A stretch of DNA of 64,000 nucleotides, taken from positions 635,001-699,000 of the forward strand of contig NZ_CP058648.1 of assembly GCF_018141405.1 (NCBI RefSeq), written 5' to 3'. Within the stretch, counting starts at the first letter, position 1; the number at the start of each line of letters is the position of its first letter. Source of the stretch: Serpentinicella alkaliphila. GTDB lineage: Bacteria > Bacillota > Clostridia > Peptostreptococcales > Natronincolaceae. Below are positions 1 through 64,000 of the stretch, piece after piece. A program made the position numbers and the translations under genes. The notes below the pieces were generated by a model. That model worked only from the letters and a program-made list of their open reading frames with translations, was not told where the DNA came from and made no database searches.

Positions 1-101
1 TTTATATCTACTAAAACCCCTCTTATTTTAGAGGAGCTAGGAATTTTATCATAGGAATGTTTAAATACCCTTAAAAGGGATTGACCAAAAATCTGATTCA
101 T
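1..101 (-). CDS. N-terminus of an unidentified protein, cut by the window edge
   Basis: An ATG at 101-99 on the minus strand opens a frame with no stop up to the window edge and encodes about 33 residues beginning MNQIFGQSLLRVF. A good ribosome site (GGAAGGTGG) lies about 7 bases before the ATG, which supports a real start. The visible part is basic and has no motif I recognise. It is transcribed divergently from yaaR, so the stretch 102-273 should hold promoters for both. Function unknown; the reading frame itself is likely but not certain. Confidence 0.5.
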   Translation of the reverse strand, partial: MNQIFGQSLLRVFKHSYDKIPSSSKIRGVLVDI

Positions 102-180
102 CAAAGACCACCTTCCTTCAACATATTTATCGACAGTTCTACTCTACATCTTTAATAAATGGATTTTCATATTTAAAAAC

Positions 181-208
181 TGAATAATTTGTACTATATT
201 GCCGATAT
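181..208 (+). promoter_or_regulatory. Candidate sigma-D (sigma28) promoter for yaaR
   Basis: A perfect flagellar-sigma -10 element, GCCGATAT, lies at 201-208. The -35 position 17 bases before CCGATAT reads TGAA, one change from TAAA. The same 17-base spacing occurs in the three better flagellar promoters of this window. The element is about 65 bases before the yaaR start. The weak -35 keeps confidence moderate. Confidence 0.4.
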
Positions 209-273
209 ATTAATTGAGTTGATTAAAATCATGCTTTAATGTAGAATTATATGCAAAGAGGTGATAAGTAACT

Positions 274-720
274 ATGAATGGAATTAACGCTATTAATCCT
301 AATGATCCAATTAGTTTTATAGACAATGCACCAAAACGAAAAGATATTCAGAAGCAGGAATTTATAAATAAGTTTCAAAATGTGCAGTCAGAGCAGGTTA
401 GAGCTCATTTAGAGTCTCTTTATACTAAAATAGTAGAACAGTCTGAGAAGGTTGGAGAAAGGATTCACCTTAGTGAGGTAGTTAAATACAAGCAGCTTGT
501 TAGAGAGTTTCTTGATGTTGCCACAAAAAATTCCCATAAGTTTACTAAGCAAAACTTTTTAGATAGAAGGGGCCGTCATAGAGTATACGGAATTGTAAAG
601 AGAGTGGATAGGGAACTAGAATCTCTTACTAAAGATTTTTTAAACCAAGAAAATGATAGAATATCTATAGTTAAAAGATTAGATGATATAAGGGGTTTAC
701 TCTTAGATATATTTATGTGA
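274..720 (+). CDS. yaaR: YaaR family protein (DUF327)
   Basis: This 148-residue protein has the size and features of the YaaR/DUF327 family: a charged N-terminus, a helical middle and the stretch FLDRRGRHRVYGIVKRVD near residues 94-111. There is no signal peptide or membrane segment, so it should be cytoplasmic. The start is supported by GAGGTG 10 bases upstream. Its molecular role is not established in any species I know of. Here it stands alone, with a weak terminator behind it and a possible flagellar-type promoter in front, which hints at co-expression with motility genes. The family call is fairly sure; the function is unknown. Confidence 0.8.
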   Translation: MNGINAINPNDPISFIDNAPKRKDIQKQEFINKFQNVQSEQVRAHLESLYTKIVEQSEKVGERIHLSEVVKYKQLVREFLDVATKNSHKFTKQNFLDRRGRHRVYGIVKRVDRELESLTKDFLNQENDRISIVKRLDDIRGLLLDIFM

Positions 721-721
721 A

Positions 722-757
722 AAAGCTAAGTTTTAATAAACGAGGCTTTATTTTTTT
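722..757 (+). terminator. Weak Rho-independent terminator after yaaR
   Basis: AAAGC (722-726) can pair with GCTTT (745-749), with an inner GTTT/AAAC pairing, followed by a run of seven T at 751-757. The stem is interrupted, so this is a modest candidate. Confidence 0.4.
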
Positions 758-836
758 GCATAATTATGGAACCCATTCTATTTTAGGTTCGTCTATATAA
801 GTAATAAAACTAAAATAATAAAAGGAAGTGGTGTAA

Positions 837-1508
837 ATGAAAAAAACTATAACTATATGTATAACTTTTCTGCTTTTATTTACTAGTTTTGTATTTGCTT
901 CAAAGGACGATGTTAGCCTTACGGAATATACATTACTTGTTGAAGGCCAATCTATTCAATTCGATGTTCAACCCCAATTCATTTATGGAAAGCTTATGCT
1001 CCCACTTAGAACGACACTAGAAAAAATGGATTATATAATTACTTGGAACAATGAGGAAAGAGCAGTTGAATTAAGTAAAGGTGTAAACTATGCAAAGGTT
1101 TTCATAGGTAAAAACTCATATTTTAAACATAAAATGGCACCCTTTACCCTAAGCTCTGAACCAATAATTGTTGATGGAAGAACCCTAGTACCAATAGAAT
1201 TTTTCCATGAGGTTTTAAATATCTATTTTGAAATAGAGAATAGTCAAATCACTTTTTATCCAAATGAAGATGTAGATACCTTAGTTACTCATATGGGTTA
1301 TGTATCTAAAATTAATGAGGCTGAAAATACAGTTGAATATCACCTATCTAATGATAAAGAAGACGAAGTACATTTAATTATTCATGCAACAAAAGAAACT
1401 ATTTTCCAAAATACAATTAAAGAAGGAGACTTCATTAGAACGGTTAGCCCTCCCATAATGTTATTAAGCTACCCTGGGCAAACTCGTGGGATAATAATCT
1501 ATAAATAA
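837..1508 (+). CDS. Secreted copper-amine-oxidase-N (stalk) domain protein
   Basis: This 223-residue protein starts with a typical signal peptide (KK, a hydrophobic core, then VFAS near residue 21). The middle matches the stalk domain called copper amine oxidase N-terminal: VDVQP..YGKLMLPLRTTLEKM, then VDGRTLVPIEFFHEVLN near residues 114-130. In Clostridia this domain occurs in many cell-surface proteins and does not itself bind copper. The C-terminal 80 residues are a beta-rich part I cannot assign. The start has AAAGGAAGTGG just upstream. Single gene with its own terminator; the substrate or partner is unknown. Confidence 0.75.
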   Translation: MKKTITICITFLLLFTSFVFASKDDVSLTEYTLLVEGQSIQFDVQPQFIYGKLMLPLRTTLEKMDYIITWNNEERAVELSKGVNYAKVFIGKNSYFKHKMAPFTLSSEPIIVDGRTLVPIEFFHEVLNIYFEIENSQITFYPNEDVDTLVTHMGYVSKINEAENTVEYHLSNDKEDEVHLIIHATKETIFQNTIKEGDFIRTVSPPIMLLSYPGQTRGIIIYK

Positions 1509-1523
1509 ACCTATTTAATAAAA

Positions 1524-1571
1524 CAATAAAGAAAGGATAATATCGGTCTGGATGTTATCCTTTCTTTATTG
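1524..1571 (+). terminator. Rho-independent terminator
   Basis: A perfect 17-bp inverted repeat (1524-1540 with 1555-1571) encloses a 14-base loop. The right arm itself is T-rich (CCTTTCTTTATT). It lies 15 bases after the stalk-domain gene and closes that single-gene unit. Confidence 0.8.
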
Positions 1572-1653
1572 TAATAGTGTTTTAACTTATACATTTAGGG
1601 TAAAATTCTTATATCAGTGTTATGGTAGTTATAGGTAAAAGGGGGATGGGTTT

Positions 1654-4494
1654 ATGCATTTAAATAGATTTACAAAACTCCTAGTTAGTTTTTTTATTGG
1701 TGTTATTACAATTATTATTACATCCTCTCAGCCCTCAGCACTCAATAGTATAAATAATGAACCTACTCCCAAAATTTCTGAAAGAGTTATTATTGTAGGG
1801 GATGATATTGATTATCCACCCTTTAGTTATTTAGATAAGGATAATCGTCCTACAGGTTTTAATATTGAGTTAATTCAGGGAGTTGCCAAAGTTATGGGAT
1901 TCGAAGTTGAATTTCAATTACGTAATTGGAATGAGACCAAGAATAATCTTAGAGAAGGGAAAATAGATATAATATCTGGTATGTTTTACTCAGCCGAAAG
2001 AGAAAAGGAATTTAATTTTTCTAGTAACCATTCTGTTGCTAGTAGCGACATTTTTACTAGGATGGACTATTCTATAAAATCTATAGATGAATTAAGGGGT
2101 TTAGAAGTAGTTGTTGTGAAAAATGATATTATACACGAGTTTCTATTATCTCAGAACCTCGATATAGAGTTTATAGAGGTAGATACAGTATCTAATGCTC
2201 TAAGATTAATATCTGCAGGGGAATACGATTATGCTGCCGTATTGAAACTTTCTGGACACTATGTTATTAATCATCATAATCTTAATAATTTGAAGTCTAA
2301 TAGTTTACATCTGAACCCTCAAAACTACTCCTTTGCAGTTAAGATAGGGAATGATGATTTAGTTAATGCTTTAAATGAAGGTCTTGTTATTTTAAATGCC
2401 ACTGGTCAGTATAGGGAGATATATAATAGATGGTTAGGAGTTTACACAGAAGATACTAGTATCTTGAGTTTTTTTAGGAAGTATTATTGGCTTCTTTACA
2501 CTATTATATTGTTAGTTTTTGGGCTTTTTATATGGAATATACTATTAAGAAAAGTCGTATCATCTCGTACAAAGGAGCTTATGAATCTCAACCTAGAATT
2601 ACAGCAGAATCAAGAAGAACTTGCTGCTTCTAACGAAGAATTAGAAGCTAGTTTAGGACAATTACTCGCAACAGAAGAAGAGTTAAGATATCAATATGAC
2701 AAGCTAAAGGATAGCGAAGAACGATATAAAAAGCTAGTTACGGAAATGCATCAAGGTCTAGCCCTTCATCAAATAGTTGTAGATGAAAATGGTGAACCTA
2801 TAGATTATATATTTGTGGATGTAAATAGAAGTTATGAAAAATTAACTGGTATAAATAGAGAAGATCTTATCGGAAAAAAAGTTACAGAAGTTTTCCCAAA
2901 TATTCAAAAATATTGGATTAGAAAACTTGGACAAGTTGCCCTTACAGGCAACGTAGCTCACTTTGAAAAATTCAATAATGATTTAAATAAATTTTTCGAG
3001 ATAGTTGCCTACAGGCCTAGACCGATGAAGTTTGCAATTATTCTGTCAGATATAACTGAAAGAAAAAGAATTGAGCAATTAATAAAATTAAGTGAAGAAA
3101 ACTTTAGAATGCTATTTGAAGGCTCTTCAGACCCTATTCTTCTAATGGACAGTGATAATAAATTTATTGACTGTAATACAGCAACAGTTACCACCTTTGG
3201 TTATGATAAAAAAGGTGACATAATAGGTAAAAACCCTTGGCACCTATCCCCGGAGAGACAGCTTTGCGGAGAATCTTCACAGGAAAGAGCCTTAGAAATT
3301 ATCGATCATGCCAATAAGGAAGGTAAAAATAGATTTGAATGGTGGCATAAGAAAAAAGATGGAACAATCCTTCCTATGGATATTATAATGACCTCTATTT
3401 CTATGAAAGATAAAAAATTATTACATATAGTATGTAGAGACATTTCTGACCGAAAACGAATGGAGCAAAGACTTGAGTTTTTAAGCTACCACGATCAATT
3501 AACAGGCTTATATAATAGGAGATATTTCGAAAATGAGTTAATAAAAGTTGATATTCCAAGCGCCCTACCTTTAACAATAGTTATGGCAGATGTAAATGGT
3601 TTAAAGCTTATTAATGATGCTTTTGGCCACGCTGCTGGTGATGAACTGCTCATTAAAGTAGCCAGTGTTTTAAAAAGAGGATGTAGACAAAGTGATATTC
3701 TTGCAAGACTCGGCGGAGATGAATTTATTATTATTCTTCCTAACACCCATTTTCAGGAAGCCGAAGAAATCGTAAAAACACTGAAAAAAAATGCATTAGA
3801 CGAAACTGTCCAATCCATTAATCTTTCTATTTCCTTTGGTATTTCAACTAAGTCATGTAAATACCAAAATATTCATGAGATTTTAAGAAATGCGGAAGAT
3901 GATATGTACAAGAAAAAACTTTATGAAAGCCCAAGTATTAGAAGCAAAAATATTAATTTAATTATAAAAACACTTAATGAAAAATGTGCTCGTGAAGAGG
4001 CCCATTCCCATAGAGTATCTAGTTTATGTAGATCATTTGGGGAAGCCCTTAATTTGTCTGATGAGAAAATACATGAATTAAAAATAGTTGGTCTTCTCCA
4101 TGACATAGGAAAAATTGCTATTGAGGGAGATATTTTAAATAAGCCTGGTAAATTAATTGACGAAGAGTGGAAAGAAATAAAAAGACACCCTGAAATCGGT
4201 TATAGACTTTTAAGTTCCCTTAATGAAATGTCTGATATTGCTGAATATGTTCTAGCTCACCATGAAAGCTGGGATGGAACTGGTTATCCTAAGGGGCTAA
4301 AGGGTGAAGAAATCCCTCTTCAGGCTAGAATTATATCAATAGCTGATGCCTATGATGCCATGACGAGCAAAAGAAGCTATCGTGAAGCAATGTCAACTGA
4401 ACAGGCACTCGAAGAACTTAAGAAATGTTCAGGTAAGCAGTTTGATCCAAACCTAGTTGAAATTTTTATTAATAGTATTAGTAGCTTTGAATAA
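1654..4494 (+). CDS. Membrane sensor with solute-binding, PAS, GGDEF and HD-GYP domains
   Basis: A 946-residue multidomain c-di-GMP enzyme. In order: signal peptide or first membrane segment (about 8-24), an extracellular amino-acid-type solute-binding domain (about 45-270), a membrane helix (about 277-297), coiled coil (about 305-355), two PAS domains (about 354-475 and 480-600), a GGDEF domain, and an HD-GYP domain (about 770-945). The GGDEF motif at 687-691 is intact, and the product-inhibition site RQSD at 678-681 lies exactly five residues before it. HDIGK (816) and GYP (877-879) are also intact, so both synthesis and hydrolysis look possible. A strong ribosome site (GGGGGATGG) precedes the ATG. 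It presumably reads an external small ligand and sets c-di-GMP; the ligand is unknown. Confidence 0.92.
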   Translation: MHLNRFTKLLVSFFIGVITIIITSSQPSALNSINNEPTPKISERVIIVGDDIDYPPFSYLDKDNRPTGFNIELIQGVAKVMGFEVEFQLRNWNETKNNLREGKIDIISGMFYSAEREKEFNFSSNHSVASSDIFTRMDYSIKSIDELRGLEVVVVKNDIIHEFLLSQNLDIEFIEVDTVSNALRLISAGEYDYAAVLKLSGHYVINHHNLNNLKSNSLHLNPQNYSFAVKIGNDDLVNALNEGLVILNATGQYREIYNRWLGVYTEDTSILSFFRKYYWLLYTIILLVFGLFIWNILLRKVVSSRTKELMNLNLELQQNQEELAASNEELEASLGQLLATEEELRYQYDKLKDSEERYKKLVTEMHQGLALHQIVVDENGEPIDYIFVDVNRSYEKLTGINREDLIGKKVTEVFPNIQKYWIRKLGQVALTGNVAHFEKFNNDLNKFFEIVAYRPRPMKFAIILSDITERKRIEQLIKLSEENFRMLFEGSSDPILLMDSDNKFIDCNTATVTTFGYDKKGDIIGKNPWHLSPERQLCGESSQERALEIIDHANKEGKNRFEWWHKKKDGTILPMDIIMTSISMKDKKLLHIVCRDISDRKRMEQRLEFLSYHDQLTGLYNRRYFENELIKVDIPSALPLTIVMADVNGLKLINDAFGHAAGDELLIKVASVLKRGCRQSDILARLGGDEFIIILPNTHFQEAEEIVKTLKKNALDETVQSINLSISFGISTKSCKYQNIHEILRNAEDDMYKKKLYESPSIRSKNINLIIKTLNEKCAREEAHSHRVSSLCRSFGEALNLSDEKIHELKIVGLLHDIGKIAIEGDILNKPGKLIDEEWKEIKRHPEIGYRLLSSLNEMSDIAEYVLAHHESWDGTGYPKGLKGEEIPLQARIISIADAYDAMTSKRSYREAMSTEQALEELKKCSGKQFDPNLVEIFINSISSFE

Positions 4495-4499
4495 AGTTA

Positions 4500-4533
4500 A
4501 AACCTAGATTTTGGTTACCCAATATCTAGGTTT
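4500..4533. terminator. Bidirectional terminator between the c-di-GMP sensor and prfB
   Basis: AAACCTAGAT (4500-4509) pairs perfectly with ATCTAGGTTT (4524-4533). Runs of T follow on both strands, so it can serve both converging genes. Confidence 0.8.
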
Positions 4534-4537
4534 TTGC

Positions 4538-5642
4538 TTAAATATTAATATTACTCTTTAGGTATGCATTTATAAACAAATCAATTTCCCCATCCATTAC
4601 AACTTGTAAATTTCCTGTCTCTGCATTTGTTCTATGATCTTTAACTAAATTGTATGGATTAAAAACATATGATCTTATTTGGTTTCCCCAAGCAATTTGT
4701 CCATATTCTCCTTGGATATCTTCAATTCTCTCTTTTTGTTCAAGTCTCTTTAACTCCAAAAGTTTTGCCTTTAACATTTTCATTGCAGTATCCTTGTTGC
4801 TATGCTGTGATCTTTCATTCTGACATGCAACCACAACACCCGTAGGTATGTGGGTTATTCTAACTGCCGAATCTGTTGTATTGATATGTTGTCCCCCTGC
4901 CCCACTTGATCTGAAGGTATCTATTCTTAAGTGTGCAGGATTAATATCTATTTGTACAGAGTCATCAATTTCTGGCATAACATCTATTGAAGCGAACGAA
5001 GTATGTCTTTTTCCTGATGCATTAAAAGGTGATATTCTAACTAACCTATGGACACCCTTTTCAGACTTTAGATAACCATATGCATTAATTCCCTCTATCA
5101 AAAGCGTCGCACTCTTAATTCCAGCCTCAGGATCATCAATTAGGTCAAGGGTTTTCACCTTATACCCCTTTTTCTCAGCCCATCTTAAATACATACGAAG
5201 AAGCATCTTAGCCCAGTCCTGTGCATCTAAGCCACCGGTTCCAGCATGAATAGATAATATTGCATTATTGCTATCGTATTCACCACTTAGAAGAGTTTCT
5301 AGCTTTAATATATCCAGGTTATCTTCTATTTTAGCTAAAGTTTCCTTCATTTCAGCTTCAAAAGAGGAGTCTCCCTCCTCTATGAAGCTAATCATCATTT
5401 CTATGTCCTCATGCATCTTAACTAGACTATTAAATTCCTCAATTTTATCTTTATGAGCTTTAGTAGTTTTCACTACATCCTGTGCCTTTTCAGGGTCATT
5501 CCAGAAGGTTTCCTCTGACATCTTTGCTTCTAATTCTTCAATAATAATATTTAGCCTTTCTATGTCAAAGAGACACCTTTAATTCATTTAAATCTTCATT
5601 TATTTTTGAAAGCTTTTGTTTTATTCCTTCAATTTGTATCAA
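4538..5642 (-). CDS. prfB: Peptide chain release factor 2, made by programmed +1 frameshift
   Basis: RF2 ends translation at UGA and UAA. The gene is in two frames: a 25-codon leader from TTG at 5642, then TGA at 5567-5565, then the main frame. Shifting +1 at CTT TGA C joins them into a 367-residue protein, the usual RF2 length. The main frame carries the SPF codon-recognition tripeptide (ISPFNASG) and the catalytic GGQ (SGAGGQHIN). The TTG start is chosen because GAGGTG ends six bases before it and no in-frame ATG lies further up. It follows secA by 14 bases, in the common secA-prfB operon. The in-frame UGA makes synthesis self-regulating, since low RF2 favours the shift. Confidence 0.95.
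5564..5577 (-). promoter_or_regulatory. RF2 programmed +1 frameshift site
   Basis: Read on the minus strand: GGTGTCTCTTTGAC. It holds the slippery CTT, the stop TGA and the following C that makes the stop weak. The AGGTG just upstream is the internal Shine-Dalgarno-like element that helps push the ribosome forward. It matches the standard bacterial prfB recoding signal. Confidence 0.93.
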
Positions 5643-5656
5643 TTAATACACCTCAT

Positions 5657-8326
5657 TTATTGACCGCAACATTTTTTGTATTTCTTTCCACTTCCACAAG
5701 GACATGGTTCATTTCTACCAGCTGTATCCTCTTTAGTAACAGGTTTTTGTTCACCATGTCCATGACTAGCTGACGTTGGAGTTGCAACTCTTTTTCTTTC
5801 CACTTTGAACTCCTTCTCAATACTAAACATATATCTTACAGTATCAGCTTGAATGTTCTTAATCATCTCTTGGAACATATCAAAGCCTTCCATTTGATAT
5901 GCTCTAATTGGATCTTCTTGCCCGATAGCCCTTAACCCAATACCTTGTCTTAATTGATCCATTGCATCAATATGATCCATCCATTTAGAGTCTATTACTT
6001 GAAGCAATACAACCCTCTCTATTTCTCTTATCTGTTCTTGTCCTATTTCTTCTTCTTTTTCTTTATATAGTTTTTCACATACTTCTAATACCTTATCCTT
6101 TAGGGACTCCATAGTTAACTCTTCAATATTTTCAAAGCTCAAAGCTCCCTTTGGTAAAAACTGAGTCTCAAGGTGATGAACTAATCCATCTAAATCCCAC
6201 TCTTCTGGATACTGAATACCCTCTGTATATATTGCAATACCATCTTCTACAATGTTTTCTATCAGATTGAAGATATGCTCTCGCATATTCTCACCAGCTA
6301 GAACTTTTTTACGCTCTGTATATATTACTTCCCTTTGCTTATTCATAACATCGTCATACTGTAATACATGTTTACGAATACCAAAGTTTCTTCCCTCTAC
6401 TTTTTTCTGAGCATTTTCAATAGACCTAGAAAGTAGTGAATGTTCTATAGCGTCGTTTTCCTCTATACCAAGTTTCTCAACAATTCCTTGTATTCTATCT
6501 CCACCGAAAAGCCTCATTAAATCATCTTCAAGGGAAATGTAGAATCTACTTGAACCAGGATCCCCTTGACGGCCAGCACGTCCTCTTAACTGATTATCAA
6601 TACGTCTAGATTCATGACGTTCTGTACCTAAAATATGAAGTCCGCCTAAGGAAATTACTTCATTATGCTCTTTATCTGTCTGTTCTTTAAATGACTTATA
6701 TGTTTCCTCATAAACTTTTTTAGCTTCAATAATTTCTTCATCTTGAAGGTCTGCAAAACCTGTTACTTCTGCTAAAACATGATCAGTATATCCCTTAGCC
6801 TTCATTTGCTTTTTAGCTAAAAACTCTGGGTTACCTCCAAGTAGTATATCAGTTCCCCTACCAGCCATATTAGTTGCTATGGTTACAGCACCCTTTCTAC
6901 CAGCCTGAGCAACAATATCCGCTTCTCTTTCATGATGCTTAGCATTAAGAACCTCATGGGGTACGCCTCTTCTTTTTAATAACTTAGAAATCTCTTCTGA
7001 GTTTTCAATCGAAATAGTACCTACTAAAACCGGTTGTCCTGTTTTATTCTTCTCCTCAATTTCTTCAGCTAACATATTAAATTTACCCTTAACGGTTTTA
7101 TATATTACATCTGCATTGTCTTCTCTAACAACAGGCTTATTCGTCGGTATTTCTATAACATCCATACCGTAGATTGCAACAAATTCCTCTTCCTCAGTTT
7201 TAGCAGTACCTGTCATCCCTGCTAGTTTTTTATACATTCTAAAATAGTTTTGGAATGTAATTGTTGCAAGGGTTTTAGACTCTCTTTGCACCTCTAGCTT
7301 TTCCTTAGCTTCGATAGCCTGGTGTAAGCCATCACTATATCGACGACCAAACATTAGCCTTCCTGTAAAGTCATCTACAATAACTACTTCCCCATCTTTA
7401 ACGACATAGTCTTTATCTATTCTCATCAATGTATTTGCTTTTAATGCCTGATTTATATGATGAGATGTTTCCATATTATTTATATCTGATAAATTTTCAA
7501 GTCCAAAAAACTTTTCTGCCTTCTCCACACCATCTTCAGTTAAAGTAACTGTATGGGCCTTTTCATCTACATTAAAATCCACTTCTTTTTTCAGGGTTCG
7601 AACAAATTGATCAACTATAGCATACATATTAGTTGATTTTTCACCCTGTCCAGAAATAATAAGTGGTGTTCTAGCCTCATCGATTAATATACTATCAACC
7701 TCATCCACGATAGCATAATTTAAATCTCTTTGAGCCATATCTTTTTGGTGGATAACCATATTATCTCTTAAGTAATCAAACCCAAATTCATTATTCGTTC
7801 CATAAGTAATATCACAATTATATGCATCTTTTCTCTGTTGAGGTGAAAGTCCATGTATAATTACTCCAACTGAAAGACCTAAGAAACTGTATACTTTTGC
7901 CATCCAGTCCCTATCCCTTTTTGCTAAGTAATCATTAACTGTTACAACATGTACCCCTTTACCAGCTAAAGCATTTAAGTATACTGGTAAGGTAGCCATT
8001 AGGGTTTTACCTTCCCCAGTTTTCATTTCTGCTATTCTTCCTTGATGTAATACGATACCACCATAAATCTGTACTGGATAATGTTTCATTCCTAATACAC
8101 GCCAAGAAGCCTCTCTAATATTGGCAAAGGCCTCTGGTAAAATATCATCTAATGTTTCTCCTTTATTTAAACGTCCTTTTAACTCAACTGTCTTATTTTT
8201 TAACTGTTCATCAGTTAACTTTGCAAATTCTGACTCTAGACTAAGTACTGCCTTAACATGTTTATCTAATTTTTTTAATTCACGTTCACTATAGGTTCCA
8301 AAAACCTTTTCAAAAATTCTCTTCAA
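5657..8326 (-). CDS. secA: Preprotein translocase ATPase SecA
   Basis: SecA drives proteins through the SecYEG channel. Visible landmarks are the Walker A site (MKTGEGKTL), the DEAD-box-like [16 protein letters not shown], the helicase-type motif [11 protein letters not shown], and the C-terminal zinc-binding tail [16 protein letters not shown] that binds SecB or ribosomes. Length is about 889 residues, normal for long-tail SecA. The frame is open from a GTG at 8335, but that GTG lies inside the only ribosome site (GAGGTGG), so the TTG at 8326, six bases beyond it, is the better start. It forms an operon with prfB. Confidence 0.96.
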
Positions 8327-8406
8327 AATTTCCACCTCATTGTTAGTTTACTGTATAACATTATTATTGTATCATTAATTAGTTTTTAACACAATTATCT
8401 GACTTT

Positions 8407-9006
8407 TTACATTCCTTTTTTGTAATCAAACTTAATTGTCTTTGAAGCTCTGCGATGCATAGATGAAACCATCATTGTTTGTATTAGGAAAAATAGACCA
8501 AGGGATACTAATATATCACCGATACTAAGTATAGGCTTAAAGGGATAAAAATCCGGTAAAATTATTTTTCTACCTAAATGTATAGTAAAGGATTTAGCTT
8601 GTTCTAAAGGTATGTAATAATGTAGTGCCCCTGAATTAATTGATGTAAGTAAATTCTTCAATTCTAATTTTTCTAAAAGAGCTAAATCTATTGGCATACT
8701 ACCTGAGTTTAACGTAGTAGCAGCAAAATTTAATATTGTACCGATTAAAATTAGCCAGACAGGCTTATAATGTAAATTAAAAAATAGGGCCAAAAATAAA
8801 AAACAGAAATATGCAATATTTAGAATTAATCTTTGTTGAATAAAAAACTCATGTCCCAATGTAATCATTATATATGTAACTAGCTTTATAATGAGAGCTA
8901 CATATGCAAGTATAGGTATTTTAAAAGACAAATGTCCTATTCTATTTATCCTTCCACCCCGAAGTTTCCCAAATATTATACCTAATAATAGAGCCTCTAA
9001 TAACAT
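8407..9006 (-). CDS. DUF5317 integral membrane protein
   Basis: A protein of 199 residues with about five hydrophobic segments and the motif GIIFGKLRGGRINRI near the N-terminus, typical of the DUF5317 family. I chose the ATG at 9006 because GAAGGGCG lies just before it; the frame extends 42 codons further up without a good ribosome site. The role of the family is unknown. It lies between hpf and secA on the same strand, separated from hpf by a strong terminator, so it is probably transcribed alone or with secA. Confidence 0.7.
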   Translation of the reverse strand: MLLEALLLGIIFGKLRGGRINRIGHLSFKIPILAYVALIIKLVTYIMITLGHEFFIQQRLILNIAYFCFLFLALFFNLHYKPVWLILIGTILNFAATTLNSGSMPIDLALLEKLELKNLLTSINSGALHYYIPLEQAKSFTIHLGRKIILPDFYPFKPILSIGDILVSLGLFFLIQTMMVSSMHRRASKTIKFDYKKGM

Positions 9007-9137
9007 TTTTTCACGCCCTTCTAAATTATAGATTATTTTAAATTTACCGATAAAAACACAAGTATCCTCTATATTTCGATAAAAATAGTACATTTCCTGC
9101 TTTAGTATAAAAATAAGTATAAATTGTGACAAAAAAC

Positions 9138-9170
9138 AAGAACAATATCCACTGGATGGATATTGTTCTT
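9138..9170 (-). terminator. Rho-independent terminator of hpf
   Basis: A 13-bp perfect stem (9138-9150 with 9158-9170) with a 7-base loop is followed on the minus strand by a run of T (GTTTTTTG). It ends the hpf transcript. Confidence 0.85.
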
Positions 9171-9195
9171 CTATATATTCTTTTATACTTTTACT

Positions 9196-9729
9196 TTAAA
9201 ATTCTGGCTCAATTAAACCATAGTTACCATCTTTTCTTTTATATACAACATTAACTTCATCAGTAATAGCATTTGCAAATACGAAGAAGTTATGTCCCAC
9301 TAACTCCATTTGTAATACGGCCTCTTCACTACTCATAGGCTTTATAGCAAAACGTTTTGTTTTTACTATTTTAGCATCTGCATCGTCTCTTACCTCTTCA
9401 AATGCAGGTATATTTTCAAATCTTATAGTCTCATATTTAACTAAACGATTTTCTAATTTTGTTTTATGCTTTCTAAGTTGTCTAATTAATTTGTCCACAA
9501 CCTTATCTATGGACATATACATATCTTCAGTAGCCTCTTCTGCTCTTAAAACAGAGCCATTTATAGGGATAGTCACCTCAATAATTTGTCTATTTTTCTC
9601 TACCGACAGAGTAGCTTTAACCTCAGCCCCTTTGCTGAAATATTTTGTGAGCTTTGAAACTTTTGATTCAACAGCGTCTCTTAATGCGTCTGTAACTTCT
9701 ACATTTTTTCCACTAATCATGATATTCAT
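9196..9729 (-). CDS. hpf: Ribosome hibernation promoting factor, long form
   Basis: This 177-residue protein has the N-terminal sigma54-modulation/RaiA domain (MNIMISGKNVEVTDALRD through about residue 100) and the C-terminal dimerisation domain (about 118-177, with RFAIKPMSSEEAVLQMEL and NVVYKRKDGNYGLIEP). Long HPF joins two 70S ribosomes into inactive 100S dimers in stationary phase. The ATG at 9729 is chosen because AAGGGAG lies 8 bases before it; a GTG at 9747 lies inside that site. A probable raiA-type RNA lies about 2.3 kb upstream on the same strand, beyond a glycosidase gene. Confidence 0.95.
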   Translation of the reverse strand: MNIMISGKNVEVTDALRDAVESKVSKLTKYFSKGAEVKATLSVEKNRQIIEVTIPINGSVLRAEEATEDMYMSIDKVVDKLIRQLRKHKTKLENRLVKYETIRFENIPAFEEVRDDADAKIVKTKRFAIKPMSSEEAVLQMELVGHNFFVFANAITDEVNVVYKRKDGNYGLIEPEF

Positions 9730-10249
9730 AAATTCAGCTCCCTTCACTTCTATAAAAATTAAGCTAATATTATTAACTTAATTGTATAACTATTATAGCT
9801 ACTTATAACATATTTACCCAAGTGTTTGTCCTTAAAACATTTTTTTGCTGAATCTTTATGAGAAGTCTCTAAGAAATAAAGAAGTGCTTTTTTATAGTAT
9901 TTCATTTATAAGATTAATTAAACTATAATAATCTACATTAATTATTTAATGGAGTTCTATTTTCATTTAATGTTTATATATTAAAAAGTTATGCTCATTT
10001 ATTTTAAAAATGAATGTTTTTTTTCTTTTAATTGTGGATATGTTTATGTTTATATTGTGGATAATGTTTATAAACGTGTTGATAACCTTAAAATAGTCAA
10101 TTTTATATGTTAATTAATTGTTAATATGTATGTGAATTAATAAAAATATTTTTAACTTTAAAACTTGAAATATCCGTCTCTAGACCTATTTATTCCTGGA
10201 TTTGAAATTATTTATCCCCAATATATTGCTAATTTTTTGTTCTCATATG
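9730..10249. other. Gene-free AT-rich interval containing phased DnaA-box-like sites
   Basis: No convincing gene is seen here. At 10033-10041, 10056-10064 and 10077-10085 three nine-base sites in the same orientation read TGTGGATAT, TGTGGATAA and TGTTGATAA. The middle one is a perfect DnaA box (TTATCCACA on the other strand) and the others differ by one base. Their starts are 23 and 21 bases apart, about two helical turns. A fourth one-mismatch site is at 10212-10220. The interval also carries the hpf promoter region. A replication origin is unlikely, since dnaA is not nearby. Confidence 0.45.
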
Positions 10250-10287
10250 AAAAATAACCCTCTAAATTAATTCAGAGAGTTATTTTT
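10250..10287 (-). terminator. Rho-independent terminator of the glycosidase gene
   Basis: A 14-bp nearly perfect stem (10250-10263 with 10274-10287) lies directly behind the stop codon and ends in a T-rich arm on the minus strand. Confidence 0.8.
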
Positions 10288-10288
10288 A

Positions 10289-11863
10289 CTATTCTTGTAC
10301 CTCTTTATATTTTGAAAGTCCAGTTCTAAATACATCCAACATTTCTTCAGTTTCATCTAATCTATATATCCTTCCAGGATTACCTTCTGAATCCCAATCA
10401 ATGCCATTCCACCAAATAGCAACTTTAATTCTATCAAATTGATCAATAGTATTAAACATATCTTTTATCCACTTAATTTTATCCCCACCTATAGAGCTAG
10501 AACCAAATTCGGTTATCATAAGAGGATGCTCAAAAGTATTAGCATACTCTTCATATAAATGTGGATAAATTTCATGAAACTCCTTCCAACTTTCCCCTTT
10601 AAAATGAGTACCTGGATTGTATCCAGTTAAGCCTACTACATCAACATACTCATCACCGGGATAATAGGTTAAATAGTGATTCCATTTAAAGCCTGGAAAA
10701 GAACCATCATGTGGATTCCATACCCAAATAGCATTATCTACACCCTGACTCTTAAAAATGTTATAAATATATATCCATTTAGCCTTAAACAGTTCAGTGT
10801 CATTAGATGTAAAATAACTAGAGTATATGCACCAATCACCATTCATTTCGTTATTTAATCTAAATAAAACAGGATGACCAAACTCTTTCATATCCTGAGC
10901 ATATTTTATTAAAAAATCGTCATACTTACCATTTAGTATATCGTATGTGATGCTAGTATTATCTGTATCACTATGATGGGTATATTTAGTTTGAAGTGTA
11001 AGTTCAACATACTTATTATTATTGTAAGCCCTTTGCATTTCTTTCATTGGAAATTCTGTTTTTAATGTTTGATATCTAACAAGAAACCCAAAGGGATAGT
11101 CTAGTCTTTCCTCTAGCTTATTTAAAAAATCATAGTGTGTAGAAGATGTCCATTCAAAAATTCCCCACTTCAGCCTATCTGCTTCTAAAAAATTTTCTCT
11201 ATAGAATCTTGCTGTTTCTTCATTAAAACTCTTATCTAATAATTTAAATGTTCTATTAATTGTAGGGGTTGCCTTTTTATCAACTAGTTTAAAGCTATTA
11301 ATTATACCCATATAGTTTTCTATTGGCTTTGAAGATTTAATAAAAATAGTATAAACCTCTTTCTGATTTTTAACAATTTTGGCATTTTTATAATAGTTTT
11401 TATCATTTGTTATATTATTAATTTTTTCTCTATGCCATTTTAGTAAATGTGTTCTAAATCCATTTACGGTTATATTTACATCCTTTTCAATCATATGATC
11501 TTTTCTATTATTTTTAAATCTACTACTATAGCTTATATAGCTATTAGCCGTATGTATCGTACCGTTAAAGTTGTCATAGTATATTTCAAAACGAGTATCA
11601 CCATCAGCAATTACTGTTCTAACATCCGAAAGTGATACATCCACCCACATATGATTTGGGTATTTGATCGAATATCCGTTTGAATAATCAATATATTCAT
11701 TCGTACTTCCAGGTATAATTACTTTAAAATCATCTTGTTTTGTAAACTGATTATTTGTCACTTGCATACCATTTCTTATATATAAATTATTTGAACTCGC
11801 AAAAACAGACGTAGTAAATAGACATATGGTCATTATTGTCGCCATAATTATTTTCTTAATCAT
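10289..11863 (-). CDS. Secreted glycoside hydrolase, GH26-like (beta-mannanase type)
   Basis: A 524-residue secreted protein with a signal peptide (cleavage near residue 22), an unassigned N-terminal domain of about 180 residues (with NGYSIKYPNHMWVDV, similar to lipid- or cell-wall-bound PsbP-like domains) and a C-terminal clan GH-A barrel from about residue 205. Two candidate catalytic acids are visible: E339 in FRLNNEMNGDW (acid/base) and E452 in MITEFGSSS (nucleophile). This pattern, and WVWNPHDG at 380-387, fits GH26. The true substrate could be mannan or another beta-glycan. AAGGAGATG precedes the ATG. It interrupts the usual closeness of the raiA-type RNA and hpf, so it may be a later arrival. 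Confidence 0.75.
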   Translation of the reverse strand: MIKKIIMATIMTICLFTTSVFASSNNLYIRNGMQVTNNQFTKQDDFKVIIPGSTNEYIDYSNGYSIKYPNHMWVDVSLSDVRTVIADGDTRFEIYYDNFNGTIHTANSYISYSSRFKNNRKDHMIEKDVNITVNGFRTHLLKWHREKINNITNDKNYYKNAKIVKNQKEVYTIFIKSSKPIENYMGIINSFKLVDKKATPTINRTFKLLDKSFNEETARFYRENFLEADRLKWGIFEWTSSTHYDFLNKLEERLDYPFGFLVRYQTLKTEFPMKEMQRAYNNNKYVELTLQTKYTHHSDTDNTSITYDILNGKYDDFLIKYAQDMKEFGHPVLFRLNNEMNGDWCIYSSYFTSNDTELFKAKWIYIYNIFKSQGVDNAIWVWNPHDGSFPGFKWNHYLTYYPGDEYVDVVGLTGYNPGTHFKGESWKEFHEIYPHLYEEYANTFEHPLMITEFGSSSIGGDKIKWIKDMFNTIDQFDRIKVAIWWNGIDWDSEGNPGRIYRLDETEEMLDVFRTGLSKYKEVQE

Positions 11864-11960
11864 TTAGTTCATCTCCTTCACTATTATGTCTACTTTTTTC
11901 ATTCGACAAAAATACATAAATTACCTTCAAATATTTACCTTCGAAAATGAAAAATCAAAA

Positions 11961-11995
11961 AAATAAAAAAGCTCTGAATTTTTCAAAGCTTTTTT
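11961..11995 (-). terminator. Terminator of the structured RNA
   Basis: On the minus strand AGCTTTGAA pairs with TTCAGAGCT (one GU pair) around a short A loop, followed by a long T-rich run (TTTTTTATTTTTTT). It sits about 10 bases after the end of the structured RNA and before the glycosidase gene. Confidence 0.8.
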
Positions 11996-12208
11996 AATAA
12001 GTACAGTGAAGCTGACCTGGTCTTTGACCCCACACTCGCCTGCTGGAGGGTTCGCTCGGGGTTGCCTTACTATTACCTCTCTCGGTATACCCGGCAGGTC
12101 TTACCTCTAAGCCGCACCATGATCGATAGCAACTTTTTTGCTAACTTACGTGGGTCCTTTTGCCTGCGACTGGCCTGGACTTACAACCACAGACCTTCTA
12201 TGCACCTT
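11961..12208 (-). ncRNA. Probable raiA-type structured noncoding RNA
   Basis: A GC-richer, non-coding stretch (about 12000-12208) stands out from the AT-rich surroundings. On the minus strand it has its own consensus promoter (12214-12242) and its own terminator (11961-11995), giving a transcript of about 245 bases. It contains a GGTC-AAA-GACC hairpin, an outer CCTGC/GCAGG pairing, and several unpaired conserved-looking segments. Length, independent transcription and location on the same strand upstream of hpf (raiA) fit the raiA RNA class known from Clostridia. It is not SRP RNA, tmRNA or RNase P RNA, whose hallmark segments are absent. The class name comes from context, not from a covariance search. 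Confidence 0.6.
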
Positions 12209-12213
12209 AATAA

Positions 12214-12242
12214 ATTATAACCGAAATTTAGATTTTAAACAA
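12214..12242 (-). promoter_or_regulatory. Sigma-A promoter of the structured RNA
   Basis: On the minus strand TTGTTT (12242-12237) is followed after exactly 17 bases by a perfect TATAAT (12219-12214). Transcription should begin near 12207, just before the RNA. Confidence 0.75.
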
Positions 12243-12246
12243 TAGT

Positions 12247-12717
12247 CTACTCTTTCTTATCTAAAAAAATAGAGGCACCTTCCATAGGTTTTCTATTATA
12301 TGAACTATATGCTTTCTTTCCTATCCGCACATTTTGCAAGTGTTTTTTTGACTCGTCCATATTGATTTTAGCTTGTTTCACATTACTATCATCCACTTGT
12401 CTAATCTTGTTTAGCATATCCATAATATCTCTAATTTTACTTTGTAAAGATTTAAAACCAATAACTGGTTCTGTTAATTTTTCAATATTTTCTATTCCTA
12501 AACCTCTTTTAACTAGCTCATATTTTTCTAAAAATTCCTTATCAAGAATATCAATTCTTTCAATTATATCTTGTTTTTCACCTATAGCTTTATTTAATAA
12601 CTCAACATTATTTTCTTTCAAGGCTTTTCCTTGTTTTAAAGTTATATCGTACATAGAATTAAGTAATTGAAATTTTCCATCACTTAGCTTTATTAAATAG
12701 CTAACTATTTCTTCCAT
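12247..12717 (-). CDS. Probable flagellar chaperone, FliT/FlgN-like
   Basis: A 156-residue all-helical, charged protein with no signal peptide. It follows fliS by 4 bases in the order flaG-fliD-fliS, where Firmicutes carry fliT. Regularly spaced leucines and isoleucines over residues 1-120 suggest a helical bundle like the FlgN/FliT export chaperones, which keep filament-cap or hook-associated proteins unfolded before export. Sequence similarity in this family is weak, so the call rests mostly on length, composition and position. The C-terminal 30 residues are basic and probably flexible. Confidence 0.6.
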   Translation of the reverse strand: MEEIVSYLIKLSDGKFQLLNSMYDITLKQGKALKENNVELLNKAIGEKQDIIERIDILDKEFLEKYELVKRGLGIENIEKLTEPVIGFKSLQSKIRDIMDMLNKIRQVDDSNVKQAKINMDESKKHLQNVRIGKKAYSSYNRKPMEGASIFLDKKE

Positions 12718-12721
12718 TTAA

Positions 12722-13105
12722 TCACCTATTTCCTAATTTAGAAACCTTCATTGCCTCTTTCCACGTATCTCTTAGTGAAGTAACTATTTCTAATGCTTCA
12801 TCTAGCGGGGCAATTTCCTTTTTAATATTACCATCAACTAACTTATCTAGAATAAATACATATAGCATTCTTAAATTCTTCGAAATTTCGTAATCCATGT
12901 TTAGTGTAACATTTAACTCCTGTATTATACTTTGGGCTCTTACAATTGTCTCGTTTGTTTTTTCGATATTTTTATTCTCTATATGTATTTTACTTTGCCC
13001 AATAAATTTAATTGCTCCATTATAAAGCATTAAGGTCAATTCTTCGGGACTAGCTGTCTTTACACTATTCTCTTTATAATTATTATATGGATTTTGCATT
13101 GCCAC
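12722..13105 (-). CDS. fliS: Flagellar export chaperone FliS
   Basis: A 127-residue helical protein with the FliS signature: NPYNNYKENSVKTASPEELTLMLYNGAIKFI at the N-terminus and the LRMLYVFILDKL helix in the middle. FliS binds the C-terminus of flagellin in the cytoplasm and prevents early polymerisation. The frame begins at GTG with GAGGTGA six bases before it; an internal ATG two codons later is the alternative. It lies between fliD and the fliT-like gene, with gaps of 20 and 4 bases, so it is co-transcribed with them. Confidence 0.95.
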   Translation of the reverse strand: MAMQNPYNNYKENSVKTASPEELTLMLYNGAIKFIGQSKIHIENKNIEKTNETIVRAQSIIQELNVTLNMDYEISKNLRMLYVFILDKLVDGNIKKEIAPLDEALEIVTSLRDTWKEAMKVSKLGNR

Positions 13106-13125
13106 ATTAAGTCACCTCACCTTTC

Positions 13126-14754
13126 TTACTTACCCATTCCAAGCTGAGACATTAGCCAGTTACCTTGTTGCTGCATTTGATTCATAGCTTTTTCCATAGC
13201 AGCAAACTGTTTCCAATACCTATCTTCTCTTCCTGCAATTATTTGCTCTTCCCGTGCAATCCTTTTATTAATATCGCTTAAATCTTTATCTATAACACTT
13301 ATATTTGAGTTTGAAGTAACAAAGTCGATTAGCATATTAGACTGTACTGTTCTAAATAAGGAAGCATCAGTACTGGTTCCTGAACGCCTAATTATATCCT
13401 TCATGCCTGTAATCATATCATTATATATCCGTTGTATTAGGCCAGATTCATTTGCCTGTTTCTGTCTAGCAGCCCTAATTTCCTCTTGACTGCCACTGGT
13501 TGGAACAACAGTGTCTGAAGTTTTAAATAATAGGTTTACAACACCCTCAGGGTCATTAGATATAGCTGCTTTTAGTTTCTCTTCATTAATAACTAGTTTA
13601 CCACCATCTTGATATGTACCAGTTGTAATACCTATACTAGTTATATGGTTAAACTGCCCTATAGTTCCCTGTACTTGATTATATAGACTAGATCTCATAC
13701 TTTGCTGAATTCTAGTTAAACCTTCATCCTGTCTAAGTAAACCACTTTTAGACTTTTCTTCCCATCTTTTAATGTCATCTTCTGACATAGCCTTCTTTTG
13801 CTCTTCAGTTAATGGTAAAAAGTCTCTAAAAATTTTCTGGCCTGTCAATCCATTTATTTCATCTATCATTTCGTTATAGCTTTTAACAAATTCTTGTACC
13901 TTATTGTATATGCCATCTACATTAGCATTTACACTAATATTAATACTAGTCCCAGGAGGACTAATAGATTCGAGTTGTAAGTTTATACCAAATACTGAAA
14001 AGCTATTAGTACCTTTTTCTATACGATTTTGTGCATCCAAACCATTAAAATATATAACAGAATCTTTGCCTGGTTTAGCATTGCCGGCAGTGCCAAAAAA
14101 TTCAGTTCCTTCTTTTAATGAAACTTCTTGCTTTGCACCGGTCTCTCTAGTAGTAACCATTAGCTTACCTAAATCCTTATCATATGCTGCACGTAAGCCT
14201 AGGTTTATTTTAGGTGAATTTTCTGTTTCTTGATATGTAGCACTGTTAATAGCCGAAACTAGCTCACCTATATTAGATATCTTACCTGGGTCAATTTCTA
14301 ATTTGACCTCCTTTAATGAATCGCCAATTTTAGTAGCAATTGTAATTTCTTTATTTACATTAAATGTGCCGTCAGAGTTTAGCATATCGTTAATATTTGT
14401 TGTGAAAGATGCTACTTCTGCAAGTTGATCTACTCTTACTGTATGTGTGCCATTTATTGCTCCAGTTGTAGCAGTTGCTTTAACTATACCTTCATTTGAT
14501 GAGTTAGCACTTTTTACCCAGTCAAATCTCTCAACAGTTCCTCTTGTAATAGCTCTTTCATTACCTGAAAAAGCTTTTCTTGTATTTAATATAAAATTAG
14601 CCATTTTACGATTTATATCGTTATAGGCCTCTTGACGCCATTTTACCCTCTGTTCTTGTTGCAATAGTCTATCTACACGGCCGCGTTCAACTTTCATCAA
14701 ATCTTTAACCATTTGCTCAGTATCCATTCCAGACGCTATGCCACCAATTCTCAT
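13126..14754 (-). CDS. fliD: Flagellar filament cap protein FliD (HAP2)
   Basis: A 542-residue protein with the FliD N-terminal motif (MRIGGIASGMDTEQMVKDLM) and the C-terminal domain rich in coiled coil (about 425-530, with YNDMITGMKDIIRRSG and INKRIAREEQII). FliD caps the growing filament and inserts flagellin. It is exported through the flagellar channel and so has no signal peptide. The length is normal and there is no sign of damage. Second gene of the flaG-fliD-fliS-fliT operon. Confidence 0.95.
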   Translation of the reverse strand: MRIGGIASGMDTEQMVKDLMKVERGRVDRLLQQEQRVKWRQEAYNDINRKMANFILNTRKAFSGNERAITRGTVERFDWVKSANSSNEGIVKATATTGAINGTHTVRVDQLAEVASFTTNINDMLNSDGTFNVNKEITIATKIGDSLKEVKLEIDPGKISNIGELVSAINSATYQETENSPKINLGLRAAYDKDLGKLMVTTRETGAKQEVSLKEGTEFFGTAGNAKPGKDSVIYFNGLDAQNRIEKGTNSFSVFGINLQLESISPPGTSINISVNANVDGIYNKVQEFVKSYNEMIDEINGLTGQKIFRDFLPLTEEQKKAMSEDDIKRWEEKSKSGLLRQDEGLTRIQQSMRSSLYNQVQGTIGQFNHITSIGITTGTYQDGGKLVINEEKLKAAISNDPEGVVNLLFKTSDTVVPTSGSQEEIRAARQKQANESGLIQRIYNDMITGMKDIIRRSGTSTDASLFRTVQSNMLIDFVTSNSNISVIDKDLSDINKRIAREEQIIAGREDRYWKQFAAMEKAMNQMQQQGNWLMSQLGMGK

Positions 14755-14772
14755 CTTACTACCCCCTTAAAC

Positions 14773-15129
14773 CTAAAGCTTTCTATCCATTAATATACCT
14801 GCAACTTCCAGCATGTTAGCTACCATATCTAACAACTTCTCAGGTGGCAGCTCACGAATAACCTCTCCAGTTGACGAATCAATGACTTTAACCATGAAAG
14901 TATTTGTTTTTTCATGTACTGACCTCTCAAATTTTCTGTCAAAAGCTTCAAAGCTTTTATTAGCCTTTTCTAATGCTTTTATTAGTTGCTCATCATCAAT
15001 TTTTTTTTCCTTAAGTTGACTTCCACTTTGTTGCTGTGTTTCAATATTAGGTTTAACGTCTCGACTTCCTTGCCCAGCTACTTTATTTGAAAGGCTTAAG
15101 TGATTCGAGCTCACACTTTCAATTTTCAT
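14773..15129 (-). CDS. flaG: Flagellar protein FlaG
   Basis: A 118-residue protein whose C-terminal half matches FlaG: FMVKVIDSSTGEVIRELPPEKLLDMVANMLE (about 79-109). The N-terminal 40 residues are polar and variable. FlaG affects filament length in several bacteria by an unclear mechanism. It heads the fliD-fliS operon; a sigma28-type promoter lies about 35 bases before the start codon, so this operon should be a late flagellar class. Confidence 0.9.
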   Translation of the reverse strand: MKIESVSSNHLSLSNKVAGQGSRDVKPNIETQQQSGSQLKEKKIDDEQLIKALEKANKSFEAFDRKFERSVHEKTNTFMVKVIDSSTGEVIRELPPEKLLDMVANMLEVAGILMDRKL

Positions 15130-15161
15130 ACGGATCCCTCCTGAACATACTTTATACTTAT

Positions 15162-15189
15162 TTATCGGATGAAATTCATAAAAAGTTTA
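15162..15189 (-). promoter_or_regulatory. Sigma-D (sigma28) promoter of flaG-fliD-fliS
   Basis: On the minus strand TAAA (15189-15186) is followed after 17 bases by CCGATAA (15168-15162). The hag and flgM promoters have exactly the same layout. It is located just upstream of flaG. Confidence 0.7.
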
Positions 15190-15295
15190 ATTATTTTGTC
15201 GTAAAACAAACAAAATTAATAAAAAATATTTAGATAATTTTATTGCTATTTGATAGAATACTATTAATGAATTGGTACGTAGGGAGAGGATAATA

Positions 15296-16117
15296 ATGAA
15301 TGAAATACAAGAAAAATATTATATATTAAATGGCACTAAAAATGAAACTAAAAAATTTAATCATGAAATAAATTTACAAAATTCCGTTTATGAAGTTATA
15401 AGGGTATTAAATGGGGTTCCACTTTTTGTTGAAGAGCATTTAGACAGGTTAAATGAATCTTTTAAACTTATTGGAAGTGATTATTCCTTAGAAAAAAAAC
15501 AATTAATTAGCTATATTGATAATTTAATTAAATTAAATGATTGTTATAACAAAAACATAAAAATAGTTGTTACAGATATAAATGAAGAGCCAAATTCTTT
15601 AATATATTTCATAGTGAGTAATTATCCTACAAAAGAAGAATATTCAAATGGTGTTAACGCTGTTTTATTCAAAGCCGTAAGAGATAATCCGAATGCTAAA
15701 GTTATTCATACTTCATTTAGAGAAAGCATAAAAGAAAAACTCGATAAACACCAAGCTTATGAAGCTATCTTAGTAAATCATTCTAATGAAATTACGGAAG
15801 GTAGCCGTTCAAATATATTTTTAGTTAAAGACAATACAGTATTTACACCACCGGCTGATGATGTATTAAAAGGTATAACCAGAAAACGAATTATTGAATT
15901 ATGTAATAGCCTAAACATTTGCGTAATTGAAAAAACTATCGCAGTAGACTTCCTTAAAGAGTCCGAAGGCTTATTTATGACTGGCACATCACCTAAAGTT
16001 CTTCCAATAGCATCTGTAGATGATTTACTATTTAATTCTAATGTTCATCCGTTAATCCTTAAAATAATAGATGAATATAATTTTTTAATTTCTAATTATA
16101 TAAAAGATTATGTATAA
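15296..16117 (+). CDS. Class IV aminotransferase (BCAT / D-amino acid / PabC type)
   Basis: A PLP enzyme of fold type IV, 273 residues. The family landmark EGSRSNIFLVKDNTVFTPP (about 161-179) and the downstream GITRKRIIELC (about 188-198) are clear. The candidate PLP lysine is in the segment NAKVIHTSFRESI. The family includes branched-chain aminotransferase, D-alanine aminotransferase and aminodeoxychorismate lyase; I cannot separate these from the sequence. Nearby branched-chain amino-acid transport genes make a link to those amino acids attractive but unproven. The ATG at 15296 is chosen because AGGGAGAGG lies six bases before it; the frame opens earlier with a TTG. Confidence 0.85.
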   Translation: MNEIQEKYYILNGTKNETKKFNHEINLQNSVYEVIRVLNGVPLFVEEHLDRLNESFKLIGSDYSLEKKQLISYIDNLIKLNDCYNKNIKIVVTDINEEPNSLIYFIVSNYPTKEEYSNGVNAVLFKAVRDNPNAKVIHTSFRESIKEKLDKHQAYEAILVNHSNEITEGSRSNIFLVKDNTVFTPPADDVLKGITRKRIIELCNSLNICVIEKTIAVDFLKESEGLFMTGTSPKVLPIASVDDLLFNSNVHPLILKIIDEYNFLISNYIKDYV

Positions 16118-16119
16118 CA

Positions 16120-16145
16120 AAAAGAAGAGGTCGCCCTCTTCTTCT
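16120..16145. terminator. Shared terminator between the aminotransferase and metS
   Basis: AGAAGAGG (16123-16130) pairs with CCTCTTCT (16135-16142) around a TCGC loop. The minus-strand reading continues with TTTTTG, so it mainly serves the converging metS transcript. Confidence 0.75.
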
Positions 16146-16154
16146 ATATTATGA

Positions 16155-16265
16155 TTACTCATTATCTTCCTTACCAGATTTATATGCTTTATTTAATAAA
16201 TATATAAATCCAAATCCATAAAAACCCAAAGTACAAACCATCATAATTACTGATGTTGTTGACAT
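16155..16265 (-). CDS. metS: MetS family small subunit of an NSS transporter
   Basis: A 36-residue microprotein: one membrane helix (about 5-26, rich in V, M, F, G) followed by a charged tail (KAYKSGKEDNE). The ribosome site AGGAGGT lies 9 bases before the ATG. It starts 17 bases after the stop of the sodium-dependent NSS transporter on the same strand. This size and arrangement are those of MetS, the small subunit needed with MetP for methionine and alanine uptake in Corynebacterium. The assignment rests on pattern and context. Confidence 0.8.
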   Translation of the reverse strand: MSTTSVIMMVCTLGFYGFGFIYLLNKAYKSGKEDNE

Positions 16266-16282
16266 ACTTAATTACCTCCTAT

Positions 16283-17779
16283 TTAGGAAATCGTACTGCT
16301 TTCCCCTTCAGTTATATCTCTACCTTTACCCACTTTTTTAGCAAGCCAACTATTAGTTACAAGTGCTACTACTATTAGTATTGCAAATTGAACAATAATC
16401 GTGCCTACACTAAATATTTCAAATGGATCCCACCAATTATCTGGGTACCAAGTAATTGACTGCCATATCCACCATCCTACAATTATTGTAAATAGAACTG
16501 GGAAAAGTCTAACACAATTCGACCACCATTTACCTATTTTAAAGTCTGCTCCATCAAGGTTGATTACAGCTCTTGCTCTTTCTAATCCATATTTCATCAT
16601 AGCAAACGCTACGAATAGACCACTTAGTAATAGACCTACTCCCCATACCCAATCTTGGTTATCTAAGAAGTTCAAACTATACGCTGAAGGTATTCCTAGA
16701 ATAAAACCAAAAACTGAAATAATTATTGTTGCTTTTTGTCTGTCCATTCCCATATCCATTAGGTTTCTAACCCCTACTTCTATCATAGGTAGTAGAGATG
16801 AAAGGGCAGCTATTGCCATTGCTCCAAAGAAGACAGCAGCTAAAATATTACCTGCTGGTAATTGTGTAAATAGCTGTGCTAAATATATAAAAGTTATACC
16901 AGTATTATTTGAAGCTAAGGCCTGCTCCGCAAACTGTTGAGTTGGAGAAAGAGCATAAATAGCAGGAAGTACTGTCATACCCGCAATTAATGCACCTAGA
17001 TTATCACCAAAGCCCATGATTAAACAGTTACCACCAATATCTTCTTTCTTTTTTGTATAAACTGCATAGGTAATTATAAAGCCCCAACCAGCTCCCGTTG
17101 ACCAAGCAGCCTGGGCAAAAGCCTGTAACCATATGTTATAATCCTTTAGCATATATAGCTTAGGGCTAAATAGATATTCTAGGCCTTGTGTAGCCCCAGG
17201 TAAAGTCAATGTTCTAACTACCGCAATTATTAGTAAGGCGAATAAAGTTGGAATCATAATTTTAGATGCCTTTTCAATCCCACCCGTTACCCCTTTATAA
17301 ATAATAAAACCAGCTACTAACATTGAAATGAAGTGAAATAAAATTGTTTGTGATGGTGTTGTAGTAAATGTATCCCAAATAGCCTTTGTCGCTACAGTAT
17401 CCATTCCTGGTTTAAATTCACCTGATACTGCTAAAGTAAAGTATTTAACACACCAACCCATTACTACTGAATAATAAAACATAATTCCTAAACAAACTAC
17501 GGCTATCCAAGTACCCATCCAAGTGTACTTTTTACCAACAAAATCTCTAAAGGCACCTATAGTACCTAGGCCTGTTTTTCTTCCCATAACCATTTCACCC
17601 ATAAGTAATGGTATGGCCCACACAAATAGGGCTATTGTCCATGCAATTATAAATGGTCCACCACCATTAGCTGCTGCTACTCTAGGAAAACGCCATATGT
17701 TACCTGTACCTATAGCCATACCTACTGCAGCCATAATAAATCCCCAGCGGCTACCCCATTGTTCATTTTTTTGACTCAT
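16283..17779 (-). CDS. NSS-family sodium-dependent amino-acid transporter (MetP-like)
   Basis: A 498-residue protein with about 12 membrane helices and the NSS hallmark in helix 1: WGFIMAAVGMAIGTGNIWRFPR (residues about 12-33), which forms the sodium and substrate site. It also has the conserved GGGPFI just after it. NSS proteins import amino acids with sodium. The tiny MetS-like gene directly downstream suggests a MetP/MetS pair for methionine, alanine or related amino acids. The start is supported by GGAGGGAC. Lies in its own two-gene unit between two terminators. Confidence 0.92.
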   Translation of the reverse strand: MSQKNEQWGSRWGFIMAAVGMAIGTGNIWRFPRVAAANGGGPFIIAWTIALFVWAIPLLMGEMVMGRKTGLGTIGAFRDFVGKKYTWMGTWIAVVCLGIMFYYSVVMGWCVKYFTLAVSGEFKPGMDTVATKAIWDTFTTTPSQTILFHFISMLVAGFIIYKGVTGGIEKASKIMIPTLFALLIIAVVRTLTLPGATQGLEYLFSPKLYMLKDYNIWLQAFAQAAWSTGAGWGFIITYAVYTKKKEDIGGNCLIMGFGDNLGALIAGMTVLPAIYALSPTQQFAEQALASNNTGITFIYLAQLFTQLPAGNILAAVFFGAMAIAALSSLLPMIEVGVRNLMDMGMDRQKATIIISVFGFILGIPSAYSLNFLDNQDWVWGVGLLLSGLFVAFAMMKYGLERARAVINLDGADFKIGKWWSNCVRLFPVLFTIIVGWWIWQSITWYPDNWWDPFEIFSVGTIIVQFAILIVVALVTNSWLAKKVGKGRDITEGESSTIS

Positions 17780-17860
17780 ACTGTCCCTCCTCTTTATTAA
17801 ATTATCTATTTAATGCAGTAAAGCCTGATTTTTAAAAAATATTGCTGAAAAGTATTTAGA

Positions 17861-17898
17861 AAAACGATTATCTTAAATTTCACTAAGATAATCGTTTT
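17861..17898 (-). terminator. Rho-independent terminator of the liv operon
   Basis: A perfect 15-bp stem (17861-17875 with 17884-17898) around an 8-base loop lies 7 bases after the livF stop. The minus-strand arm ends in TTTT followed by TCTAAAT. Confidence 0.85.
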
Positions 17899-17904
17899 CT
17901 TTTA

Positions 17905-18618
17905 TTAATGTGCACCATCACCTAAATATGCTTTCTTAACTTCAGCATTATTTAATAGCTCTTGCCCAGTTCCTTTTAACATTATTTTACCAGTTTCCAT
18001 AACGTAAGCTTCATCAGCAATTCTTAAAGAAACATTAGCATTTTGTTCAATTAAAAGTACTGTTACACCCTGTTTGTGAATCTCTTTTATAATATTAAAG
18101 ATCTCTTTAACTATTAAAGGTGCTAATCCTAGGGAAGGTTCATCCATCATTAAAAGTTTAGGTCTAGACATAAGGGCTCTACCTACTGCAACCATTTGTT
18201 GCTCCCCGCCGGATAAAGTCCCCGTTAACTGCCAAGTTCTTTCTTCTAACCTAGGAAACAGGCTATATACCCACTCTAAGTCTTCCTTTATTTGTTTACT
18301 ATCTTTACGATAGTACGCACCTATTTTTAAGTTTTCCAGCACAGTTAAGTTGGCAAATACTCTTCTACCCTCAGGAACTAATGTTATTCCAGACTTAACC
18401 ATATCCTTTGTATCCATTTTTAGTAAATCTACGCCGTTGTATGTTATAGTTCCACTCTCAGGTTTTGTAAGACCTACTATAGATCTAAGTGTAGTACTTT
18501 TACCAGCACCATTGGCACCTATTAGAGCAACTATTTTTCCTTCTTCAACATCTAAATCTATTCCCTTTAGAGCTTTTATTCCACCATATGATACATGTAA
18601 ATCCCTTATTTTAAGCAT
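17905..18618 (-). CDS. livF: Branched-chain amino-acid ABC transporter ATPase LivF
   Basis: A 237-residue ABC ATPase with Walker A GANGAGKSTT, signature TLSGGEQQM and Walker B KLLMMDEPSLGL, in the LivF subfamily. With LivG it powers uptake through LivHM. The ATG at 18618 is preferred because GGGGGTGAG lies six bases before it; the frame opens two codons earlier with GTG. It overlaps the end of livG by 8 bases, so translation is coupled. Last gene of the operon, followed by a terminator. Confidence 0.95.
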   Translation of the reverse strand: MLKIRDLHVSYGGIKALKGIDLDVEEGKIVALIGANGAGKSTTLRSIVGLTKPESGTITYNGVDLLKMDTKDMVKSGITLVPEGRRVFANLTVLENLKIGAYYRKDSKQIKEDLEWVYSLFPRLEERTWQLTGTLSGGEQQMVAVGRALMSRPKLLMMDEPSLGLAPLIVKEIFNIIKEIHKQGVTVLLIEQNANVSLRIADEAYVMETGKIMLKGTGQELLNNAEVKKAYLGDGAH

Positions 18619-19459
18619 CTTCACTCACCCCCAAATATGCCTGTATTACCCTGTCATTATTCTGTATTTCTTGGGGAGTACCCTCAGCTATAGTAACACC
18701 ATAGTCTAAAACATATATTTTGTTTGATATTCCCATTACAACCTGCATATGATGCTCTATCATAAATACAGTTAATTCAAAATCATCCCTAATTTCTTGA
18801 ATAAAATCCGTTAAATCATCTGTTTCCTTTGGGTTCATTCCTGCTGCTGGCTCATCTAAAAGTAATATCTCAGGATTTGTTGCTAGTGCTCTAGCAATCT
18901 CTAGTCTTCTTTGTAAACCATAAGGTAAACTGCTTGATTTCTCATCTTTCAAATCTACTAACCCAGTTTTTTCGAGTAAAAATAATGACTTTTCTAAAAT
19001 CTCATTTTCTTCTTTTTTATAGCCTAGGGCAGAAGTAGATTTCAAGATTTTAGATGCAACTGATTCCGGTAGTAAATGTGAAAAATATGAAACATATTCT
19101 GCCATATTGTTAACGCATGCAGATAAAATCCCAGAATTAACATTTAAATGATTAGCAATTAGTACATTGTCTAATACACTTAATTCTTTAAATAAACGTA
19201 TGTTTTGAAAAGTTCTTGCTAAACCAAGCTTAGTTATTTCATGGGGTTTTACTCCCGTTATATTCGTGTCTTTAAAATTTATAGTTCCAATTGTCGGCTT
19301 ATATACCCCTGAAATCATGTTAAAAGCCGTAGTTTTTCCTGCACCATTTGGTCCAATTAGGGCAACTATTTCACCTTTATTCAGTTCAAGATTAAAATCT
19401 TTTACTGCAGTTAACCCACCAAATTTCATAGTCATATTATTTGTTTTTAATAAGGCCAT
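18611..19459 (-). CDS. livG: Branched-chain amino-acid ABC transporter ATPase LivG
   Basis: A 282-residue ABC ATPase: Walker A GPNGAGKTTAFN, Walker B EILLLDEPAAGMNPKE, and the LivG-type C-terminus (YLGVSEDA). It is slightly longer than usual (about 255), with extra sequence in the helical domain around residues 105-145. The signature region reads SSLPYGLQRRLEIARAL, the usual LivG variant of the LSGGQ motif. It abuts livM by a one-base overlap and overlaps livF by 8 bases, typical of a tightly coupled operon. Confidence 0.95.
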   Translation of the reverse strand: MALLKTNNMTMKFGGLTAVKDFNLELNKGEIVALIGPNGAGKTTAFNMISGVYKPTIGTINFKDTNITGVKPHEITKLGLARTFQNIRLFKELSVLDNVLIANHLNVNSGILSACVNNMAEYVSYFSHLLPESVASKILKSTSALGYKKEENEILEKSLFLLEKTGLVDLKDEKSSSLPYGLQRRLEIARALATNPEILLLDEPAAGMNPKETDDLTDFIQEIRDDFELTVFMIEHHMQVVMGISNKIYVLDYGVTIAEGTPQEIQNNDRVIQAYLGVSEDA

Positions 19460-20514
19460 TATTGCTGCACCCCTTTCTTTTGGAAGGGTCTTCTTTTAAA
19501 GAAGTTTATAAACTTATCCCAACTAAATTCCTTATTCCCCATCAAACCATTATTAAAGAATATAACTACAACCATTAGTATAGTTGAAAAAACAACCATC
19601 CTTAAACCTGCAACACCTTCTAGTTTAATAAATCCTAAATTAACTGATTCATCTAGGAATCTTAGATACTCTAATCCTGATGTTACAATAAAAGATGATA
19701 AAACTGTTCCAGTTATACTTCCCATTCCACCAAGTACAATAATTAATAGAACGTTGAATGTTAAAATAAATCTGAACATATTTGGATTAATTGAACCTAA
19801 TAGATTTCCCAAAAGTCCTCCACCAATTCCTGCAAAGAATGCTCCAATAACAAAAGATAATATTTTATGTTTAAATAGGTTTATACCCATACTTTCTGCT
19901 GCAATTTCATCTTCTCTAATTGCTTTAAATGCTTTACCATAACTACTATTAATTAATGCAACTATAAATAATAAAGTGAAAGCAGCACACCCAAAACTCC
20001 ACCAAAGGTTAGTAGTGTTTGGTATACCTTTTAATCCTAGTGATCCGTTAGTTAAACTTTGAGTATTAGTAAAAATAATTCTAATAATCTCCGAAAATCC
20101 TAATGTTGCAATTGCTAAATAGTCTCCCTTTAGCCTTAATGTAGGCGCACCAATTAAAAATGCAACAAATGCTGATAAAAGTCCGCCAATGATAAGTGCT
20201 GGTAGAAAAGGTAAAGATATACTTTCTAAAGGCCCTACGATAGGTGTCATAAAAAAGTTTTGCTGCTTAGATGCCTCAGACATAGTTAATATAGCTGTGG
20301 TATACGCACCTACAGCCATAAATCCTGCGTGTCCTAAGGAGAATAAACCAGTGAATCCATTAATTAAATTCATACTTAGTGCTAATACTGTATAAATTGC
20401 ACAAAGGTTTAAAACCCTTCTTTGATATGGTCCAAAATTTCCATTAGCATAAACAATAAAGCCTATTAATGCTACTATACATAATAAAGTTAAAATTATA
20501 TTTCTCTTTTTCAT
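19459..20514 (-). CDS. livM: Branched-chain amino-acid ABC transporter permease LivM
   Basis: A 351-residue integral membrane protein with about eight hydrophobic helices. Family landmarks are NLINGFTGLFSLGHAGFMAVGAYTTA (about 49-74) and GDYLAIATLGFSEIIRI (about 130-146). It forms the membrane channel together with LivH. The start (AGAAGGTG before ATG) lies 2 bases after the livH stop. Nothing looks damaged. Confidence 0.95.
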   Translation of the reverse strand: MKKRNIILTLLCIVALIGFIVYANGNFGPYQRRVLNLCAIYTVLALSMNLINGFTGLFSLGHAGFMAVGAYTTAILTMSEASKQQNFFMTPIVGPLESISLPFLPALIIGGLLSAFVAFLIGAPTLRLKGDYLAIATLGFSEIIRIIFTNTQSLTNGSLGLKGIPNTTNLWWSFGCAAFTLLFIVALINSSYGKAFKAIREDEIAAESMGINLFKHKILSFVIGAFFAGIGGGLLGNLLGSINPNMFRFILTFNVLLIIVLGGMGSITGTVLSSFIVTSGLEYLRFLDESVNLGFIKLEGVAGLRMVVFSTILMVVVIFFNNGLMGNKEFSWDKFINFFKRRPFQKKGVQQ

Positions 20515-20516
20515 GT

Positions 20517-21410
20517 CTACACCTTCTCCGATATTTTTTCACCCATAATACCTGTGGGTCTAAATAATAAGATAATGATTAACAAAATGAATGCAAAGGC
20601 ATCTCTATATCCAGTTAACTGAGGTAAAAATGCAACAATTAGAATTTCTCCTAATCCAAGTATAAAACCTCCAATAACTGCTCCAGGTATACTTCCGATA
20701 CCTCCAACAACAGCGGCTATAAAACATTTAAGACCAGGCATAACCCCTCTTGCCGGTTCGATTGTTGGGAATTTCATCCCCCACATAATTGCCCCTACTG
20801 CTGCTAATACAGATCCTATTGCGAAGGTAAGAGTTATAATTCTATTAACATCAATTCCCATAAGTCTTGAAGTTTCAAAATCTTTAGATGCTGCTCTCAT
20901 TGCCATACCTACTTTAGTTTTGTTAACTAAAAATGAAAGTGCAAATAATAAAGTAATTGTTACAGTTGGAATTACTAAAGTTAATTGTTGCATAGAAACT
21001 GATCCAATTTGAATTACATCAGTAAAAAATGCTACTGTAGGAAATGCCTTTGGTCTTCCACCAAAAATAACTGTTGCTAAATTTTGTATAAAGAAAGAAG
21101 CACCGATGGCAGAAACCATTATTGTAATTCTTGGCGAATTTCTTAGAGGCTTATATGCAGCCCTTTCAACTAGCATACCTAGACATGCTGTTAGAATTAT
21201 TGCAATAATAAATGCTGCATACCATGGCAGTGAAAATACTGCAACACCATAAAATGCAAAATATAATGCCATAATAAATATTTCACCATGGGCAAAGTTA
21301 ATTAATCTTAATATACCATATACCATAGTGTAGCCAATTGCAATTAGTGCATAAAGACTTCCAAGAGATATACCATTTGTCAAATGCTGCATTAACAAAT
21401 CAAGCGTCAT
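20517..21410 (-). CDS. livH: Branched-chain amino-acid ABC transporter permease LivH
   Basis: A 297-residue membrane permease with the LivH opening NGISLGSLYALIAIGYTMVYGILRLINFAHGE (about 12-43) and the cytoplasmic EAA-like loop AMRAASKDFETSRLMGID. It pairs with LivM in the inner membrane. GGTGGTG precedes the ATG. It begins about 120 bases after the binding-protein gene; a strong hairpin lies in that gap. Confidence 0.95.
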   Translation of the reverse strand: MTLDLLMQHLTNGISLGSLYALIAIGYTMVYGILRLINFAHGEIFIMALYFAFYGVAVFSLPWYAAFIIAIILTACLGMLVERAAYKPLRNSPRITIMVSAIGASFFIQNLATVIFGGRPKAFPTVAFFTDVIQIGSVSMQQLTLVIPTVTITLLFALSFLVNKTKVGMAMRAASKDFETSRLMGIDVNRIITLTFAIGSVLAAVGAIMWGMKFPTIEPARGVMPGLKCFIAAVVGGIGSIPGAVIGGFILGLGEILIVAFLPQLTGYRDAFAFILLIIILLFRPTGIMGEKISEKV

Positions 21411-21480
21411 AAGTACACCACCTAAAATTTTAGTTTTCTTAAATTACATAAATATCCCATAAACTCTCATTCATAATTAT

Positions 21481-21508
21481 GGCTCCCTTCCTGAATAGGA
21501 AGGAAGCC
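21481..21508 (-). other. Intercistronic hairpin between livJ and livH
   Basis: GGCTCCCTTCCT (21481-21492) pairs with AGGAAGGAAGCC (21497-21508) with one mismatch. On the transcribed minus strand no T run follows, so it is probably an RNA-stabilising or partial-termination hairpin that keeps the binding-protein message more abundant than the permease messages, as in other solute-binding operons. Confidence 0.6.
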
Positions 21509-21530
21509 AATAACATTTTATTTTTACTAA

Positions 21531-22703
21531 TTAGAAAGGTTCTACTGTTGTTGAATATACAAATTCTCCATCTTTAACAACTTTGATAACCGCACTCTTA
21601 ACTGCATCTCCATTTTCGTCAAGTGTGATCATACCAGCTGCTCCAGGGAAGTTAGCTGTTTTTGCAATTTCATTTCTAATAGCTTCTGGATCTGTTGTTC
21701 CAGCTCTTTCGATAGCTTTTAAGATAACTAAATATGCATCATAACCTAAAGCTGTAACAGCCGCTGGCTCTTTACCAAATTTTGCTCTATAAGCATCTAA
21801 GAAGATTTGAGATTCTTCAGTTATAGGAACATCAGATGAGAAGAATGTAGAGAACACAGCGCCTTCTACAGCTGCTCCACCAAGTTCTAAGAACTCAGGT
21901 GTTTCCCAAGTATCTCCACCAAAGAATGGAGTTTGAATTCCTAATTTTCTTGCTTGTGCAATAATTAAAGCTGATTCAGTAAAGTTACCAGGAGCAAATA
22001 TAGCATCTGGATTTTTTGCACTAATGTTTAATAATTGAGATGAGAAATCACTATCCCCAGTATTATAGTTAGAAACTTCGATTACTGCATTTGGATCTCC
22101 AGTTAATTGTTTAAATGCATCTTCAAAGAATTTCGCTAAACCTACTGAGTAATCACTTGAAACTTCTCTAATAATAGCTACTTTTTTTGCTCCAAGATTG
22201 TTGTAAGCATAGTTAGCCATTACAGTTCCTTGGAAAGGATCTAAGAAGCAAACTCTGAAATAGAAATCATTTCCTAGAGTAACTAGTGGGTTTGTTGCAG
22301 AAGCTGCTACTGCTGGTACTTTTGCATCTCTTACGATATCTCCAGCTGCCATAGATAAAGAGCTTCCCCAGCTTCCAATGATAGCTACTACTTTGTCTCT
22401 ATCAACTAATCTAGCTGCTGCACTTGCTGCTTCAACTACGTCAGACTTGTTATCTGCTAAAACTAATTCAACTTTTTTACCTAAAACTTCTGGGTAAAGT
22501 TCATTAGCTAAACGAATACCTTCTACTTCTAAAGCTCCACCTGCTGCATTTGCACCAGTCATTGGTTCAAAGATACCAATTTTAATTACATCATCAGCCG
22601 CCGCTGGTGGTGGTGTTGTTGCCTCCTGTTTTTTGCCACAGCCAGTTACCGCAAGTGATAAAACTAGCATTAGGATTACTAATAATGATAATCCTTTTTT
22701 CAT
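21531..22703 (-). CDS. livJ: Branched-chain amino-acid binding lipoprotein
   Basis: A 390-residue lipoprotein: signal peptide with lipobox LAVTGC, then a Peripla_BP_6 type I binding fold beginning DVIKIGIFEPMTGANAAGG and containing VVAIIGSWGSSLSMAA and AVTALGYDAYLVILKAI. It captures the amino acid outside the membrane and delivers it to LivHM. The ATG at 22703 is chosen because AAGGGGAG precedes it and the signal peptide begins there; the frame stays open 45 codons further up without signal-peptide character. Exact ligand (Leu/Ile/Val or another) cannot be read from the sequence. Confidence 0.93.
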   Translation of the reverse strand: MKKGLSLLVILMLVLSLAVTGCGKKQEATTPPPAAADDVIKIGIFEPMTGANAAGGALEVEGIRLANELYPEVLGKKVELVLADNKSDVVEAASAAARLVDRDKVVAIIGSWGSSLSMAAGDIVRDAKVPAVAASATNPLVTLGNDFYFRVCFLDPFQGTVMANYAYNNLGAKKVAIIREVSSDYSVGLAKFFEDAFKQLTGDPNAVIEVSNYNTGDSDFSSQLLNISAKNPDAIFAPGNFTESALIIAQARKLGIQTPFFGGDTWETPEFLELGGAAVEGAVFSTFFSSDVPITEESQIFLDAYRAKFGKEPAAVTALGYDAYLVILKAIERAGTTDPEAIRNEIAKTANFPGAAGMITLDENGDAVKSAVIKVVKDGEFVYSTTVEPF

Positions 22704-22757
22704 GTCGTAATCTCCCCTTTTTTGATTTTTCGTTTTCATTATAATTTTTATATATGT

Positions 22758-22777
22758 AGCTTCCCTAAAGGGAAGCT
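22758..22777. promoter_or_regulatory. Perfect palindrome in the livJ leader
   Basis: AGCTTCCC (22758-22765) and GGGAAGCT (22770-22777) form a perfect 8-bp inverted repeat around TAAA, about 55 bases before the livJ start. No T run follows. It could be a repressor operator or a leader hairpin. Confidence 0.4.
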
Positions 22778-22831
22778 CATAGTCAATAAGAAATAATACG
22801 TACTTTCCACTTAAATATTTAACTTTTTGTT

Positions 22832-22860
22832 TGTTCACATATCATATACATATGTTCACA
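22832..22860. promoter_or_regulatory. Direct repeat TGTTCACA upstream of the liv operon
   Basis: TGTTCACA occurs at 22832-22839 and 22853-22860, exactly 21 bases apart, two helical turns. Same-face spacing upstream of an operon suggests a binding site for a dimeric or tandem regulator. No regulator gene is next to it. Confidence 0.35.
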
Positions 22861-23412
22861 AATATTTAATATTTATAAGTATAATACAAATTTTTAGATT
22901 TTTCAAAACATTTTTTTATGGATATTTTTTGAAATTTTCACAACATTAGATAAATTCAACGTTATGTCCAATAAAACTAGATAAAATATAGTTTTTAAGC
23001 AATTTAATAATGGAATCTGTACCAATACAAAATAGTTGTAATAAGATCTGTTTTTATTGGAATAACTTTATAATGCTCTCTTGATAATGCTCTTTGGATT
23101 CTTTATTTCTATGGTTAAATGACCATACTATTTTAAACTGCTAAAGTGGTCGGACTAGACTTTTTAAAGGAAACAAAGTCTGAAATAAGTAGCTAGAATC
23201 GTCCGAAAAATAAATGAGTATAGTAAAACAAGCCATCGCTGGATGACTTTTTTTAAAAGTATAGATTTAAAACTTAAGAAGGGATCATAATACGGAATCC
23301 CTGACTTCTAGCTAAAAAATTAGCTTGTTCAACCGGAGACCTAGAGTGTATTAGATTTGCTGGACACGTATAAAGGTTGTTATAATAAACCTAGAAAGGA
23401 CGTGTTACAGCA
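22861..23412. other. Gene-poor interval with decayed-looking sequence before the IS remnant
   Basis: No intact gene. A frame from about 23141 to 23194 on the plus strand encodes AKVVGLDFLKETKSEISS and then stops, perhaps the tail of a lost gene. At about 23231-23254 AGCCATC/GGATGACT is followed by TTTTTTT, a plausible plus-strand terminator. The last 100 bases probably belong to the left part of the IS3-type element whose orfA starts at 23413, since AGAAAGGACG precedes that start. Confidence 0.35.
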
Positions 23413-23613
23413 ATGAGTAACAAAAATGAATTTACTGAAGATTATAAGAAAGAAATAGTCAAACTTGTAACAGAATTAGGCAAAAAACCAACTGATGTAG
23501 CTAAAGATATAGTTGTTACCCCTACAAGTATCAGAAGATGGGTAAAGCAATATAGCATCCATGGAGAAAATGCATTCCCAGGTAAGGGTAAGCTTAGACC
23601 AGAGGATGCATAA
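23413..23613 (+). pseudogene. Truncated IS3-type transposase OrfA
   Basis: A 66-residue piece of an IS3/IS150-type OrfA: helix-turn-helix TDVAKDIVVTPTSIRRWVKQY (about 32-52), followed by HGENAFPGKGKLRPED. Intact OrfA proteins continue for 30 or more residues with a leucine-zipper helix, and an OrfB integrase should follow. Here the match ends at PED, a stop follows at once, and unrelated sequence begins. No OrfB is found in the window. This is an inactive remnant cut by the neighbouring element. Confidence 0.8.
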
Positions 23614-23638
23614 AAAAATCCCCTGACGGGGACTGTGT

Positions 23639-23917
23639 TTAAAAAGGAATACACTCATCATCTTCTTCTAGGTATGAGTGTTTTTCTTCTTTTTGTTCAC
23701 CAAAATAATAAAAATCCTCATTACAATTAGGGCATACCATAATCGGCATACCTTTTCTATTTTTATTTTGTTCTTCGTCGTACTCTTCGTCACAGTAGGT
23801 ATCCAAATCTGCAAACTCATCCACAATATCTGCGGGAGCCCACTCCAAATACTTACACTTCAAACAATGATATTTGTACAACTTTTCTTTGTAATGGCGC
23901 TCTACTAATGGGCTCAT
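23639..23917 (-). CDS. Small cysteine-rich protein of the IS91-like element
   Basis: A 92-residue acidic protein with two CxxC pairs: CLKCKY (about 19-24) and MVCPNCNEDFYYFG (about 60-73), which suggests a zinc ribbon. Its start overlaps the end of the transposase frame by about 65 bases in another frame, so it is probably translationally coupled and part of the mobile element. I do not recognise a named family. It might bind DNA or the transposase; that is inference. Confidence that it is a real gene is moderate. Confidence 0.5.
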   Translation of the reverse strand: MSPLVERHYKEKLYKYHCLKCKYLEWAPADIVDEFADLDTYCDEEYDEEQNKNRKGMPIMVCPNCNEDFYYFGEQKEEKHSYLEEDDECIPF

Positions 23918-25119
23918 ATAATATTTCCTCCATATCCCTAGATTCTCTTATATCATATATCACCCCATAGTCTTTATGCCATATTCTCCATAAAATTTTT
24001 TCAGTGGTACATTTTACACATAAAAGTGGATTTCTTCCGAAATTCTCTATAATCCTCTCTTTCCAGGTCTTTTTCTTTTCAAAACTTTTTCTCTTATCCC
24101 TAAGCAATTTTTCTATAGACTTTTCCTTCATAAAATTATATAGATGCACTATATCCTTGGATATCTTATTTCTTCTCCTTGAATACAGTCCATATCTTCT
24201 TACTGTCTTGAATCCTTTAGGTACTATATGTTGTGTTATTTTTCCTATAAATTCTAACACATCCATAGTTATCTTTACTTTTTTTCCATCGTTATGATCT
24301 TCATACCAAAACGTAACCTTTTCTCCATCATATTCCTCTATTCTATATTCTGCTATATTTGCTCTAGCAAGATATCTTCCTATGTACTTTACTGCTTGTC
24401 TTGTATCATTCAGTTTTCTCTTTGCATTAACATAAAACCCATTTGGATATCTTTTATACATCTCACTTATTAGCTGCCTGGTTTCATAACTATTAAAATA
24501 TTTCTTAATTATTTCTAGTAGCACCTTCTGCCATGCTTTCTTCAAAAATGGATATGGTATATATTCAACACTCTTCCACCAATTATTATTTCTATCTATT
24601 GCTCCCTCTGTTACTAATGCATGTATATGTGGGTTCCATTTCAAATCTCTTCCAAAGGTGTGCACTACAGCTATTATACCTACTTCATAATCACATTTCC
24701 TATTATTTTTATACCAATATGAAATTACGTTGTATACTGCATCCTGCAATTCTTTTAATAATTCTCTCCTTGCATAAAAGAAGTTTCTCAGTTCCTTAGG
24801 CATTGTAAATACACTATGTCTATGCCCTACCCTTAACATGTTCTGTTCTTTGCTTTTCGGCCCATTTTAGTGTATATACTCTTCCGCATTTATTGCAAAA
24901 CTTGCTTTTACATGTAAATGGTACTTTCGTTACACTAAAACAATCCTCACATATATATTCGGCATATCCATTTTTAACATCGCTACAATTTATAGCCTTA
25001 TTTACTAGATCATCTATATGTTCTCTCATAACCTTAGGAACTCTAGACCAGTATGTGTTTTTAAAGTCCTCATATCTATCTACCAATATCTCTTTAACTG
25101 TTATCTTTTTTCTATTCAT
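23853..25119 (-). pseudogene. IS91-family Y2 transposase, split by a frameshift
   Basis: The N-terminal frame (24820-25119) encodes the transposase zinc-binding domain: YICEDCFSVTKVPFTCKSKFCNKCGRVYTLKWAEKQ. The C-terminal frame (23853-24839) begins MLRVGHRHSVFTMPKELR and carries the HUH metal motif WNPHIHALV and the paired tyrosines YIGRYLAR. In homologues these are one protein of about 400 residues. The frames overlap by 20 bases; removing one A from the AAAA run near 24855-24860 would restore continuity. The element is probably inactive unless the frameshift is a sequencing error or is recoded. Confidence 0.8.
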
Positions 25120-25183
25120 ATCTCAATCATACCATATGTTATCCACAGATTTTTAATTTTATAATTTCCTATAGAATAAAAAA

Positions 25184-25213
25184 AGAGTCAGAGAGGAAAA
25201 TATCTCTGACTCT
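25184..25213 (-). terminator. Strong terminator of hag
   Basis: AGAGTCAGAGA (25184-25194) pairs perfectly with TCTCTGACTCT (25203-25213). On the minus strand seven T follow. It lies about 100 bases after the flagellin stop. Confidence 0.88.
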
Positions 25214-25309
25214 CTAATTATTATGACTTAGTTATAAAACCCTTCTTTACATTGTTCATCAGGGTAAGCACTTGATCATTTTTAGACTGATTCTAAAATA
25301 GCTCAATGC

Positions 25310-26797
25310 TTATCTTAATAACTGAAGTACTCCTTGAGGAGCCTGGTTTGCTTGAGCCAACATAGCTTGAGCTGCTTGTTGAAGGATATTGTTCTTTGTG
25401 AACTCCATCATTTCCTTCGCCATATCTACGTCTCTGATTCTACTTTCAGAAGCTTGTAGGTTTTCAGAAGCTGTATCTAGATTCTTAATAGTATGTTCTA
25501 ATCTATTTTGGTATGCTCCAAGTTTAGATCTTTCAGCTGACACTGTTTCAATTGCAGTTTGAATAGTTGTTATTGCTGAACTAGCAGCAGACTGAGTTGA
25601 TACATCAATACCTGCGGCTGCGTTTGCATCAGCAGTTTTTTCTCCGCCAGCAAATGTTGCTGCTGTTGCTGCATCTACTTCTATGGCTATTGTAGCTGCT
25701 GTAGCTGCTGTTAAACTTCCATCTAGATTTACAGTGAGCCCTTTATTAGCAGCACTTGTAAATGTAGCTGATGTAGCTGTATTTTTAACTACTACATTTT
25801 CTGAACCAATTGTAAGTCTAACTTCATCAGCTGCTAGTCCAGCAGTAGTTGCTGCAGCATCTGCCGCACCTGCAACTGCAGTTGCATCTCCTGTAGCTGT
25901 TAAAGCTATACCAGCTCCAGTTAATGCAGTATTTAACTTCGCCGCTGTAGATGCTCCTGCAGCAACATCTGATGAATAATTTATTGTAATTTTCTTCGTC
26001 GTATTATCAATTGCGGCAGTAACATCAGCACCAGCTCCACCGGTTTTTGTAACAGTGATTGTATAATCATTATATTGTGAAGAGTTTGCAGTTGACTCTA
26101 AAGATGTTCCAGTTATCCCCAAAGCTCCAGCTGTCCAAGCAGTCTTAGCTGCTGTAGCATTAGCTGTTAAGCTTAAGCTCGCCCCATCAGTCAATGCAGT
26201 ACCTAATGTTCCAGAAAGTTCAGCACTTGTTACATCAGTAGCCGCTGAAATCGTAGCTTTTGATACATCTCTAGACACTCCGAGAGACTTAGCATCCATT
26301 GCATTAATTGATAAAGTTATATCTTGGTTAGAATTTGCTCCAACATGGAATTTTGCTGACTTTATTCCGTCATCTTTTATTCCACCATTTATAAGTTTTT
26401 GAGTATTAAACTCTGTATTATTAGCTATTCTTGTTACTTCTTTAGCTAATTCATCCATTTCTTTTTGGATCTCTCCACGGTCAACTGATACGTTTGTATC
26501 ATTTGAAGATTGTACTGCAAGTTCTCTCATTCTTTGAAGAATTGCGTGAGATTCTTGTAATGCACCTTCAGCTGTTTGAATCATAGAGATACCATCTTGA
26601 GCATTTCTAGAAGCTTGATTTAAACCTCTAATTTGTCCTCTCATTTTTTCCGAGATCGCAAGACCAGCTGCATCATCCCCAGCTTTATTAATTCTAAATC
26701 CTGATGATAATTTTTCCATTGATTTGGCACCATTTGCACCTGCAGCTCCCAACTGTCTGTGGGTATTCATTGCCATTAAGTTGTTATTAATTCTCAT
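25310..26797 (-). CDS. hag: Flagellin
   Basis: A 495-residue flagellin. The conserved N-terminal D0/D1 (MRINNNLMAMNTHRQLG, LSSGFRINKAGDDAAGLAIS) and C-terminal D1/D0 (SRIRDVDMAKEMMEFTKNN, then QANQAPQGVLQLLR) flank a variable surface region of about 240 residues rich in Ala and Thr. The ATG at 26797 is chosen by the AAGGAGG site and by the standard MRINNN start. It has a sigma28-type promoter, a leader of about 110 bases with CsrA-type GGA motifs, and its own terminator, so it should be expressed late and controlled by CsrA/FliW. It is exported by the flagellar system and chaperoned by FliS. Confidence 0.97.
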   Translation of the reverse strand: MRINNNLMAMNTHRQLGAAGANGAKSMEKLSSGFRINKAGDDAAGLAISEKMRGQIRGLNQASRNAQDGISMIQTAEGALQESHAILQRMRELAVQSSNDTNVSVDRGEIQKEMDELAKEVTRIANNTEFNTQKLINGGIKDDGIKSAKFHVGANSNQDITLSINAMDAKSLGVSRDVSKATISAATDVTSAELSGTLGTALTDGASLSLTANATAAKTAWTAGALGITGTSLESTANSSQYNDYTITVTKTGGAGADVTAAIDNTTKKITINYSSDVAAGASTAAKLNTALTGAGIALTATGDATAVAGAADAAATTAGLAADEVRLTIGSENVVVKNTATSATFTSAANKGLTVNLDGSLTAATAATIAIEVDAATAATFAGGEKTADANAAAGIDVSTQSAASSAITTIQTAIETVSAERSKLGAYQNRLEHTIKNLDTASENLQASESRIRDVDMAKEMMEFTKNNILQQAAQAMLAQANQAPQGVLQLLR

Positions 26798-26803
26798 TTG
26801 TAA

Positions 26804-26844
26804 TTCCTCCTTGAATTTTAGTTTTTCCTTCAGCATCCTTGCCG
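26804..26844 (-). promoter_or_regulatory. Predicted CsrA-binding sites in the hag leader
   Basis: On the minus strand CGGCA-AGGA-TGCTG (26844-26831) forms a 5-bp stem (one GU pair) presenting GGA in the loop, the ideal CsrA target. A second GGA motif overlaps the Shine-Dalgarno AAGGAGG (26811-26804), and another AAGGA lies between. This is the layout described for Bacillus subtilis hag, where CsrA dimer bridging blocks translation until FliW removes CsrA. Confidence 0.65.
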
Positions 26845-26914
26845 TAAGGTTATTTATAAAACTCCTTTTTCTTTTGCCGGCTAAATGAAATAAGAAGTTT
26901 CGCTTTCATTAATA

Positions 26915-26942
26915 TTATCGGTAATAAATTAAACTAACTTTA
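26915..26942 (-). promoter_or_regulatory. Sigma-D (sigma28) promoter of hag
   Basis: On the minus strand TAAA (26942-26939), 17 bases, CCGATAA (26921-26915). The start of transcription should be near 26908, giving a leader of about 110 bases. Confidence 0.75.
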
Positions 26943-26962
26943 GACCTTTTACTACATTTTTT

Positions 26963-27190
26963 TTATTTTTTTATTAACATTTTTTTCAATGCATCCATAT
27001 TAATACTTTGATTAATTGCAGATACATTCTCCTTCTCTATTTCAACATAAATTTCTTTTCTATATATTTCTATATCTCTAGGTGCTTCTATACCTAGCTT
27101 AACTTTGCCATCCTCTATAGCTAATATCTTAACTTCAATATCTTTCCCTATCACAATACTTTCATTTTGTTTTCTAGTTAAAACAAGCAT
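26963..27190 (-). CDS. csrA: Translational regulator CsrA
   Basis: A 75-residue RNA-binding protein with the whole CsrA fold: MLVLTRKQNESIVIGKDIEVKIL and GIEAPRDIEIYRKEIYVEI. The RNA-contact residues L4, R6 and the GxxAPxxxxxxRxEI segment are present. It abuts fliW directly (no gap) and precedes hag, the classical FliW-CsrA-Hag switch that matches flagellin production to secretion. Confidence 0.96.
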   Translation of the reverse strand: MLVLTRKQNESIVIGKDIEVKILAIEDGKVKLGIEAPRDIEIYRKEIYVEIEKENVSAINQSINMDALKKMLIKK

Positions 27191-27685
27191 CTACAACGCC
27201 TCCTCTACCTTCTCTTCATATATATCATTCCCAGAATTTTTAGTAGAGTTGTTATTTAGTTCATCCATTATATAATGTTTTATGCTATATTTATCTCCTT
27301 CTAATATTACTTGCTTAGCTTTTTTGTTCATTGAATTAATAATAATTGGAGCTGCCAAATTAGCAGTCATTTTGGTTATATCCTCTGGAACCACAACTAT
27401 ACTATACACTATTATATCTTTCTCATTCTCTATCTCAAGTCTAGTTATTGTACTATCGTTAATTACAAAATCATAATCAGGCTTAAATATAAATGGATTC
27501 AAAATTACAAATGTAACATCTTCGTCCTCCACTGATTGTAGCCATTTAAACGGAATATCTGCATCCTCATTATCTAAAATCACATATTCAGTTAAGTTAT
27601 TCAAACCAGGTATACCATCAACAAATTTTAAGATTTTTTCTTTTTCTATCTCTATTTCACCAAAATGTTTTGAATTTATTAACAT
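27191..27685 (-). CDS. fliW: Flagellar assembly factor FliW
   Basis: A 164-residue protein with the FliW features: GIPGLNNLTEYVIL near residue 29, a WLQSVEDEDVTFVILNPF segment (about 48-65) and TANLAAPIIINSMNKKAKQVIL (about 108-129). FliW binds free flagellin or CsrA; when flagellin is exported, FliW inhibits CsrA so that hag can be translated. Longer than the average (about 145) because of a polar C-terminal tail. Stop and csrA start are adjacent. Confidence 0.95.
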   Translation of the reverse strand: MLINSKHFGEIEIEKEKILKFVDGIPGLNNLTEYVILDNEDADIPFKWLQSVEDEDVTFVILNPFIFKPDYDFVINDSTITRLEIENEKDIIVYSIVVVPEDITKMTANLAAPIIINSMNKKAKQVILEGDKYSIKHYIMDELNNNSTKNSGNDIYEEKVEEAL

Positions 27686-27724
27686 TCGATTACCTCCTAT
27701 TTTTTTCGTTATATGTACTTATAA

Positions 27725-27754
27725 GACCAGCTGCAGAATAATTCTGTGCTGGTC
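27725..27754 (-). other. Hairpin between flgL and fliW
   Basis: GACCAGC..CAGAAT (27725-27739) pairs with ATTCTG.GCTGGTC (27741-27754). No T run follows on the transcribed strand, so it is more likely a processing or stability hairpin than a full terminator inside this flagellar operon. Confidence 0.45.
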
Positions 27755-27815
27755 TAGTCATACCCATATTTGTATTTATTAATCTTACTCTAGTTTTCTA
27801 GATTTTTTTTAGATT

Positions 27816-29150
27816 TTATCTTAAAAAATCAAGTAAAGTTGGCTGTATAATCCTAGCACCAACAGATAGGGAAGCTTTATACACATTTTCCTCGTTCATT
27901 AATTCCATAAGAGTCTCGCCCATATCCGCATCCTCTAACTGTGACTGTAATGTTCTGAAGTTTATTTTATCATCTAGTATACGATTATGTACTAACTCCA
28001 TACGGTTAACCTTTGCACCAACCTCAGATCTAGAATTTAACAATCTATTAAGGAATATATCTATATCTGCTAGCTGCTTACTTAACTGTTCATGTTTGCC
28101 ATCAATCATATTTCTTTCTATTCTATCTAATAAATTTATTAATCCAGCCTTTTGAGGTGTAGCAACTATATTCCAATCACCGTCAGAATTCAATACATTC
28201 GACTTTAAATCAACTGCATCAAACATATAATTTCTAAGGGGATGGTCTATGCTTACTATATTTTCATCTAAAACAAACTCTGACATAAATTTCACTATGC
28301 TTTTTGAAACAGCTTCTTTTTCACCCGGTATACCTGTAGGAAGCCCAACAATATTACCATCCACATCTAGATTGAAAATATTTATGTCATTTTCTAAAAC
28401 ACTACCATCTTCATTTGTGAATTTATATGTTGCTTTATATTTCGCAGTGACTGGAGGATCATCACTTTCAGCTTCCATCATTTCAATATTTACTTCTAAC
28501 CCCTCTAATTTAAAAGTTGTAGACTTATCTTCCCCTAATTGTTTAGGAAATTCTAGTGTTAAACTACTTGGTCTTCCTATGTTTTCTAGCACTTCGATTC
28601 CTAAAATATTAATGTCTATAAGCTCCGATACCCCAACCTCAAATTTCATTCTATGGTCTACTAAATTAGGATTCTTTGTATTGTAAGGGTATACAATATA
28701 GTTTCCTTGACTATCTAATAAAGGTCTGTCTGAATTTTTACCAGAAAAAATATATTTCCCCGCATATGTGGAATTTGATAGCCCTATTATTTGAGTCTTA
28801 AGCTCTTTTATTTCACTTTGAATTTTAAATGTCTCCTCAGAGGTTAAAACTCCGTTAGAAGCTTGTACAGTTAACTCTCTAACTCTTTGCATAGCATCTC
28901 CCATGTTTTTAATTGAAATTTCAGTAGTTTCAAGCCAGGATACTGCATCTTCCACATTTTTTCTATGTTGGTCTAATTCACTAATATCTGCACGTATTTT
29001 CAAGCTTCTTGAAATAGCAATAGGGTCATCAGAGGGTTTGTGAATACGTTTACCCGTTGAAACTTGCATCTGCCGTTGATCTAGACGCTGCATGTTACGA
29101 TTTAGGTTTCTCATCATATTAGTAATCATCATATTATTAGTTATTCTCAT
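27816..29150 (-). CDS. flgL: Flagellar hook-associated protein 3 (FlgL)
   Basis: A 444-residue protein with flagellin-like ends: MRITNNMMITNMMRNLNRN and VSTGKRIHKPSDDPIAISRSL at the N-terminus, and LEDADMGETLMELMNEENVYKASL near the C-terminus. It joins the hook to the filament together with FlgK. The middle (about 170-320) is a variable insert. It follows flgK by 10 bases in the flgM-N-K-L-fliW-csrA order. Confidence 0.95.
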   Translation of the reverse strand: MRITNNMMITNMMRNLNRNMQRLDQRQMQVSTGKRIHKPSDDPIAISRSLKIRADISELDQHRKNVEDAVSWLETTEISIKNMGDAMQRVRELTVQASNGVLTSEETFKIQSEIKELKTQIIGLSNSTYAGKYIFSGKNSDRPLLDSQGNYIVYPYNTKNPNLVDHRMKFEVGVSELIDINILGIEVLENIGRPSSLTLEFPKQLGEDKSTTFKLEGLEVNIEMMEAESDDPPVTAKYKATYKFTNEDGSVLENDINIFNLDVDGNIVGLPTGIPGEKEAVSKSIVKFMSEFVLDENIVSIDHPLRNYMFDAVDLKSNVLNSDGDWNIVATPQKAGLINLLDRIERNMIDGKHEQLSKQLADIDIFLNRLLNSRSEVGAKVNRMELVHNRILDDKINFRTLQSQLEDADMGETLMELMNEENVYKASLSVGARIIQPTLLDFLR

Positions 29151-29160
29151 TGCCTATTAC

Positions 29161-30666
29161 CTACCTTCCAACTAAACCTAATCTATTTATGATAGTATCT
29201 AACATTTCATCCATTGTGTTTACCATCCTAGCTGAAGCATTGTATGAATGCTGGTACATTACCATTCTTGATAATTCTTCATCCATTGAAACTCCAGATA
29301 TAGCTTGTCTTTCATTATCTATTAACTCTGTTAATTGTATTTGATTAGTTGCATTCCTCATAGCCTCTTTAGTATCTACCCCTAAGTTTGATATCAAAGA
29401 TTTTATAAAGTCCTCTGGCTTACCTTTTTCATACATACCGGAATCATGTCTTATTTGAGCTATTTTTAAAGCTATGGATCCATCCCCTGGTAACAGAGTT
29501 GCAGCACTGGATGCTGCAATTTTATTTGGATCATCTAAATCTAAGGCAACACCAATATTTTTCGCAGTTATTCCTTGATGAATCGCATTAGTTAATTGAG
29601 TCGCAGTACCCATCATATCTTCAGTACTTACACCATTTGCAGTAAAGAAAAGTATTCCAGTATCCCCATTTAAACCAAAACCTTTAAAATGAAGTTTGTT
29701 TACTTCTTCTGCAAACTTTCTTGCAAACTCATCCAATTGATTCATATAGTAAGGTATGCCTTTATTTTTGCCTTCAGTTTCATCCCTTAAATCTAATAAA
29801 GACCTTAACTCTCCCTTAAGTGCTAAAACATTAAGTGAAGACCCATTTGCCCATTTAACTTCGTTTCTTACAGGGTCATCTAACTTTTTATCCTCTGCGC
29901 TAAGTTTAAAAGTTCTATTGTGATTAACTAATGGCTGTCCATTTATTTGTATAACAGTTTTTTTACCACCATTTTGAAGATCATTTGGGTCAACTACTTC
30001 AAGAACTTCAACGTTTACTATCTTTGATAGTTCATCAATTAATAAATTCCTTTGGTCTCTCAAATCATTTGCACTAGAACCACCAATTTCAGATCTTAGA
30101 ATCTGTTCATTTAAAACTGCTATTTGATCACTATAGCTATTTATTGTGTTTACTGTAGTAACTATGTCAAAGTTAACATCCTTAACCATCTTTTCTAGTT
30201 GGTTATACATATGATTTAAAGAATTTGTAAATGCAACACCCCTTTGTCTCACTAAAGAACGATTAGTTAACTCTTGTGGGTTCTTACTTAGTTCTTGAAT
30301 AGAAGAAAAAAACTCATCCAGCACTGTAGAAATCCCCGTCTTAGATGGTTCGTTCATTATAGCTTCAATAAATTGAAGTCCATCTCTTCTTACTTCCCAA
30401 TGTCCTTGAGCATTTGCTTCCCCACGATATTTAAAGTCTAAGAAATCTACTCTTATTTGCTTTATGCCTAATGTACTTACTCCTGTTCCAATCATCCCTT
30501 GTCCACCTGGTAGTGATAATGGGTTACTTGGGGCCTGATCCAGTCTTTGACGAGTATATCCCTTTGTATTTACATTGGCTATATTGTGTCCAGTTATATC
30601 TAAAGCCCTTTGAGCTGCGAATAGTCCAGATCTAGCTATATTAAAACCAAAAAATGTTGAACGCAT
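29161..30666 (-). CDS. flgK: Flagellar hook-associated protein 1 (FlgK)
   Basis: A 501-residue FlgK with the rod-type N-terminal motif SGLFAAQRALDITGHNIANVNTKGYTRQR and the C-terminal SGVSMDEELSRMVMYQHSYNASARMVNTMDEMLD helix that zips the hook junction. It is exported through the flagellar apparatus and needs FlgN, encoded just upstream. Normal length; no damage visible. Confidence 0.96.
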   Translation of the reverse strand: MRSTFFGFNIARSGLFAAQRALDITGHNIANVNTKGYTRQRLDQAPSNPLSLPGGQGMIGTGVSTLGIKQIRVDFLDFKYRGEANAQGHWEVRRDGLQFIEAIMNEPSKTGISTVLDEFFSSIQELSKNPQELTNRSLVRQRGVAFTNSLNHMYNQLEKMVKDVNFDIVTTVNTINSYSDQIAVLNEQILRSEIGGSSANDLRDQRNLLIDELSKIVNVEVLEVVDPNDLQNGGKKTVIQINGQPLVNHNRTFKLSAEDKKLDDPVRNEVKWANGSSLNVLALKGELRSLLDLRDETEGKNKGIPYYMNQLDEFARKFAEEVNKLHFKGFGLNGDTGILFFTANGVSTEDMMGTATQLTNAIHQGITAKNIGVALDLDDPNKIAASSAATLLPGDGSIALKIAQIRHDSGMYEKGKPEDFIKSLISNLGVDTKEAMRNATNQIQLTELIDNERQAISGVSMDEELSRMVMYQHSYNASARMVNTMDEMLDTIINRLGLVGR

Positions 30667-30694
30667 ATAAACACTCCTATAAATAGTATTAAAG

Positions 30695-31204
30695 CTATAC
30701 CCTCATATCTAGTAAGCTTTTATTTGCCTTTGTATTTTCAGTAGTTGCTTTGCTCCCATAATGGTTAACTTGTTCATTCAAACTTGTCAATAATTCCATA
30801 TTTAAGTTTATATAATCCAAGCTTTGTTTTATAAGCTTCTCGTTTAATTTGTTAATTTCATTTATTTGACCTATTACTTCTAATAGATCATTCCTTATTT
30901 TATCAATCCCATTTAATATATTAGAGTCGATTCCTTTTTCCTCTAAATGAAGTAGGAGCTCGGATAAACTAGTCGGCTCCTTAATATTTATTTCATTTGA
31001 TATATTTACAAATATAGCTCTTCTAATCTTTTCAAAAGTACCCATTTGAGAAATTAGTTGTTGCTCTTTTTTAGTTATTTCATCTAGTTCCTTTACTTTA
31101 CCCTTTACAATAACGTTAGTTTTACCATCAACTAGCTTTGCTACTTCTTTGTACATATTTAATTCTTTTTCTAATGCTTCTTGAAGCTGTTCAATAGACT
31201 TCAT
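30695..31204 (-). CDS. flgN: Flagellar export chaperone FlgN
   Basis: A 169-residue helical protein between flgM and flgK, the standard position of flgN. It begins MKSIEQLQEALEKELNMYKEVAKLVDGK and has the helical heptad pattern of the family. FlgN keeps FlgK and FlgL export-competent in the cytoplasm. The family diverges strongly, so position is a main part of the evidence. Confidence 0.85.
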   Translation of the reverse strand: MKSIEQLQEALEKELNMYKEVAKLVDGKTNVIVKGKVKELDEITKKEQQLISQMGTFEKIRRAIFVNISNEINIKEPTSLSELLLHLEEKGIDSNILNGIDKIRNDLLEVIGQINEINKLNEKLIKQSLDYINLNMELLTSLNEQVNHYGSKATTENTKANKSLLDMRV

Positions 31205-31231
31205 TGATTCTCACCTCACTGCCTGAGCAAT

Positions 31232-31525
31232 TTATATTTTCTTATCAATTATAAGTCCTTCAATTATTTTATCTGCAATCTCTTTTCCAGAAACTTGATA
31301 ATTGCCTGACTGAATTTTTTCTCTCAACTCTTTAACCTTCTCTTCTCTTACTTCTGGCAGTTGTTTAAAGGCCTTTAACGCTACTTGATATTCTTTTGCC
31401 TTTTCTGAAATCTCAATTCTATCCTTAGCTAATTTAGTTGATTCAGTCTTTTCAACAGATTTGCTATTAGATTTATTATATATATTCATGACTTTTTGTA
31501 CGTTCGGATTATTAAAAATCTTCAT
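31232..31525 (-). CDS. flgM: Anti-sigma28 factor FlgM
   Basis: A 97-residue protein. The C-terminal sigma-binding half is recognisable: DRIEISEKAKEYQVALKAFKQLPEVREEKVKELREKIQSGNYQVSGKEIADKIIEG. FlgM holds sigma-D inactive until the hook is complete. It has its own sigma28-type promoter 40-70 bases upstream, so the pair is autoregulated, and it starts the flgM-flgN-flgK-flgL operon. Confidence 0.93.
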   Translation of the reverse strand: MKIFNNPNVQKVMNIYNKSNSKSVEKTESTKLAKDRIEISEKAKEYQVALKAFKQLPEVREEKVKELREKIQSGNYQVSGKEIADKIIEGLIIDKKI

Positions 31526-31565
31526 AAAAACACCTCAACTTTCCATATTTAGTCTTCTACAACTA

Positions 31566-31593
31566 TTATCGGATAAATTGAGGTTTTTCTTTA
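31566..31593 (-). promoter_or_regulatory. Sigma-D (sigma28) promoter of flgM
   Basis: On the minus strand TAAA (31593-31590), 17 bases, CCGATAA (31572-31566). Located between the end of the yvyF-like gene and flgM. Confidence 0.72.
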
Positions 31594-31600
31594 CAATTAT

Positions 31601-32011
31601 TTATCTTTTTTTTCTCATTTCTGCAACATACATTCGATTGTTATTGCTCGAAGTCGTTGGTTTCTTGTCTTCTGGTTTTTTCATGACAGATTGAAACTCT
31701 TTTTTAAGCTCTGCAACACATTTCTCACAAAATCTACCGGATTTTATAGGAACGCCGCATCTTTCACAATCTAGTAAACAATTATTCTCTTCTCTAATTT
31801 CTATTCTATTTTCTCTCAAAAACCTTAAAATTTGTTTTTCGGCTACCCCTGTTCCCTCTGAAACTTCAGTTACAGAGGCTCCAGGATTATCGTATAAGTA
31901 TTCCTTAACTTTTTTAAAATCATCCTCAGTATTACTGGAGCATCTAGAACACATATCAAAGCCATTATAAGAAAATACTCTACCACATTTAGAACAGTTC
32001 CTTAAGTCCAT
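31601..32011 (-). CDS. yvyF: Flagellar operon protein, YvyF-like zinc-finger protein
   Basis: A 136-residue protein of the type found between comF genes and flgM in Firmicutes. It has two zinc-ribbon cysteine sets: NCSKCGRVF with MCSRCSS near the N-terminus and CERCGVPIKSGRFCEKC near residue 81. Between them is a helix-turn-helix-like segment (VTEVSEGTGVAEKQILRFLRE). It may be a regulator of flagellar genes; no function is proven. Same strand as comFC, 24 bases downstream of it. Confidence 0.8.
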   Translation of the reverse strand: MDLRNCSKCGRVFSYNGFDMCSRCSSNTEDDFKKVKEYLYDNPGASVTEVSEGTGVAEKQILRFLRENRIEIREENNCLLDCERCGVPIKSGRFCEKCVAELKKEFQSVMKKPEDKKPTTSSNNNRMYVAEMRKKR

Positions 32012-32035
32012 AAATTATCCTCCCTTTAAATATAT

Positions 32036-32716
32036 CTAATAATATCCTCTTGCAAAGGTTAATAGATTAACCGACTGAGCTCCCGCATCAATTAATACTT
32101 TGCTACAAGCATTTGCTGTAGCCCCTGTAGTCAATACATCATCTACTAAAATCACTCTTTTATTTTTAATAGCTTCATTGTTTTTAACTATAAAAGCACC
32201 CTCTATATTTTCAAACCTTTGTATCCTAGAAAGCTTATTCATATCCTCTGTATTTTTTATTCTCTCAATGACTCTTGCTTTATATTTTTTATTTAAAAGC
32301 CTTTTAAGGTGCTTACATATTAAATGGGTTTGATTATAGCCCCTCCGCTTTTCCTTAGTAAAGTGTAGTGGGACGGCTACTATTACGTCAAATTCAACAT
32401 TATATTCAATTAATTTTTCTTTCATTAATTCAGCTATGGTTTTAGCAATGTATACTTTATCGTAATATTTTAAATTATATATCATCTTCTTAACAACATC
32501 TTTATATATGGCTACAGCATATATTCTTTCAAAGGATAAAAAATCTAAAGAGTCTTCATAGCCATATACAAACTCAATTTTACTATAGCATACTTTACAA
32601 ATGTCGAATATGTCACTTCCAACTAACTCCTCGCCACAAACTATACACTTGACATTTCGAGGATATATGAGGTCTAGTAATACATCAAAATAATCAAGTA
32701 ATTGATCAATTAACAT
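32036..32716 (-). CDS. comFC: ComF family phosphoribosyltransferase-like protein
   Basis: A 226-residue protein with an N-terminal zinc finger (CIVCGEEL...CKVC) and a C-terminal phosphoribosyltransferase fold marked by the PRPP loop VILVDDVLTTGATANAC. ComFC acts in DNA uptake by competent cells in some species and is otherwise often paired with comFA; no comFA lies next to it here, the next gene being recD2. Its chemical reaction is not settled. Confidence 0.9.
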   Translation of the reverse strand: MLIDQLLDYFDVLLDLIYPRNVKCIVCGEELVGSDIFDICKVCYSKIEFVYGYEDSLDFLSFERIYAVAIYKDVVKKMIYNLKYYDKVYIAKTIAELMKEKLIEYNVEFDVIVAVPLHFTKEKRRGYNQTHLICKHLKRLLNKKYKARVIERIKNTEDMNKLSRIQRFENIEGAFIVKNNEAIKNKRVILVDDVLTTGATANACSKVLIDAGAQSVNLLTFARGYY

Positions 32717-32768
32717 TTTCTATCACCCAATTAAATAAATTCTACATAATTTGACATTTTCCTCTTTT

Positions 32769-35003
32769 TTAATTATTCTTTATATTCATATGAAAATCAT
32801 GAAATTTTTTCAATCTAAAGTCCAAACCCGAATACCTAGTTGTAATTTGATTATTATCGACCATGCTCTTTAAATACTTCTCATTCCCAACTAATACTAC
32901 TAAACTTTTAGCCCTTGTAACCGCAGTGTATAGTAGGTTTCTAGTCAGTAGCATCGGTGGTCCCCAACCCATAGGAATTACCACAACTGGGAATTCCGAC
33001 CCTTGGCTTTTATGTATAGTTACACAATAAGCCAATTCTATTTCATCAAGTTGGGAGAAATCGTATTCTACAAGTCTACACTCATCAAATACAATGGTTA
33101 GTTTATCTTCATCCTTATCAATATCAAAAACATAACCGATGTCCCCGTTAAAAATACCTTCACCCCGTTGCTCTATTGCATCCGGATCAATATTATGCCA
33201 TTTTAAAGTATAGTTATTTTTAATTTGCATTACCTTATCGCCTATTCTAAATAACTTTTCCTTTAAGGTTTTTTCCTTCTTATTTTTATTAGGCGGATTT
33301 AAATACTGCTGCAGCTGCTTATTTAGATTTACTGTTCCTATTCGACCTTTTTTCATAGGTGCTAATATTTGAATATCCTTCATTGGGTCTATTTTATAAT
33401 GCTTTGGTAATCTATCAGTCGTCAGTTCCACTAACGTATTTAAGAGCTTATCCTCATCAAACCTAGACATAAAGAAAAAATCCTTATCTTTTACATTCAA
33501 TTCAGGATAGAGACCCTGATTTATTTTATGGGCATTAACTATTATCATACTTTCTTGGGCCTGTCTAAATATTTCATCTAGTTTTACGACCTTAACTATA
33601 TTACTTTCAATTATATCCCTCAAAACATTACCAGCACCAACCGAAGGTAACTGATCCACATCCCCAACTAAAATAACTCTCGTCCCTCGAGCTATAGCCT
33701 TCAATAAACTATTCATTAACAATATGTCTACCATAGATACTTCGTCTATAATTAAGACATCACAGTCTAGGGGGTTTTCTTCATTTCTATTAAAAGTCAT
33801 CTCTACATCGTCCCCGACATAACCCAGCTCTAGCAGTCTATGGATTGTTTTTGCCTCTTTACCTGTTGCCTCAGTCATTCGCTTAGCAGCTCTTCCAGTA
33901 GGCGCTCCCAAAATAACTTTCAGCTTAAATTTTTCAAATACTTTAATCAATGTATTTACAGTCGTAGTTTTCCCTGTTCCAGGACCACCAGTAATAACTA
34001 AAATACCATTTTCAACTGCTTGAAGTATAGCTTCTCTTTGCTTTTTTGCTAAAGATATAGTTACACTTTCTAGCTCTTCGATTACCTTTTCTTTATCAAT
34101 TTTTTGTTCGTCTAATTCTACCTTAGACAACTCTATAATTTTTTTACATACATTAGTTTCAGCATAATAATAGGGCATAGAGTAAACAATTATTTCGTCA
34201 CACAGCCTCTCTAATTGAATCTTTTGATCTAAAGCTAAGTATTGTACTGCTTCTTCTATTAAATCTTCTTTCACATTTAATAGTTTCTTAGCCCTCTCAA
34301 CCAATATCTCTCCGGGGATATAAGTATGTCCTTCTAAATTAAAGGCGTTAATTATATACCTAGTACCTGCGTAAACTCTATACTTTGAGTCAAAGGGAAT
34401 ACCTAGGGTTCTAGCTATTTCATCTGCTGTTTTAAATCCAATACCCCGTATTTCTTCCGCAAGCCTGTAGGGATTTTCTTGAATTATATCTATAGTCTGT
34501 CCACCATACTTTTTATAAATTTTTACCCCATAGTTTGTAGGAATATTATACTTATTCAAAAATAAAATAATTTCACGTAATTCGTGCTGCTCTAGAAAAG
34601 CTTCCTTAATTCCTACTAGCTTTGATTTTCCAATCCCAGAAACCTCTAGAAGTTTTTCAGGTGATTTAGTTAATATCTCTATAGTTTTTAGGCCAAAATG
34701 ATCCACTATTCTTTTAGCCATTTTTTCACCTACCCCTGGAATCATCCCAGAGGATAAATATGAAACTATCTCATTTTCCGTAGAGGGCATAACAAGTCTA
34801 TATTGATTTACCTCTAGCTGTTGGCCATATATGGGATGCATAGTCCACTTTCCCTTAAGTGCTAACTTATCACCTATTTTGACAGTAGGCATATATCCTA
34901 CTATAGTAACTTCATCCTCATCAAATAGCAGACTGGCTACAGTATATCCATTAGTATCATTAGAGAATATAATTTCAACCAGTTGGCCTTCTAATTCAAT
35001 CAC
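32769..35003 (-). CDS. recD2: RecD2-type ATP-dependent DNA helicase
   Basis: A 744-residue helicase of superfamily 1B. The N-terminus (about 1-300) has the OB and helix-hairpin-helix parts typical of RecD2 (GMIPGVGEKMAKRIVDHFG, VSGIGKSKL, RGIGFKTADEIARTLGI). The motor shows Walker A GGPGTGKTTT, Walker B VLIIDEVSMVD, and C-terminal CVTIHKSQGSEFPVVVIP and LLYTAVTRAKSLVVLVG. RecD2 occurs without RecBC and works in repair and replication-fork maintenance. The start is GTG with AGGAGGG before it. Confidence 0.94.
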   Translation of the reverse strand: MIELEGQLVEIIFSNDTNGYTVASLLFDEDEVTIVGYMPTVKIGDKLALKGKWTMHPIYGQQLEVNQYRLVMPSTENEIVSYLSSGMIPGVGEKMAKRIVDHFGLKTIEILTKSPEKLLEVSGIGKSKLVGIKEAFLEQHELREIILFLNKYNIPTNYGVKIYKKYGGQTIDIIQENPYRLAEEIRGIGFKTADEIARTLGIPFDSKYRVYAGTRYIINAFNLEGHTYIPGEILVERAKKLLNVKEDLIEEAVQYLALDQKIQLERLCDEIIVYSMPYYYAETNVCKKIIELSKVELDEQKIDKEKVIEELESVTISLAKKQREAILQAVENGILVITGGPGTGKTTTVNTLIKVFEKFKLKVILGAPTGRAAKRMTEATGKEAKTIHRLLELGYVGDDVEMTFNRNEENPLDCDVLIIDEVSMVDILLMNSLLKAIARGTRVILVGDVDQLPSVGAGNVLRDIIESNIVKVVKLDEIFRQAQESMIIVNAHKINQGLYPELNVKDKDFFFMSRFDEDKLLNTLVELTTDRLPKHYKIDPMKDIQILAPMKKGRIGTVNLNKQLQQYLNPPNKNKKEKTLKEKLFRIGDKVMQIKNNYTLKWHNIDPDAIEQRGEGIFNGDIGYVFDIDKDEDKLTIVFDECRLVEYDFSQLDEIELAYCVTIHKSQGSEFPVVVIPMGWGPPMLLTRNLLYTAVTRAKSLVVLVGNEKYLKSMVDNNQITTRYSGLDFRLKKFHDFHMNIKNN

Positions 35004-35113
35004 TTTAGTGCCCTCCTAAAAACTTTCGTTAGATATATTATTTAATTATAGCACAAAAATCTATAAGTAAAGCCTGGCGCATAAACACCAGGCTCATATT
35101 TTATGGATATTAA

Positions 35114-36295
35114 TTAAAATGCTTCTTTTCTTAAAATTTCAGCTTTATCTGTTTTTTCCCAAGGTAAATCAATATCTGTTCTTCCGAAATGTCCATATGC
35201 TGCTGTTTGTCTATATATTGGTCTTCTTAAGTCTAAGTCCCTAATGATTGCAGCCGGTCTTAAATCAAAATGTTTTTGCACTAATTCTGCAATTTTCTCT
35301 TCCGCAACCTTTGCAGTTCCAAAGGTTTCAACTAAAACAGATACCGGCCTAGCAACACCTATGGCATAAGCAAGTCCAATTTCACATTTATCTGCTAATC
35401 CCGCTGCAACTACATTTTTAGCTACATATCTTGCAGCGTAAGCAGCAGAACGATCTACCTTTGTTGGATCTTTACCAGAGAAAGCCCCACCACCATGTCT
35501 AGCATATCCACCATATGTATCAACTATTATTTTTCTTCCTGTTAATCCTGCATCACCTTGAGGTCCACCAATAACAAATCTTCCCGTTGGATTTATGTAA
35601 TACTTAGTATTTGAGTCTAATAGGTTACTTGGTACTACTTTATTTATTACATGTTGAATCATATCTTTTTCGATAGTTTTCTGGTCAACTTCTGGGCCAT
35701 GTTGCGTTGAAATAACGATCGTGTCTACTCTTTTAGGCTTATCTCCGTCATATTCTATAGTAACCTGAGTTTTTCCATCAGGACGTAAATATTCTAAAGT
35801 CCCATTTTTTCTTACATCTGATAATCTTTTTGATAACTTATGAGCTAAGGAAATAGGCAATGGCATTAATTCAGGAGTTTCGTTACAAGCAAATCCAAAC
35901 ATAAGACCTTGGTCTCCCGCCCCAATAGCTTCAATCTCATCATTCATTTCACCTTTTTTACTTTCTAATGCTTCGTTTACACCCATTGCTATATCAGCTG
36001 ATTGCTCGTCAATTGAAGTAAGCACCGCACAAGTATCGCTATCAAATCCATATTTTGCTCTTGTATATCCTATTTCCTCTATAGTTTTCCTAACTACCTT
36101 AGGGATATCCACATAACAATTAGTAGTAATCTCTCCAGCTACTAAAACTAATCCTGTAGTTACAGATGTTTCACATGCTACCCTAGCATTTTTATCTTGT
36201 TCTAATATGGCATCTAAAACAGCATCTGAAATTTGATCACAAATTTTATCCGGATGACCTTCTGTAACAGATTCTGAAGTAAATAATCTTTTCAT
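35114..36295 (-). CDS. metK: S-adenosylmethionine synthetase
   Basis: A 393-residue enzyme that makes SAM from methionine and ATP. Signature segments are [23 protein letters not shown] (N-terminus), [16 protein letters not shown] (substrate loop) and [23 protein letters not shown] (phosphate-binding). Full length, no lesions. Its leader carries a SAM-I riboswitch, so it should be shut off when SAM is plentiful. Confidence 0.97.
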
Positions 36296-36393
36296 TCGTT
36301 AAACCTCCCATTTACTTTTTCTTTTATTACTATACCCTTTTTAATTCCTTCTATTCAAACCTAGACTCTAGTTGGAATTAGCAAATTAACAAT

Positions 36394-36556
36394 AAAAAAA
36401 CCACTTCCACACAAGAAGAGGCCGCATATTTTGCGTCTCCTCATCTTCCAGAATAAAAATTCTGTGGGACTTAGCACCATACGTCATTTCTGCCTATGGT
36501 TGCCGGGTATCATCGGGCCCATCCCTCCACCGCTCTTGATAAGGATCAAGATTTTT
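36394..36556 (-). promoter_or_regulatory. SAM-I (S-box) riboswitch with terminator, controlling metK
   Basis: The aptamer core is canonical: CTTATCAAGAGCGGTGGAG, GGGATGGGCCC and GATGATACCCGGCAACC on the minus strand. The P1 stem is CCTTATC (36544-36538) with GATGAGG (36445-36439). The same GATGAGG can instead pair with CCTCTTC to make the antiterminator. When it is held in P1, CCTCTTC is free to pair with GAAGTGG (36421-36401) in front of seven T (36400-36394). SAM therefore ends transcription before metK. Confidence 0.95.
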
Positions 36557-36604
36557 TCAATTGGCTATATAATATCATCATACAAATTTACTGTCAAGCT
36601 TTTC

Positions 36605-37075
36605 CTACCATAAATTTACCACTACATAACTTAATATAAACATACCTAAACCAGCTATTGATGTTCCTATAGCAATTGCTGGGAAAGCATATTTAAAAGG
36701 TATATTAAATAGTATTGCAGCTAAGCAACCACTATATACTCCTGTAGTCGGCAATGGTACTGCTACAAATAACATTAAGCCTATAACTTTATATTTTTTA
36801 ATTCTATCACTCTTCCTTAAGGTTCGTCTAACTGCTTTATTAATAAAAAATTTGAATAGCCTTACTTTTTTAAAGTAATTAGCAATAGGTTTTATTAACA
36901 TTAGTAAAAAGGGTACAGGCAATATACTCCCAATAATACTTAATATTGTTGCATGAATAGGATTCATCCCTAGGGAAACCCCTATTGGAATAGCTGCCCT
37001 TAATTCCATTAATGGCATAGCTGCTATTAATATTATTAACAGTTCTTTATTTATTAGCTCAAATAATGTTTCCAA
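36605..37075 (-). CDS. Small multidrug export family protein (COG2426)
   Basis: A 156-residue membrane protein with four or five hydrophobic helices and the family segments MELRAAIPIGVSLGMNP (about 22-38) and VAVPLPTTGVYSGCLAA (about 104-120). The family name comes from distant similarity to small drug exporters; the true substrate is unknown. It lies upstream of the metK riboswitch on the same strand, with only the riboswitch between. Confidence 0.8.
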   Translation of the reverse strand: METLFELINKELLIILIAAMPLMELRAAIPIGVSLGMNPIHATILSIIGSILPVPFLLMLIKPIANYFKKVRLFKFFINKAVRRTLRKSDRIKKYKVIGLMLFVAVPLPTTGVYSGCLAAILFNIPFKYAFPAIAIGTSIAGLGMFILSYVVVNLW

Positions 37076-37122
37076 AGCATCCCCTCCATTTTTACTATTA
37101 TATTAAGGGGGATATCAAAAAA

Positions 37123-37153
37123 GAAATAAGACTCCATTTTTAGAGCCTTATTT
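37123..37153 (-). terminator. Terminator of the GerMN lipoprotein gene
   Basis: GAAATAAG-CTC pairs with GAG-CTTATTTC around an 8-base loop with one unpaired base. Six T follow on the minus strand. Confidence 0.75.
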
Positions 37154-37177
37154 CATAAGAATTTATATTTGTTTATA

Positions 37178-37717
37178 TCATCTTCCTATTGGCGTATCAA
37201 TACTTATATGTCCCATTAAAGTTTCTCTTTTACTACCATCTACAAGTATTTGTACCTTATCAATACCTTCAATCTCTGTTAATGTATATACAATTTGAGA
37301 TATTATAGCTATTTCCTGTAACGAACCACCTACTGAATTTAGTCCTTCACTAGATAAATTTACATATGCTATATTATTTGATGTCTCAACACTTATAACT
37401 TTAATATCCTGTATCATAGTAGTTATTTCTTCTTCCTCAGGGTCTTTTTGAAGCTCAGCAATTACCGCTTCTTCTAAGGATTCTTTTCCTATTTTAACTA
37501 CCCTTTGTGTCGGAATTAATTGCTCTCCGCTTCCTGTCATAATGTACTCTTCACTTACATAATAAACAGTTGCCTCTACCTCTTCACTCTCTTGTGGATC
37601 AGGGTCCACTACAACATCATTTCCGTTTGGGGGTGGATTATCCTTTTTAGTAGAACATGCGGCTAAACTAAAAACTATTATAAAAATTAATAACAAAGCT
37701 CCTAATTTTTTAAACAT
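37178..37717 (-). CDS. GerMN-domain lipoprotein
   Basis: A 179-residue lipoprotein with lipobox SLAAC near residue 21, an acidic linker (about 25-48) and a GerMN domain (about 49-178) ending in IVYTLTEIEGIDKVQILVDGSK. GerMN domains are extracytoplasmic and occur in spore germination protein GerM and in lipoproteins beside two-component systems such as LpqB. It lies just downstream of the kinase gene on the same strand, so it may assist that sensor. Confidence 0.85.
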   Translation of the reverse strand: MFKKLGALLLIFIIVFSLAACSTKKDNPPPNGNDVVVDPDPQESEEVEATVYYVSEEYIMTGSGEQLIPTQRVVKIGKESLEEAVIAELQKDPEEEEITTMIQDIKVISVETSNNIAYVNLSSEGLNSVGGSLQEIAIISQIVYTLTEIEGIDKVQILVDGSKRETLMGHISIDTPIGR

Positions 37718-37807
37718 TATTATGCTCCTCTCTTTTTGTTTATAATTTATTGTACATTTATATTATAAAACTCAAATTTAAAGTTAGTATAAAGAATTGT
37801 AAAGAAA

Positions 37808-39216
37808 TTATAAAGATTCTCTAAAAGATTTTTTAGGAATTTTAATTATTATTTTAGTCCCTTTTCCAAGTTCACTTTCTACCCCAATAGTCCATTTATG
37901 AACAGAAATAATTCTGCTAACAATTGATAAACCAATCCCTGCTCCACCTGTATCCCGTGACCTTGAAAAATCACTCCTATAAAATTTCTCAAATATTAAA
38001 TCTAAATCCTTCTTTTCTATTCCTACCCCATTATCTTCAACAATAACAAAGTAATCTTCTTTTTCTTTTTTATCATAAATCTTAACATATGAAAAACTTT
38101 TTTAACATCCATATATTTAATTGCATTATCAATAAGATTTATAAGTACCTCTATTATATTTTGTTCATCACAGCTAACACTTATTTTATCATTTATGCTA
38201 ATATCTATTTTAACCTGTAATTTTTCAGCAAGTGGATATATTACTTTATTTGAGTTGTTAATAAGTTTTTGTATAGGGACAAATTCTTTGTTAATGCCGA
38301 CCTCTTCAATTTTAGTAAGGTTTAATAGGGATTTAACAAGACTAGCCAATCTGTCAATTTCACTATCCATATCCCTTAAATATTCTTTATATACTGCTAT
38401 GTCATTTTCACCATATAAAAGAGAGTCAATCAATGCTTTCATAGAAGCTAAGGGGGTCCTTAGTTCATGGGACACATCTCCAATAAACTGCATTCTTCCC
38501 CTATCTATACGCTGTAGCTCTTTACTCATTTTATTAAAATTTTCTGATAGCTTTCCAATTTCATCTTTAGAAGTAATATTGACTTCCTCACCTAAATTAC
38601 CTTGGCCAATTAAAATGGCCACTCTTGAAAGTTCTTCAATTGGCTTTGCCATCCTTCTACTTGCCCAAAGGGCAGCAAGAAAACCTATAAAAGCAGCGCC
38701 AAAGGATAGTCCCATTAATCGTCTTCTAAAATCTTCTATTTGAGTAAAGGGCTCATCCATAGATGTCGAAATTAGCACTGCACCTAGTACAAATCTATCT
38801 TCACCTCTAGCCTCTATTATAGGAACTGCCGTATGCAGTATATTCTTTTCCTGAAAATAGTAGCCCTGTCTCTCCTCTTTAATTAAAGCACCCCTTATTT
38901 CAGCATTATTAATTTGACTACCTTCAAAATAATTAAAACTATCTGAGATGACTAACATATTATTATCTGTGACTATAACACGGCCATCCATAGGTATAGG
39001 GTATTGTTTAATCGCCATCTTTAACTCAATTAAATCATTGATATTAGTCCTAGCAATATTTGATAGTATATTTGCGGTCTTTAATTGATTCATTTCAATG
39101 TCTCTAAAGATGGTAGTTCTCATATTTGCAGTAGATAAGTAGTTTACTAATAGCAAAGGGACCATTATTAAGACAATATATATGATCATAAGCTTTCGTC
39201 TAATTGTTGCTAACAA
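37808..39216 (-). pseudogene. Sensor histidine kinase, frameshifted in the ATPase domain
   Basis: The intact part (38023-39216) has two membrane helices (about 8-28 and 170-190) around an extracytoplasmic sensor, a HAMP domain, and the HisKA box FIGDVSHELRTPLASMKALI. The N box begins (LIDNAIKYMDVKK) and then the frame changes. A second frame continues with YDKKEKEDYFVIVEDNGVGIEKKDLDLIFEKF and GGAGIGLSIV down to a stop at 37808. One lost base in the A6 or T5 run at 38092-38103 explains it. With the base restored it would be a normal kinase of about 469 residues. The start is TTG, with AGGAGGG inside the end of the regulator gene. Either a recent mutation or a sequencing error. Confidence 0.88.
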
Positions 39217-39219
39217 AAT

Positions 39220-39909
39220 TTAATCCCTCCTAAAATAATAGCCTACTCCCCATTTTGTCTGAATCATAGGAATTTCCTCATCATCTGGATCCTTAAGCTT
39301 TTCCCTAAGGTTTTTAATATGAACGTCTATAGTTCTTGTATCATAACATGGTTCACCCCAAATTATTTGAAATATTTCTTCTCTAGGAAATATTCTCCCC
39401 TTATTTCTTATTAGTAGCTCTAATATCTCAAATTCTTTTGGAGTCAAATCTATTTCCTGCCCATCCTTTTTCACTGACCTATAATTAACATTTACATGCA
39501 AATCTCCAGCAGCATATTCTCCTTCCACCTTATCAACTAGACTCGTTTTTGACTCCAATCGCCTTTTTATAGCTCTTATTCTTGCAATTAACTCCCTAGT
39601 ATTAAAGGGCTTAGTCATGTAATCATCAGCCCCTAGCTCCAAACCTAGAATTTTATCTATATCACTATCTCTAGCTGTAAGCATAATTATTGGTACATTA
39701 CTTTTTTGCCTTATAATTCTACACAAACTAATACCATCGATTTTGGGAAGCATTAAATCAAGAATTATAAAATCGAAGCCATCACTTGCAAAGGTTTTTA
39801 AGGCCTCTTCACCATCATAAACATCAACTACCTTAAACCCTTCTGTCTCTAGACTTTTTTTCAGACCTTTAACTAAAATTTTCTCATCATCAACAAGCAA
39901 AATTTTCAT
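39220..39909 (-). CDS. OmpR/PhoB-family response regulator
   Basis: A 229-residue two-component regulator: receiver domain (MKILLVDDEKILVKGL, phospho-acceptor Asp in FIILDLMLPKIDG, Lys in DYMTKPFN) and a winged-helix DNA-binding domain (about 130-228, with LTPKEFEILELLIRNKG and TIDVHIKNLREKL). The ATG at 39909 is chosen because CAGGAGTG lies just before it. Its stop lies 3 bases before the kinase start. With the kinase broken, its phosphorylation source may be lost. Confidence 0.93.
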   Translation of the reverse strand: MKILLVDDEKILVKGLKKSLETEGFKVVDVYDGEEALKTFASDGFDFIILDLMLPKIDGISLCRIIRQKSNVPIIMLTARDSDIDKILGLELGADDYMTKPFNTRELIARIRAIKRRLESKTSLVDKVEGEYAAGDLHVNVNYRSVKKDGQEIDLTPKEFEILELLIRNKGRIFPREEIFQIIWGEPCYDTRTIDVHIKNLREKLKDPDDEEIPMIQTKWGVGYYFRRD

Positions 39910-40092
39910 TTTTTCACTCCTGTTATTCTTACTTACTCTCAATTATATCATAAGTTATTTCCTTTATATTTTGGGTATATATAGAGCATATCAGTAATTG
40001 TAAAAATATGTTTTTAGTGATACAATAAAACAAATTATTTCCATTTAATTATTATTCCCTTAATTGTATTCATTATATAAAGGAGATATTAT

Positions 40093-41151
40093 ATGCCATT
40101 TATTCCTTTTCACATGCTTGCTTCAGGAATGCGTTTAAAAGAAGACCTCTACAATAATAGTGGTCTTAAACTTTTGCCTAAAGGAACTTTTATTTCAGAT
40201 AATCTAATCGAGTATTTAAATAGGTGGGACCTTCCAGCCATTAATATTGAAAATGATATGGAAGTAATAGATTCTAATATACCTGAAGAAAGCCGACAAA
40301 TCAGTAGAGATCAGGAATATGATAACAGATATATAAGCTCAACAGAAAAAGTTGTACAATTTATCGATGGATTAAGGGGTTGTAGTAAGCTAAAGCTCGA
40401 TGAAATAAGATCAGTTGTCGATGAAATTATGCAATATACAGACATCTATCGCACAATGGATACAATCAACAGATTAAGGCAAGAAGATAAATATACGTAC
40501 CAACACTGTATAAACGTTAGTATCTATTCTATGTTTATAGGCAAATGGCTTAATTTAGAAAAGTCTGCCCTAAAAAAACTTTCATACTCCGCCCTACTTC
40601 ATGATATAGGAAAAGAAAGAATTTCGAAAAATATAATTCAAAAACCCGGAAAACTAACTAATGCTGAATATATCGAAATCAAAAAGCATCCTATTTACGG
40701 ATACGAACTAATTAGGAGTAATACAAAATTCAGTTTAGATATTGCTATGGGTGTACTACAGCATCATGAAAAAGAAGATGGTTCTGGTTACCCTTTAGGT
40801 CTTTCAGGCAAAAGCATTCACCTATTTGGTAAGATAATTGCCGTTGCAGATATTTTTGATGCCATGACATCAGAAAGGGCATATAAAGGAAAGCAGTCTC
40901 CATTTAGAACAGCTGAGCAGCTTCAAGAGAATTCTTTTGGCGAGTTAGACCCATACATAGTTACAACCTTTATTAGAAAACTTGCAGACTTTTATATAGG
41001 GTCTACCGTAGTATTAAATACTGGTGAAGTAGGACAGATAATAATGAAAATTCCTACTAGCCCAACTAGGCCTTTAATCAAATCTAACGAAAAGTATATT
41101 GACCTTAGTAGAAATAGTGACTTATTTATTCAAGATGTGTTAAGTATATAG
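40093..41151 (+). CDS. HD-GYP domain protein (c-di-GMP phosphodiesterase)
   Basis: A 352-residue cytoplasmic protein. The N-terminal about 100 residues contain a DUF3391-like part (LASGMRLKEDLYNNSGLKLLPKGT). The HD-GYP domain spans about 125-300: HCINVSIYS, LLHDIGKERISKNIIQKPGKL, HHEKEDGSGYPLGLSGKSI, and IIAVADIFDAMTSERAY. All metal and GYP residues are present, so it should cleave c-di-GMP. AAAGGAG precedes the ATG. A single-gene unit with its own terminator. With the first-kilobase sensor it makes two HD-GYP proteins in this window. Confidence 0.93.
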   Translation: MPFIPFHMLASGMRLKEDLYNNSGLKLLPKGTFISDNLIEYLNRWDLPAINIENDMEVIDSNIPEESRQISRDQEYDNRYISSTEKVVQFIDGLRGCSKLKLDEIRSVVDEIMQYTDIYRTMDTINRLRQEDKYTYQHCINVSIYSMFIGKWLNLEKSALKKLSYSALLHDIGKERISKNIIQKPGKLTNAEYIEIKKHPIYGYELIRSNTKFSLDIAMGVLQHHEKEDGSGYPLGLSGKSIHLFGKIIAVADIFDAMTSERAYKGKQSPFRTAEQLQENSFGELDPYIVTTFIRKLADFYIGSTVVLNTGEVGQIIMKIPTSPTRPLIKSNEKYIDLSRNSDLFIQDVLSI

Positions 41152-41164
41152 GCATGATAAGACA

Positions 41165-41191
41165 GAAATACAGGGTTTTGCCCTGTATTTC
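41165..41191. terminator. Bidirectional terminator between the HD-GYP gene and fic
   Basis: GAAATACAGGG (41165-41175) pairs perfectly with CCCTGTATTTC (41181-41191) around TTTTG. It serves both converging genes. Confidence 0.82.
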
Positions 41192-41196
41192 TTAAC

Positions 41197-42090
41197 TTAC
41201 AATTTATCTATCAAATCATAGAATCTATAAATTGTATTCCTTTTCTTATCATCAGCATAAATTTTACCAGATTCAAGTAATTTATTAGTATATCTTTTAG
41301 CAATATTATAACTTATACCTAAATCATCTTTCATACCATTTACTGTGAAAATTGGTTTTTTAAAGATAAATAAAATCGTATCTAAGCTTATCTTCACTTT
41401 CTTAGCAAAATCTATTAATATATTGTACATATTTTCGATATCCAGTAGTTTTGCTATATATTTTTCCGCTTGTTTTATTGATGCGTGTAGGTAAAAAATT
41501 ATCCATTCTTTCCACTTTGGGTTCTCAGTCCTTAAACCGTTTAATAGTACATAGTACTTATACTTATTCTTTTCGAGTTCCTCACTTACAAAAAATGTTG
41601 GATGAGTAATTACTTTTTTATCTAACAGATAAATAATTATTAATATTCTACCTAATCTTCCGTTACAATCTAAGAATGGATGAATAGTTTCAAATTGACC
41701 ATGTATTATAGCTGCTCTTGATAAAACTCCAAAATTATCTTCGAATTCGTCATTAATATATTTTTCTAAATTACTCATATACTGAGTAACAAATTGAGGT
41801 TCTGGAGGTATATATGTAGCATCTTCTATTTTTGTTGTGGGACCAATAAAATTTTGTACCTTCCTGTATTCACTAGGACTTCTAGTTTTTACTCTACTTT
41901 CCCTTAATATAACTTTATGTAATCTTAGAAACATTCTAGTAGAAATAGGTATTTCCTTAAGTAGATCTTCAGCACAGAGCTAAACTTTTCAACTTTAGCC
42001 CTTGCATCATTTTCTAACTTTAGTATATCAATAAGATCTTTATCAGAAATATTAATAGGCAAAAATTTTGGTTTAATGGCTTTTTTATAC
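41197..42090 (-). pseudogene. Fic family AMP-transferase-like gene, decayed
   Basis: The readable C-terminal part (41197-41934, 245 residues) holds the Fic fold with IHPFLDCNGRLGR at 84-96 of that part, plus a winged-helix tail. The core normally reads HPFxxGNGRxxR, so Cys replaces Gly. Upstream the coding similarity goes on in a second frame (KPKFLPINISDKDLIDILKLENDARAKV), joined by one missing base near 41966-41976, and another missing base in an A6 run (42081-42086) cuts it from an ATG at 42118. The usual inhibitory motif SSKIEGT is not present, as if that region were deleted. Most likely an inactive gene. Confidence 0.75.
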
Positions 42091-42118
42091 GAACACCCCT
42101 TTGAATATAATTATACAT

Positions 42119-42552
42119 CTTTATATTATTTATCAATATTTATATTATTTTGAAATAAATTATATTGTTTTGTAGTTTTATTTTTATAATACACGTATTA
42201 TTACTAACTTTACAATTCTTAATCGAAACTTATTTATACTTTAAGGGGCTTTCTTAATTCGTTGTTCACTACTTCCAATCAATATGGCCTATTATGCCTC
42301 TCCATAAGCTTTTATACTTGGTAACCTATTTCGATATGTAAAAGTTACAAAAACTAACAATAAGGCCAATTAACTAGCCTCTAATCTTACAGTAATCATG
42401 TATTTTTAAGAATTAAACAATAAAAATTGCTAACTATTTCTTTTAATTAAAGTAATGCAATTCAAATTAATCTGATAAATTTTTTTATACGAATCAATAA
42501 ATACAAAATATTAATCAATAATACCCTTTAACTGTATTATTTACAGAAATAA
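42119..42552. other. AT-rich interval with no recognisable feature
   Basis: About 430 bases without an open frame of interest, a recognisable RNA or an obvious repeat. It lies between the decayed fic gene and the fabZ terminator, and may contain remains of genes lost with fic. Confidence 0.5.
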
Positions 42553-42585
42553 AAGAAGATATTACTTTAATAATAATATCTTCTT
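42553..42585 (-). terminator. Terminator of the mbl-flgF-flgG-flgJ-fabZ unit
   Basis: AAGAAGATATTA (42553-42564) pairs perfectly with TAATATCTTCTT (42574-42585) close behind the fabZ stop; the minus strand continues TTATTTC. Confidence 0.75.
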
Positions 42586-42590
42586 CTTGA

Positions 42591-43028
42591 TTACTGATTT
42601 GGATTAATTAAAGCAAATGATAAAGTAGCAGAACAAGCTAATTCGTTATCTACAGTCGCTTTCACTTCTGCCTTTCCGATGCCTCTTCTTAAGGATATCA
42701 TTTCGATTTCAAGTCTCAATACATCACCTGGTACAACTTGTCTTCTAAATTTACAGTTATCGATTCCAACAAATACCCCAAGCTTACCTCTATTTTCTTC
42801 TAGCTCCATACAACATACTCCTGCAACTTGAGCTAAGGCCTCAGTCATTAAAACTCCTGGCATTATAGGATTTCCTGGAAAGTGGCCTTGAAAAAAAGGT
42901 TCGTTAAAAGTAACATTTTTAATTCCAACTGCTCTTTTTCCCGGTTCTAATTCAATTATTTTATCAACTAACAAAAAAGGATATCTATGAGGAATTCTTT
43001 TTTGTATTTCTATATTATTCAATTCCAT
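42591..43028 (-). CDS. fabZ: 3-hydroxyacyl-ACP dehydratase FabZ
   Basis: A 145-residue hot-dog-fold enzyme of fatty-acid elongation that removes water from 3-hydroxyacyl-ACP. The active-site His is in [21 protein letters not shown], which also carries the catalytic Glu. [14 protein letters not shown] at the N-terminus is the FabZ signature. It lies 5 bases after flgJ, so it is co-transcribed with flagellar rod genes; Bacillus subtilis also keeps fabZ close to flhP. Confidence 0.96.
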
Positions 43029-43033
43029 CTACA

Positions 43034-43348
43034 CTACTCCTTTCTCATATTCCTGGAAAGCTGTTTATATAACTGTTGGGCTAGACCTACGCCTTGCCCT
43101 TTAGTCATTTCTTCTGCTAGCTTTTCGTCCTGCATTGACTCAAATATTTCTCTAGCATAGCTTTTTTCAACTAAATCACTGTGAGAAATAGTACTACGCA
43201 TTTGTTTCAACATGAGGTTTACAAAAATTGCCTCAAAATCTTTACAAGCCTGCATCATCTTCTTCTCATCATCAGACTTAATTTCACGATTAAGCTTATC
43301 AGTAGGCTCTTTAATTATATGTTGTCCAAACATTTCATTTATTTTCAT
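43034..43348 (-). CDS. flgJ: Flagellar rod-binding protein (FlgJ N-terminal type)
   Basis: A 104-residue protein consisting only of the rod-binding domain: KKMMQACKDFEAIFVNLMLKQMRSTI and YAREIFESMQDEKLAEEMTKGQGVGLAQQLYKQL. It lacks the muramidase half found in Proteobacteria, as is usual for Firmicutes. It helps assemble the rod. Between flgG and fabZ on the same strand. Confidence 0.9.
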   Translation of the reverse strand: MKINEMFGQHIIKEPTDKLNREIKSDDEKKMMQACKDFEAIFVNLMLKQMRSTISHSDLVEKSYAREIFESMQDEKLAEEMTKGQGVGLAQQLYKQLSRNMRKE

Positions 43349-43376
43349 AATATCACCATCTTAGCAATAAATTATG

Positions 43377-44171
43377 TTATCTTCTTAGATTATTAGCCAT
43401 TCCCAACATTTCATCTGCTGTTTGGATAGTTTTAGAACTGATTTCATATGCCCTTTGAGCACTAATCATTCTAACCATTTCATCAACAATTTGAACGTTT
43501 GATGTTTCTAAATAGTATTGAAGAATATTACTAGTTCTACCTTCATCCTCCATAGGGATTTCATCCCCAGATGCGGCAGTTGATTTATATAGATTACGCC
43601 CTACAGCTTCTAGTCCAGCAGGGTTTAAAAATTTTACTAATTTAATCGTAGCAATTTCTTCAAACTCACCATCTTCATTTTTTACCATAACTACACCACT
43701 GTCTGTTATAGTTAAGTCGGTCATACCCTGTTGTAATATAATTTCATCATCAAAATCAGATAATACTGTGTATCCTTCTGATGTAACTATTTTCAGTTCT
43801 TCACTATCTACACTTAAATTAAAGTTACCATCTCTTGTGTAGAAAAAGTCTCCGTTCGGCCCTTGAATTGCAAAAAATCCTTCTCCATCTATTGCTAAAT
43901 CCAATGGTCTATCAGTTCTGTCTAAATTACCTGATGTAAAAAGTCTAGAAGTGGCTGCAGGCATAACCCCATGTCCTACCTGCAAATTAACTGGACTACC
44001 ATTCCCTTGACTTAGGGTAGGCTTTTTTAAATTTGCATATAGTAAATCCTTAAACTCAACCTTTTGCTTTTTAAATGCAGTTGTATTAACATTTGCTAAG
44101 TTATTTGATATTGTATCAATATTTAATTGTTGTGCCTTCATTCCAGATGCAGCAGTCCATAAAGCTCTCAT
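43377..44171 (-). CDS. flgG: Flagellar distal rod protein FlgG (FlhP-like)
   Basis: A 264-residue rod protein: N-terminal MRALWTAASGMKAQQLNIDTISNNLANVNTTAFKKQ and C-terminal SNVQIVDEMVRMISAQRAYEISSKTIQTADEMLGMANNLRR are textbook FlgG. It builds the distal rod and is exported through the flagellar channel. It follows the FlgF-type gene by 15 bases, matching the Bacillus mbl-flhO-flhP order. Confidence 0.94.
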   Translation of the reverse strand: MRALWTAASGMKAQQLNIDTISNNLANVNTTAFKKQKVEFKDLLYANLKKPTLSQGNGSPVNLQVGHGVMPAATSRLFTSGNLDRTDRPLDLAIDGEGFFAIQGPNGDFFYTRDGNFNLSVDSEELKIVTSEGYTVLSDFDDEIILQQGMTDLTITDSGVVMVKNEDGEFEEIATIKLVKFLNPAGLEAVGRNLYKSTAASGDEIPMEDEGRTSNILQYYLETSNVQIVDEMVRMISAQRAYEISSKTIQTADEMLGMANNLRR

Positions 44172-44186
44172 GATTTAAACCTCCCT

Positions 44187-45263
44187 TTACAACTTACCAA
44201 TTTCATTGGCTGCCTTTTGCAAAATCTCATCATATGATCTAATTACCTTTTGATTTGATTCATACAGCCTTAAAATATTTATCATATTAACCATTTCTTC
44301 TATAGGGTTAATATTTGACCCCTCTAAGAAACCTTGAATTACTTTCCCTTCAAATTCTTCAATTTCCAAAGTCTTACTTTCATCCATATAATAAAGGTTT
44401 TCTCCGTACTTTCTTAAATCATGAAGATTTTTTATCCCTACTAAATTAATCTGGTCAACTACCTCATTATTAACAACTACTTCTCCATTTAGGCCTAGTT
44501 GAAAATCCTTAGAGTCTAAAAGTATGGAGCCATATTGACCTAATAATAAATAACCTTCTGTCGTAACAATCTCACCATTGTTATTTAGTGTAAAATTACC
44601 ATCTCTAGTATACATAATCCCCTGTGGAGTTTGTACTTGAAAAAAACCATTTCCTTCAATTGCAAAATCTAAGGGGTTTCCAGTTTCCTCGAAGCTTCCT
44701 TGCCTGAACTTAGTTTGAATTCTATCTAGTCTAAGCCCACTATTTATCGTCCCTATGACACCTCTAGGTGGAACCTTAACTAAGTCACCTACCTGTTGTC
44801 CATTGACCATAACTTGTCCCTTGTCATTTATGTCAACATTTCCTTGACCAACGAATACTCTACTACCTTGCTGGCTTAGTATATAGTTTCCTTCTGAGAA
44901 ATTTGGGTTTCCATCAGAATCTCTAACAAAAGTTCTTAGATAGCCTTCTTCATCTATAGAAAATAAAGTTGACCTACTAAAGCTTACCCCATTTAGACTA
45001 TCAGCTGAAAAAAATCCACCAGTTGTAGATAAACTAAATTCATTACCTGTCTTTTTAACATCAACAAATAATCTATTCTCCACAGATTTATTATCAATTG
45101 AGCCTTTTAATTTATGTAAAAAAACCTCTGGAAACGCCTCTGTAACAACTACATCCTTTTTAAAGCCTGTTGTATTCATATTAGCCATGTTATTTGACGT
45201 AACATCAAGCTTTTTCTGGGATGTTTGCATAGCAGAAGTTGCTGTGTATAAGCCCCTTAGCAT
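44187..45263 (-). CDS. flgF: Flagellar rod protein, FlgF/FlhO-like
   Basis: A 358-residue protein of the FlgF/FlgG family, longer than FlgG through an insert in the central D1 part. It begins MLRGLYTATSAMQTSQKKLDVTSNNMANMNTTGFKK and ends with SNINPIEEMVNMINILRLYESNQKVIRSYDEILQKAANE. It corresponds to FlhO, the proximal-rod protein next to mbl. The ATG at 45263 is preferred over the TTG one codon earlier because GAGGTGAAGG ends close to it. Confidence 0.9.
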   Translation of the reverse strand: MLRGLYTATSAMQTSQKKLDVTSNNMANMNTTGFKKDVVVTEAFPEVFLHKLKGSIDNKSVENRLFVDVKKTGNEFSLSTTGGFFSADSLNGVSFSRSTLFSIDEEGYLRTFVRDSDGNPNFSEGNYILSQQGSRVFVGQGNVDINDKGQVMVNGQQVGDLVKVPPRGVIGTINSGLRLDRIQTKFRQGSFEETGNPLDFAIEGNGFFQVQTPQGIMYTRDGNFTLNNNGEIVTTEGYLLLGQYGSILLDSKDFQLGLNGEVVVNNEVVDQINLVGIKNLHDLRKYGENLYYMDESKTLEIEEFEGKVIQGFLEGSNINPIEEMVNMINILRLYESNQKVIRSYDEILQKAANEIGKL

Positions 45264-45326
45264 CAACCTTCACCTCACATTAAAATCTATATAATATTAT
45301 CGACTATTATACTTTTTTAGTTTAGC

Positions 45327-46343
45327 TTATCCTCTATATCTATTTTTGGTATTTTTTTGCTCTAAAAGGTGAATAGAGTCTAATGCTCTACCAGTTCCTT
45401 TTGCAACACAGGAAACAGCATCTTCTGCAATATATACTGGTATCCCTATTCTCTTCTCGATTAATTTGTTAAGTCCCCACAGTAATGCTCCGCCTCCAGT
45501 CATAACAATGCCATGATCTGCAATATCAGAAGCTAATTCTGGTGGAGTTTTTTCTAAGACAGCATGTACAGCATCTACAATAGCTGAGACATTTTCATCT
45601 AGCGCTTCTAGCATTTCTTCACTATCTACTTCAATATTTACTGGTAGACCAGAAATTAAATTTCTACCTCTAACATTCATCTTAGTTTCTTTATCTCTAG
45701 GATATGCAGCACCTATTTGAATTTTCATATCCTCTGCAGTTCTCTCACCAATCATCACTTTATGTTTCTTTCTCATATAACGAACGATTGCCTCATCAAA
45801 TTTGTCCCCAGCTATTTTTATTGAAGTACTAACTACAATACCACCTAATGAAATAACTGCAACATCAGTTGTTCCCCCACCAATATCTACAATCATATGT
45901 CCTGTTGGTTGAGCAATATCTAATCCAGCCCCTATAGCTGCAGCAATAGGCTCCTCAATCAAATAGGTCATTCTTGCTCCTGCTTCATTAGAAGCATCAA
46001 TTACTGCTCTCTTTTCAACCTCAGTCACTCCACTCGGCACACATACTATTATTTTGGGTTTAAAAAACAATCTTGTTCCCACTGTTTTCCTAATAAAGTA
46101 TTTTAACATTTTTTCTGTAATTTCATAATCAGATATGACACCTTCTCTTAGAGGTCTAATCGCAACAATATTTCCTGGTGTTCTTCCAAGCATATTTCTT
46201 GCATCCTGCCCAACTGACAGTATTTCTCCAGTATTATTATCAATAGCTACAACAGAAGGTTCTTGAAGCACAATACCCTTACCCTTAACAAATACCAATA
46301 CGCTAGCGGTTCCTAAATCAATTCCAATATCCGTACCAAACAT
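45327..46343 (-). CDS. mbl: MreB-like cell-shape protein Mbl
   Basis: A 338-residue bacterial actin: phosphate-1 loop DIGIDLGTASVLVFVKGKG, phosphate-2 loop VDIGGGTTDVAVISLGG, and adenosine loop GIVMTGGGALLWGLNKLI. It forms filaments under the membrane and guides lateral wall synthesis. The position upstream of the FlhO/FlhP-type rod genes and, beyond the insertion, downstream of spoIIID identifies it as the Mbl member of the family. Confidence 0.94.
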   Translation of the reverse strand: MFGTDIGIDLGTASVLVFVKGKGIVLQEPSVVAIDNNTGEILSVGQDARNMLGRTPGNIVAIRPLREGVISDYEITEKMLKYFIRKTVGTRLFFKPKIIVCVPSGVTEVEKRAVIDASNEAGARMTYLIEEPIAAAIGAGLDIAQPTGHMIVDIGGGTTDVAVISLGGIVVSTSIKIAGDKFDEAIVRYMRKKHKVMIGERTAEDMKIQIGAAYPRDKETKMNVRGRNLISGLPVNIEVDSEEMLEALDENVSAIVDAVHAVLEKTPPELASDIADHGIVMTGGGALLWGLNKLIEKRIGIPVYIAEDAVSCVAKGTGRALDSIHLLEQKNTKNRYRG

Positions 46344-46526
46344 TACTTTCCCACCTTTATGATTTTTATATGATGACTGTTATATCTAATGATAAATTTA
46401 TATGGAAGCGAAACAGTCTTTAATTTTTACTATTGTGCCTTAATAAAAGCACCAATAATATTACTTCGATATATTTTTGCAAATTCCTCTAAATATCGAC
46501 TTTTTTTATTATTTTTTTTTAGAAAA

Positions 46527-46563
46527 AATATAGGCCGATGGATTTTTTTCATCGCCCTATATT
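46527..46563 (-). terminator. Terminator of transcripts entering from the BCCT operon
   Basis: An imperfect 13-bp stem (AATATAGG-CGATG with CATCG-CCTATATT, one C-C mismatch) has a loop of seven T and two other bases. Six T follow on the minus strand. It separates the inserted operon from mbl. Confidence 0.78.
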
Positions 46564-46613
46564 GTTCTATTATTTAATTCATATGAATGGTAAAAACAAA
46601 TTTTTATACTCTT

Positions 46614-46635
46614 AAAAGAACGGATCAATCCACTC
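46614..46635. repeat. Left copy of a 22-bp direct repeat flanking the inserted operon
   Basis: The sequence AAAAGAACGGATCAATCCACTC matches 52784-52805 in 20 of 22 positions, same orientation. Some similarity continues to the left (TTTTTATACT against TTTTTATGCT). In this copy the hairpin is broken by the two changes. It looks like a leftover second copy of the spoIIID terminator at the mbl side. Confidence 0.7.
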
Positions 46636-46641
46636 AGATTA

Positions 46642-46671
46642 TTGACATACCCACTTTTGTAGGTTTGTCAA
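46642..46671 (-). other. Interrupted hairpin in the 3' region of the BCCT operon
   Basis: TTGACA-ACC-AC pairs with GT-GGT-TGTCAA around TTTT, with two symmetrical one-base mismatches. No T run follows on the minus strand. It could be a 3'-end stability element of the operon. Confidence 0.4.
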
Positions 46672-46741
46672 AATGTTAACGTTAAAAGCATGCTACTTCA
46701 TCTTTAACCGTTACAATAACATCAACTTTTCCTAAATTCAA

Positions 46742-48334
46742 CTAGCTATATTTTGCTTCAGTACTTGTTTTGTCTATAGATATTATTTCACTGGTTTCTA
46801 ACACAACAGTCTTAGGTGTTAACTGAGCTCCATAATCTTCTTTTAACCACTTTAATAATGAAAACAGCATAGTTATAAGTATTGGCATTAATGGTAAAGC
46901 AACTACAATTGACGCTAGTTGTACAGCTGTTAACCCACCAGTAGCAAGAAGTCCTACAGCAAAAACTCCTAAGAAGATTGCCCATAGAGTTCTATTCCAT
47001 TTATTTGGTTCTTCATGCCCACTAATTTCTTTTGTAACCTGTGCTGAAAGAGTAAATGCAGCTGAGTTTAAAGTTGTTGCCAGAAACACTATACAAAGAA
47101 TAGTAAATATAGGTATAATTAGCCATTTACCTGCTGGTAGAGTGCTCAAAATAGCTATAATTGTACCTGGAGTACCTACTTCACTAACAATCTTCGCCAC
47201 ATCCAAAGCACCAGATGTCTGTACATCTATAGCGTAACCGCCCCATATTGCGAAAAATACCCAACATCCAAAACTTCCAAAAATTAATTCTCCAAATACT
47301 ACCTGCCTAATTGTTCTGCCTCTAGATATTCTTGCAACAAACAATCCCATCATTGGTGCATAGGCAATCCACCAAGCCCAGTAGAATACTGTCCACCCCT
47401 CAGGGAACCCAGCGTTGGCTATTGGATCTGTCCATAGACTAAGTCTTATAAAATCATTAAACATTAAACCAAGACTATTTACCCAGAGATTTAATATGTA
47501 AATAGATGGACCTGCTATAAATACAAATATCAGTAAGAAATAAGCAATGTACGTATTAAGATCAGCAAGTTTTGCAATGCCCTTTTGTAATCCAGCGTAT
47601 ACAGTAATTGAAATAAGACTTGTGAAAATTGTTAATGTAATTAATTGTAGTTGAAAACTCTCTGGTATTCCTAACATATTAGCAATTAATGCTGTTACTA
47701 GAGGTACTGCTAAACCTAAAGATGTTCCAACCCCACCAATCATAGCAAAAATTACCAATGTGTTAATTAATTTACCTAATGTTCCCTCTGCCCTACCACC
47801 TATAACTCCCTTACAAGCAGTGCTGAGTCTTAAAGTAGATGCCCTTTTAACATGTATAGCGTAGGCTATTGGAATTGTCGGCAATGCATATATTGCCCAT
47901 GGCGTAATTCCCCAGTGAAACTGACCTAGTACCCCTGCCCACTCTGCAGCCATAATTGATCCTGCCTCAACTCCTAAAGGTGGTCCTCCCATATAGTAAA
48001 CTGGCTCTATAAACGCCCAGTATACTATAGCAATACCTATACCTGCACAAAACACCATTGCAGCCCAGGTGTAATCAGAAAATTCAGGTTTATCCTCAGG
48101 AGCACCTAATTTTATTCTCCCCCACCGACTAGATCCAAGCCATACAAGAAACAGAACAGAAAACAAACCAAATAGTAAAAATGACCATTTAAAATTAGTA
48201 GTTATAAACGCAAACACCGAATTTACCATAGCGGATCCCTTCTCTGGATTAACCACTAATGATACTGAAAAAAGAAGTGTTACAATAATTCCAGGTAACA
48301 TTAAAGAATAATCTATATTACTCTTATTTTTCAT
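46742..48334 (-). CDS. BCCT family transporter (betaine/carnitine/choline/DMSP type)
   Basis: A 530-residue protein with 12 predicted membrane helices. BCCT landmarks are GIGIAIVYWAFIEPVYYMGGPPLG (about 97-120), FHWGITPWAIYALPTIPIAYA (about 139-159) and VFYWAWWIAYAPMMGLFVARISRGRTIRQ (about 319-347), whose Trp residues line the binding site for a quaternary-ammonium or sulfonium group. It imports such a compound with an ion or by exchange. It is the last gene of a three-gene unit with two CoA-transferases, so the cargo is probably metabolised as a CoA thioester rather than kept as an osmolyte. No large regulatory tail as in osmosensing BetP. Confidence 0.92.
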   Translation of the reverse strand: MKNKSNIDYSLMLPGIIVTLLFSVSLVVNPEKGSAMVNSVFAFITTNFKWSFLLFGLFSVLFLVWLGSSRWGRIKLGAPEDKPEFSDYTWAAMVFCAGIGIAIVYWAFIEPVYYMGGPPLGVEAGSIMAAEWAGVLGQFHWGITPWAIYALPTIPIAYAIHVKRASTLRLSTACKGVIGGRAEGTLGKLINTLVIFAMIGGVGTSLGLAVPLVTALIANMLGIPESFQLQLITLTIFTSLISITVYAGLQKGIAKLADLNTYIAYFLLIFVFIAGPSIYILNLWVNSLGLMFNDFIRLSLWTDPIANAGFPEGWTVFYWAWWIAYAPMMGLFVARISRGRTIRQVVFGELIFGSFGCWVFFAIWGGYAIDVQTSGALDVAKIVSEVGTPGTIIAILSTLPAGKWLIIPIFTILCIVFLATTLNSAAFTLSAQVTKEISGHEEPNKWNRTLWAIFLGVFAVGLLATGGLTAVQLASIVVALPLMPILITMLFSLLKWLKEDYGAQLTPKTVVLETSEIISIDKTSTEAKYS

Positions 48335-48364
48335 TATTACAACTCCTTTACAATATTTTATAAT

Positions 48365-49543
48365 TTAAACTACCTTTTTACTTCTTAGATTTTGAACTTC
48401 CTCAACTGTAAACCCCATTTTAGTAAGTATGTCTTCCGTATGTTCTCCCAGCAATGGTGAAGAAATTTTTATAGCTGGAGGATTCTCGGATAACTTAATT
48501 GGATTTCCAACTAGTTTTATCTTACCTAATCCAGGATCATTAAGTTCAATTATCATATCTCGAGCTTTCAAATGAGGATTTTCGAAAGCTTCCTGTATAT
48601 TCTGAACTGATGCCACTGGAATACCTATTTTCTCCAACTTCTCTACTACTTCATTTCTAGTTTTCTCAGTAAAACTGTCTTCAATAATTTCCTTCAGCTC
48701 AAGATTATTTTTAATACGTGCTTCATTATCTTTGAATTTTTGATCAGAATGTATATCAGGTCCATTCAATACATTACAAAACTCTTTCCACATCTTATCA
48801 TTTTTTACTGCGATACTGACATATCCATCCTTTACTTTATAAACATCACAAGGTGCATAGTGGGCATTCATATTTCCCATTCTACTAATTATTTTACCAA
48901 ATGCCGTATATTCTAATATTGGATTTGTTGCCATTTGAATAAGAGATCCCAACATAGTTACCTCTACCTTCTGTCCCTTTCCAGTCTCTAACTTATTATA
49001 ATATGCAGTTGTTATACCTAAGAGTAACATCAAACCAGTATAACTATCCCCAATCGCTGGTCCAATTTTCGTTGGATCCCCCTCTGGAAATCCAGTCAGA
49101 TCCATAATTCCGCTCATAGCCTGAACAACATTGTCATATGCTGCAAATTTAGATAGTACACCCGAATCACCAAATCCCGATATAGACGCATAAATAATAT
49201 CTGGTTTAATTTCTTTCATCTGTTCATATCCAATTCCATAATTCTCTAAGGTCCCTGCCTTAAAGTTAGAACATACTATATCCGCATCTTTGACTAAATC
49301 GAAAATAATCTTTTTACCCTCTTCACTTTTAATGTTTAGAGTAATGCTTTTTTTCCCTCGATTAAAAGAGCTATAGTATCCACTATAATTGTTTTTAAAT
49401 GGCCCCCACCCCCTTGAAACATCTCCTTCAATTCTTTCTATCTTTATAACTTCTGCCCCAAAGTCTGCTAAGTTTAATGTGCAAAATGGCCCAGCATATG
49501 CATGGGTAAAATCAATTACTTTTACACCTTCTAAAAGATTCAT
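48365..49543 (-). CDS. Class III CoA-transferase (CaiB/BaiF family), catalytic Asp present
   Basis: A 392-residue family III CoA-transferase. The opening LEGVKVIDFTHAYAGPFCT and the block NRGKKSITLNIKSEEGK are typical. The Asp that forms the acyl-enzyme anhydride is present at D166 in GPAIGDSYTGLML. It moves CoA from one acyl-CoA to another acid. It follows its paralogue by 51 bases and precedes the transporter by 30 bases. Likely substrates are trimethylammonium acids such as carnitine or butyrobetaine, or DMSP; the sequence does not decide. Confidence 0.92.
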   Translation of the reverse strand: MNLLEGVKVIDFTHAYAGPFCTLNLADFGAEVIKIERIEGDVSRGWGPFKNNYSGYYSSFNRGKKSITLNIKSEEGKKIIFDLVKDADIVCSNFKAGTLENYGIGYEQMKEIKPDIIYASISGFGDSGVLSKFAAYDNVVQAMSGIMDLTGFPEGDPTKIGPAIGDSYTGLMLLLGITTAYYNKLETGKGQKVEVTMLGSLIQMATNPILEYTAFGKIISRMGNMNAHYAPCDVYKVKDGYVSIAVKNDKMWKEFCNVLNGPDIHSDQKFKDNEARIKNNLELKEIIEDSFTEKTRNEVVEKLEKIGIPVASVQNIQEAFENPHLKARDMIIELNDPGLGKIKLVGNPIKLSENPPAIKISSPLLGEHTEDILTKMGFTVEEVQNLRSKKVV

Positions 49544-49594
49544 TTTATTTCTCCTCTCCTTAAAGCTTTAAATTTTAGAAACTTACCCGATCAT

Positions 49595-50770
49595 TTAATT
49601 TTTTGCACTTTCCATATACTCTTTATTAATTCCAAATTCATTTAATATGTCATCTGTATCTTTTCCAAGTTCTGGTGCACATGAATCAAGTATAATAGGA
49701 GTATCACTTAATTCTATTGGTAGTTTTGGTACTTTGGTTTTACCCACTTCATTATCTACTATTTCCACCATAAAGTCATTTTCAACTATATGTGGATGGG
49801 TTACTATGCCCGGTACATCTAATACTTCCCCACTAGGTATGCCTACGGCTCTACATCTTTTCTCGATGTCGTATTTTGAAGTAGTTACTGTATACGACTC
49901 TACAATAGGTCTTAATTTATTTAGGTAATCATCACATCTTCCTTCATTAGTACTAAACCTAGGATCATCAATTAATTCTGGCATATAAATGACATGCTTA
50001 CATAGGTTTTTCCACTGTTCTTCATTGGCTACACCAATTGCAACGAAACCATCATTAGTCTTAAAAGTATCATAGGGAGCACAGGCAGGATCAAAATTTC
50101 CTTTTCTTGTCTGAATTTCTCCGCTCATAGAGTATGTAGCAGGAGCAGCTTCAATTATCGAGAATAGGGAATCTAATAATGAAACATCTATTTTTTGTCC
50201 TTTACCATTGATTTGTTTATTTATTAGCGCTAGCGTTATCCCTGTCGCTAGGTACCCAGCACCATAATACTCGCCCATAGCTACTCCCGCTTTGATTGGG
50301 TAACTATTAACAGTTCCAGTCATGTCCATAGAAACACCTAAAGCCTGTGCAACACAACTAGAACCTACTTTGTTTTTATACGGACCTGTGTGTCCAAAGT
50401 ATGAGTATGATGCATAAATTATTTTAGGATTTATTTTAATTACATCATCATAACCCAGTCCTAAACTCTCCATAACACCAGGACCATAGCTTTCGCAAAT
50501 TATGTCCACCTTTTCAATAATTTGTTTCAATATCTCTATCTCTTCTCTTTTGTTAATATCTAAAGTCATACTCTTTTTTCCAGAATTTAAGTAATTGAAG
50601 TATAAGCTTTTCCCTGCCTTTTGCGGTTTCCATTTTCTGCTTTTATTGCCTTCGTTAGGTTTTTCTACTTTTATTACCTCAGCTCCAAAACTAGCCAAAT
50701 ACATTGTTGTAAGGTTTCCTGCAAGGTTTTCTGTGAAATCCAGTACCTTAACTCCTCCAAGTGCTTTCAT
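49595..50770 (-). CDS. Class III CoA-transferase homologue, catalytic Asp replaced by Glu
   Basis: A 391-residue paralogue of the next gene, beginning LGGVKVLDFTENLAGNLTTMYLASFGAEVIKVEK, full length and undamaged. The site aligned with the catalytic Asp is E167 in AGVAMGEYYGAGYLA. That suggests either a changed mechanism or a structural partner that pairs with the Asp-bearing protein, as in heteromeric BbsEF or the two halves of DddD. It is the first gene behind a sigma54 promoter, with GAGAGGGGAG before its ATG. Confidence 0.9.
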   Translation of the reverse strand: MKALGGVKVLDFTENLAGNLTTMYLASFGAEVIKVEKPNEGNKSRKWKPQKAGKSLYFNYLNSGKKSMTLDINKREEIEILKQIIEKVDIICESYGPGVMESLGLGYDDVIKINPKIIYASYSYFGHTGPYKNKVGSSCVAQALGVSMDMTGTVNSYPIKAGVAMGEYYGAGYLATGITLALINKQINGKGQKIDVSLLDSLFSIIEAAPATYSMSGEIQTRKGNFDPACAPYDTFKTNDGFVAIGVANEEQWKNLCKHVIYMPELIDDPRFSTNEGRCDDYLNKLRPIVESYTVTTSKYDIEKRCRAVGIPSGEVLDVPGIVTHPHIVENDFMVEIVDNEVGKTKVPKLPIELSDTPIILDSCAPELGKDTDDILNEFGINKEYMESAKN

Positions 50771-50882
50771 TTTAAAACTCCCCTCTCTAAAATGTTTTTA
50801 GATAGTAATATTAACTAAGACTTTATAAGAACATTGACATTTAGTATATTTGTCCTAGTATATTTCTTTGTTAAGTATATAG

Positions 50883-50898
50883 AGCAAAAACTATGCCA
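50883..50898 (-). promoter_or_regulatory. Sigma54 (-24/-12) promoter of the CoA-transferase/BCCT operon
   Basis: On the minus strand TGGCAT-AGTTT-TTGCT matches the sigma54 consensus (TGGCAY-N5-TTGCW) at every conserved base, with GG and GC ten bases apart. It lies about 113 bases before the first CoA-transferase start. The neighbouring gene codes for a sigma54 activator. Confidence 0.85.
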
Positions 50899-50961
50899 AT
50901 CTATACATTGTTAATTTTCCAACATTTATCATGTATACAATCAAATAGTATTTAAATACAA

Positions 50962-50995
50962 AAAAATAGTTATTCAAGTTTGAATAACTATTTTT
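50962..50995. promoter_or_regulatory. Palindrome 1, likely activator binding site (and possible terminator)
   Basis: A 16-bp perfect inverted repeat with a 2-base centre (core TTATTCAA-GT-TTGAATAA). It lies about 65-95 bases upstream of the -24 element, the usual distance for a sigma54 enhancer. A and T tails at both ends mean it could also end the activator transcript. Confidence 0.6.
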
Positions 50996-51043
50996 CAAAA
51001 TCACCTTATAAATATTGATAATTAGCTAATACCTAAGTAGTTA

Positions 51044-51069
51044 AAATCTATTCAATTTTGAATAGATTT
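51044..51069. promoter_or_regulatory. Palindrome 2, likely activator binding site
   Basis: A 12-bp perfect inverted repeat (core CTATTCAA-TT-TTGAATAG) with the same TATTCAA-N2-TTGAATA core as palindrome 1. The two centres are about 78 bases apart. Degenerate related sites follow at 51068-51079 and 51097-51113. Confidence 0.6.
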
Positions 51070-51128
51070 CAAATATGAATAATCGAAAATAAAATTTTAT
51101 TATTGAATAATAATATCTTTGTTAACAG

Positions 51129-52508
51129 TTATTTATTCAATTCATTATCAATATATTTTTTTATAAGTCTATAAGCCTTTGGTTGACTGATTTTAAGCTC
51201 TTGAGCAACCTTAACACTATTTTTATACTTATTATATGTTTTAATAATAATTTGCTTTTCTAGTTCTTCTTTCATTTCATCCAAAGACTTGTTGTCTGTA
51301 TTAATTGTAGTTTTAGGTTTTTCATATACGTATAAATGTTTTGGTATATGCTGCGCAGTAATTTCAATATCCTCAACTAGAACTACAAGCTTTTCAATTG
51401 TATGAGATAACTCCCTAATATTACCAGGCCATGAATACGAACCTATTATCTTAATTGCTTCATTTGATATTGTATGATTTCTTTTATATGCTTTATTAAA
51501 CAAATTAATATAGTAATAAGTTAAGGCCAGTACATCTTCTTTCCTTTCTCTTAAAGAAGGAATTTCTATTTCAAAAACATTAAGTCTAAAATATAAATCT
51601 CTCCTAAAAGTCCCTAAGTCTACCATCTGCAATAAATTACAATTTGTTGCTGCAATTACTCGTATATCAACCCTAATGCTTTTCTGTCCACCAATAGGAA
51701 TAAACTCTTCATCTTGAATTACTTGTAGTAATTTTGCCTGTAGAGCTATTGGTATTTCCGATATCTCGTCCAAAAACAAGGTTCCTCCATTAGCCAATTC
51801 TATTAGGCCTTTTTTACCCTCCTTATTAGCACCTGAAAAAGCTCCTTTACAATATCCAAACAACTCTGATTCAATAAGATTATGACTTATACTTGCACAA
51901 TTAATATTCATAAAAGGTTTATCTCGTCTATCACTTTTTGAATGAATATACTTTGCTAAAAGACTTTTACCTGTCCCTGTCTCGCCCAGTATTAAGCAAG
52001 GAGATTTAACTTTAGAAATCTTCTTACATAAAGAAGTTATTTCTCTCATCTGATCACTTTGATAAATCAAATTCACATCTGAATCAACTAAATTTTTATG
52101 AGTTATCCCTACTTCATTAAATTCGCACTGTTGATGGGAAAGTTTATTAATACTATCTATATCATTCACACTCATTGCTACATATTTTATATCACCATTT
52201 TCATCAAATATAGGAACAGAAACCGTTAAAACATCTGCACCTAGTTTAGTAATTTGTTTGCGAGCTACCATTTTCTTCGTTTTATAAACTATCGGAAGAG
52301 TTGATTGTCCCCAATACGTTCCATCAAAAGATTGAAATTTTTTTCCAATCATACTCTCTGGAGAGACCCCATAATGTCTATAGCTTGCTTTATTTATATA
52401 AACTAGAGTATAATTATTATCAAAAACCATTATTTCGTCATGAAGATTATCGATGATTTCTTTAAAATTATCATTTTCAAAAACTTGCTCAATATTATCG
52501 AAATTCAC
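51129..52508 (-). CDS. Sigma54-dependent activator with PAS domain
   Basis: A 459-residue enhancer-binding protein: N-terminal PAS (about 10-120), central AAA+ domain with Walker A LGETGTGKSLLAKYIH, the sigma54-contact loop written GAFSGA instead of GAFTGA, Walker B GGTLFLDEI, and an R-finger region YFRLNVFEIEIPSLRERKED, then a C-terminal Fis-type helix-turn-helix (KVAQELKISQPKAYRLIKKYI). It should activate the adjacent -24/-12 promoter in response to a ligand sensed by PAS. The GTG at 52508 is chosen since AAGGAGG lies seven bases before it; the frame is open 13 codons further up. Confidence 0.92.
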   Translation of the reverse strand: MNFDNIEQVFENDNFKEIIDNLHDEIMVFDNNYTLVYINKASYRHYGVSPESMIGKKFQSFDGTYWGQSTLPIVYKTKKMVARKQITKLGADVLTVSVPIFDENGDIKYVAMSVNDIDSINKLSHQQCEFNEVGITHKNLVDSDVNLIYQSDQMREITSLCKKISKVKSPCLILGETGTGKSLLAKYIHSKSDRRDKPFMNINCASISHNLIESELFGYCKGAFSGANKEGKKGLIELANGGTLFLDEISEIPIALQAKLLQVIQDEEFIPIGGQKSIRVDIRVIAATNCNLLQMVDLGTFRRDLYFRLNVFEIEIPSLRERKEDVLALTYYYINLFNKAYKRNHTISNEAIKIIGSYSWPGNIRELSHTIEKLVVLVEDIEITAQHIPKHLYVYEKPKTTINTDNKSLDEMKEELEKQIIIKTYNKYKNSVKVAQELKISQPKAYRLIKKYIDNELNK

Positions 52509-52783
52509 GTATAACCCTCCTTGTACTTTGCTACCAAACTTCTTCAACCCACCAATATATCTTAAGTTAAAAAAATATAACCTATTTTGTATAATTCTAT
52601 TTTGATATCTATTACCTTCTTTTATTGACTATATTACATAAATCTAAGTGTAATATGCTCTGCTTAAAATAGAAAAATAGATATTAAATATATCTACTTT
52701 TTTAGTATAACACAGTATTTACTTTTTCAAATGAGTTTGTTTCTTCACCATTATAAATGTTTAATTTTTATGCTAGCACACTG

Positions 52784-52807
52784 AAAAGAGTGGATCAATC
52801 CACTCTT
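52784..52807. terminator. spoIIID terminator and right copy of the 22-bp direct repeat
   Basis: AAGAGTGGA (52786-52794) pairs perfectly with TCCACTCTT (52799-52807) around TCAA, followed on the minus strand by TTC. It lies 10 bases after spoIIID. The same sequence with two changes is found at 46614-46635 at the far edge of the inserted operon. Confidence 0.75.
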
Positions 52808-52816
52808 CTCATGATC

Positions 52817-53077
52817 TTATCTGCTATTAACAGCTTTTTTATATTTCATCCTAGTCGCTTTTCCACCTCTAATATGCCTCTCAGCTTTATTAATATCAAG
52901 AATATTTTTCACTTGATTCGCTACTAAAGGGTTTATCTTAGGAAGTCTTTCCGTTACATCCTTGTGGACTGTACTTTTACTTACGCCAAAAACTTTAGCG
53001 GTTTGCCGTACCGTAGCCTTCTCATCTAAAATAAAATTGGCTATCTGCACAACCCGCTTTTCTATATAGTCTTTCAA
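52817..53077 (-). CDS. spoIIID: Sporulation regulator SpoIIID
   Basis: An 86-residue DNA-binding protein of the mother cell. YIEKRVVQIANFILDEKATVRQTAKVFGVSKSTVHKDVTERL includes the helix-turn-helix (about 21-42), and the C-terminal basic tail (ERHIRGGKATRMKYK) that contacts the minor groove is present. It reprogrammes sigma-E genes. It normally lies directly upstream of mbl; here about 6.5 kb of other genes lie between. Confidence 0.96.
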   Translation of the reverse strand: MKDYIEKRVVQIANFILDEKATVRQTAKVFGVSKSTVHKDVTERLPKINPLVANQVKNILDINKAERHIRGGKATRMKYKKAVNSR

Positions 53078-53167
53078 CGTAGCAACCCCCCTAATTATAG
53101 TGTCTTACTCTATAATATGAGGGGTTAAATAGTTTTAGAATTAATTATTCATTAAAATTCGCCTAAT

Positions 53168-54001
53168 TTAATTAATTTTTGGTAAAAATAATTGTGGATT
53201 TACTAATTTTGTATCATTTATTACTTGAAAATGTAGTAAAGGACCTTCTTCTGATTTAGCTAAAGAAGTTTTTCCAACAGCACTTATAACCTGTCCTTTT
53301 TCTACAAACTCCCCTACAGAAACCATGGCTCCAGTAGCAAGATTACTATAACGTGTTAATAAATATTCATCATGTTGCAATGTAATAATTATACCTAAAA
53401 GTTTATCCGTTATTACCTCTATTACTTCTCCATCTAAGGCAGCTCTCACAGGAGTTCCTTCCTTTGCATGAATATCTATTCCCCTATGTGTTTTCCACTG
53501 ATTTAGTGTTTTATGATAAACCAGATGGTCCTCTGCATAAGGCATTCCAATACTTCCCTGCACAGGTAGAATCATATTGTATATTACTGCTTTATTCGAA
53601 GTTTCCACTACAGGCTCTTCTACAGTTTCTACCACAGTTTCTTCTTTTATATCATTTTTATTTTCTTCTGGTTTAATACTTTCATTTTTATTCTCTTCCT
53701 TTTGCTTTTCCGAAGGTTCTTTCGTCTCATTTCCCATTACAACCTGGTCATCCTCTTCCTCTTCCTTAGCAGAATTTTCTTCAACCAGGGTTATATCCGG
53801 GCGGTTATAGTTATTTTCTTCATTTCTCCAATTCTCTTCTGAAAAATAGTGATTATCTGGCTCTTGCCTAGTTACCCAGAAGCCGGTAACGCCTACAATA
53901 CAGACACAAAGTAATAAAATAATATAGAATCCCTGTCTGTCTAAAAAAGCATATATTCCTTTTTTTCCTCGTTTATTGTTATTATTGTTTTCTAAGGGCA
54001 T
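53168..54001 (-). CDS. spoIIQ: SpoIIQ-like M23 family protein
   Basis: A 277-residue membrane-anchored protein: one membrane helix (about 21-43), an acidic low-complexity linker (about 70-137) and an LytM/M23 domain (about 143-277). Forespore SpoIIQ forms a channel with mother-cell SpoIIIAH. Zinc ligands are visible at H172 and D176 (HRGID) and H257 (LHF), but the catalytic His of the usual HxH is Leu255 (PLLHF). So metal may be bound while peptidase activity is doubtful. The ATG at 54001 follows GGAGGTGG; an earlier GTG lies too close to that site. Confidence 0.9.
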   Translation of the reverse strand: MPLENNNNNKRGKKGIYAFLDRQGFYIILLLCVCIVGVTGFWVTRQEPDNHYFSEENWRNEENNYNRPDITLVEENSAKEEEEDDQVVMGNETKEPSEKQKEENKNESIKPEENKNDIKEETVVETVEEPVVETSNKAVIYNMILPVQGSIGMPYAEDHLVYHKTLNQWKTHRGIDIHAKEGTPVRAALDGEVIEVITDKLLGIIITLQHDEYLLTRYSNLATGAMVSVGEFVEKGQVISAVGKTSLAKSEEGPLLHFQVINDTKLVNPQLFLPKIN

Positions 54002-54066
54002 ATATCCCACCTCCACCTGTAATTATGTCCATCACTCCATAATTTATACAGGTAAGGTTAATATTT

Positions 54067-55071
54067 CTATTTGTAGCTTTTTATTTTATTTAATGTTATT
54101 CCTTGATAATAATGACTTAAAATCTCTTCGAAATCACTACCCTGTTTTGCCATTCCATTAGCTCCCCATTGACTCATCCCTACACCATGCCCATAGCCTC
54201 TTGTTGTAAATTCAACAGAACTTCCATTAATATCAACATTAAAGTCTGCAGACCTAAGATCAAACATTCTTCTAATTTGGCTTCCTGTAAATGTTTGATC
54301 ACCGATTTGTATTTCTTTAATAGAGCCCCCTTGAGTTCTTTGTATTATTTTTATTTGTGATGCCAAGTTTCTCTCACTTATTTTAATTGAGGATTTTTCT
54401 CTTTTCATTCTATTTATAAACTCTTTTACAGTTATAACTTTGTTATCTACTAACACTGGTGATCCTTGTTCATAAGGGCTAGATACACTTCTTAAATATG
54501 GTTTAGCAGTTGCAAATACATCTTCAGAGTTTTCAGTAGCCCCACCACTAGTTGAATGATATAAAGGTTCAATTGGATTCATATTATATGTCATGACTAC
54601 TCCAGTAGTGGAGTTAACTGCCTCTTCAATTTTACTCCAATATTGATCAAACCACTTTTGTCCATGTCTCTTTAATAACTCCTCAGTAGATAGCCATTCT
54701 TGGCAATGGGTATGGCTAGTACATAAAACTGCGCTAGGATGTTCCGGATGGCCCCCTTGCTTACTGTGATTCATATAACGCCAAATTGCATATGTCCGTG
54801 CCGCTACAGCTTGAGCCTTTAATGCTTCGATTTCAAAAGCTGCGGGCATCTCCGAAGCTACTACATTTAATAAATAGTCTTCTAAATATAATTCCATAGT
54901 CTGCTTTGTTTCATGATTATATATTTTAATAGATAAATCCGACTCAATAATAGCTCTCTCCTCAACCCTGTTTCTGGGTAAAATATTTATATCACAACTG
55001 GTTAATATAACTAAAGGAATTAAAACAACAACTACAACAAAGCTAAATATTGCAAAAAAAATACCCCTCAT
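54067..55071 (-). CDS. spoIID: Stage II sporulation protein D (peptidoglycan lytic enzyme)
   Basis: A 334-residue membrane-anchored lytic transglycosylase that thins septal wall during engulfment. After an N-terminal membrane helix (about 5-25) come the SpoIID landmarks: EDYLLNVVASEMPAAFEIEALKAQAVAARTYA with the catalytic Glu, HPEHPSAVLCTSHTHCQEW (zinc site), and GYGHGVGMSQWGANGMA. The start at 55071 is chosen because AAAGGTGG lies nine bases before it; an ATG three codons earlier is too close. Between murA and spoIIQ as in Bacillus. Confidence 0.95.
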   Translation of the reverse strand: MRGIFFAIFSFVVVVVLIPLVILTSCDINILPRNRVEERAIIESDLSIKIYNHETKQTMELYLEDYLLNVVASEMPAAFEIEALKAQAVAARTYAIWRYMNHSKQGGHPEHPSAVLCTSHTHCQEWLSTEELLKRHGQKWFDQYWSKIEEAVNSTTGVVMTYNMNPIEPLYHSTSGGATENSEDVFATAKPYLRSVSSPYEQGSPVLVDNKVITVKEFINRMKREKSSIKISERNLASQIKIIQRTQGGSIKEIQIGDQTFTGSQIRRMFDLRSADFNVDINGSSVEFTTRGYGHGVGMSQWGANGMAKQGSDFEEILSHYYQGITLNKIKSYK

Positions 55072-55128
55072 TTGTGACATCCACCTTTATAATTTTTTAT
55101 TTTATCCATTAAACTGCAGATAAAATTT

Positions 55129-55163
55129 AACAAAATCTACCTAATTCAAAGGTAGATTTTGTT
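55129..55163. terminator. Terminator between murA and spoIID
   Basis: AACAAAATCTACC (55129-55141) pairs perfectly with GGTAGATTTTGTT (55151-55163) around a 9-base loop. Lies after murA and before spoIID on the minus strand, so spoIID should have its own (sporulation) promoter. Confidence 0.8.
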
Positions 55164-55199
55164 TTTATTTAATAAAGGTATATGTCCAAATTTTAAGGT

Positions 55200-56471
55200 T
55201 TAGAACTTTTTATTATCATCTTCTATTCTATAAATATTAGCTCCTAAATCTTTAAGTTTTTTTTCAATGTTTACATAGCCCCTATCTATATGATAAACAT
55301 CTGAAATTTCAGTAATTCCTTCAGAAATTATTCCACATAATATAAGTGCTGCCCCAGCTCTTAAATCAGTAGCCTTTACTGGTGCTCCATGTAAGCCTTC
55401 CTTACCTTCAATTATCGCACTTCTTCCCTCAATTTTGATATCTGAACCCATTCTTTTTAACTCACTTACATGCATGTATCTATTTTCAAATACCGTTTCT
55501 ATCATAACACTAGTTCCATCAGCAACACTCAATAAGGCCATAAACTGCGCCTGCATATCCGTTGGAAATCCCGGATAAGGAAGTGTTTTAATATCAACAG
55601 CCTTTGGTCTTTCCGTAGCAATAACTCTTACAGCTCCATCTTGCTCGATTACTTCAACACCACATTCCCTTAGCTTTGCAATCATAGGTTTTAAATGATC
55701 AATTACTACATGGTCTACAGTAACATCACCTTTAGATATTGCTGCAGCAACCATATAGGTACCTGCTTCTATTCTATCCGGAATTACACTATGCTTAGCA
55801 CCCTTTAACTTCTTTACTCCAACTATTCTAATAGTATCTGTTCCGGCCCCTTCAATATGGGCTCCCATTTTATTTAAAAAGTTAGCTAAATCAGTAATTT
55901 CTGGCTCTTCGGCGGCATTTTCAATAATAGTTTCACCTTCAGCCATAACTGCTGCCATCATTATATTTTCTGTAGCTCCAACACTTGGAAAATCTAAATA
56001 TATTGTGCTTCCAATAAGTTTATCTGCCTTTGCTTCTACAAAACCATGTCCTATTGTTATTTTAGCCCCTAGGGCTTTAAATCCTTTTAAATGCAAATCT
56101 ATTGGTCGAGTACCTATAGCACAACCACCAGGCATTGAGATTCTTGCTTCACCAGTTCTCGCCAATAGTGGTCCCATAACTAAAAATGATGCCCTCATTT
56201 TTCTTACTAAATCATAAGGGGCTTCAAAGTTGTCAATATTTAAAGCATTTACTTCTATTCTTTCTCTATCCAGTCTTTTTACATCTGCTCCTAGGCTAAT
56301 TAAAACTTCACAAATAACATCTACATCTCTTAGAGCAGGAACTTCTTCCAACAAACATTTCTCAGTCGACAATAAGGATGCAGCCAAAATAGGTAATACT
56401 GAATTTTTTGCTCCACTTACGCGAACAGTCCCCTGTAGAGGTCCACTTTTTTCAACAATAATTTTAGCCAA
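55200..56471 (-). CDS. murA: UDP-N-acetylglucosamine 1-carboxyvinyltransferase MurA
   Basis: A 423-residue enzyme that starts peptidoglycan precursor synthesis by adding enolpyruvate to UDP-GlcNAc. It shows [17 protein letters not shown] (substrate Lys), the fosfomycin-target Cys at residue 117 in [16 protein letters not shown], and [13 protein letters not shown]. With the Cys present it should be fosfomycin-sensitive. The TTG at 56471 is preferred because GCGAGGAAT lies seven bases before it; the frame is open 10 codons more. Confidence 0.95.
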
Positions 56472-56514
56472 AGTAATTCCTCGCTTTCCAACAGCTGTCA
56501 AACTGCAATTAATT

Positions 56515-57348
56515 TTAGTAGGTTGTAGTGATTAAAGGTGTTGCAATCCAAATATAGGTTAAATCCTTATAAGCATTGTACCGTATAGCCATATGCAAAT
56601 TTATATTTTTATCGAAAAACTGAATGGCTTCGTCAAGATATGGAGTATATGCCGTTATTGATGTATAAAACTCATCTTCAACTTCTTCAACAATTTTACC
56701 ATCTATATTACGTAAAAGCTTCTTCATAATTTTATAAGAATCACTATTACTTAGCTTTCCATCATAAGTCCCTACAATTGTTAATGTAGTATTAATGTCT
56801 TCTCCATATTTTAATAGAAATTCTTTACTCTTACCTAGTAAGCTCACCATATCTTTATATCTTTTATTCTGCAAAATGTCAATAATAATATACGACTCAC
56901 TTTTTCCTTCATATTCATAGGAATATATTATAAATGTTGATAAATTCCTATCTTGATCACAATAGTTAGCAATAATTTTATTTAATCCAATTTCTGATAT
57001 CTTTGTTATATAAAGTGTATTCTCTTTATAGTCTATATGTTCCTCTTCTGGGACTCCTATAATATATTCAAATTCCACTATGTCTTCAATTTCATCATCA
57101 TATTGAAAGTGTGAAATTAATTCATCTAATATAGCTTTCATATGCTCCATTTCAAAATATTTACCTTCTATGTATAGGCTTGTGTATGCATTTGTCTCAC
57201 TTATATTTGCATTGCTTTTTTCAAACATCTGTAATAAAAGTTGCTCCCCATAAACCTTTTCTGAAAATACTTGTGAAAATACAGTTGTAGCTGTAAAAGA
57301 AGTTATTATTATTATACAAATAAGTCCGATAATCTTTGTTCTTTTCAT
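56515..57348 (-). CDS. ywmB: YwmB family secreted protein
   Basis: A 277-residue protein with a signal peptide or N-terminal membrane anchor ([25 protein letters not shown]). The position just before murA-spoIID and the length match YwmB (DUF1779, named TATA-box-binding-like for its fold). The function is unknown; in Bacillus ywmB also lies next to murAA and spoIID. AGGAGGTG precedes the ATG. Divergent from the NusG-domain-II gene, with a 260-base promoter region between. Confidence 0.75.
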
Positions 57349-57608
57349 GTATTACACCTCCTAATTAATTTTTTACATGAAAAAAGGAAGAGGCAAGTTA
57401 TGTAAGTTTGATGTTAAAGGGGGACAAAAAACATCTCCTTATTTACTTTATGCTCTTCCCTTTGTATTTTAATTATTGACATGATAAAAAGAGTATATAC
57501 ATATGAAAGCCCAATTTTTTATTTATTTTTTCTGCCATTTTTTAGACTTAAATGGTTAATGCAAAAACAAATGAAATATTATATAATATATAGGGATGGA
57601 GGGATTTT

Positions 57609-58025
57609 ATGAAGGTTTTTACAAAGGCAGATATTGCTCTTATAGCCGTTATTATTATACTAAGTACAACTTCAATATTTGCTATACCTAGACTTTTAAC
57701 AAGTGGTGCTGAGATTAAGGAGATAGTAATTAACATAGATGGAGCTGAAATACATCGCTTTCCACTTGAATATACAGAGGAATCAAAGTTTATAGATTTT
57801 CCGTTTATTATTAACGGAGAAGAGTACACCGGAAGACTTGAACTATTAGAAGGCTCTGTAAGATTACACAGACTTTCAAAAAATATTTCCCCCTTATCTA
57901 TTCATGCGGATATGGGCTGGATAAGCGAGTCATACCAAATGATTGTTTCATTACCTATTAAACTATATATTTCTATAGAGGAATCAACAGAGGTTCAGCA
58001 TGATTTTGATATTATTGCATATTAA
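57609..58025 (+). CDS. NusG domain II family protein
   Basis: A 138-residue membrane-anchored protein: N-terminal membrane segment (about 7-28) and a small beta domain of the NusG domain II type, marked by VVINIDG, VRLHRLSKNISP and MGWISESYQMIVSLPIKLYI. Most members have two Cys in this region (as in ICVHTGW and IVCLPN); here Ala/Asp and Ser are found instead. The role is unknown; relatives lie near heptaprenyl-diphosphate or FMN-transferase genes. Converges on atpC with a shared terminator. Confidence 0.75.
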   Translation: MKVFTKADIALIAVIIILSTTSIFAIPRLLTSGAEIKEIVINIDGAEIHRFPLEYTEESKFIDFPFIINGEEYTGRLELLEGSVRLHRLSKNISPLSIHADMGWISESYQMIVSLPIKLYISIEESTEVQHDFDIIAY

Positions 58026-58058
58026 AAATCCGATTAGGTAAATCTAATCGGATTTTTT
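58025..58058. terminator. Bidirectional terminator between the NusG-II gene and atpC
   Basis: AAATCCGATTAG (58026-58037) pairs perfectly with CTAATCGGATTT (58044-58055) around GTAAAT. T runs follow on both strands. Confidence 0.9.
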
Positions 58059-58069
58059 TATACTTTATA

Positions 58070-58480
58070 TTATCTTTTAAAACTTTCATAAACCTGTATG
58101 CGGTTCAGTGCTTTATTAAGTGCAACCTCTGCCCTATAAACATTTATGCCGTCTCTTCTATTTTTAAGCCTCTCTTCTGCCCTTTGCTTAGCAGCCATCG
58201 CTCTTTTTGGATCTATTTCGTCTGGCCATTCTGCAGCATCTGTTAATATCGTGGTTTTATCCAAGTCAACCTTTATAAACCCACCTGCAATAGCTGCCTC
58301 TGAAATTTGTCCTTCTTTTTTAATTTTTATCCTCCCAACGGCAACTTCAGAAACCATTTTCATGTGATCCCTTAAAATCCCCTGATCACCTTCATTGGTT
58401 CTTACTATTACCATTTCAACTTCTTCCTCAAAGAAGACTCTATCAGGAGTTACTATTTCTAATAGAAATTTAGAAGCCAT
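58070..58480 (-). CDS. atpC: ATP synthase epsilon subunit
   Basis: A 136-residue F1 epsilon: N-terminal beta sandwich (FLLEIVTPDRVFFEEEVEMVIVRTNEGDQGILRDH) and C-terminal helical hairpin (about 88-136) that can inhibit ATP hydrolysis. The ATG at 58480 is preferred as AGGTGA lies 7 bases before it. Last gene of the atp operon. Confidence 0.95.
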   Translation of the reverse strand: MASKFLLEIVTPDRVFFEEEVEMVIVRTNEGDQGILRDHMKMVSEVAVGRIKIKKEGQISEAAIAGGFIKVDLDKTTILTDAAEWPDEIDPKRAMAAKQRAEERLKNRRDGINVYRAEVALNKALNRIQVYESFKR

Positions 58481-58489
58481 TGAAATCAC

Positions 58490-59905
<1,416 letters not shown>

Positions 59906-60775
59906 TCATTTTAGGGCTTCAGCGCCTCCTACAATTTCTGCAATTTCTTGCGTTATAGAAGCCTGTCTAGCTCTATTATACTGTAATTGTAATTTGTCAA
60001 TCATATCTAATGCATTATCTGTAGCACTTTCCATAGCAACCCTTCTAGCTCCTTGTTCACTAGTCCCTGATTCTATTAATGCCCCATAAATTACACTCTG
60101 AACAAACTTTGGTACAAGGTAATTTAAAAAGCCTTCAACAGATGGACGAAATTCCATAAACTCGTCTTCACCAATTGCAGTTTTTTCATTTTCCTCTGAT
60201 TTTATATCTAGTGGTAACAGTTTAATAGCCCTAGGTTTATGACTTATAGTACTTACGAACTCTGTATAAATCAAAATAACCTCATCTACTTCTCCCTTAT
60301 TAAATAAGTCTATACATAAATCCGCAATGTTTTTAGCATCTGAACTACAGGGATTTTCAGATATATGGGTATATTCAGCTGATAAATGATAATTCCTTTT
60401 GTGGAAGAAATCCCGGCTTTTTAGACCTATAGGGATAATAGTAGCCTTGCTCTTATTTTCAATTTGAGCTAAAGCCATCTTTATAGCATTGGTGTTATAA
60501 CCTCCTGCTAAGCCCCTGTCACCTGTAATTACAATATATAATGATTTTTCTACGTCTCTTGAATTTAGAAAAACATGATTAACTCCTTTGGCAGAAGAAA
60601 CTAACTCCTCAACAGTTTTTCTAATGGATATAAAATATGGTCTTGATTTTTCAAGTCTTATACGGGCTTTTCGTAATTTTGCTGAAGAAACCAATTCCAT
60701 AGCCTTAGTAATTTGTTTAGTACTATTAACACTCTTAATTCTTCTTTTAATGTCTCGCATACCAAGTCCAGCCAA
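59906..60775 (-). CDS. atpG: ATP synthase gamma subunit
   Basis: A 289-residue central stalk: N-terminal coiled coil DIKRRIKSVNSTKQITKAMELVSSAKLRKA and C-terminal SATDNALDMIDKLQLQYNRARQASITQEIAEIVGGAEAL. It turns inside the alpha3beta3 ring and sits on the c ring. It starts with TTG, placed 6 bases after GGAGGTG. Confidence 0.96.
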   Translation of the reverse strand: MAGLGMRDIKRRIKSVNSTKQITKAMELVSSAKLRKARIRLEKSRPYFISIRKTVEELVSSAKGVNHVFLNSRDVEKSLYIVITGDRGLAGGYNTNAIKMALAQIENKSKATIIPIGLKSRDFFHKRNYHLSAEYTHISENPCSSDAKNIADLCIDLFNKGEVDEVILIYTEFVSTISHKPRAIKLLPLDIKSEENEKTAIGEDEFMEFRPSVEGFLNYLVPKFVQSVIYGALIESGTSEQGARRVAMESATDNALDMIDKLQLQYNRARQASITQEIAEIVGGAEALK

Positions 60776-60823
60776 TGTATCACCTCCTGGGATAATGAGT
60801 TTGTAAACTAAAGCTTAACTGAA

Positions 60824-62338
<1,515 letters not shown>

Positions 62339-62356
62339 CTAGTATCACCCCTATTC

Positions 62357-62899
62357 CTAAATTATCATTTCTGTTAACTGCTGTTTAATATTCCATAATC
62401 GATTACGAATTGATCCATCTATTACCTTATCTCCAATTTTAATTAGAATACCTCCAATTACCGAAGAGTCCACCTCATTAACAAGCTTCACTTTCTTCTT
62501 GGAAACAACAGATAATTTTTGCTCAAGTCTAGTTAAGTCATCTTGATTCATAGGGATAGCAGTAATAGCTATAGCCTCAGTAATGTTTTCAACCTTATCA
62601 CTTAACAGTTTAAAGTGCCTACTAATGTGAAATATAAAGCCTTCCCTACCTTTATCTAAGAGAATATTTAAGAAATTAAATAACTCCGTTGAAACTCTTC
62701 CGCCAATTACCTCTGTTAAAACCTGCTTTTTTTCCTCAACTGTAATAAGTGGAGTTTTTAGTAGCTCAAAAAAAGACGGATTCGTTTCAAAAATATTTAT
62801 TAGAGCCAATAGCTCCTCTTCAATTTCCTTATGCTTATTTTCCTCATAGGCAACCTCGAATAGAGCTTGAGCGTACCTTTTTGCAACTAGTTCAGCCAT
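62357..62899 (-). CDS. atpH: ATP synthase delta subunit
   Basis: A 180-residue peripheral-stalk protein: N-terminal helical bundle (AELVAKRYAQALFEVAYEENK) and C-terminal KVKLVNEVDSSVIGGILIKIGDKVIDGSIRNRL. It ties F1 to the b subunits. Its start overlaps the end of atpF by 13 bases, so translation is coupled. Confidence 0.95.
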   Translation of the reverse strand: MAELVAKRYAQALFEVAYEENKHKEIEEELLALINIFETNPSFFELLKTPLITVEEKKQVLTEVIGGRVSTELFNFLNILLDKGREGFIFHISRHFKLLSDKVENITEAIAITAIPMNQDDLTRLEQKLSVVSKKKVKLVNEVDSSVIGGILIKIGDKVIDGSIRNRLWNIKQQLTEMII

Positions 62900-63393
62900 T
62901 GCTCATCCCCTACCTCTTCAATGAACTTTTTGATCATTGCTTGATGGGCTTCTTCATTTAACTCCTTCTCTATTACTTTAGTAGCTGCCATAATAGATAG
63001 AGCTGAAATCTCATCCTTAAGGAGATTTATTGCTTTTTGTCTCTCTCTCTCTATTTCAAGATTTGCCCTTTCAATGATAAGTTTAGCCTCAGTCTGCGCG
63101 GCCTTAATGATTTCATCGCTTCTTTCCTCAGCCCTCTTAGTAGCCTCTCTAATAATCTGATTTCTTTCTTCTTTAATATTATCCAGCTTACTTTCATAAT
63201 CGTTTTTTAATTCATCAGCCTGCTGGTTTTTTAATTCCGCATCATTTATAGCATTTTCAATACTCTTCGTTCTTTCATCCATAAAGTTTGTTACTGGTTG
63301 AAATAAAATACGACGAAGTACTAAAAATATAATTATTGTATTAAATATCTGAAACACAAAGGTCCAACTAAATTGAACTAATCCTTGCTGCAT
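62887..63393 (-). CDS. atpF: ATP synthase b subunit
   Basis: A 168-residue membrane-anchored stalk: one N-terminal helix (FSWTFVFQIFNTIIIFLVLRRILFQPV) followed by a long charged coiled coil (about 36-135, rich in E, K, R, A). It holds the F1 head still relative to subunit a. Overlaps atpH by 13 bases; follows atpE by about 50 bases. Confidence 0.95.
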   Translation of the reverse strand: MQQGLVQFSWTFVFQIFNTIIIFLVLRRILFQPVTNFMDERTKSIENAINDAELKNQQADELKNDYESKLDNIKEERNQIIREATKRAEERSDEIIKAAQTEAKLIIERANLEIERERQKAINLLKDEISALSIMAATKVIEKELNEEAHQAMIKKFIEEVGDEQWLN

Positions 63394-63445
63394 TATACGG
63401 CCTCCTTTCTTATGGGTTTAACTGAGAGGATATCCTCCCTACCGC

Positions 63446-63730
<285 letters not shown>

Positions 63731-63766
63731 TTAACATAGAATTTTTTTTATTTTAGTTTAGTTATT

Positions 63767-64000
<234 letters not shown>

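Follow-up and report, generated by a model that had tools for sequence, protein, structure and literature searches.

Four genes that stand between spoIIID and mbl in Serpentinicella alkaliphila raise the question of how an operon can enter a conserved gene order when neither an integrase nor a transposase is involved. The window, i.e., the whole stretch of DNA that was analyzed, comprises 64,000 nucleotides (NZ_CP058648.1, 635001-699000) of a single chromosome of 3.26 Mb, and positions given without another source refer to it. A preliminary description of this DNA had placed a sigma-54 activator, two CoA-transferases and a BCCT transporter between spoIIID and mbl, which it took to be normally neighbors, and it had proposed an insertion that duplicated the terminator region; all four genes were found (Table 1). 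A literature search for an operon at the spoIIID-mbl joint of this group returned no paper.

Table 1. Features at the spoIIID-mbl joint of S. alkaliphila (window positions)
Feature	Position	Strand	Remarks
mbl (MreB-like)	45327..46343	-	downstream neighbor of the insertion
Promoter-like block AGGAATTTGCAAAAATATATCGAAG	46464..46488	-	presumably sigma-H-like; conserved for mbl, intact downstream of the insertion
Further terminator-like stem-loop and T run	46527..46563	-	-16.6 kcal/mol; between mbl-side repeat copy and mbl promoter
mbl-side repeat copy	46599..46635	-	37 nt; weakened stem-loop (two G-U pairs)
Stem-loop downstream of transporter gene	46642..46671	-	-14.8 kcal/mol
BCCT transporter	46742..48334	-	closest solved relative DddT
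CoA-transferase 2 (class III)	48365..49543	-	Asp166 kept
CoA-transferase 1 (class III)	49595..50770	-	Glu at the position of the relatives' catalytic Asp
TTGGCATAGTTTTTGCT	50883..50899	-	putative sigma-54 promoter (-24/-12 type) of the three-gene operon, read from sequence
Palindrome 1	50962..50995	.	16-nt perfect arms; presumed activator site
Palindrome 2	51038..51075	.	TATTCAA-NN-TTGAATA core; presumed activator site
PAS/sigma-54 activator	51129..52547	-	372 bits to the nearest model, PrdR (below the cut-off, 795)
spoIIID-side repeat copy	52763..52805	-	43 nt; strong stem-loop and T run (presumed spoIIID terminator), then a downstream tail
spoIIID	52817..53077	-	upstream neighbor of the insertion; TIGR02844 over cut-off, PF12116

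Gene order at the spoIIID-mbl joint

Twenty stretches around mbl were compared, 16 from genomes of the same family and four from the same order, and the family genomes G010, G013, and G018 were left out because their best mbl match was only at the level of a more distant paralogue. A second sample, which overlaps with the 16 family genomes, consisted of 80 named spoIID loci. In all 16 family genomes spoIIID is directly followed by mbl on the same strand, with 181-381 nt between the matched ends; among the four same-order stretches one has the two genes side by side, and the other three lack a spoIIID match within the stretch. Both genes are present in 57 of the 80 named loci and were found adjacent on one strand (<1 kb) in 49 of these, with spoIIID inverted in six and with 1.5-1.8 kb between the genes in two. 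The loci with spoIIID beside mbl at the same joint and on the opposite strand (L104, L105, L106, L107, L110, and L113) are records of Geosporobacter, Thermotalea and Marinisporobacter plus a record that carries the name Lutibacter sp. B2 in its deposition.

The BCCT transporter and the CoA-transferases are absent from all 80 named spoIID loci, and matches to the sigma-54 activator, at 35-37% identity, occur in two of them. Because spoIIID and mbl adjoin in 16/16 relatives and the transporter and CoA-transferase genes occur in 0/80 loci, the four-gene operon is an insertion that, within the genomes and loci sampled, is confined to this lineage. Among named relatives, those closest by spoIID (57-64% identity) are Natronincola peptidivorans, Anaerovirgula multivorans and Alkaliphilus species, and a spoIID search for a congener with an empty site returned only named relatives at ≤64% identity. 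The search of genome contigs with CoA-transferase 1 likewise gave neither a close relative of the operon nor a congener with an empty site.

If the two sides are rejoined over one copy of the border repeat described below, a gap of ~310 nt results (54 nt from the spoIIID side and 255 nt from the mbl side), which is inside the range of the relatives. On the mbl side the block AGGAATTTGCAAAAATATATCGAAG, which by its consensus is presumably sigma-H-like, has counterparts in the gaps of 10 of 17 relatives (regular expression search). Since the remainder on this side keeps the promoter-like block and a terminator-like hairpin, the insertion sits between the presumed spoIIID terminator and the promoter of mbl itself. 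In GC and GC3 the operon resembles the neighboring genes, with the exception of the activator gene, which has a lower GC content (29.7%); there is thus no clear compositional sign of a recent foreign origin.

The cargo operon

The activator is composed of PAS, AAA+ and HTH parts. The element TTGGCATAGTTTTTGCT, which by consensus we take to be a -24/-12 promoter, lies upstream of the first CoA-transferase gene, and the palindromes follow another 63-176 bp upstream. The exact palindrome core occurs at two places in the genome only, both in this operon region, and with one mismatch at two more (reversed-pattern control 2+2). With the promoter, the upstream palindromes, the adjacent activator and a sigma-54 gene all present in the genome, the operon is predicted to be sigma-54-controlled.

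The transporter scores 448 bits against DddT, 294 against CaiT and ~229 against BetP. In class III CoA-transferases an Asp is catalytic. At the position where CoA-transferase 1 has Glu, this Asp is present in 5/5 phylum-level homologs and in six other single-domain proteins aligned. CoA-transferases 1 and 2 share 37% identity, and CoA-transferase 1 is probably a non-catalytic partner of CoA-transferase 2. Relatives of CoA-transferase 1 were found in 11 of 20 family genomes (cut-off 1e-3), 27 of 391 class genomes (1e-60) and 12 of 398 phylum genomes (1e-80), its own genome counted; they are ≤43% identical and none is close. On plasmids, relatives reach at best 46% identity for the transporter and 35% for CoA-transferase 1, and they stand in other contexts.

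The gene company of the activator and transporter in other genomes supports a role of the cargo in importing a betaine-like solute and activating it with CoA. In the same-order genome G474 (L177, 7957-15884) an 838-aa protein lies together with a sigma-54 activator and two BCCT transporters; of its two class III domains the first is without the Asp and the second has it, in the same way as the first and second CoA-transferase of this operon. In G606 and G612 an activator-BCCT pair is accompanied by a carnitine acyltransferase-like gene (in G612 by family scan). The cargo would take up and CoA-activate carnitine, DMSP or a related compound under sigma-54 control. It resembles the DddD-DddT and CaiT-CaiB clusters in having a BCCT transporter closest to DddT and class III CoA-transferases; it differs from them in that its CoA-transferases are separate proteins with 18-27% identity to the two domains of the G474 protein, and in that it encodes no lyase, hydratase or dehydrogenase. 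When compared as a possible split DddD, the two CoA-transferases showed no clear pairing with the domains of the G474 protein (26/18% and 27/23%), which is itself DddD-like by architecture only. The G474 cluster is a candidate for anaerobic DMSP use. Benzylsuccinate CoA-transferase (PDB 9fn0) likewise has two class III subunits, and both operon proteins match both of its chains; however, it is no closer to them in sequence than general family members are. The cargo is ordinary, and the case is moderately interesting as a recombinase-free insertion.

The border repeat

The preliminary description had reported the terminator sequence at both borders, and direct comparison confirmed this: 46614-46635 (AAAAGAACGGATCAATCCACTC) and 52784-52805 (AAAAGAGTGGATCAATCCACTC) are identical at 20 of 22 positions in the same orientation. 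The ungapped match reaches 28 nt (46608-46635 and 52778-52805, 86%), and with one 6-nt gap it comprises the two copies listed in Table 1, with ATAAAAATT at the far end, so that the similarity runs past the hairpin into the tail. With ≤3 mismatches the 22-mer (- strand) is found at two loci only in the 3.26-Mb genome, namely both borders; a third listed match is the other strand of the palindrome at the same place, and the reversed-pattern control gave 0. The first 14 letters, with ≤1 mismatch, have no third place in the genome, and this 14-mer is found in 0/19 other family genomes; the sequences of the gap between spoIIID and mbl differ among family members. The exact 18-nt stem-loop sequence was seen in one viral contig only (L188, 195-212).

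As RNA of the - strand, which is the direction of all genes here, the spoIIID-side stretch folds with -19.8 kcal/mol, and the mbl-side copy forms a 7-pair stem with two G-U pairs and -4.5 kcal/mol. The mbl-side hairpin had been described as lost; this applies to the + strand, on which the stem is broken (-2.2), and in the - strand RNA it is weakened and not lost.

Dinucleotide shuffles of the two AT-rich gaps scored as well in 8/2000 and 4/1000 cases (~0.4%), and among 400-bp segments taken elsewhere in the window two of 620 matched the spoIIID-side gap as well. The density of such pairs in 464 kb of this genome predicts 1.5e-4 to 5e-4 of them for these gaps. By the shuffles, the 22-nt border match is only moderately beyond chance. 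It lies below the print threshold of general repeat scans, where it is one of many matches with its score, and it is its location, not the score alone, that makes it notable.

A like insertion in a relative

In G003, a member of another genus of the same family, genes for a TetR regulator, an efflux adaptor and an RND permease stand between an M23 gene and spoIIID, which are close neighbors in most other relatives. This efflux operon is flanked by a perfect direct repeat of 47/47 bp (L011, 5526-5572 and 10713-10759) that takes in the final codons of the M23 gene together with sequence downstream, and of which only two copies were found in that genome (28 of 47 letters searched, ≤3 mismatches). 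The copy near spoIIID continues into a stem-loop of -9.4 kcal/mol; beside the other copy the second arm of this stem-loop is missing. The M23-spoIIID insertion is thus an independent like case at the next joint over. G003 carries a further insertion between mbl and flgG1, the borders of which show no repeat (379/1000 shuffles as good), which means that flanking repeats are not general here.

Repeat scans of 101 stretches (1.76 Mb, redundant) and of 400 kb of G003 together with 464 kb of the S. alkaliphila genome brought out nothing notable besides the 47-bp repeat of G003 and IS elements; the other matches were, by eye, mostly paralogous coding stretches and dispersed or simple repeats. The IS elements are ~2-kb DDE transposase elements, three in S. 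alkaliphila (C1, 592034-594296, 820849-823040, and 858409-860715) with perfect direct repeats of 113, 123, and 133 bp, which are far longer than usual IS target duplications, and one in G003 (C1, 460647-462961) with a perfect 106-bp direct repeat. The first and third element of S. alkaliphila are near-identical, although their repeat lengths differ, and their reading frames look broken. By size, transposase class and repeat length only, these elements resemble the IS1634/IS1549 type.

Origin of the insertion

The insertion is best explained as one with a long target duplication: the cargo is absent from the joint of the relatives, a long repeat in the same orientation stands at the borders, and neither a recombinase nor IS ends were found. 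An insertion between spoIIID and mbl would have duplicated the terminator target and left a copy at each border, of which the spoIIID-side copy would have kept its strong hairpin and the mbl-side copy would have drifted. One guess is that staggered breakage at the stem-loop, followed by fill-in, might underlie the duplication. What had been proposed from the start thus stands well supported as regards the insertion; that it duplicated the terminator is probable and the likeliest reading, which rests on a moderate repeat match and on the analogy with the perfect 47-bp case of G003. Evidence against it is that the border repeat is short, 86% over 28 nt, with its score reached by ~0.4% of shuffles, that no empty site with a single copy was seen among the relatives compared, that the mbl-flgG1 insertion of G003 has no such repeat, that composition gives no clear sign of recent foreign origin, and that 464 kb of the genome yielded no further conspicuous pair apart from the IS elements. 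Taken together, an operon inserted with long duplication of its terminator target and bringing a betaine-like-solute cargo is a reading that we consider fairly probable. An insertion process of this kind has a published precedent: according to papers that cite it, insertion with long target duplication is reported for restriction-modification genes of Helicobacter pylori (Nobusato et al., 2000). As there, the passenger genes have direct target repeats on both sides that exceed the usual length of IS duplications; the differences are that the cargo here is a metabolic operon (in G003 an efflux operon) and that the host belongs to a family of the Clostridia.

The explanation that the operon arrived by ordinary illegitimate recombination, the border stem-loops being two terminators alike by chance or convergence, agrees with the 8/2000 shuffles that reach the score and with the mbl-flgG1 insertion of G003, by which repeat-free inserts occur at this locus. 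Moreover, as both border copies are terminator-like hairpins, one arm predicts the other. We nevertheless regard it as unlikely, since the 22-mer is confined to these two loci genome-wide, the similarity extends beyond the hairpin, and so few such pairs are expected in the two gaps. Direct repeats of 28-47 nt at the 3' end of a gene are typical of tyrosine-recombinase sites, and the repeats of both inserts would fit the remnant of a site-specific integrating element with attL and attR at the spoIIID terminator, the recombinase of which was lost as in cis-mobilizable elements. This origin is still less likely, as no recombinase is found among the ORFs of either insert, nor among the protein families of the spoIIID-mbl insert, both inserts are compact operons with different targets, and the exact 18-mer is known from that one viral contig only.

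Movement of the operon in trans by an IS1634/IS1549-like transposase would account for a long duplication, as the direct repeats of these elements are long and variable, reportedly 8 to 514 bp, and according to a 2008 paper there was no mechanistic model for them. Elements of this look are present in both genomes. The operon inserts, in contrast, are without transposase and without terminal inverted repeats: neither has the CCTGA-type inverted IS ends (CCTGACTTTAGAA / CCTGAGTTTAGAA type), the ends of both show no inverted repeat, and a comparison of insert ends with IS ends gave no match, which makes such movement very improbable.

Implications for the family

As the insertion shows, cargo is tolerated in the gap that separates the spoIIID terminator from the mbl promoter. 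Two independent inserts lie next to spoIIID, both beside stem-loops; the repeat of one is perfect (47 bp) and that of the other is eroded (~40 bp). A more general idea, which is speculative and at present doubtful, is that in alkaliphilic Clostridia a host process may insert whole operons at stem-loop terminators in conserved joints, free of recombinases and with duplication of some 40-50 bp of target, in which case metabolic and efflux operons would be cassettes defined by their target repeats only. The two inserts are concrete sites for studying long target duplication outside Helicobacter and outside restriction-modification genes.

Follow-up and report, generated by a model that had tools for sequence, protein, structure and literature searches.

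A predicted two-subunit class III CoA-transferase next to a DddT-type BCCT transporter in Serpentinicella alkaliphila, with DMSP as a possible substrate

Two adjacent genes for class III CoA-transferases, here termed E (the first) and D (the second), are found between the genes for a sigma-54 activator and a BCCT transporter in a 64,000-nucleotide stretch of the Serpentinicella alkaliphila genome, hereafter the window. The comparisons described below make it very probable that E and D form a single heteromeric class III CoA-transferase, in which D would be the catalytic subunit and E a degenerate partner. The predicted substrate is probably an onium acid; DMSP is the best guess at its identity, with a chance slightly short of even. 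The reading in its full extent, in which Bacillota would have a two-subunit, strictly anaerobic DMSP CoA-transferase/lyase that resembles BbuB/BbuC and takes over from DddD alongside a DddT-type BCCT and a DMSP operator, is put forward tentatively and is rather unlikely to hold in every part. The gene set, the key residues, the promoter, the repeats, and the clades are read from the sequence.

The genes are transcribed from the minus strand in the order sigma-54 activator, E, D, and BCCT (Table 1), with gaps of 358 bases in front of E, 51 bases between E and D, and 30 bases between D and the BCCT gene. The CoA_transf_3 domain (PF02515) spans the full length of both E and D, which score above the Pfam cut-off of 23.3 bits, and they are the sole matches to this family in the 3.26-Mb, single-contig genome; a scan of genome contigs with E alone as the query found no relative. 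A preliminary description of this DNA had reported adjacent class III CoA-transferases with Glu in the catalytic slot of the first and Asp in that of the second. Both genes proved to be intact and to lie on the minus strand where it had placed them, and Glu167 and Asp166 are confirmed by the sequence and the alignment. Its statement that no hydratase or dehydrogenase is present is correct for the operon but not genome-wide, as acyl-CoA dehydrogenases (ACADs) are encoded elsewhere.

Table 1. Features of the predicted CoA-transferase operon, in window coordinates
Feature	Position	Strand	Basis or remark
BCCT transporter, predicted DddT-type	46742..48334	-	Pfam BCCT, 491.7 bits
D, predicted catalytic subunit of the class III CoA-transferase pair	48365..49543	-	392 aa, second gene; Pfam CoA_transf_3, 420.2 bits
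Codon of catalytic Asp166 of D	49046..49048	-	Sequence and alignment
E, predicted partner subunit, Glu replacing the catalytic Asp	49595..50770	-	391 aa, first gene; Pfam CoA_transf_3, 349.6 bits
Codon of Glu167 of E, catalytic slot	50270..50272	-	Sequence and alignment
Sigma-54 promoter element TGGCATAGTTTTTGCT	50883..50898	-	Exact match to TGGCAYRNNNNTTGCW
34-nt inverted repeat, operator core TTATTCAAACTTGAATAA	50962..50995	none
26-nt inverted repeat, second operator copy	51044..51069	none
17-nt inverted repeat, possible third site	51097..51113	none	Operator pattern gives no match there
Sigma-54 activator with PAS domain	51129..52547	-	Start codon uncertain; Sigma54_activat, 224.7 bits; PAS_4, 27.6
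HTH_50 domain of the sigma-54 activator			Score 21.3, under its cut-off of 27

Clusters of the window type are found in seven anaerobic Bacillota, S. alkaliphila included. In the alignment, the slot residue is Glu in all seven E proteins and Asp in all seven D partners, which argues that the Glu in E is not due to chance. The covalent Asp, a trait of the PF02515 family, is thus present in D (Asp166) and absent from E (Glu167). The window-type D proteins retain GPF, AYD, and the Asp in 7/7 cases (GPF, AYDN, and Asp166 in the window). In the E proteins, three pocket motifs are gone in 7/7, namely, the Asp and two more: AGPF has given way to AGNL-, AGSL-, or TISL-like sequences and AYDN to SS-containing stretches (AGNL and GSSC in the window). 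Asp169-to-Glu mutants of formyl-CoA transferase are inactive. With Glu in the slot and the other motifs altered, the covalent step is therefore probably beyond the capacity of E. A formyl-CoA transferase with the Asp169-to-Glu replacement has been crystallized (PDB 1vgr, entry title). In its structural model, E retains the class III CoA-transferase fold: the prediction reached a pLDDT of 92.6 with a 44-row alignment, versus 50.2 with 3 rows, and its best match is human SUGCT (9br7; Z score 45.3, rmsd 1.6, 389 aligned residues), the Z score against chain D of BbsEF (9fol) being 42.9.

The clusters of Dethiosulfatibacter aminovorans DSM 17477 (L173) and of genome G860 (L243) encode E proteins that are 60 and 66% identical to that of the window, respectively, along with D (66 and 69%), BCCT (79 and 81%), and the regulator (52 and 48%). 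In Anaerotignum lactatifermentans DSM 14214 (L069), E, D, and the regulator are 53, 60, and 55% identical to their window counterparts, and the BCCT, at 34% (about 33 to 34%), is of another type. The three remaining clusters, L247 (G1114), L248 (G1123), and L250 (G1139), share 50% identity in E and 62, 62, and 65% in D. L247 carries the BCCT and regulator as fragments only; the contigs of L248 and L250 stop before any BCCT, and the L250 regulator is 55% identical to that of the window. Of the seven clusters, just three, namely, those of the window, L173, and L243, are seen to include a DddT-type BCCT. The system appears to be rare, since E-profile matches at E <= 1e-110 were found in 4/219 genomes in the order of D. 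aminovorans and 4/196 in that of A. lactatifermentans, with some of the matches belonging to the other pair type.

In the wider family, adjacent or fused pairs, the bbu type excluded, are found at 20 loci (the window, L033 to L038, L041, L068, L069, L173, L174, and L243 to L250), the fused version being at L041. A 66-row tree covering 12 of these pairs places the first subunits in one clade (99/92) and the second subunits in another (93/90), with the branching order (L069,(window,L173)) recurring in both; two separate, mirrored clades suggest an old heteromer. This tree was built after the removal of near-duplicates and of 11 distant or partial rows (the N part of L043 and rows of L071, L072, L073, L075, and L090), and pairs L243 to L250 enter the slot alignment only. 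In the 12 pairs, the slot of the first subunit holds Asp in 5 cases, Glu in 3, Asn in 2, and Cys in 2, and that of the second subunit holds Asp in 11 and Glu in 1 (L035), so the Asp has been lost in 7/12 first subunits versus 1/12 second subunits. A BCCT is present in the clusters of 8/12 pairs, which, with BbuE as a precedent, favors an imported onium acid as the substrate. At L035 (positions 934 to 3282), the slot residues are swapped, with Asp in the first gene and Glu in the second.

Class III CoA-transferases are usually homodimers, and E and D might be two independent enzymes of this kind that are neighbors by chance, as the retention of Asp in 5/12 first subunits, all of them outside the window type, would allow. 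The mirrored clades, the loss of Asp almost exclusively from the first subunit, and the L041 fusion support the earlier proposal that the pair is a heteromer in which the second protein does the catalysis; taken with the recurrent adjacency and the three pocket motifs gone from every window-type E, they make chance neighborhood of two homodimers very improbable.

The closest proven precedent for such a heteromer, not named in the preliminary description, is BbuB/BbuC (GbuB/GbuC), the gamma-butyrobetaine CoA-transferase of Emergencia timonensis. Both systems contain two adjacent, unlike class III CoA-transferases and a BCCT. According to the sections of the bbu study cited here (PMC8364193), BbuB and BbuC are mutually required and were pulled down together, acetyl-CoA is the donor, the pathway needs BbuA, and Eubacterium minutum ATCC 700079 makes TMA from gamma-butyrobetaine. 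BbuB-like proteins, that of E. minutum among them, have Glu in the slot, as in the window E, in 3/4 cases and Lys in 1/4. In the tree, the BbuB-like clade is sister to the first subunits (92/86), E-type and BbuB forming separate clades; the best tree keeps the BbuC-like proteins apart from the second subunits, a grouping of the two not being rejected (p-AU 0.349). The window operon differs from the bbu system in the absence of BbuA, ferredoxin, and thioesterase, in having a transporter of another clade, and in its sigma-54 control. BbuA is absent from the genome as well as from the operon: the four ACADs encoded there are only 29 to 32% identical to BbuA, versus 80 to 85% identity among BbuA-like proteins, which rules out a BbuA encoded elsewhere in the genome. 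In E. minutum ATCC 700079 (CP016202.1; L067, positions 7225 to 10933), the bbuC-like gene is split, with about 2.3 kb separating its two parts, although this strain is reported to convert gamma-butyrobetaine; between the parts lie two opposite-strand ORFs of identical start, perhaps a mobile element.

The BbuB/BbuC precedent and the sister position of BbuB to the E-type proteins also suit a heteromer that transfers CoA to a trimethylammonium acid, be it gamma-butyrobetaine, crotonobetaine/carnitine, or beta-alanine betaine, any downstream lyase being encoded elsewhere. This reading is possible, if doubtful. It draws further on the neighbors of related pairs, which in L033, L035, and L096/L174 are genes for BKACE and a ketopantoate-reductase-like protein (plus AtoDA-like genes in L033), a set that we take to resemble dehydrocarnitine cleavage, and in L244 an ACAD-EtfBA set located after the pair and the BCCT. 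Speaking against it are the genome without BbuA, the BbuE-type transporters, which share 31 to 33% identity with the window BCCT and have a different transport-site segment, and bbuA of L039, which has no upstream operator copies; these points leave beta-alanine betaine untouched. The gene sets of L096 (positions 4029 to 10200, the same as L174), L033, and L035, where the pair is accompanied by a beta-keto acid cleavage enzyme, a ketopantoate-reductase-like protein, and a BCCT, might represent an anaerobic carnitine/dehydrocarnitine route. In L244 (positions 7320 to 16591; G831), the regulator, the pair, and the BCCT are followed by an AcrC-like ACAD and EtfB/EtfA, suggesting acyl-CoA reduction.

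CaiB is a homodimer. A carnitine system of the CaiB type, which the preliminary description had considered, is not supported: the pair shares with CaiB the fold and the covalent chemistry but is only 25 to 26% identical to it, the other cai genes are missing from the window operon, and both subunits remain under the 413-bit cut-off of the NCBIfam L-carnitine CoA-transferase (181.1 for D and 99.9 for E). BbsEF is likewise a heteromer, a single Asp of which bears CoA according to the title of PDB 9fol, but has an aromatic substrate and a different operon; it was compared here by PDB sequence scores and by the fold match. DddX, an ATP-dependent DMSP lyase that produces DMSP-CoA and then acryloyl-CoA, also adjoins a BCCT but belongs to an unrelated ligase family.

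For comparison with DddD, a published forward primer (from the part of PMC7370799 cited here) was run against 122 Halomonadaceae genomes and matched in 10, exactly in 8. Among the primer-match regions opened (all but those of G724 and G730), 7/8 encode a fused protein of 835 to 843 aa; the region of L206, a one-mismatch match, contains no CoA-transferase. Regions opened after plasmid tblastn searches contain no fused protein, the candidate DddD of L172 is a single CoA-transferase, and L186 and L187 encode no fused protein. DddD resembles the window pair in that its first half is degenerate and the Asp is in the second, in adjoining a transporter of the window BCCT's clade, and in an operator common to the window and a clostridial dddD operon. 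It differs in being one fused protein instead of two gene products, in the distance of its halves from both window subunits (24 to 32% identity to D over parts), and in the slot of its first half, which holds Ser versus Glu in E. The AU test rejects a clade uniting D-type proteins and the C-halves of DddD (p-AU 0.0008), and its result is borderline for E-type proteins and the N-halves (p-AU 0.0505, log-likelihood lower by 22.95). The earlier idea of a split DddD is therefore not supported as a matter of descent.

A DddD of 838 aa, 45% identical to Halomonas DddD over its full length, is encoded in the window's own order (L230, positions 9873 to 12386; G096:C6), accompanied by a BCCT and by a sigma-54 regulator whose sequence is divided between two ORFs. 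In Thalassomonas (L091, positions 5995 to 8379) and "Ca. Planktophila" (L082, positions 5923 to 8364), pairs group with the DddD halves in swapped order, the first gene with the C-half and the second with the N-half.

Sequence comparison places the window BCCT most likely among the DddT-type transporters and makes it a predicted DMSP carrier. It is 79 to 81% identical to its counterparts in two orthologous clusters, 47 to 52% to BCCTs adjoining dddD, and 33% to CaiT. Of the 122 Halomonadaceae genomes, 119 had a match at 1e-60. The best 5 matches, and 8 of the best 11, flank dddD (in 5 genomes; adjacency in G724 was judged by the position of the primer match), and the other 3 (G747, G709, and G685) are 74 to 76% identical to DddT, with no dddD alongside. 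All 11 are of the DddT type, and the scores fall from 544 to 449 bits after the 11th. In the larger BCCT tree, the window, L173, and L243 proteins are joined first by L259 and next by DddT (99/99, 11-row clade); rows L077_1 and L068_3981 were left out of the trees. A 28-residue segment, presumably part of the lining of the transport site, has one and the same sequence in the window, L243, and 4/4 BCCTs directly adjoining dddD; its last two letters differ in L173, L259 has WG for WW, and CaiT and the BbuE-type proteins differ widely. In Halomonas D47, dddT and dddD are reported as co-transcribed in the cited part of PMC13104084.

Not every BCCT next to dddD is in the DddT clade, since the divergently placed ones of L203 and L204 group with BetT and are 29 to 30% identical to the window protein. 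The dddD-adjacent BCCT of L230 shows only 41 to 43% identity to it, and in 4/9 apparent dddD genomes (G692, G708, G725, and G730), the top matches include no DddT-type BCCT. Beyond the window-type transporters, the tree places L259 (54%) closest to the window BCCT, and its cluster includes 2-oxoacid oxidoreductase genes as well as one for an ADP-forming ligase; because of this other context, relatives of the window BCCT may carry other substrates. The L259 ligase was considered as a DddX and rejected, as it has Thr and Val in place of W391 and E432 (phmmer alignment, positions counted by hand).

The sigma-54 element is found in 14/16 upstream regions, 12 of them with an exact match, at a chance expectation of 0.3% per region. 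The putative operator, TTATTC-N6-GAATAA, was searched for with up to 2 mismatches. It is present in 2 to 4 copies in 6/6 window-type upstream regions (that of L243 being too short to count), with 0.12 to 0.20 expected in each; the copies in the window do not count as independent, because the pattern was derived from them. There are no copies in 5/5 upstream regions of the other pair type or before bbuA in L039. The REG-BCCT-DddD operon of L230 is preceded by two copies (0.08 expected), and its site TTATTCAAAAATGACTAA is identical over 18 bases to a site of L173; the L230 regulator falls outside the window-type regulator group. Among the remaining regions, there is one weak copy, in a region of L229, and none in the others, where a few gaps shorter than 60 bases test nothing. 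L229 (positions 3803 to 10474; G241) combines the same regulator and BCCT families with a 591-aa protein that has no NCBIfam match, and L228 (positions 7106 to 13343; G235) combines them with a trimethylamine-methyltransferase-like protein, suggesting a modular set of onium-compound operons.

The shared transporter clade and the shared operator thus link the pair to DddD operons, even though its enzyme is of the BbuB/BbuC kind. The earlier suggestion of a DMSP-type substrate gains support from the DddT-type transporter and from the operator common to the dddD operon of L230. The simplest account of these sequence features would be a non-orthologous replacement, with a heteromeric CoA-transferase performing the first step on the substrate of DddD.

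In the proposed mechanism, the BCCT would import an onium carboxylate, most likely DMSP, and the PAS/sigma-54 activator might bind the TTATTC-N6-GAATAA repeats and turn the operon on in the presence of the substrate. E and D, as a hetero-oligomer in which D carries the covalent Asp and E completes the complex, would transfer CoA from acetyl-CoA to DMSP, yielding DMSP-CoA and acetate. Loss of the beta-dimethylsulfonium group would then release DMS and leave acryloyl-CoA (or 3-hydroxypropionyl-CoA); this step might be catalyzed by the E/D complex itself, much as DddD does, or by a separate enzyme. From its chemistry, a beta-sulfonium acyl-CoA should eliminate easily, which would explain why this operon, unlike bbu, encodes no further enzyme. 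Acryloyl-CoA could be reduced by AcrC-like ACADs with EtfAB, the genes for which are found in other parts of the genome. All four ACADs have their best scores against AcrC (499 to 575 bits, all under the 640-bit cut-off), and they could equally well be read as butyryl-CoA dehydrogenases; two are encoded with EtfBA near 597 to 603 kb and the other two elsewhere.

Alternatively, E/D might merely reclaim CoA or trade it between acids, such as acrylate and 3-hydroxypropionate, after cleavage by some other enzyme. An AcuN-type CoA-transferase is indeed encoded two genes from dddD in L200, L201, and L231 (the name acuN is from the cited part of PMC13104084; its assignment to these loci is our own). 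However, the window operon contains no lyase, and the tree places the AcuN-type row with YfdE and apart from both subunits; such a role appears improbable.

A literature search, mostly outside subscription papers, found no clostridial or two-subunit DMSP CoA-transferase; a similar two-part pairing is known from gut bacteria that degrade a carnitine product but not for DMSP. According to the part of a 2025 study cited here (PMC12596276), DMSP turnover in anoxic sediment yields DMS, a possible source of methane, and the anaerobic DMSP degrader named there uses a gammaproteobacterial dddD. If the E/D pair is a DMSP CoA-transferase/lyase, fermenters would have a route from DMSP to DMS and acryloyl-CoA, and such a heteromeric alternative would escape dddD surveys. 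The pair family, with its 20 loci, would mark genomes for anaerobic activation of onium acids, the first step toward DMS or trimethylamine.

Elsewhere in the window, a Y2_Tnp transposase-like gene (23853 to 24839) is flanked by an ABC amino-acid transporter set on one side and by a flagellin gene on the other, and positions 41197 to 41934 encode a protein of the Fic/DOC family.

Follow-up and report, generated by a model that had tools for sequence, protein, structure and literature searches.

Which described systems come closest to a locus in which a sigma-54 promoter, a PAS-type activator, two CoA-transferases and a BCCT transporter stand together? On the regulatory side, Nie et al. (2019) reconstructed the sigma-54 regulons of clostridia, and their paper (PMC6615313) describes 39 activator groups with the promoter consensus TTGGCATN5TTGCT, palindromic upstream sites, several to an operon and most of them 100-250 bp upstream, and an activator gene lying beside its single target operon. 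On the enzyme side, the anaerobic clostridium Emergencia timonensis has a gamma-butyrobetaine cluster in which the class III CoA-transferases BbuB and BbuC, an obligate hetero-oligomer, sit with a BCCT transporter (bbuE); this cluster is substrate-induced, and no regulator was described for it (PMC8364193). The CaiTABCDE carnitine system of E. coli also combines a BCCT transporter with a class III CoA-transferase, and DddD of the DMSP system, an enzyme of the CaiB fold with the Asp in only one of its two halves, has DddT as its BCCT partner.

The locus analysed here lies in the window, a 64-kb stretch of the Serpentinicella alkaliphila genome (Table 1). It shares with the clostridial regulons the promoter consensus, the multiple palindromic upstream sites and the position of the activator gene beside one target operon, but none of the 39 target operons listed in the accessible part of that study contains a BCCT gene or a CoA-transferase pair. 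The regulator group is not recognisable among those 39 groups as they are presented there, and may match one of them under another name. With the bbu cluster the locus shares the two class III CoA-transferases and the BCCT transporter; unlike that cluster, it has no adjacent BbuA TMA-lyase, ferredoxin or thioesterase, and mreB comes after the operon. It differs from CaiTABCDE in the absence of caiA, caiC, caiD and caiE, in CoA-transferases that do not reach the corresponding sequence models, and in its sigma-54 and PAS control. Its CoA-transferases resemble DddD in having one partner with and one without the Asp, and its BCCT aromatic box is identical to that of DddT, but they are two separate proteins with low identity to DddD and another position in the tree. 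The switch is genuine, has good support and follows the textbook sigma-54 mechanism. A literature search for the sigma-54/BCCT/betaine combination found no such regulon described, and within the literature accessible to us there seems to be no account of the regulator group, of its class of sites or of its behaviour as a cassette. We read the locus, with a probability of about 0.87, as a complete sigma-54 switch in which a PAS activator acts on its own dyads to drive an operon for uptake and activation of a betaine-type compound.

Table 1. Features of the switch and of its surroundings (positions are those of the window)
Feature	Position	Strand	Remarks
mreB	45327-46343	-	right boundary of the insert, outside the switch
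BCCT transporter	46742-48334	-	Pfam; Na2 site and the CaiT/DddT aromatic box retained
Class III CoA-transferase subunit 2	48365-49543	-	CoA_transf_3, E 1e-125
Class III CoA-transferase subunit 1	49595-50770	-	CoA_transf_3, E 3e-104; subunit-1 clade
Sigma-54 -24/-12 promoter, TGGCAT-AGTTT-TTGCT, TGGCATAGTTTTTGCT	50883-50898	-	0 mismatches, direct read
Putative proximal upstream activator site, AAAAATAGTTATTCAAGTTTGAATAACTATTTTT	50962-50995		centre 80.5 bp upstream of the -24 element; also a hairpin
Putative distal upstream activator site, AAATCTATTCAATTTTGAATAGATTT	51044-51069		centre 158.5 bp upstream of the -24 element
Possible degenerate third site, directly adjoining the distal one	51066-51081		TTCA-N4-TGAA at 51068-51079; weak evidence
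PAS - sigma-54 AAA+ - HTH enhancer-binding protein	51129-52508	-	GTG start, 459 aa
spoIIID	52817-53077	-	left boundary of the insert, outside the switch

The sigma-54 promoter and the paired palindromes

A complete sigma-54 control region had been proposed for this spacer in a first-pass annotation, and all of its pieces are present in the right order. The TGGCAT-N5-TTGCT promoter is exact, lies where it had been placed, and is the sole perfect -24/-12 match found by a pattern scan of the window. It faces the CoA-transferase operon, as had also been claimed, the two CoA-transferase genes being assigned by Pfam and lying downstream on the same strand; from its position, transcription would be expected to start near 50872. 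The genome (3,257,581 bp scanned; 3.26 Mb) contains 13 exact TGGCAYN5TTGCW sites, against none for the reversed control pattern, and encodes a full RpoN, with Sigma54_AID, CBD and DBD domains, at G000:C1:1952631-1954016.

The two palindromes reported upstream, both with TATTCAA-N2-TTGAATA, were found at the positions given for them. Their cores, TATTCAAGTTTGAATA at 50971-50986 and TATTCAATTTTGAATA at 51049-51064, have no mismatches and are the only exact copies in the whole genome, 78 bp apart in this one spacer; the two copies elsewhere in the genome that have one mismatch have no sigma-54 site nearby. The full perfect palindromes extend further than first described, with arms of 16 bp (proximal) and 12 bp (distal), and are the two longest in the window when loops of up to 4 are allowed. 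Short palindromes are cheap in a spacer of 20% GC but this pair is not: when the 358-bp spacer was shuffled 2000 times with its dinucleotides preserved, two arms of at least 12 bp never appeared. Three of the five TTCA-N4-TGAA sites of the window also fall within it. The distance between the two site centres corresponds to about 7.4 helical turns, which by simple phasing would put them on different faces of the DNA.

Conservation of the module and its sites

The same four-gene module occurs in genome G084 (locus L066), which belongs to the same taxonomic order as Serpentinicella, with the gene sequence activator, CoA-transferase 1, CoA-transferase 2, BCCT, and in Anaerotignum sp. MB30-C6 (L072), where the activator gene comes last, after the BCCT gene. 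Both have a sigma-54 element approximately 80-95 bp before the gene for CoA-transferase 1, and the three activators group together in the activator tree (support 90/93), nested in a clade of 16 (100/100), nearly all of which adjoin a BCCT gene. The Anaerotignum promoter is preceded by the dyads GAGTCA-GTGA-TGACTC and GAGTCA-ATAT-TGACTC, spaced by 42 bp (4.0 turns), unlike the 78 bp of the window, and the L066 promoter by GAGTCT-TCTG-AGACTC. Dyads of GAGTCA are present at L245 and L246, and GAGTGC-N4-GCACTC at L248. When the window element is centred on its dyad, as TATTCA-N4-TGAATA, half-site positions 2, 4, 5 and 6 match GAGTCA and two differ.

The 17 upstream regions compared contain 24 occurrences of GAGTC/GACTC, where shuffles gave 2.2 on average and never more than 7, and 13 perfect 6-N4-6 dyads against 4.4, a number reached in none of 300 shuffles; dyads with spacers of 6-8 bp are also enriched, mostly through hairpins. 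In 322 kb of loci, 10 of the 14 motif matches fall inside the 1.5% that lies upstream of sigma-54 promoters, and when L066 and L072, in which the motif was first seen, are left out, 7 of 11 do so. The HTH residue before KVA covaries with the outer base of the dyad, R occurring with G, Y with A and V with T, a suggestive pattern in which the window is the single case of the V/T pairing. Given that related promoters repeat this dyad register and that a single HTH residue changes along with the base, the two palindromes are very probably the upstream sites of the activator; the register, the placing before sigma-54 promoters of other lineages and the HTH covariation link them to this activator family and support the control region first proposed.

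Might the palindromes instead serve the activator gene only as terminators or hairpins and bind no protein? Both fold as RNA hairpins, and the proximal one, directly after the activator gene and flanked by an A-run and a U-run, gives a hairpin of -15.4 kcal/mol with the U-run on the minus strand; similar hairpins are found at L245 and L248. However, the two palindromes have only the inner TATTCAA-N2-TTGAATA in common and their outer arms differ, a terminator scan gave none at this place, and the dyad register is conserved across lineages. In Anaerotignum the dyad pair stands before the promoter even though the activator gene is found at the opposite end of the operon. A role in termination alone, which we consider very improbable, leaves the shared core unexplained. 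In the window the proximal palindrome is likely to have a second use, in terminating transcription of the activator gene, and such a dual role is compatible with a complete switch. Putative activator sites lie inside terminator-like hairpins directly behind the activator gene in three loci (L245, 8301-8330; L248, 7877-7904; and the proximal site of the window), where one element apparently does both jobs.

The activator and its candidate ligands

Pfam bears out the assignment of the adjacent gene to a PAS-type sigma-54 activator, with matches to Sigma54_activat (PF00158, E 7e-67), PAS_4 and HTH_50. Its start was corrected to the GTG at 52508, which lies behind an AGGAGG ribosome site and is likelier than the TTG at 52547. 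The Walker A motif GETGTGKS is present, GAFSGA is a T-to-S variant of GAFTGA, and the model of the PAS domain (pLDDT 81) matches many PAS structures. The best NCBIfam match is PrdR (NF041552), and a PrdR-type proline regulator would imply an operon for proline or proline betaine; in Cytobacillus, a BCCT relative does sit with proline dehydrogenase genes. The score, however, is 372.4 bits against a cut-off of 795, the HTH is unlike that of ordinary activators of the same family, and the PrdR sites published as TGT-N10-12-ACA (PMC6615313) are unlike the dyads of the window. We give a proline regulator only a slight chance.

The BCCT-linked activators have in common a set of PAS aromatic residues (H/Y23, F/Y29, Y33, F58, W66 and Y75) that is absent from the activators of the neighbouring clade, which adjoin EamA-type or amino-acid exporters. 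Because BCCT linkage correlates with these residues, the ligand is likely to be a betaine-type zwitterion. From the PAS domain and the repeated linkage of the family to BCCT genes and betaine/DMSP enzymes, we infer ligand-responsive control and a quaternary compound as the ligand; carnitine, crotonobetaine, gamma-butyrobetaine and DMSP are indistinguishable in this role from sequence. In the mechanism that we propose, activator dimers would bind the distal and proximal TATTCA-N4-TGAATA dyads, the PAS domain would sense the ligand, and the AAA+ ring would loop to the sigma-54 RNA polymerase poised at TGGCAT-N5-TTGCT and melt the promoter, switching on CoA-transferase 1, CoA-transferase 2 and the BCCT importer. 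The BCCT transporter would import a zwitterionic betaine-type carboxylate, and a two-subunit CoA-transferase would make the CoA thioester of the substrate, for fermentation or for use as an electron acceptor.

The transporter, the CoA-transferases and their substrate

In whole-genome searches the two CoA-transferases and the BCCT transporter were the sole members of either family. At the position of Frc Asp169, which is the catalytic Asp in other class III enzymes, subunit 1 has Glu and subunit 2 Asp, a pattern which suggests that only one of the two subunits may be catalytic. Among solved structures the BCCT transporter matches DddT best (E 6e-133; CaiT, 3e-86), with the Na2 positions of DddT kept and Na1 altered; the aromatic box is identical in CaiT and DddT, so that residue comparison is undecided on the substrate. 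With only 33-37% identity to the BCCT proteins of L066 and L072, it is not their closest relative, and its substrate may therefore differ from theirs. Carnitine-type compounds are the most likely substrate, and DMSP-type compounds and others are also candidates.

One specific proposal assigns carnitine, crotonobetaine or gamma-butyrobetaine to the operon as its substrate and has the pathway completed by acyl-CoA dehydrogenases encoded elsewhere. The bbuBC/bbuE genes provide a precedent, related activators adjoin a carnitine acyltransferase, and the genome encodes four acyl-CoA dehydrogenases, two of them directly behind sigma-54 promoters. Against this, the module has no bbuA, bbuD or bbuF and no caiA or caiD, the CoA-transferases score 181.1 and 99.9 bits with the CaiB model (NCBIfam NF002914), far under its 413-bit cut-off, and the acyl-CoA dehydrogenase promoters lack the dyad. 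As a full pathway it is a tentative proposal, somewhat short of even odds. The two dehydrogenase genes stand in tandem behind etfBA (L186; G000:C1:597724-600574), and each is immediately preceded by an exact sigma-54 promoter of its own; a regulon shared with them was rejected because the dyad is absent there.

Alternatively, the operon could be a DMSP module, with the BCCT transporter as DddT and the CoA-transferase pair as a split DddD, forming DMSP-CoA with release of DMS. This would agree with the best solved match of the transporter, with one subunit lacking the Asp as in DddD, and with locus L262, where a damaged relative of the activator adjoins BCCT and DddD genes. But the aromatic box is common to CaiT as well, and DddT-like BCCT transporters often do not transport DMSP (PMC13270143). 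The CoA-transferases are encoded by separate genes, have only 27-34% identity to the DddD domains over part of their length and fall outside the clades of those domains; a split-DddD identity of the pair was rejected. The DMSP module as a whole is unlikely.

Apparent gain of the module between spoIIID and mreB

The activator, CoA-transferase and BCCT genes form a 6.2-kb insertion between spoIIID and mreB, which are 6477 nt apart here and 182-382 nt apart in 16 of 16 relatives, these being the family genomes in which both genes were found on one locus. At a cut-off of 1e-108, no match to the activator was found in the 19 other genomes of the family. Given the short spacing in the relatives and the lack of an activator match, the four genes look like an acquired cassette. 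A palindrome directly behind spoIIID, AAGAGTGGATCAATCCACTCTT at 52786-52807, is probably the spoIIID terminator.

A family of BCCT-linked activators

Around twelve related activators have BCCT genes as neighbours, together with other catabolic genes. Those of L244, L247, L248 and L249 adjoin a mandelate-racemase-superfamily protein, those of L243 and L245 a pyruvate-formate-lyase-type enzyme with a superfamily member, and those of L251 and L252 a UxaA-like pair with a carnitine acyltransferase; at L260, outside the 16-activator clade, MttB (MTTB) is beside the activator. We lean, by a narrow margin over the contrary, towards an undescribed clostridial PAS/sigma-54 family for betaine-type zwitterions, marked by the HTH sequence SQxKAxRLIxKY, the PAS aromatics, a site of the GAGTCA-N4-TGACTC class and BCCT linkage. 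It would act as a mobile plug-in cassette with interchangeable catabolic enzymes, those of DMSP and carnitine chemistry included, and changes at one or two HTH residues could shift its site specificity, the window being an example. Such a regulator family flags betaine/DMSP catabolic cassettes in anaerobes, many of them of unknown chemistry. The fermentation of DMSP by clostridia is an old observation, and its genes become searchable through the combination of activator, site and BCCT gene. The covariation of HTH and site, with at least three specificities, provides a small natural series for decoding the DNA choice of activators.

Several of the related loci have features of their own. At L262 (8201-12389; genome G103), an anaerobe of the same taxonomic order as Serpentinicella has a gene for a full-length DddD of 838 aa with a BCCT transporter and a sigma-54 promoter; this DddD is 44% identical to the presumed DddD of the Sinorhizobium fredii NGR234 plasmid and keeps the Asp in its C-terminal half, and the adjacent activator gene, outside the 16-activator clade, is damaged by one in-frame TAA. 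The acyltransferase of L251 (10106-11881) and L252 (4479-6254) is a choline/carnitine O-acyltransferase-family protein (PF00755), a type unusual for bacteria, encoded in a sigma-54 operon with the UxaA-like pair and a BCCT transporter. In L065 (6654-14668) and L067 (934-8270), AtoDA, a beta-keto acid cleavage enzyme, a PanE-like dehydrogenase and a BCCT transporter accompany a CoA-transferase pair; this uncharacterised cluster possibly handles a betaine.
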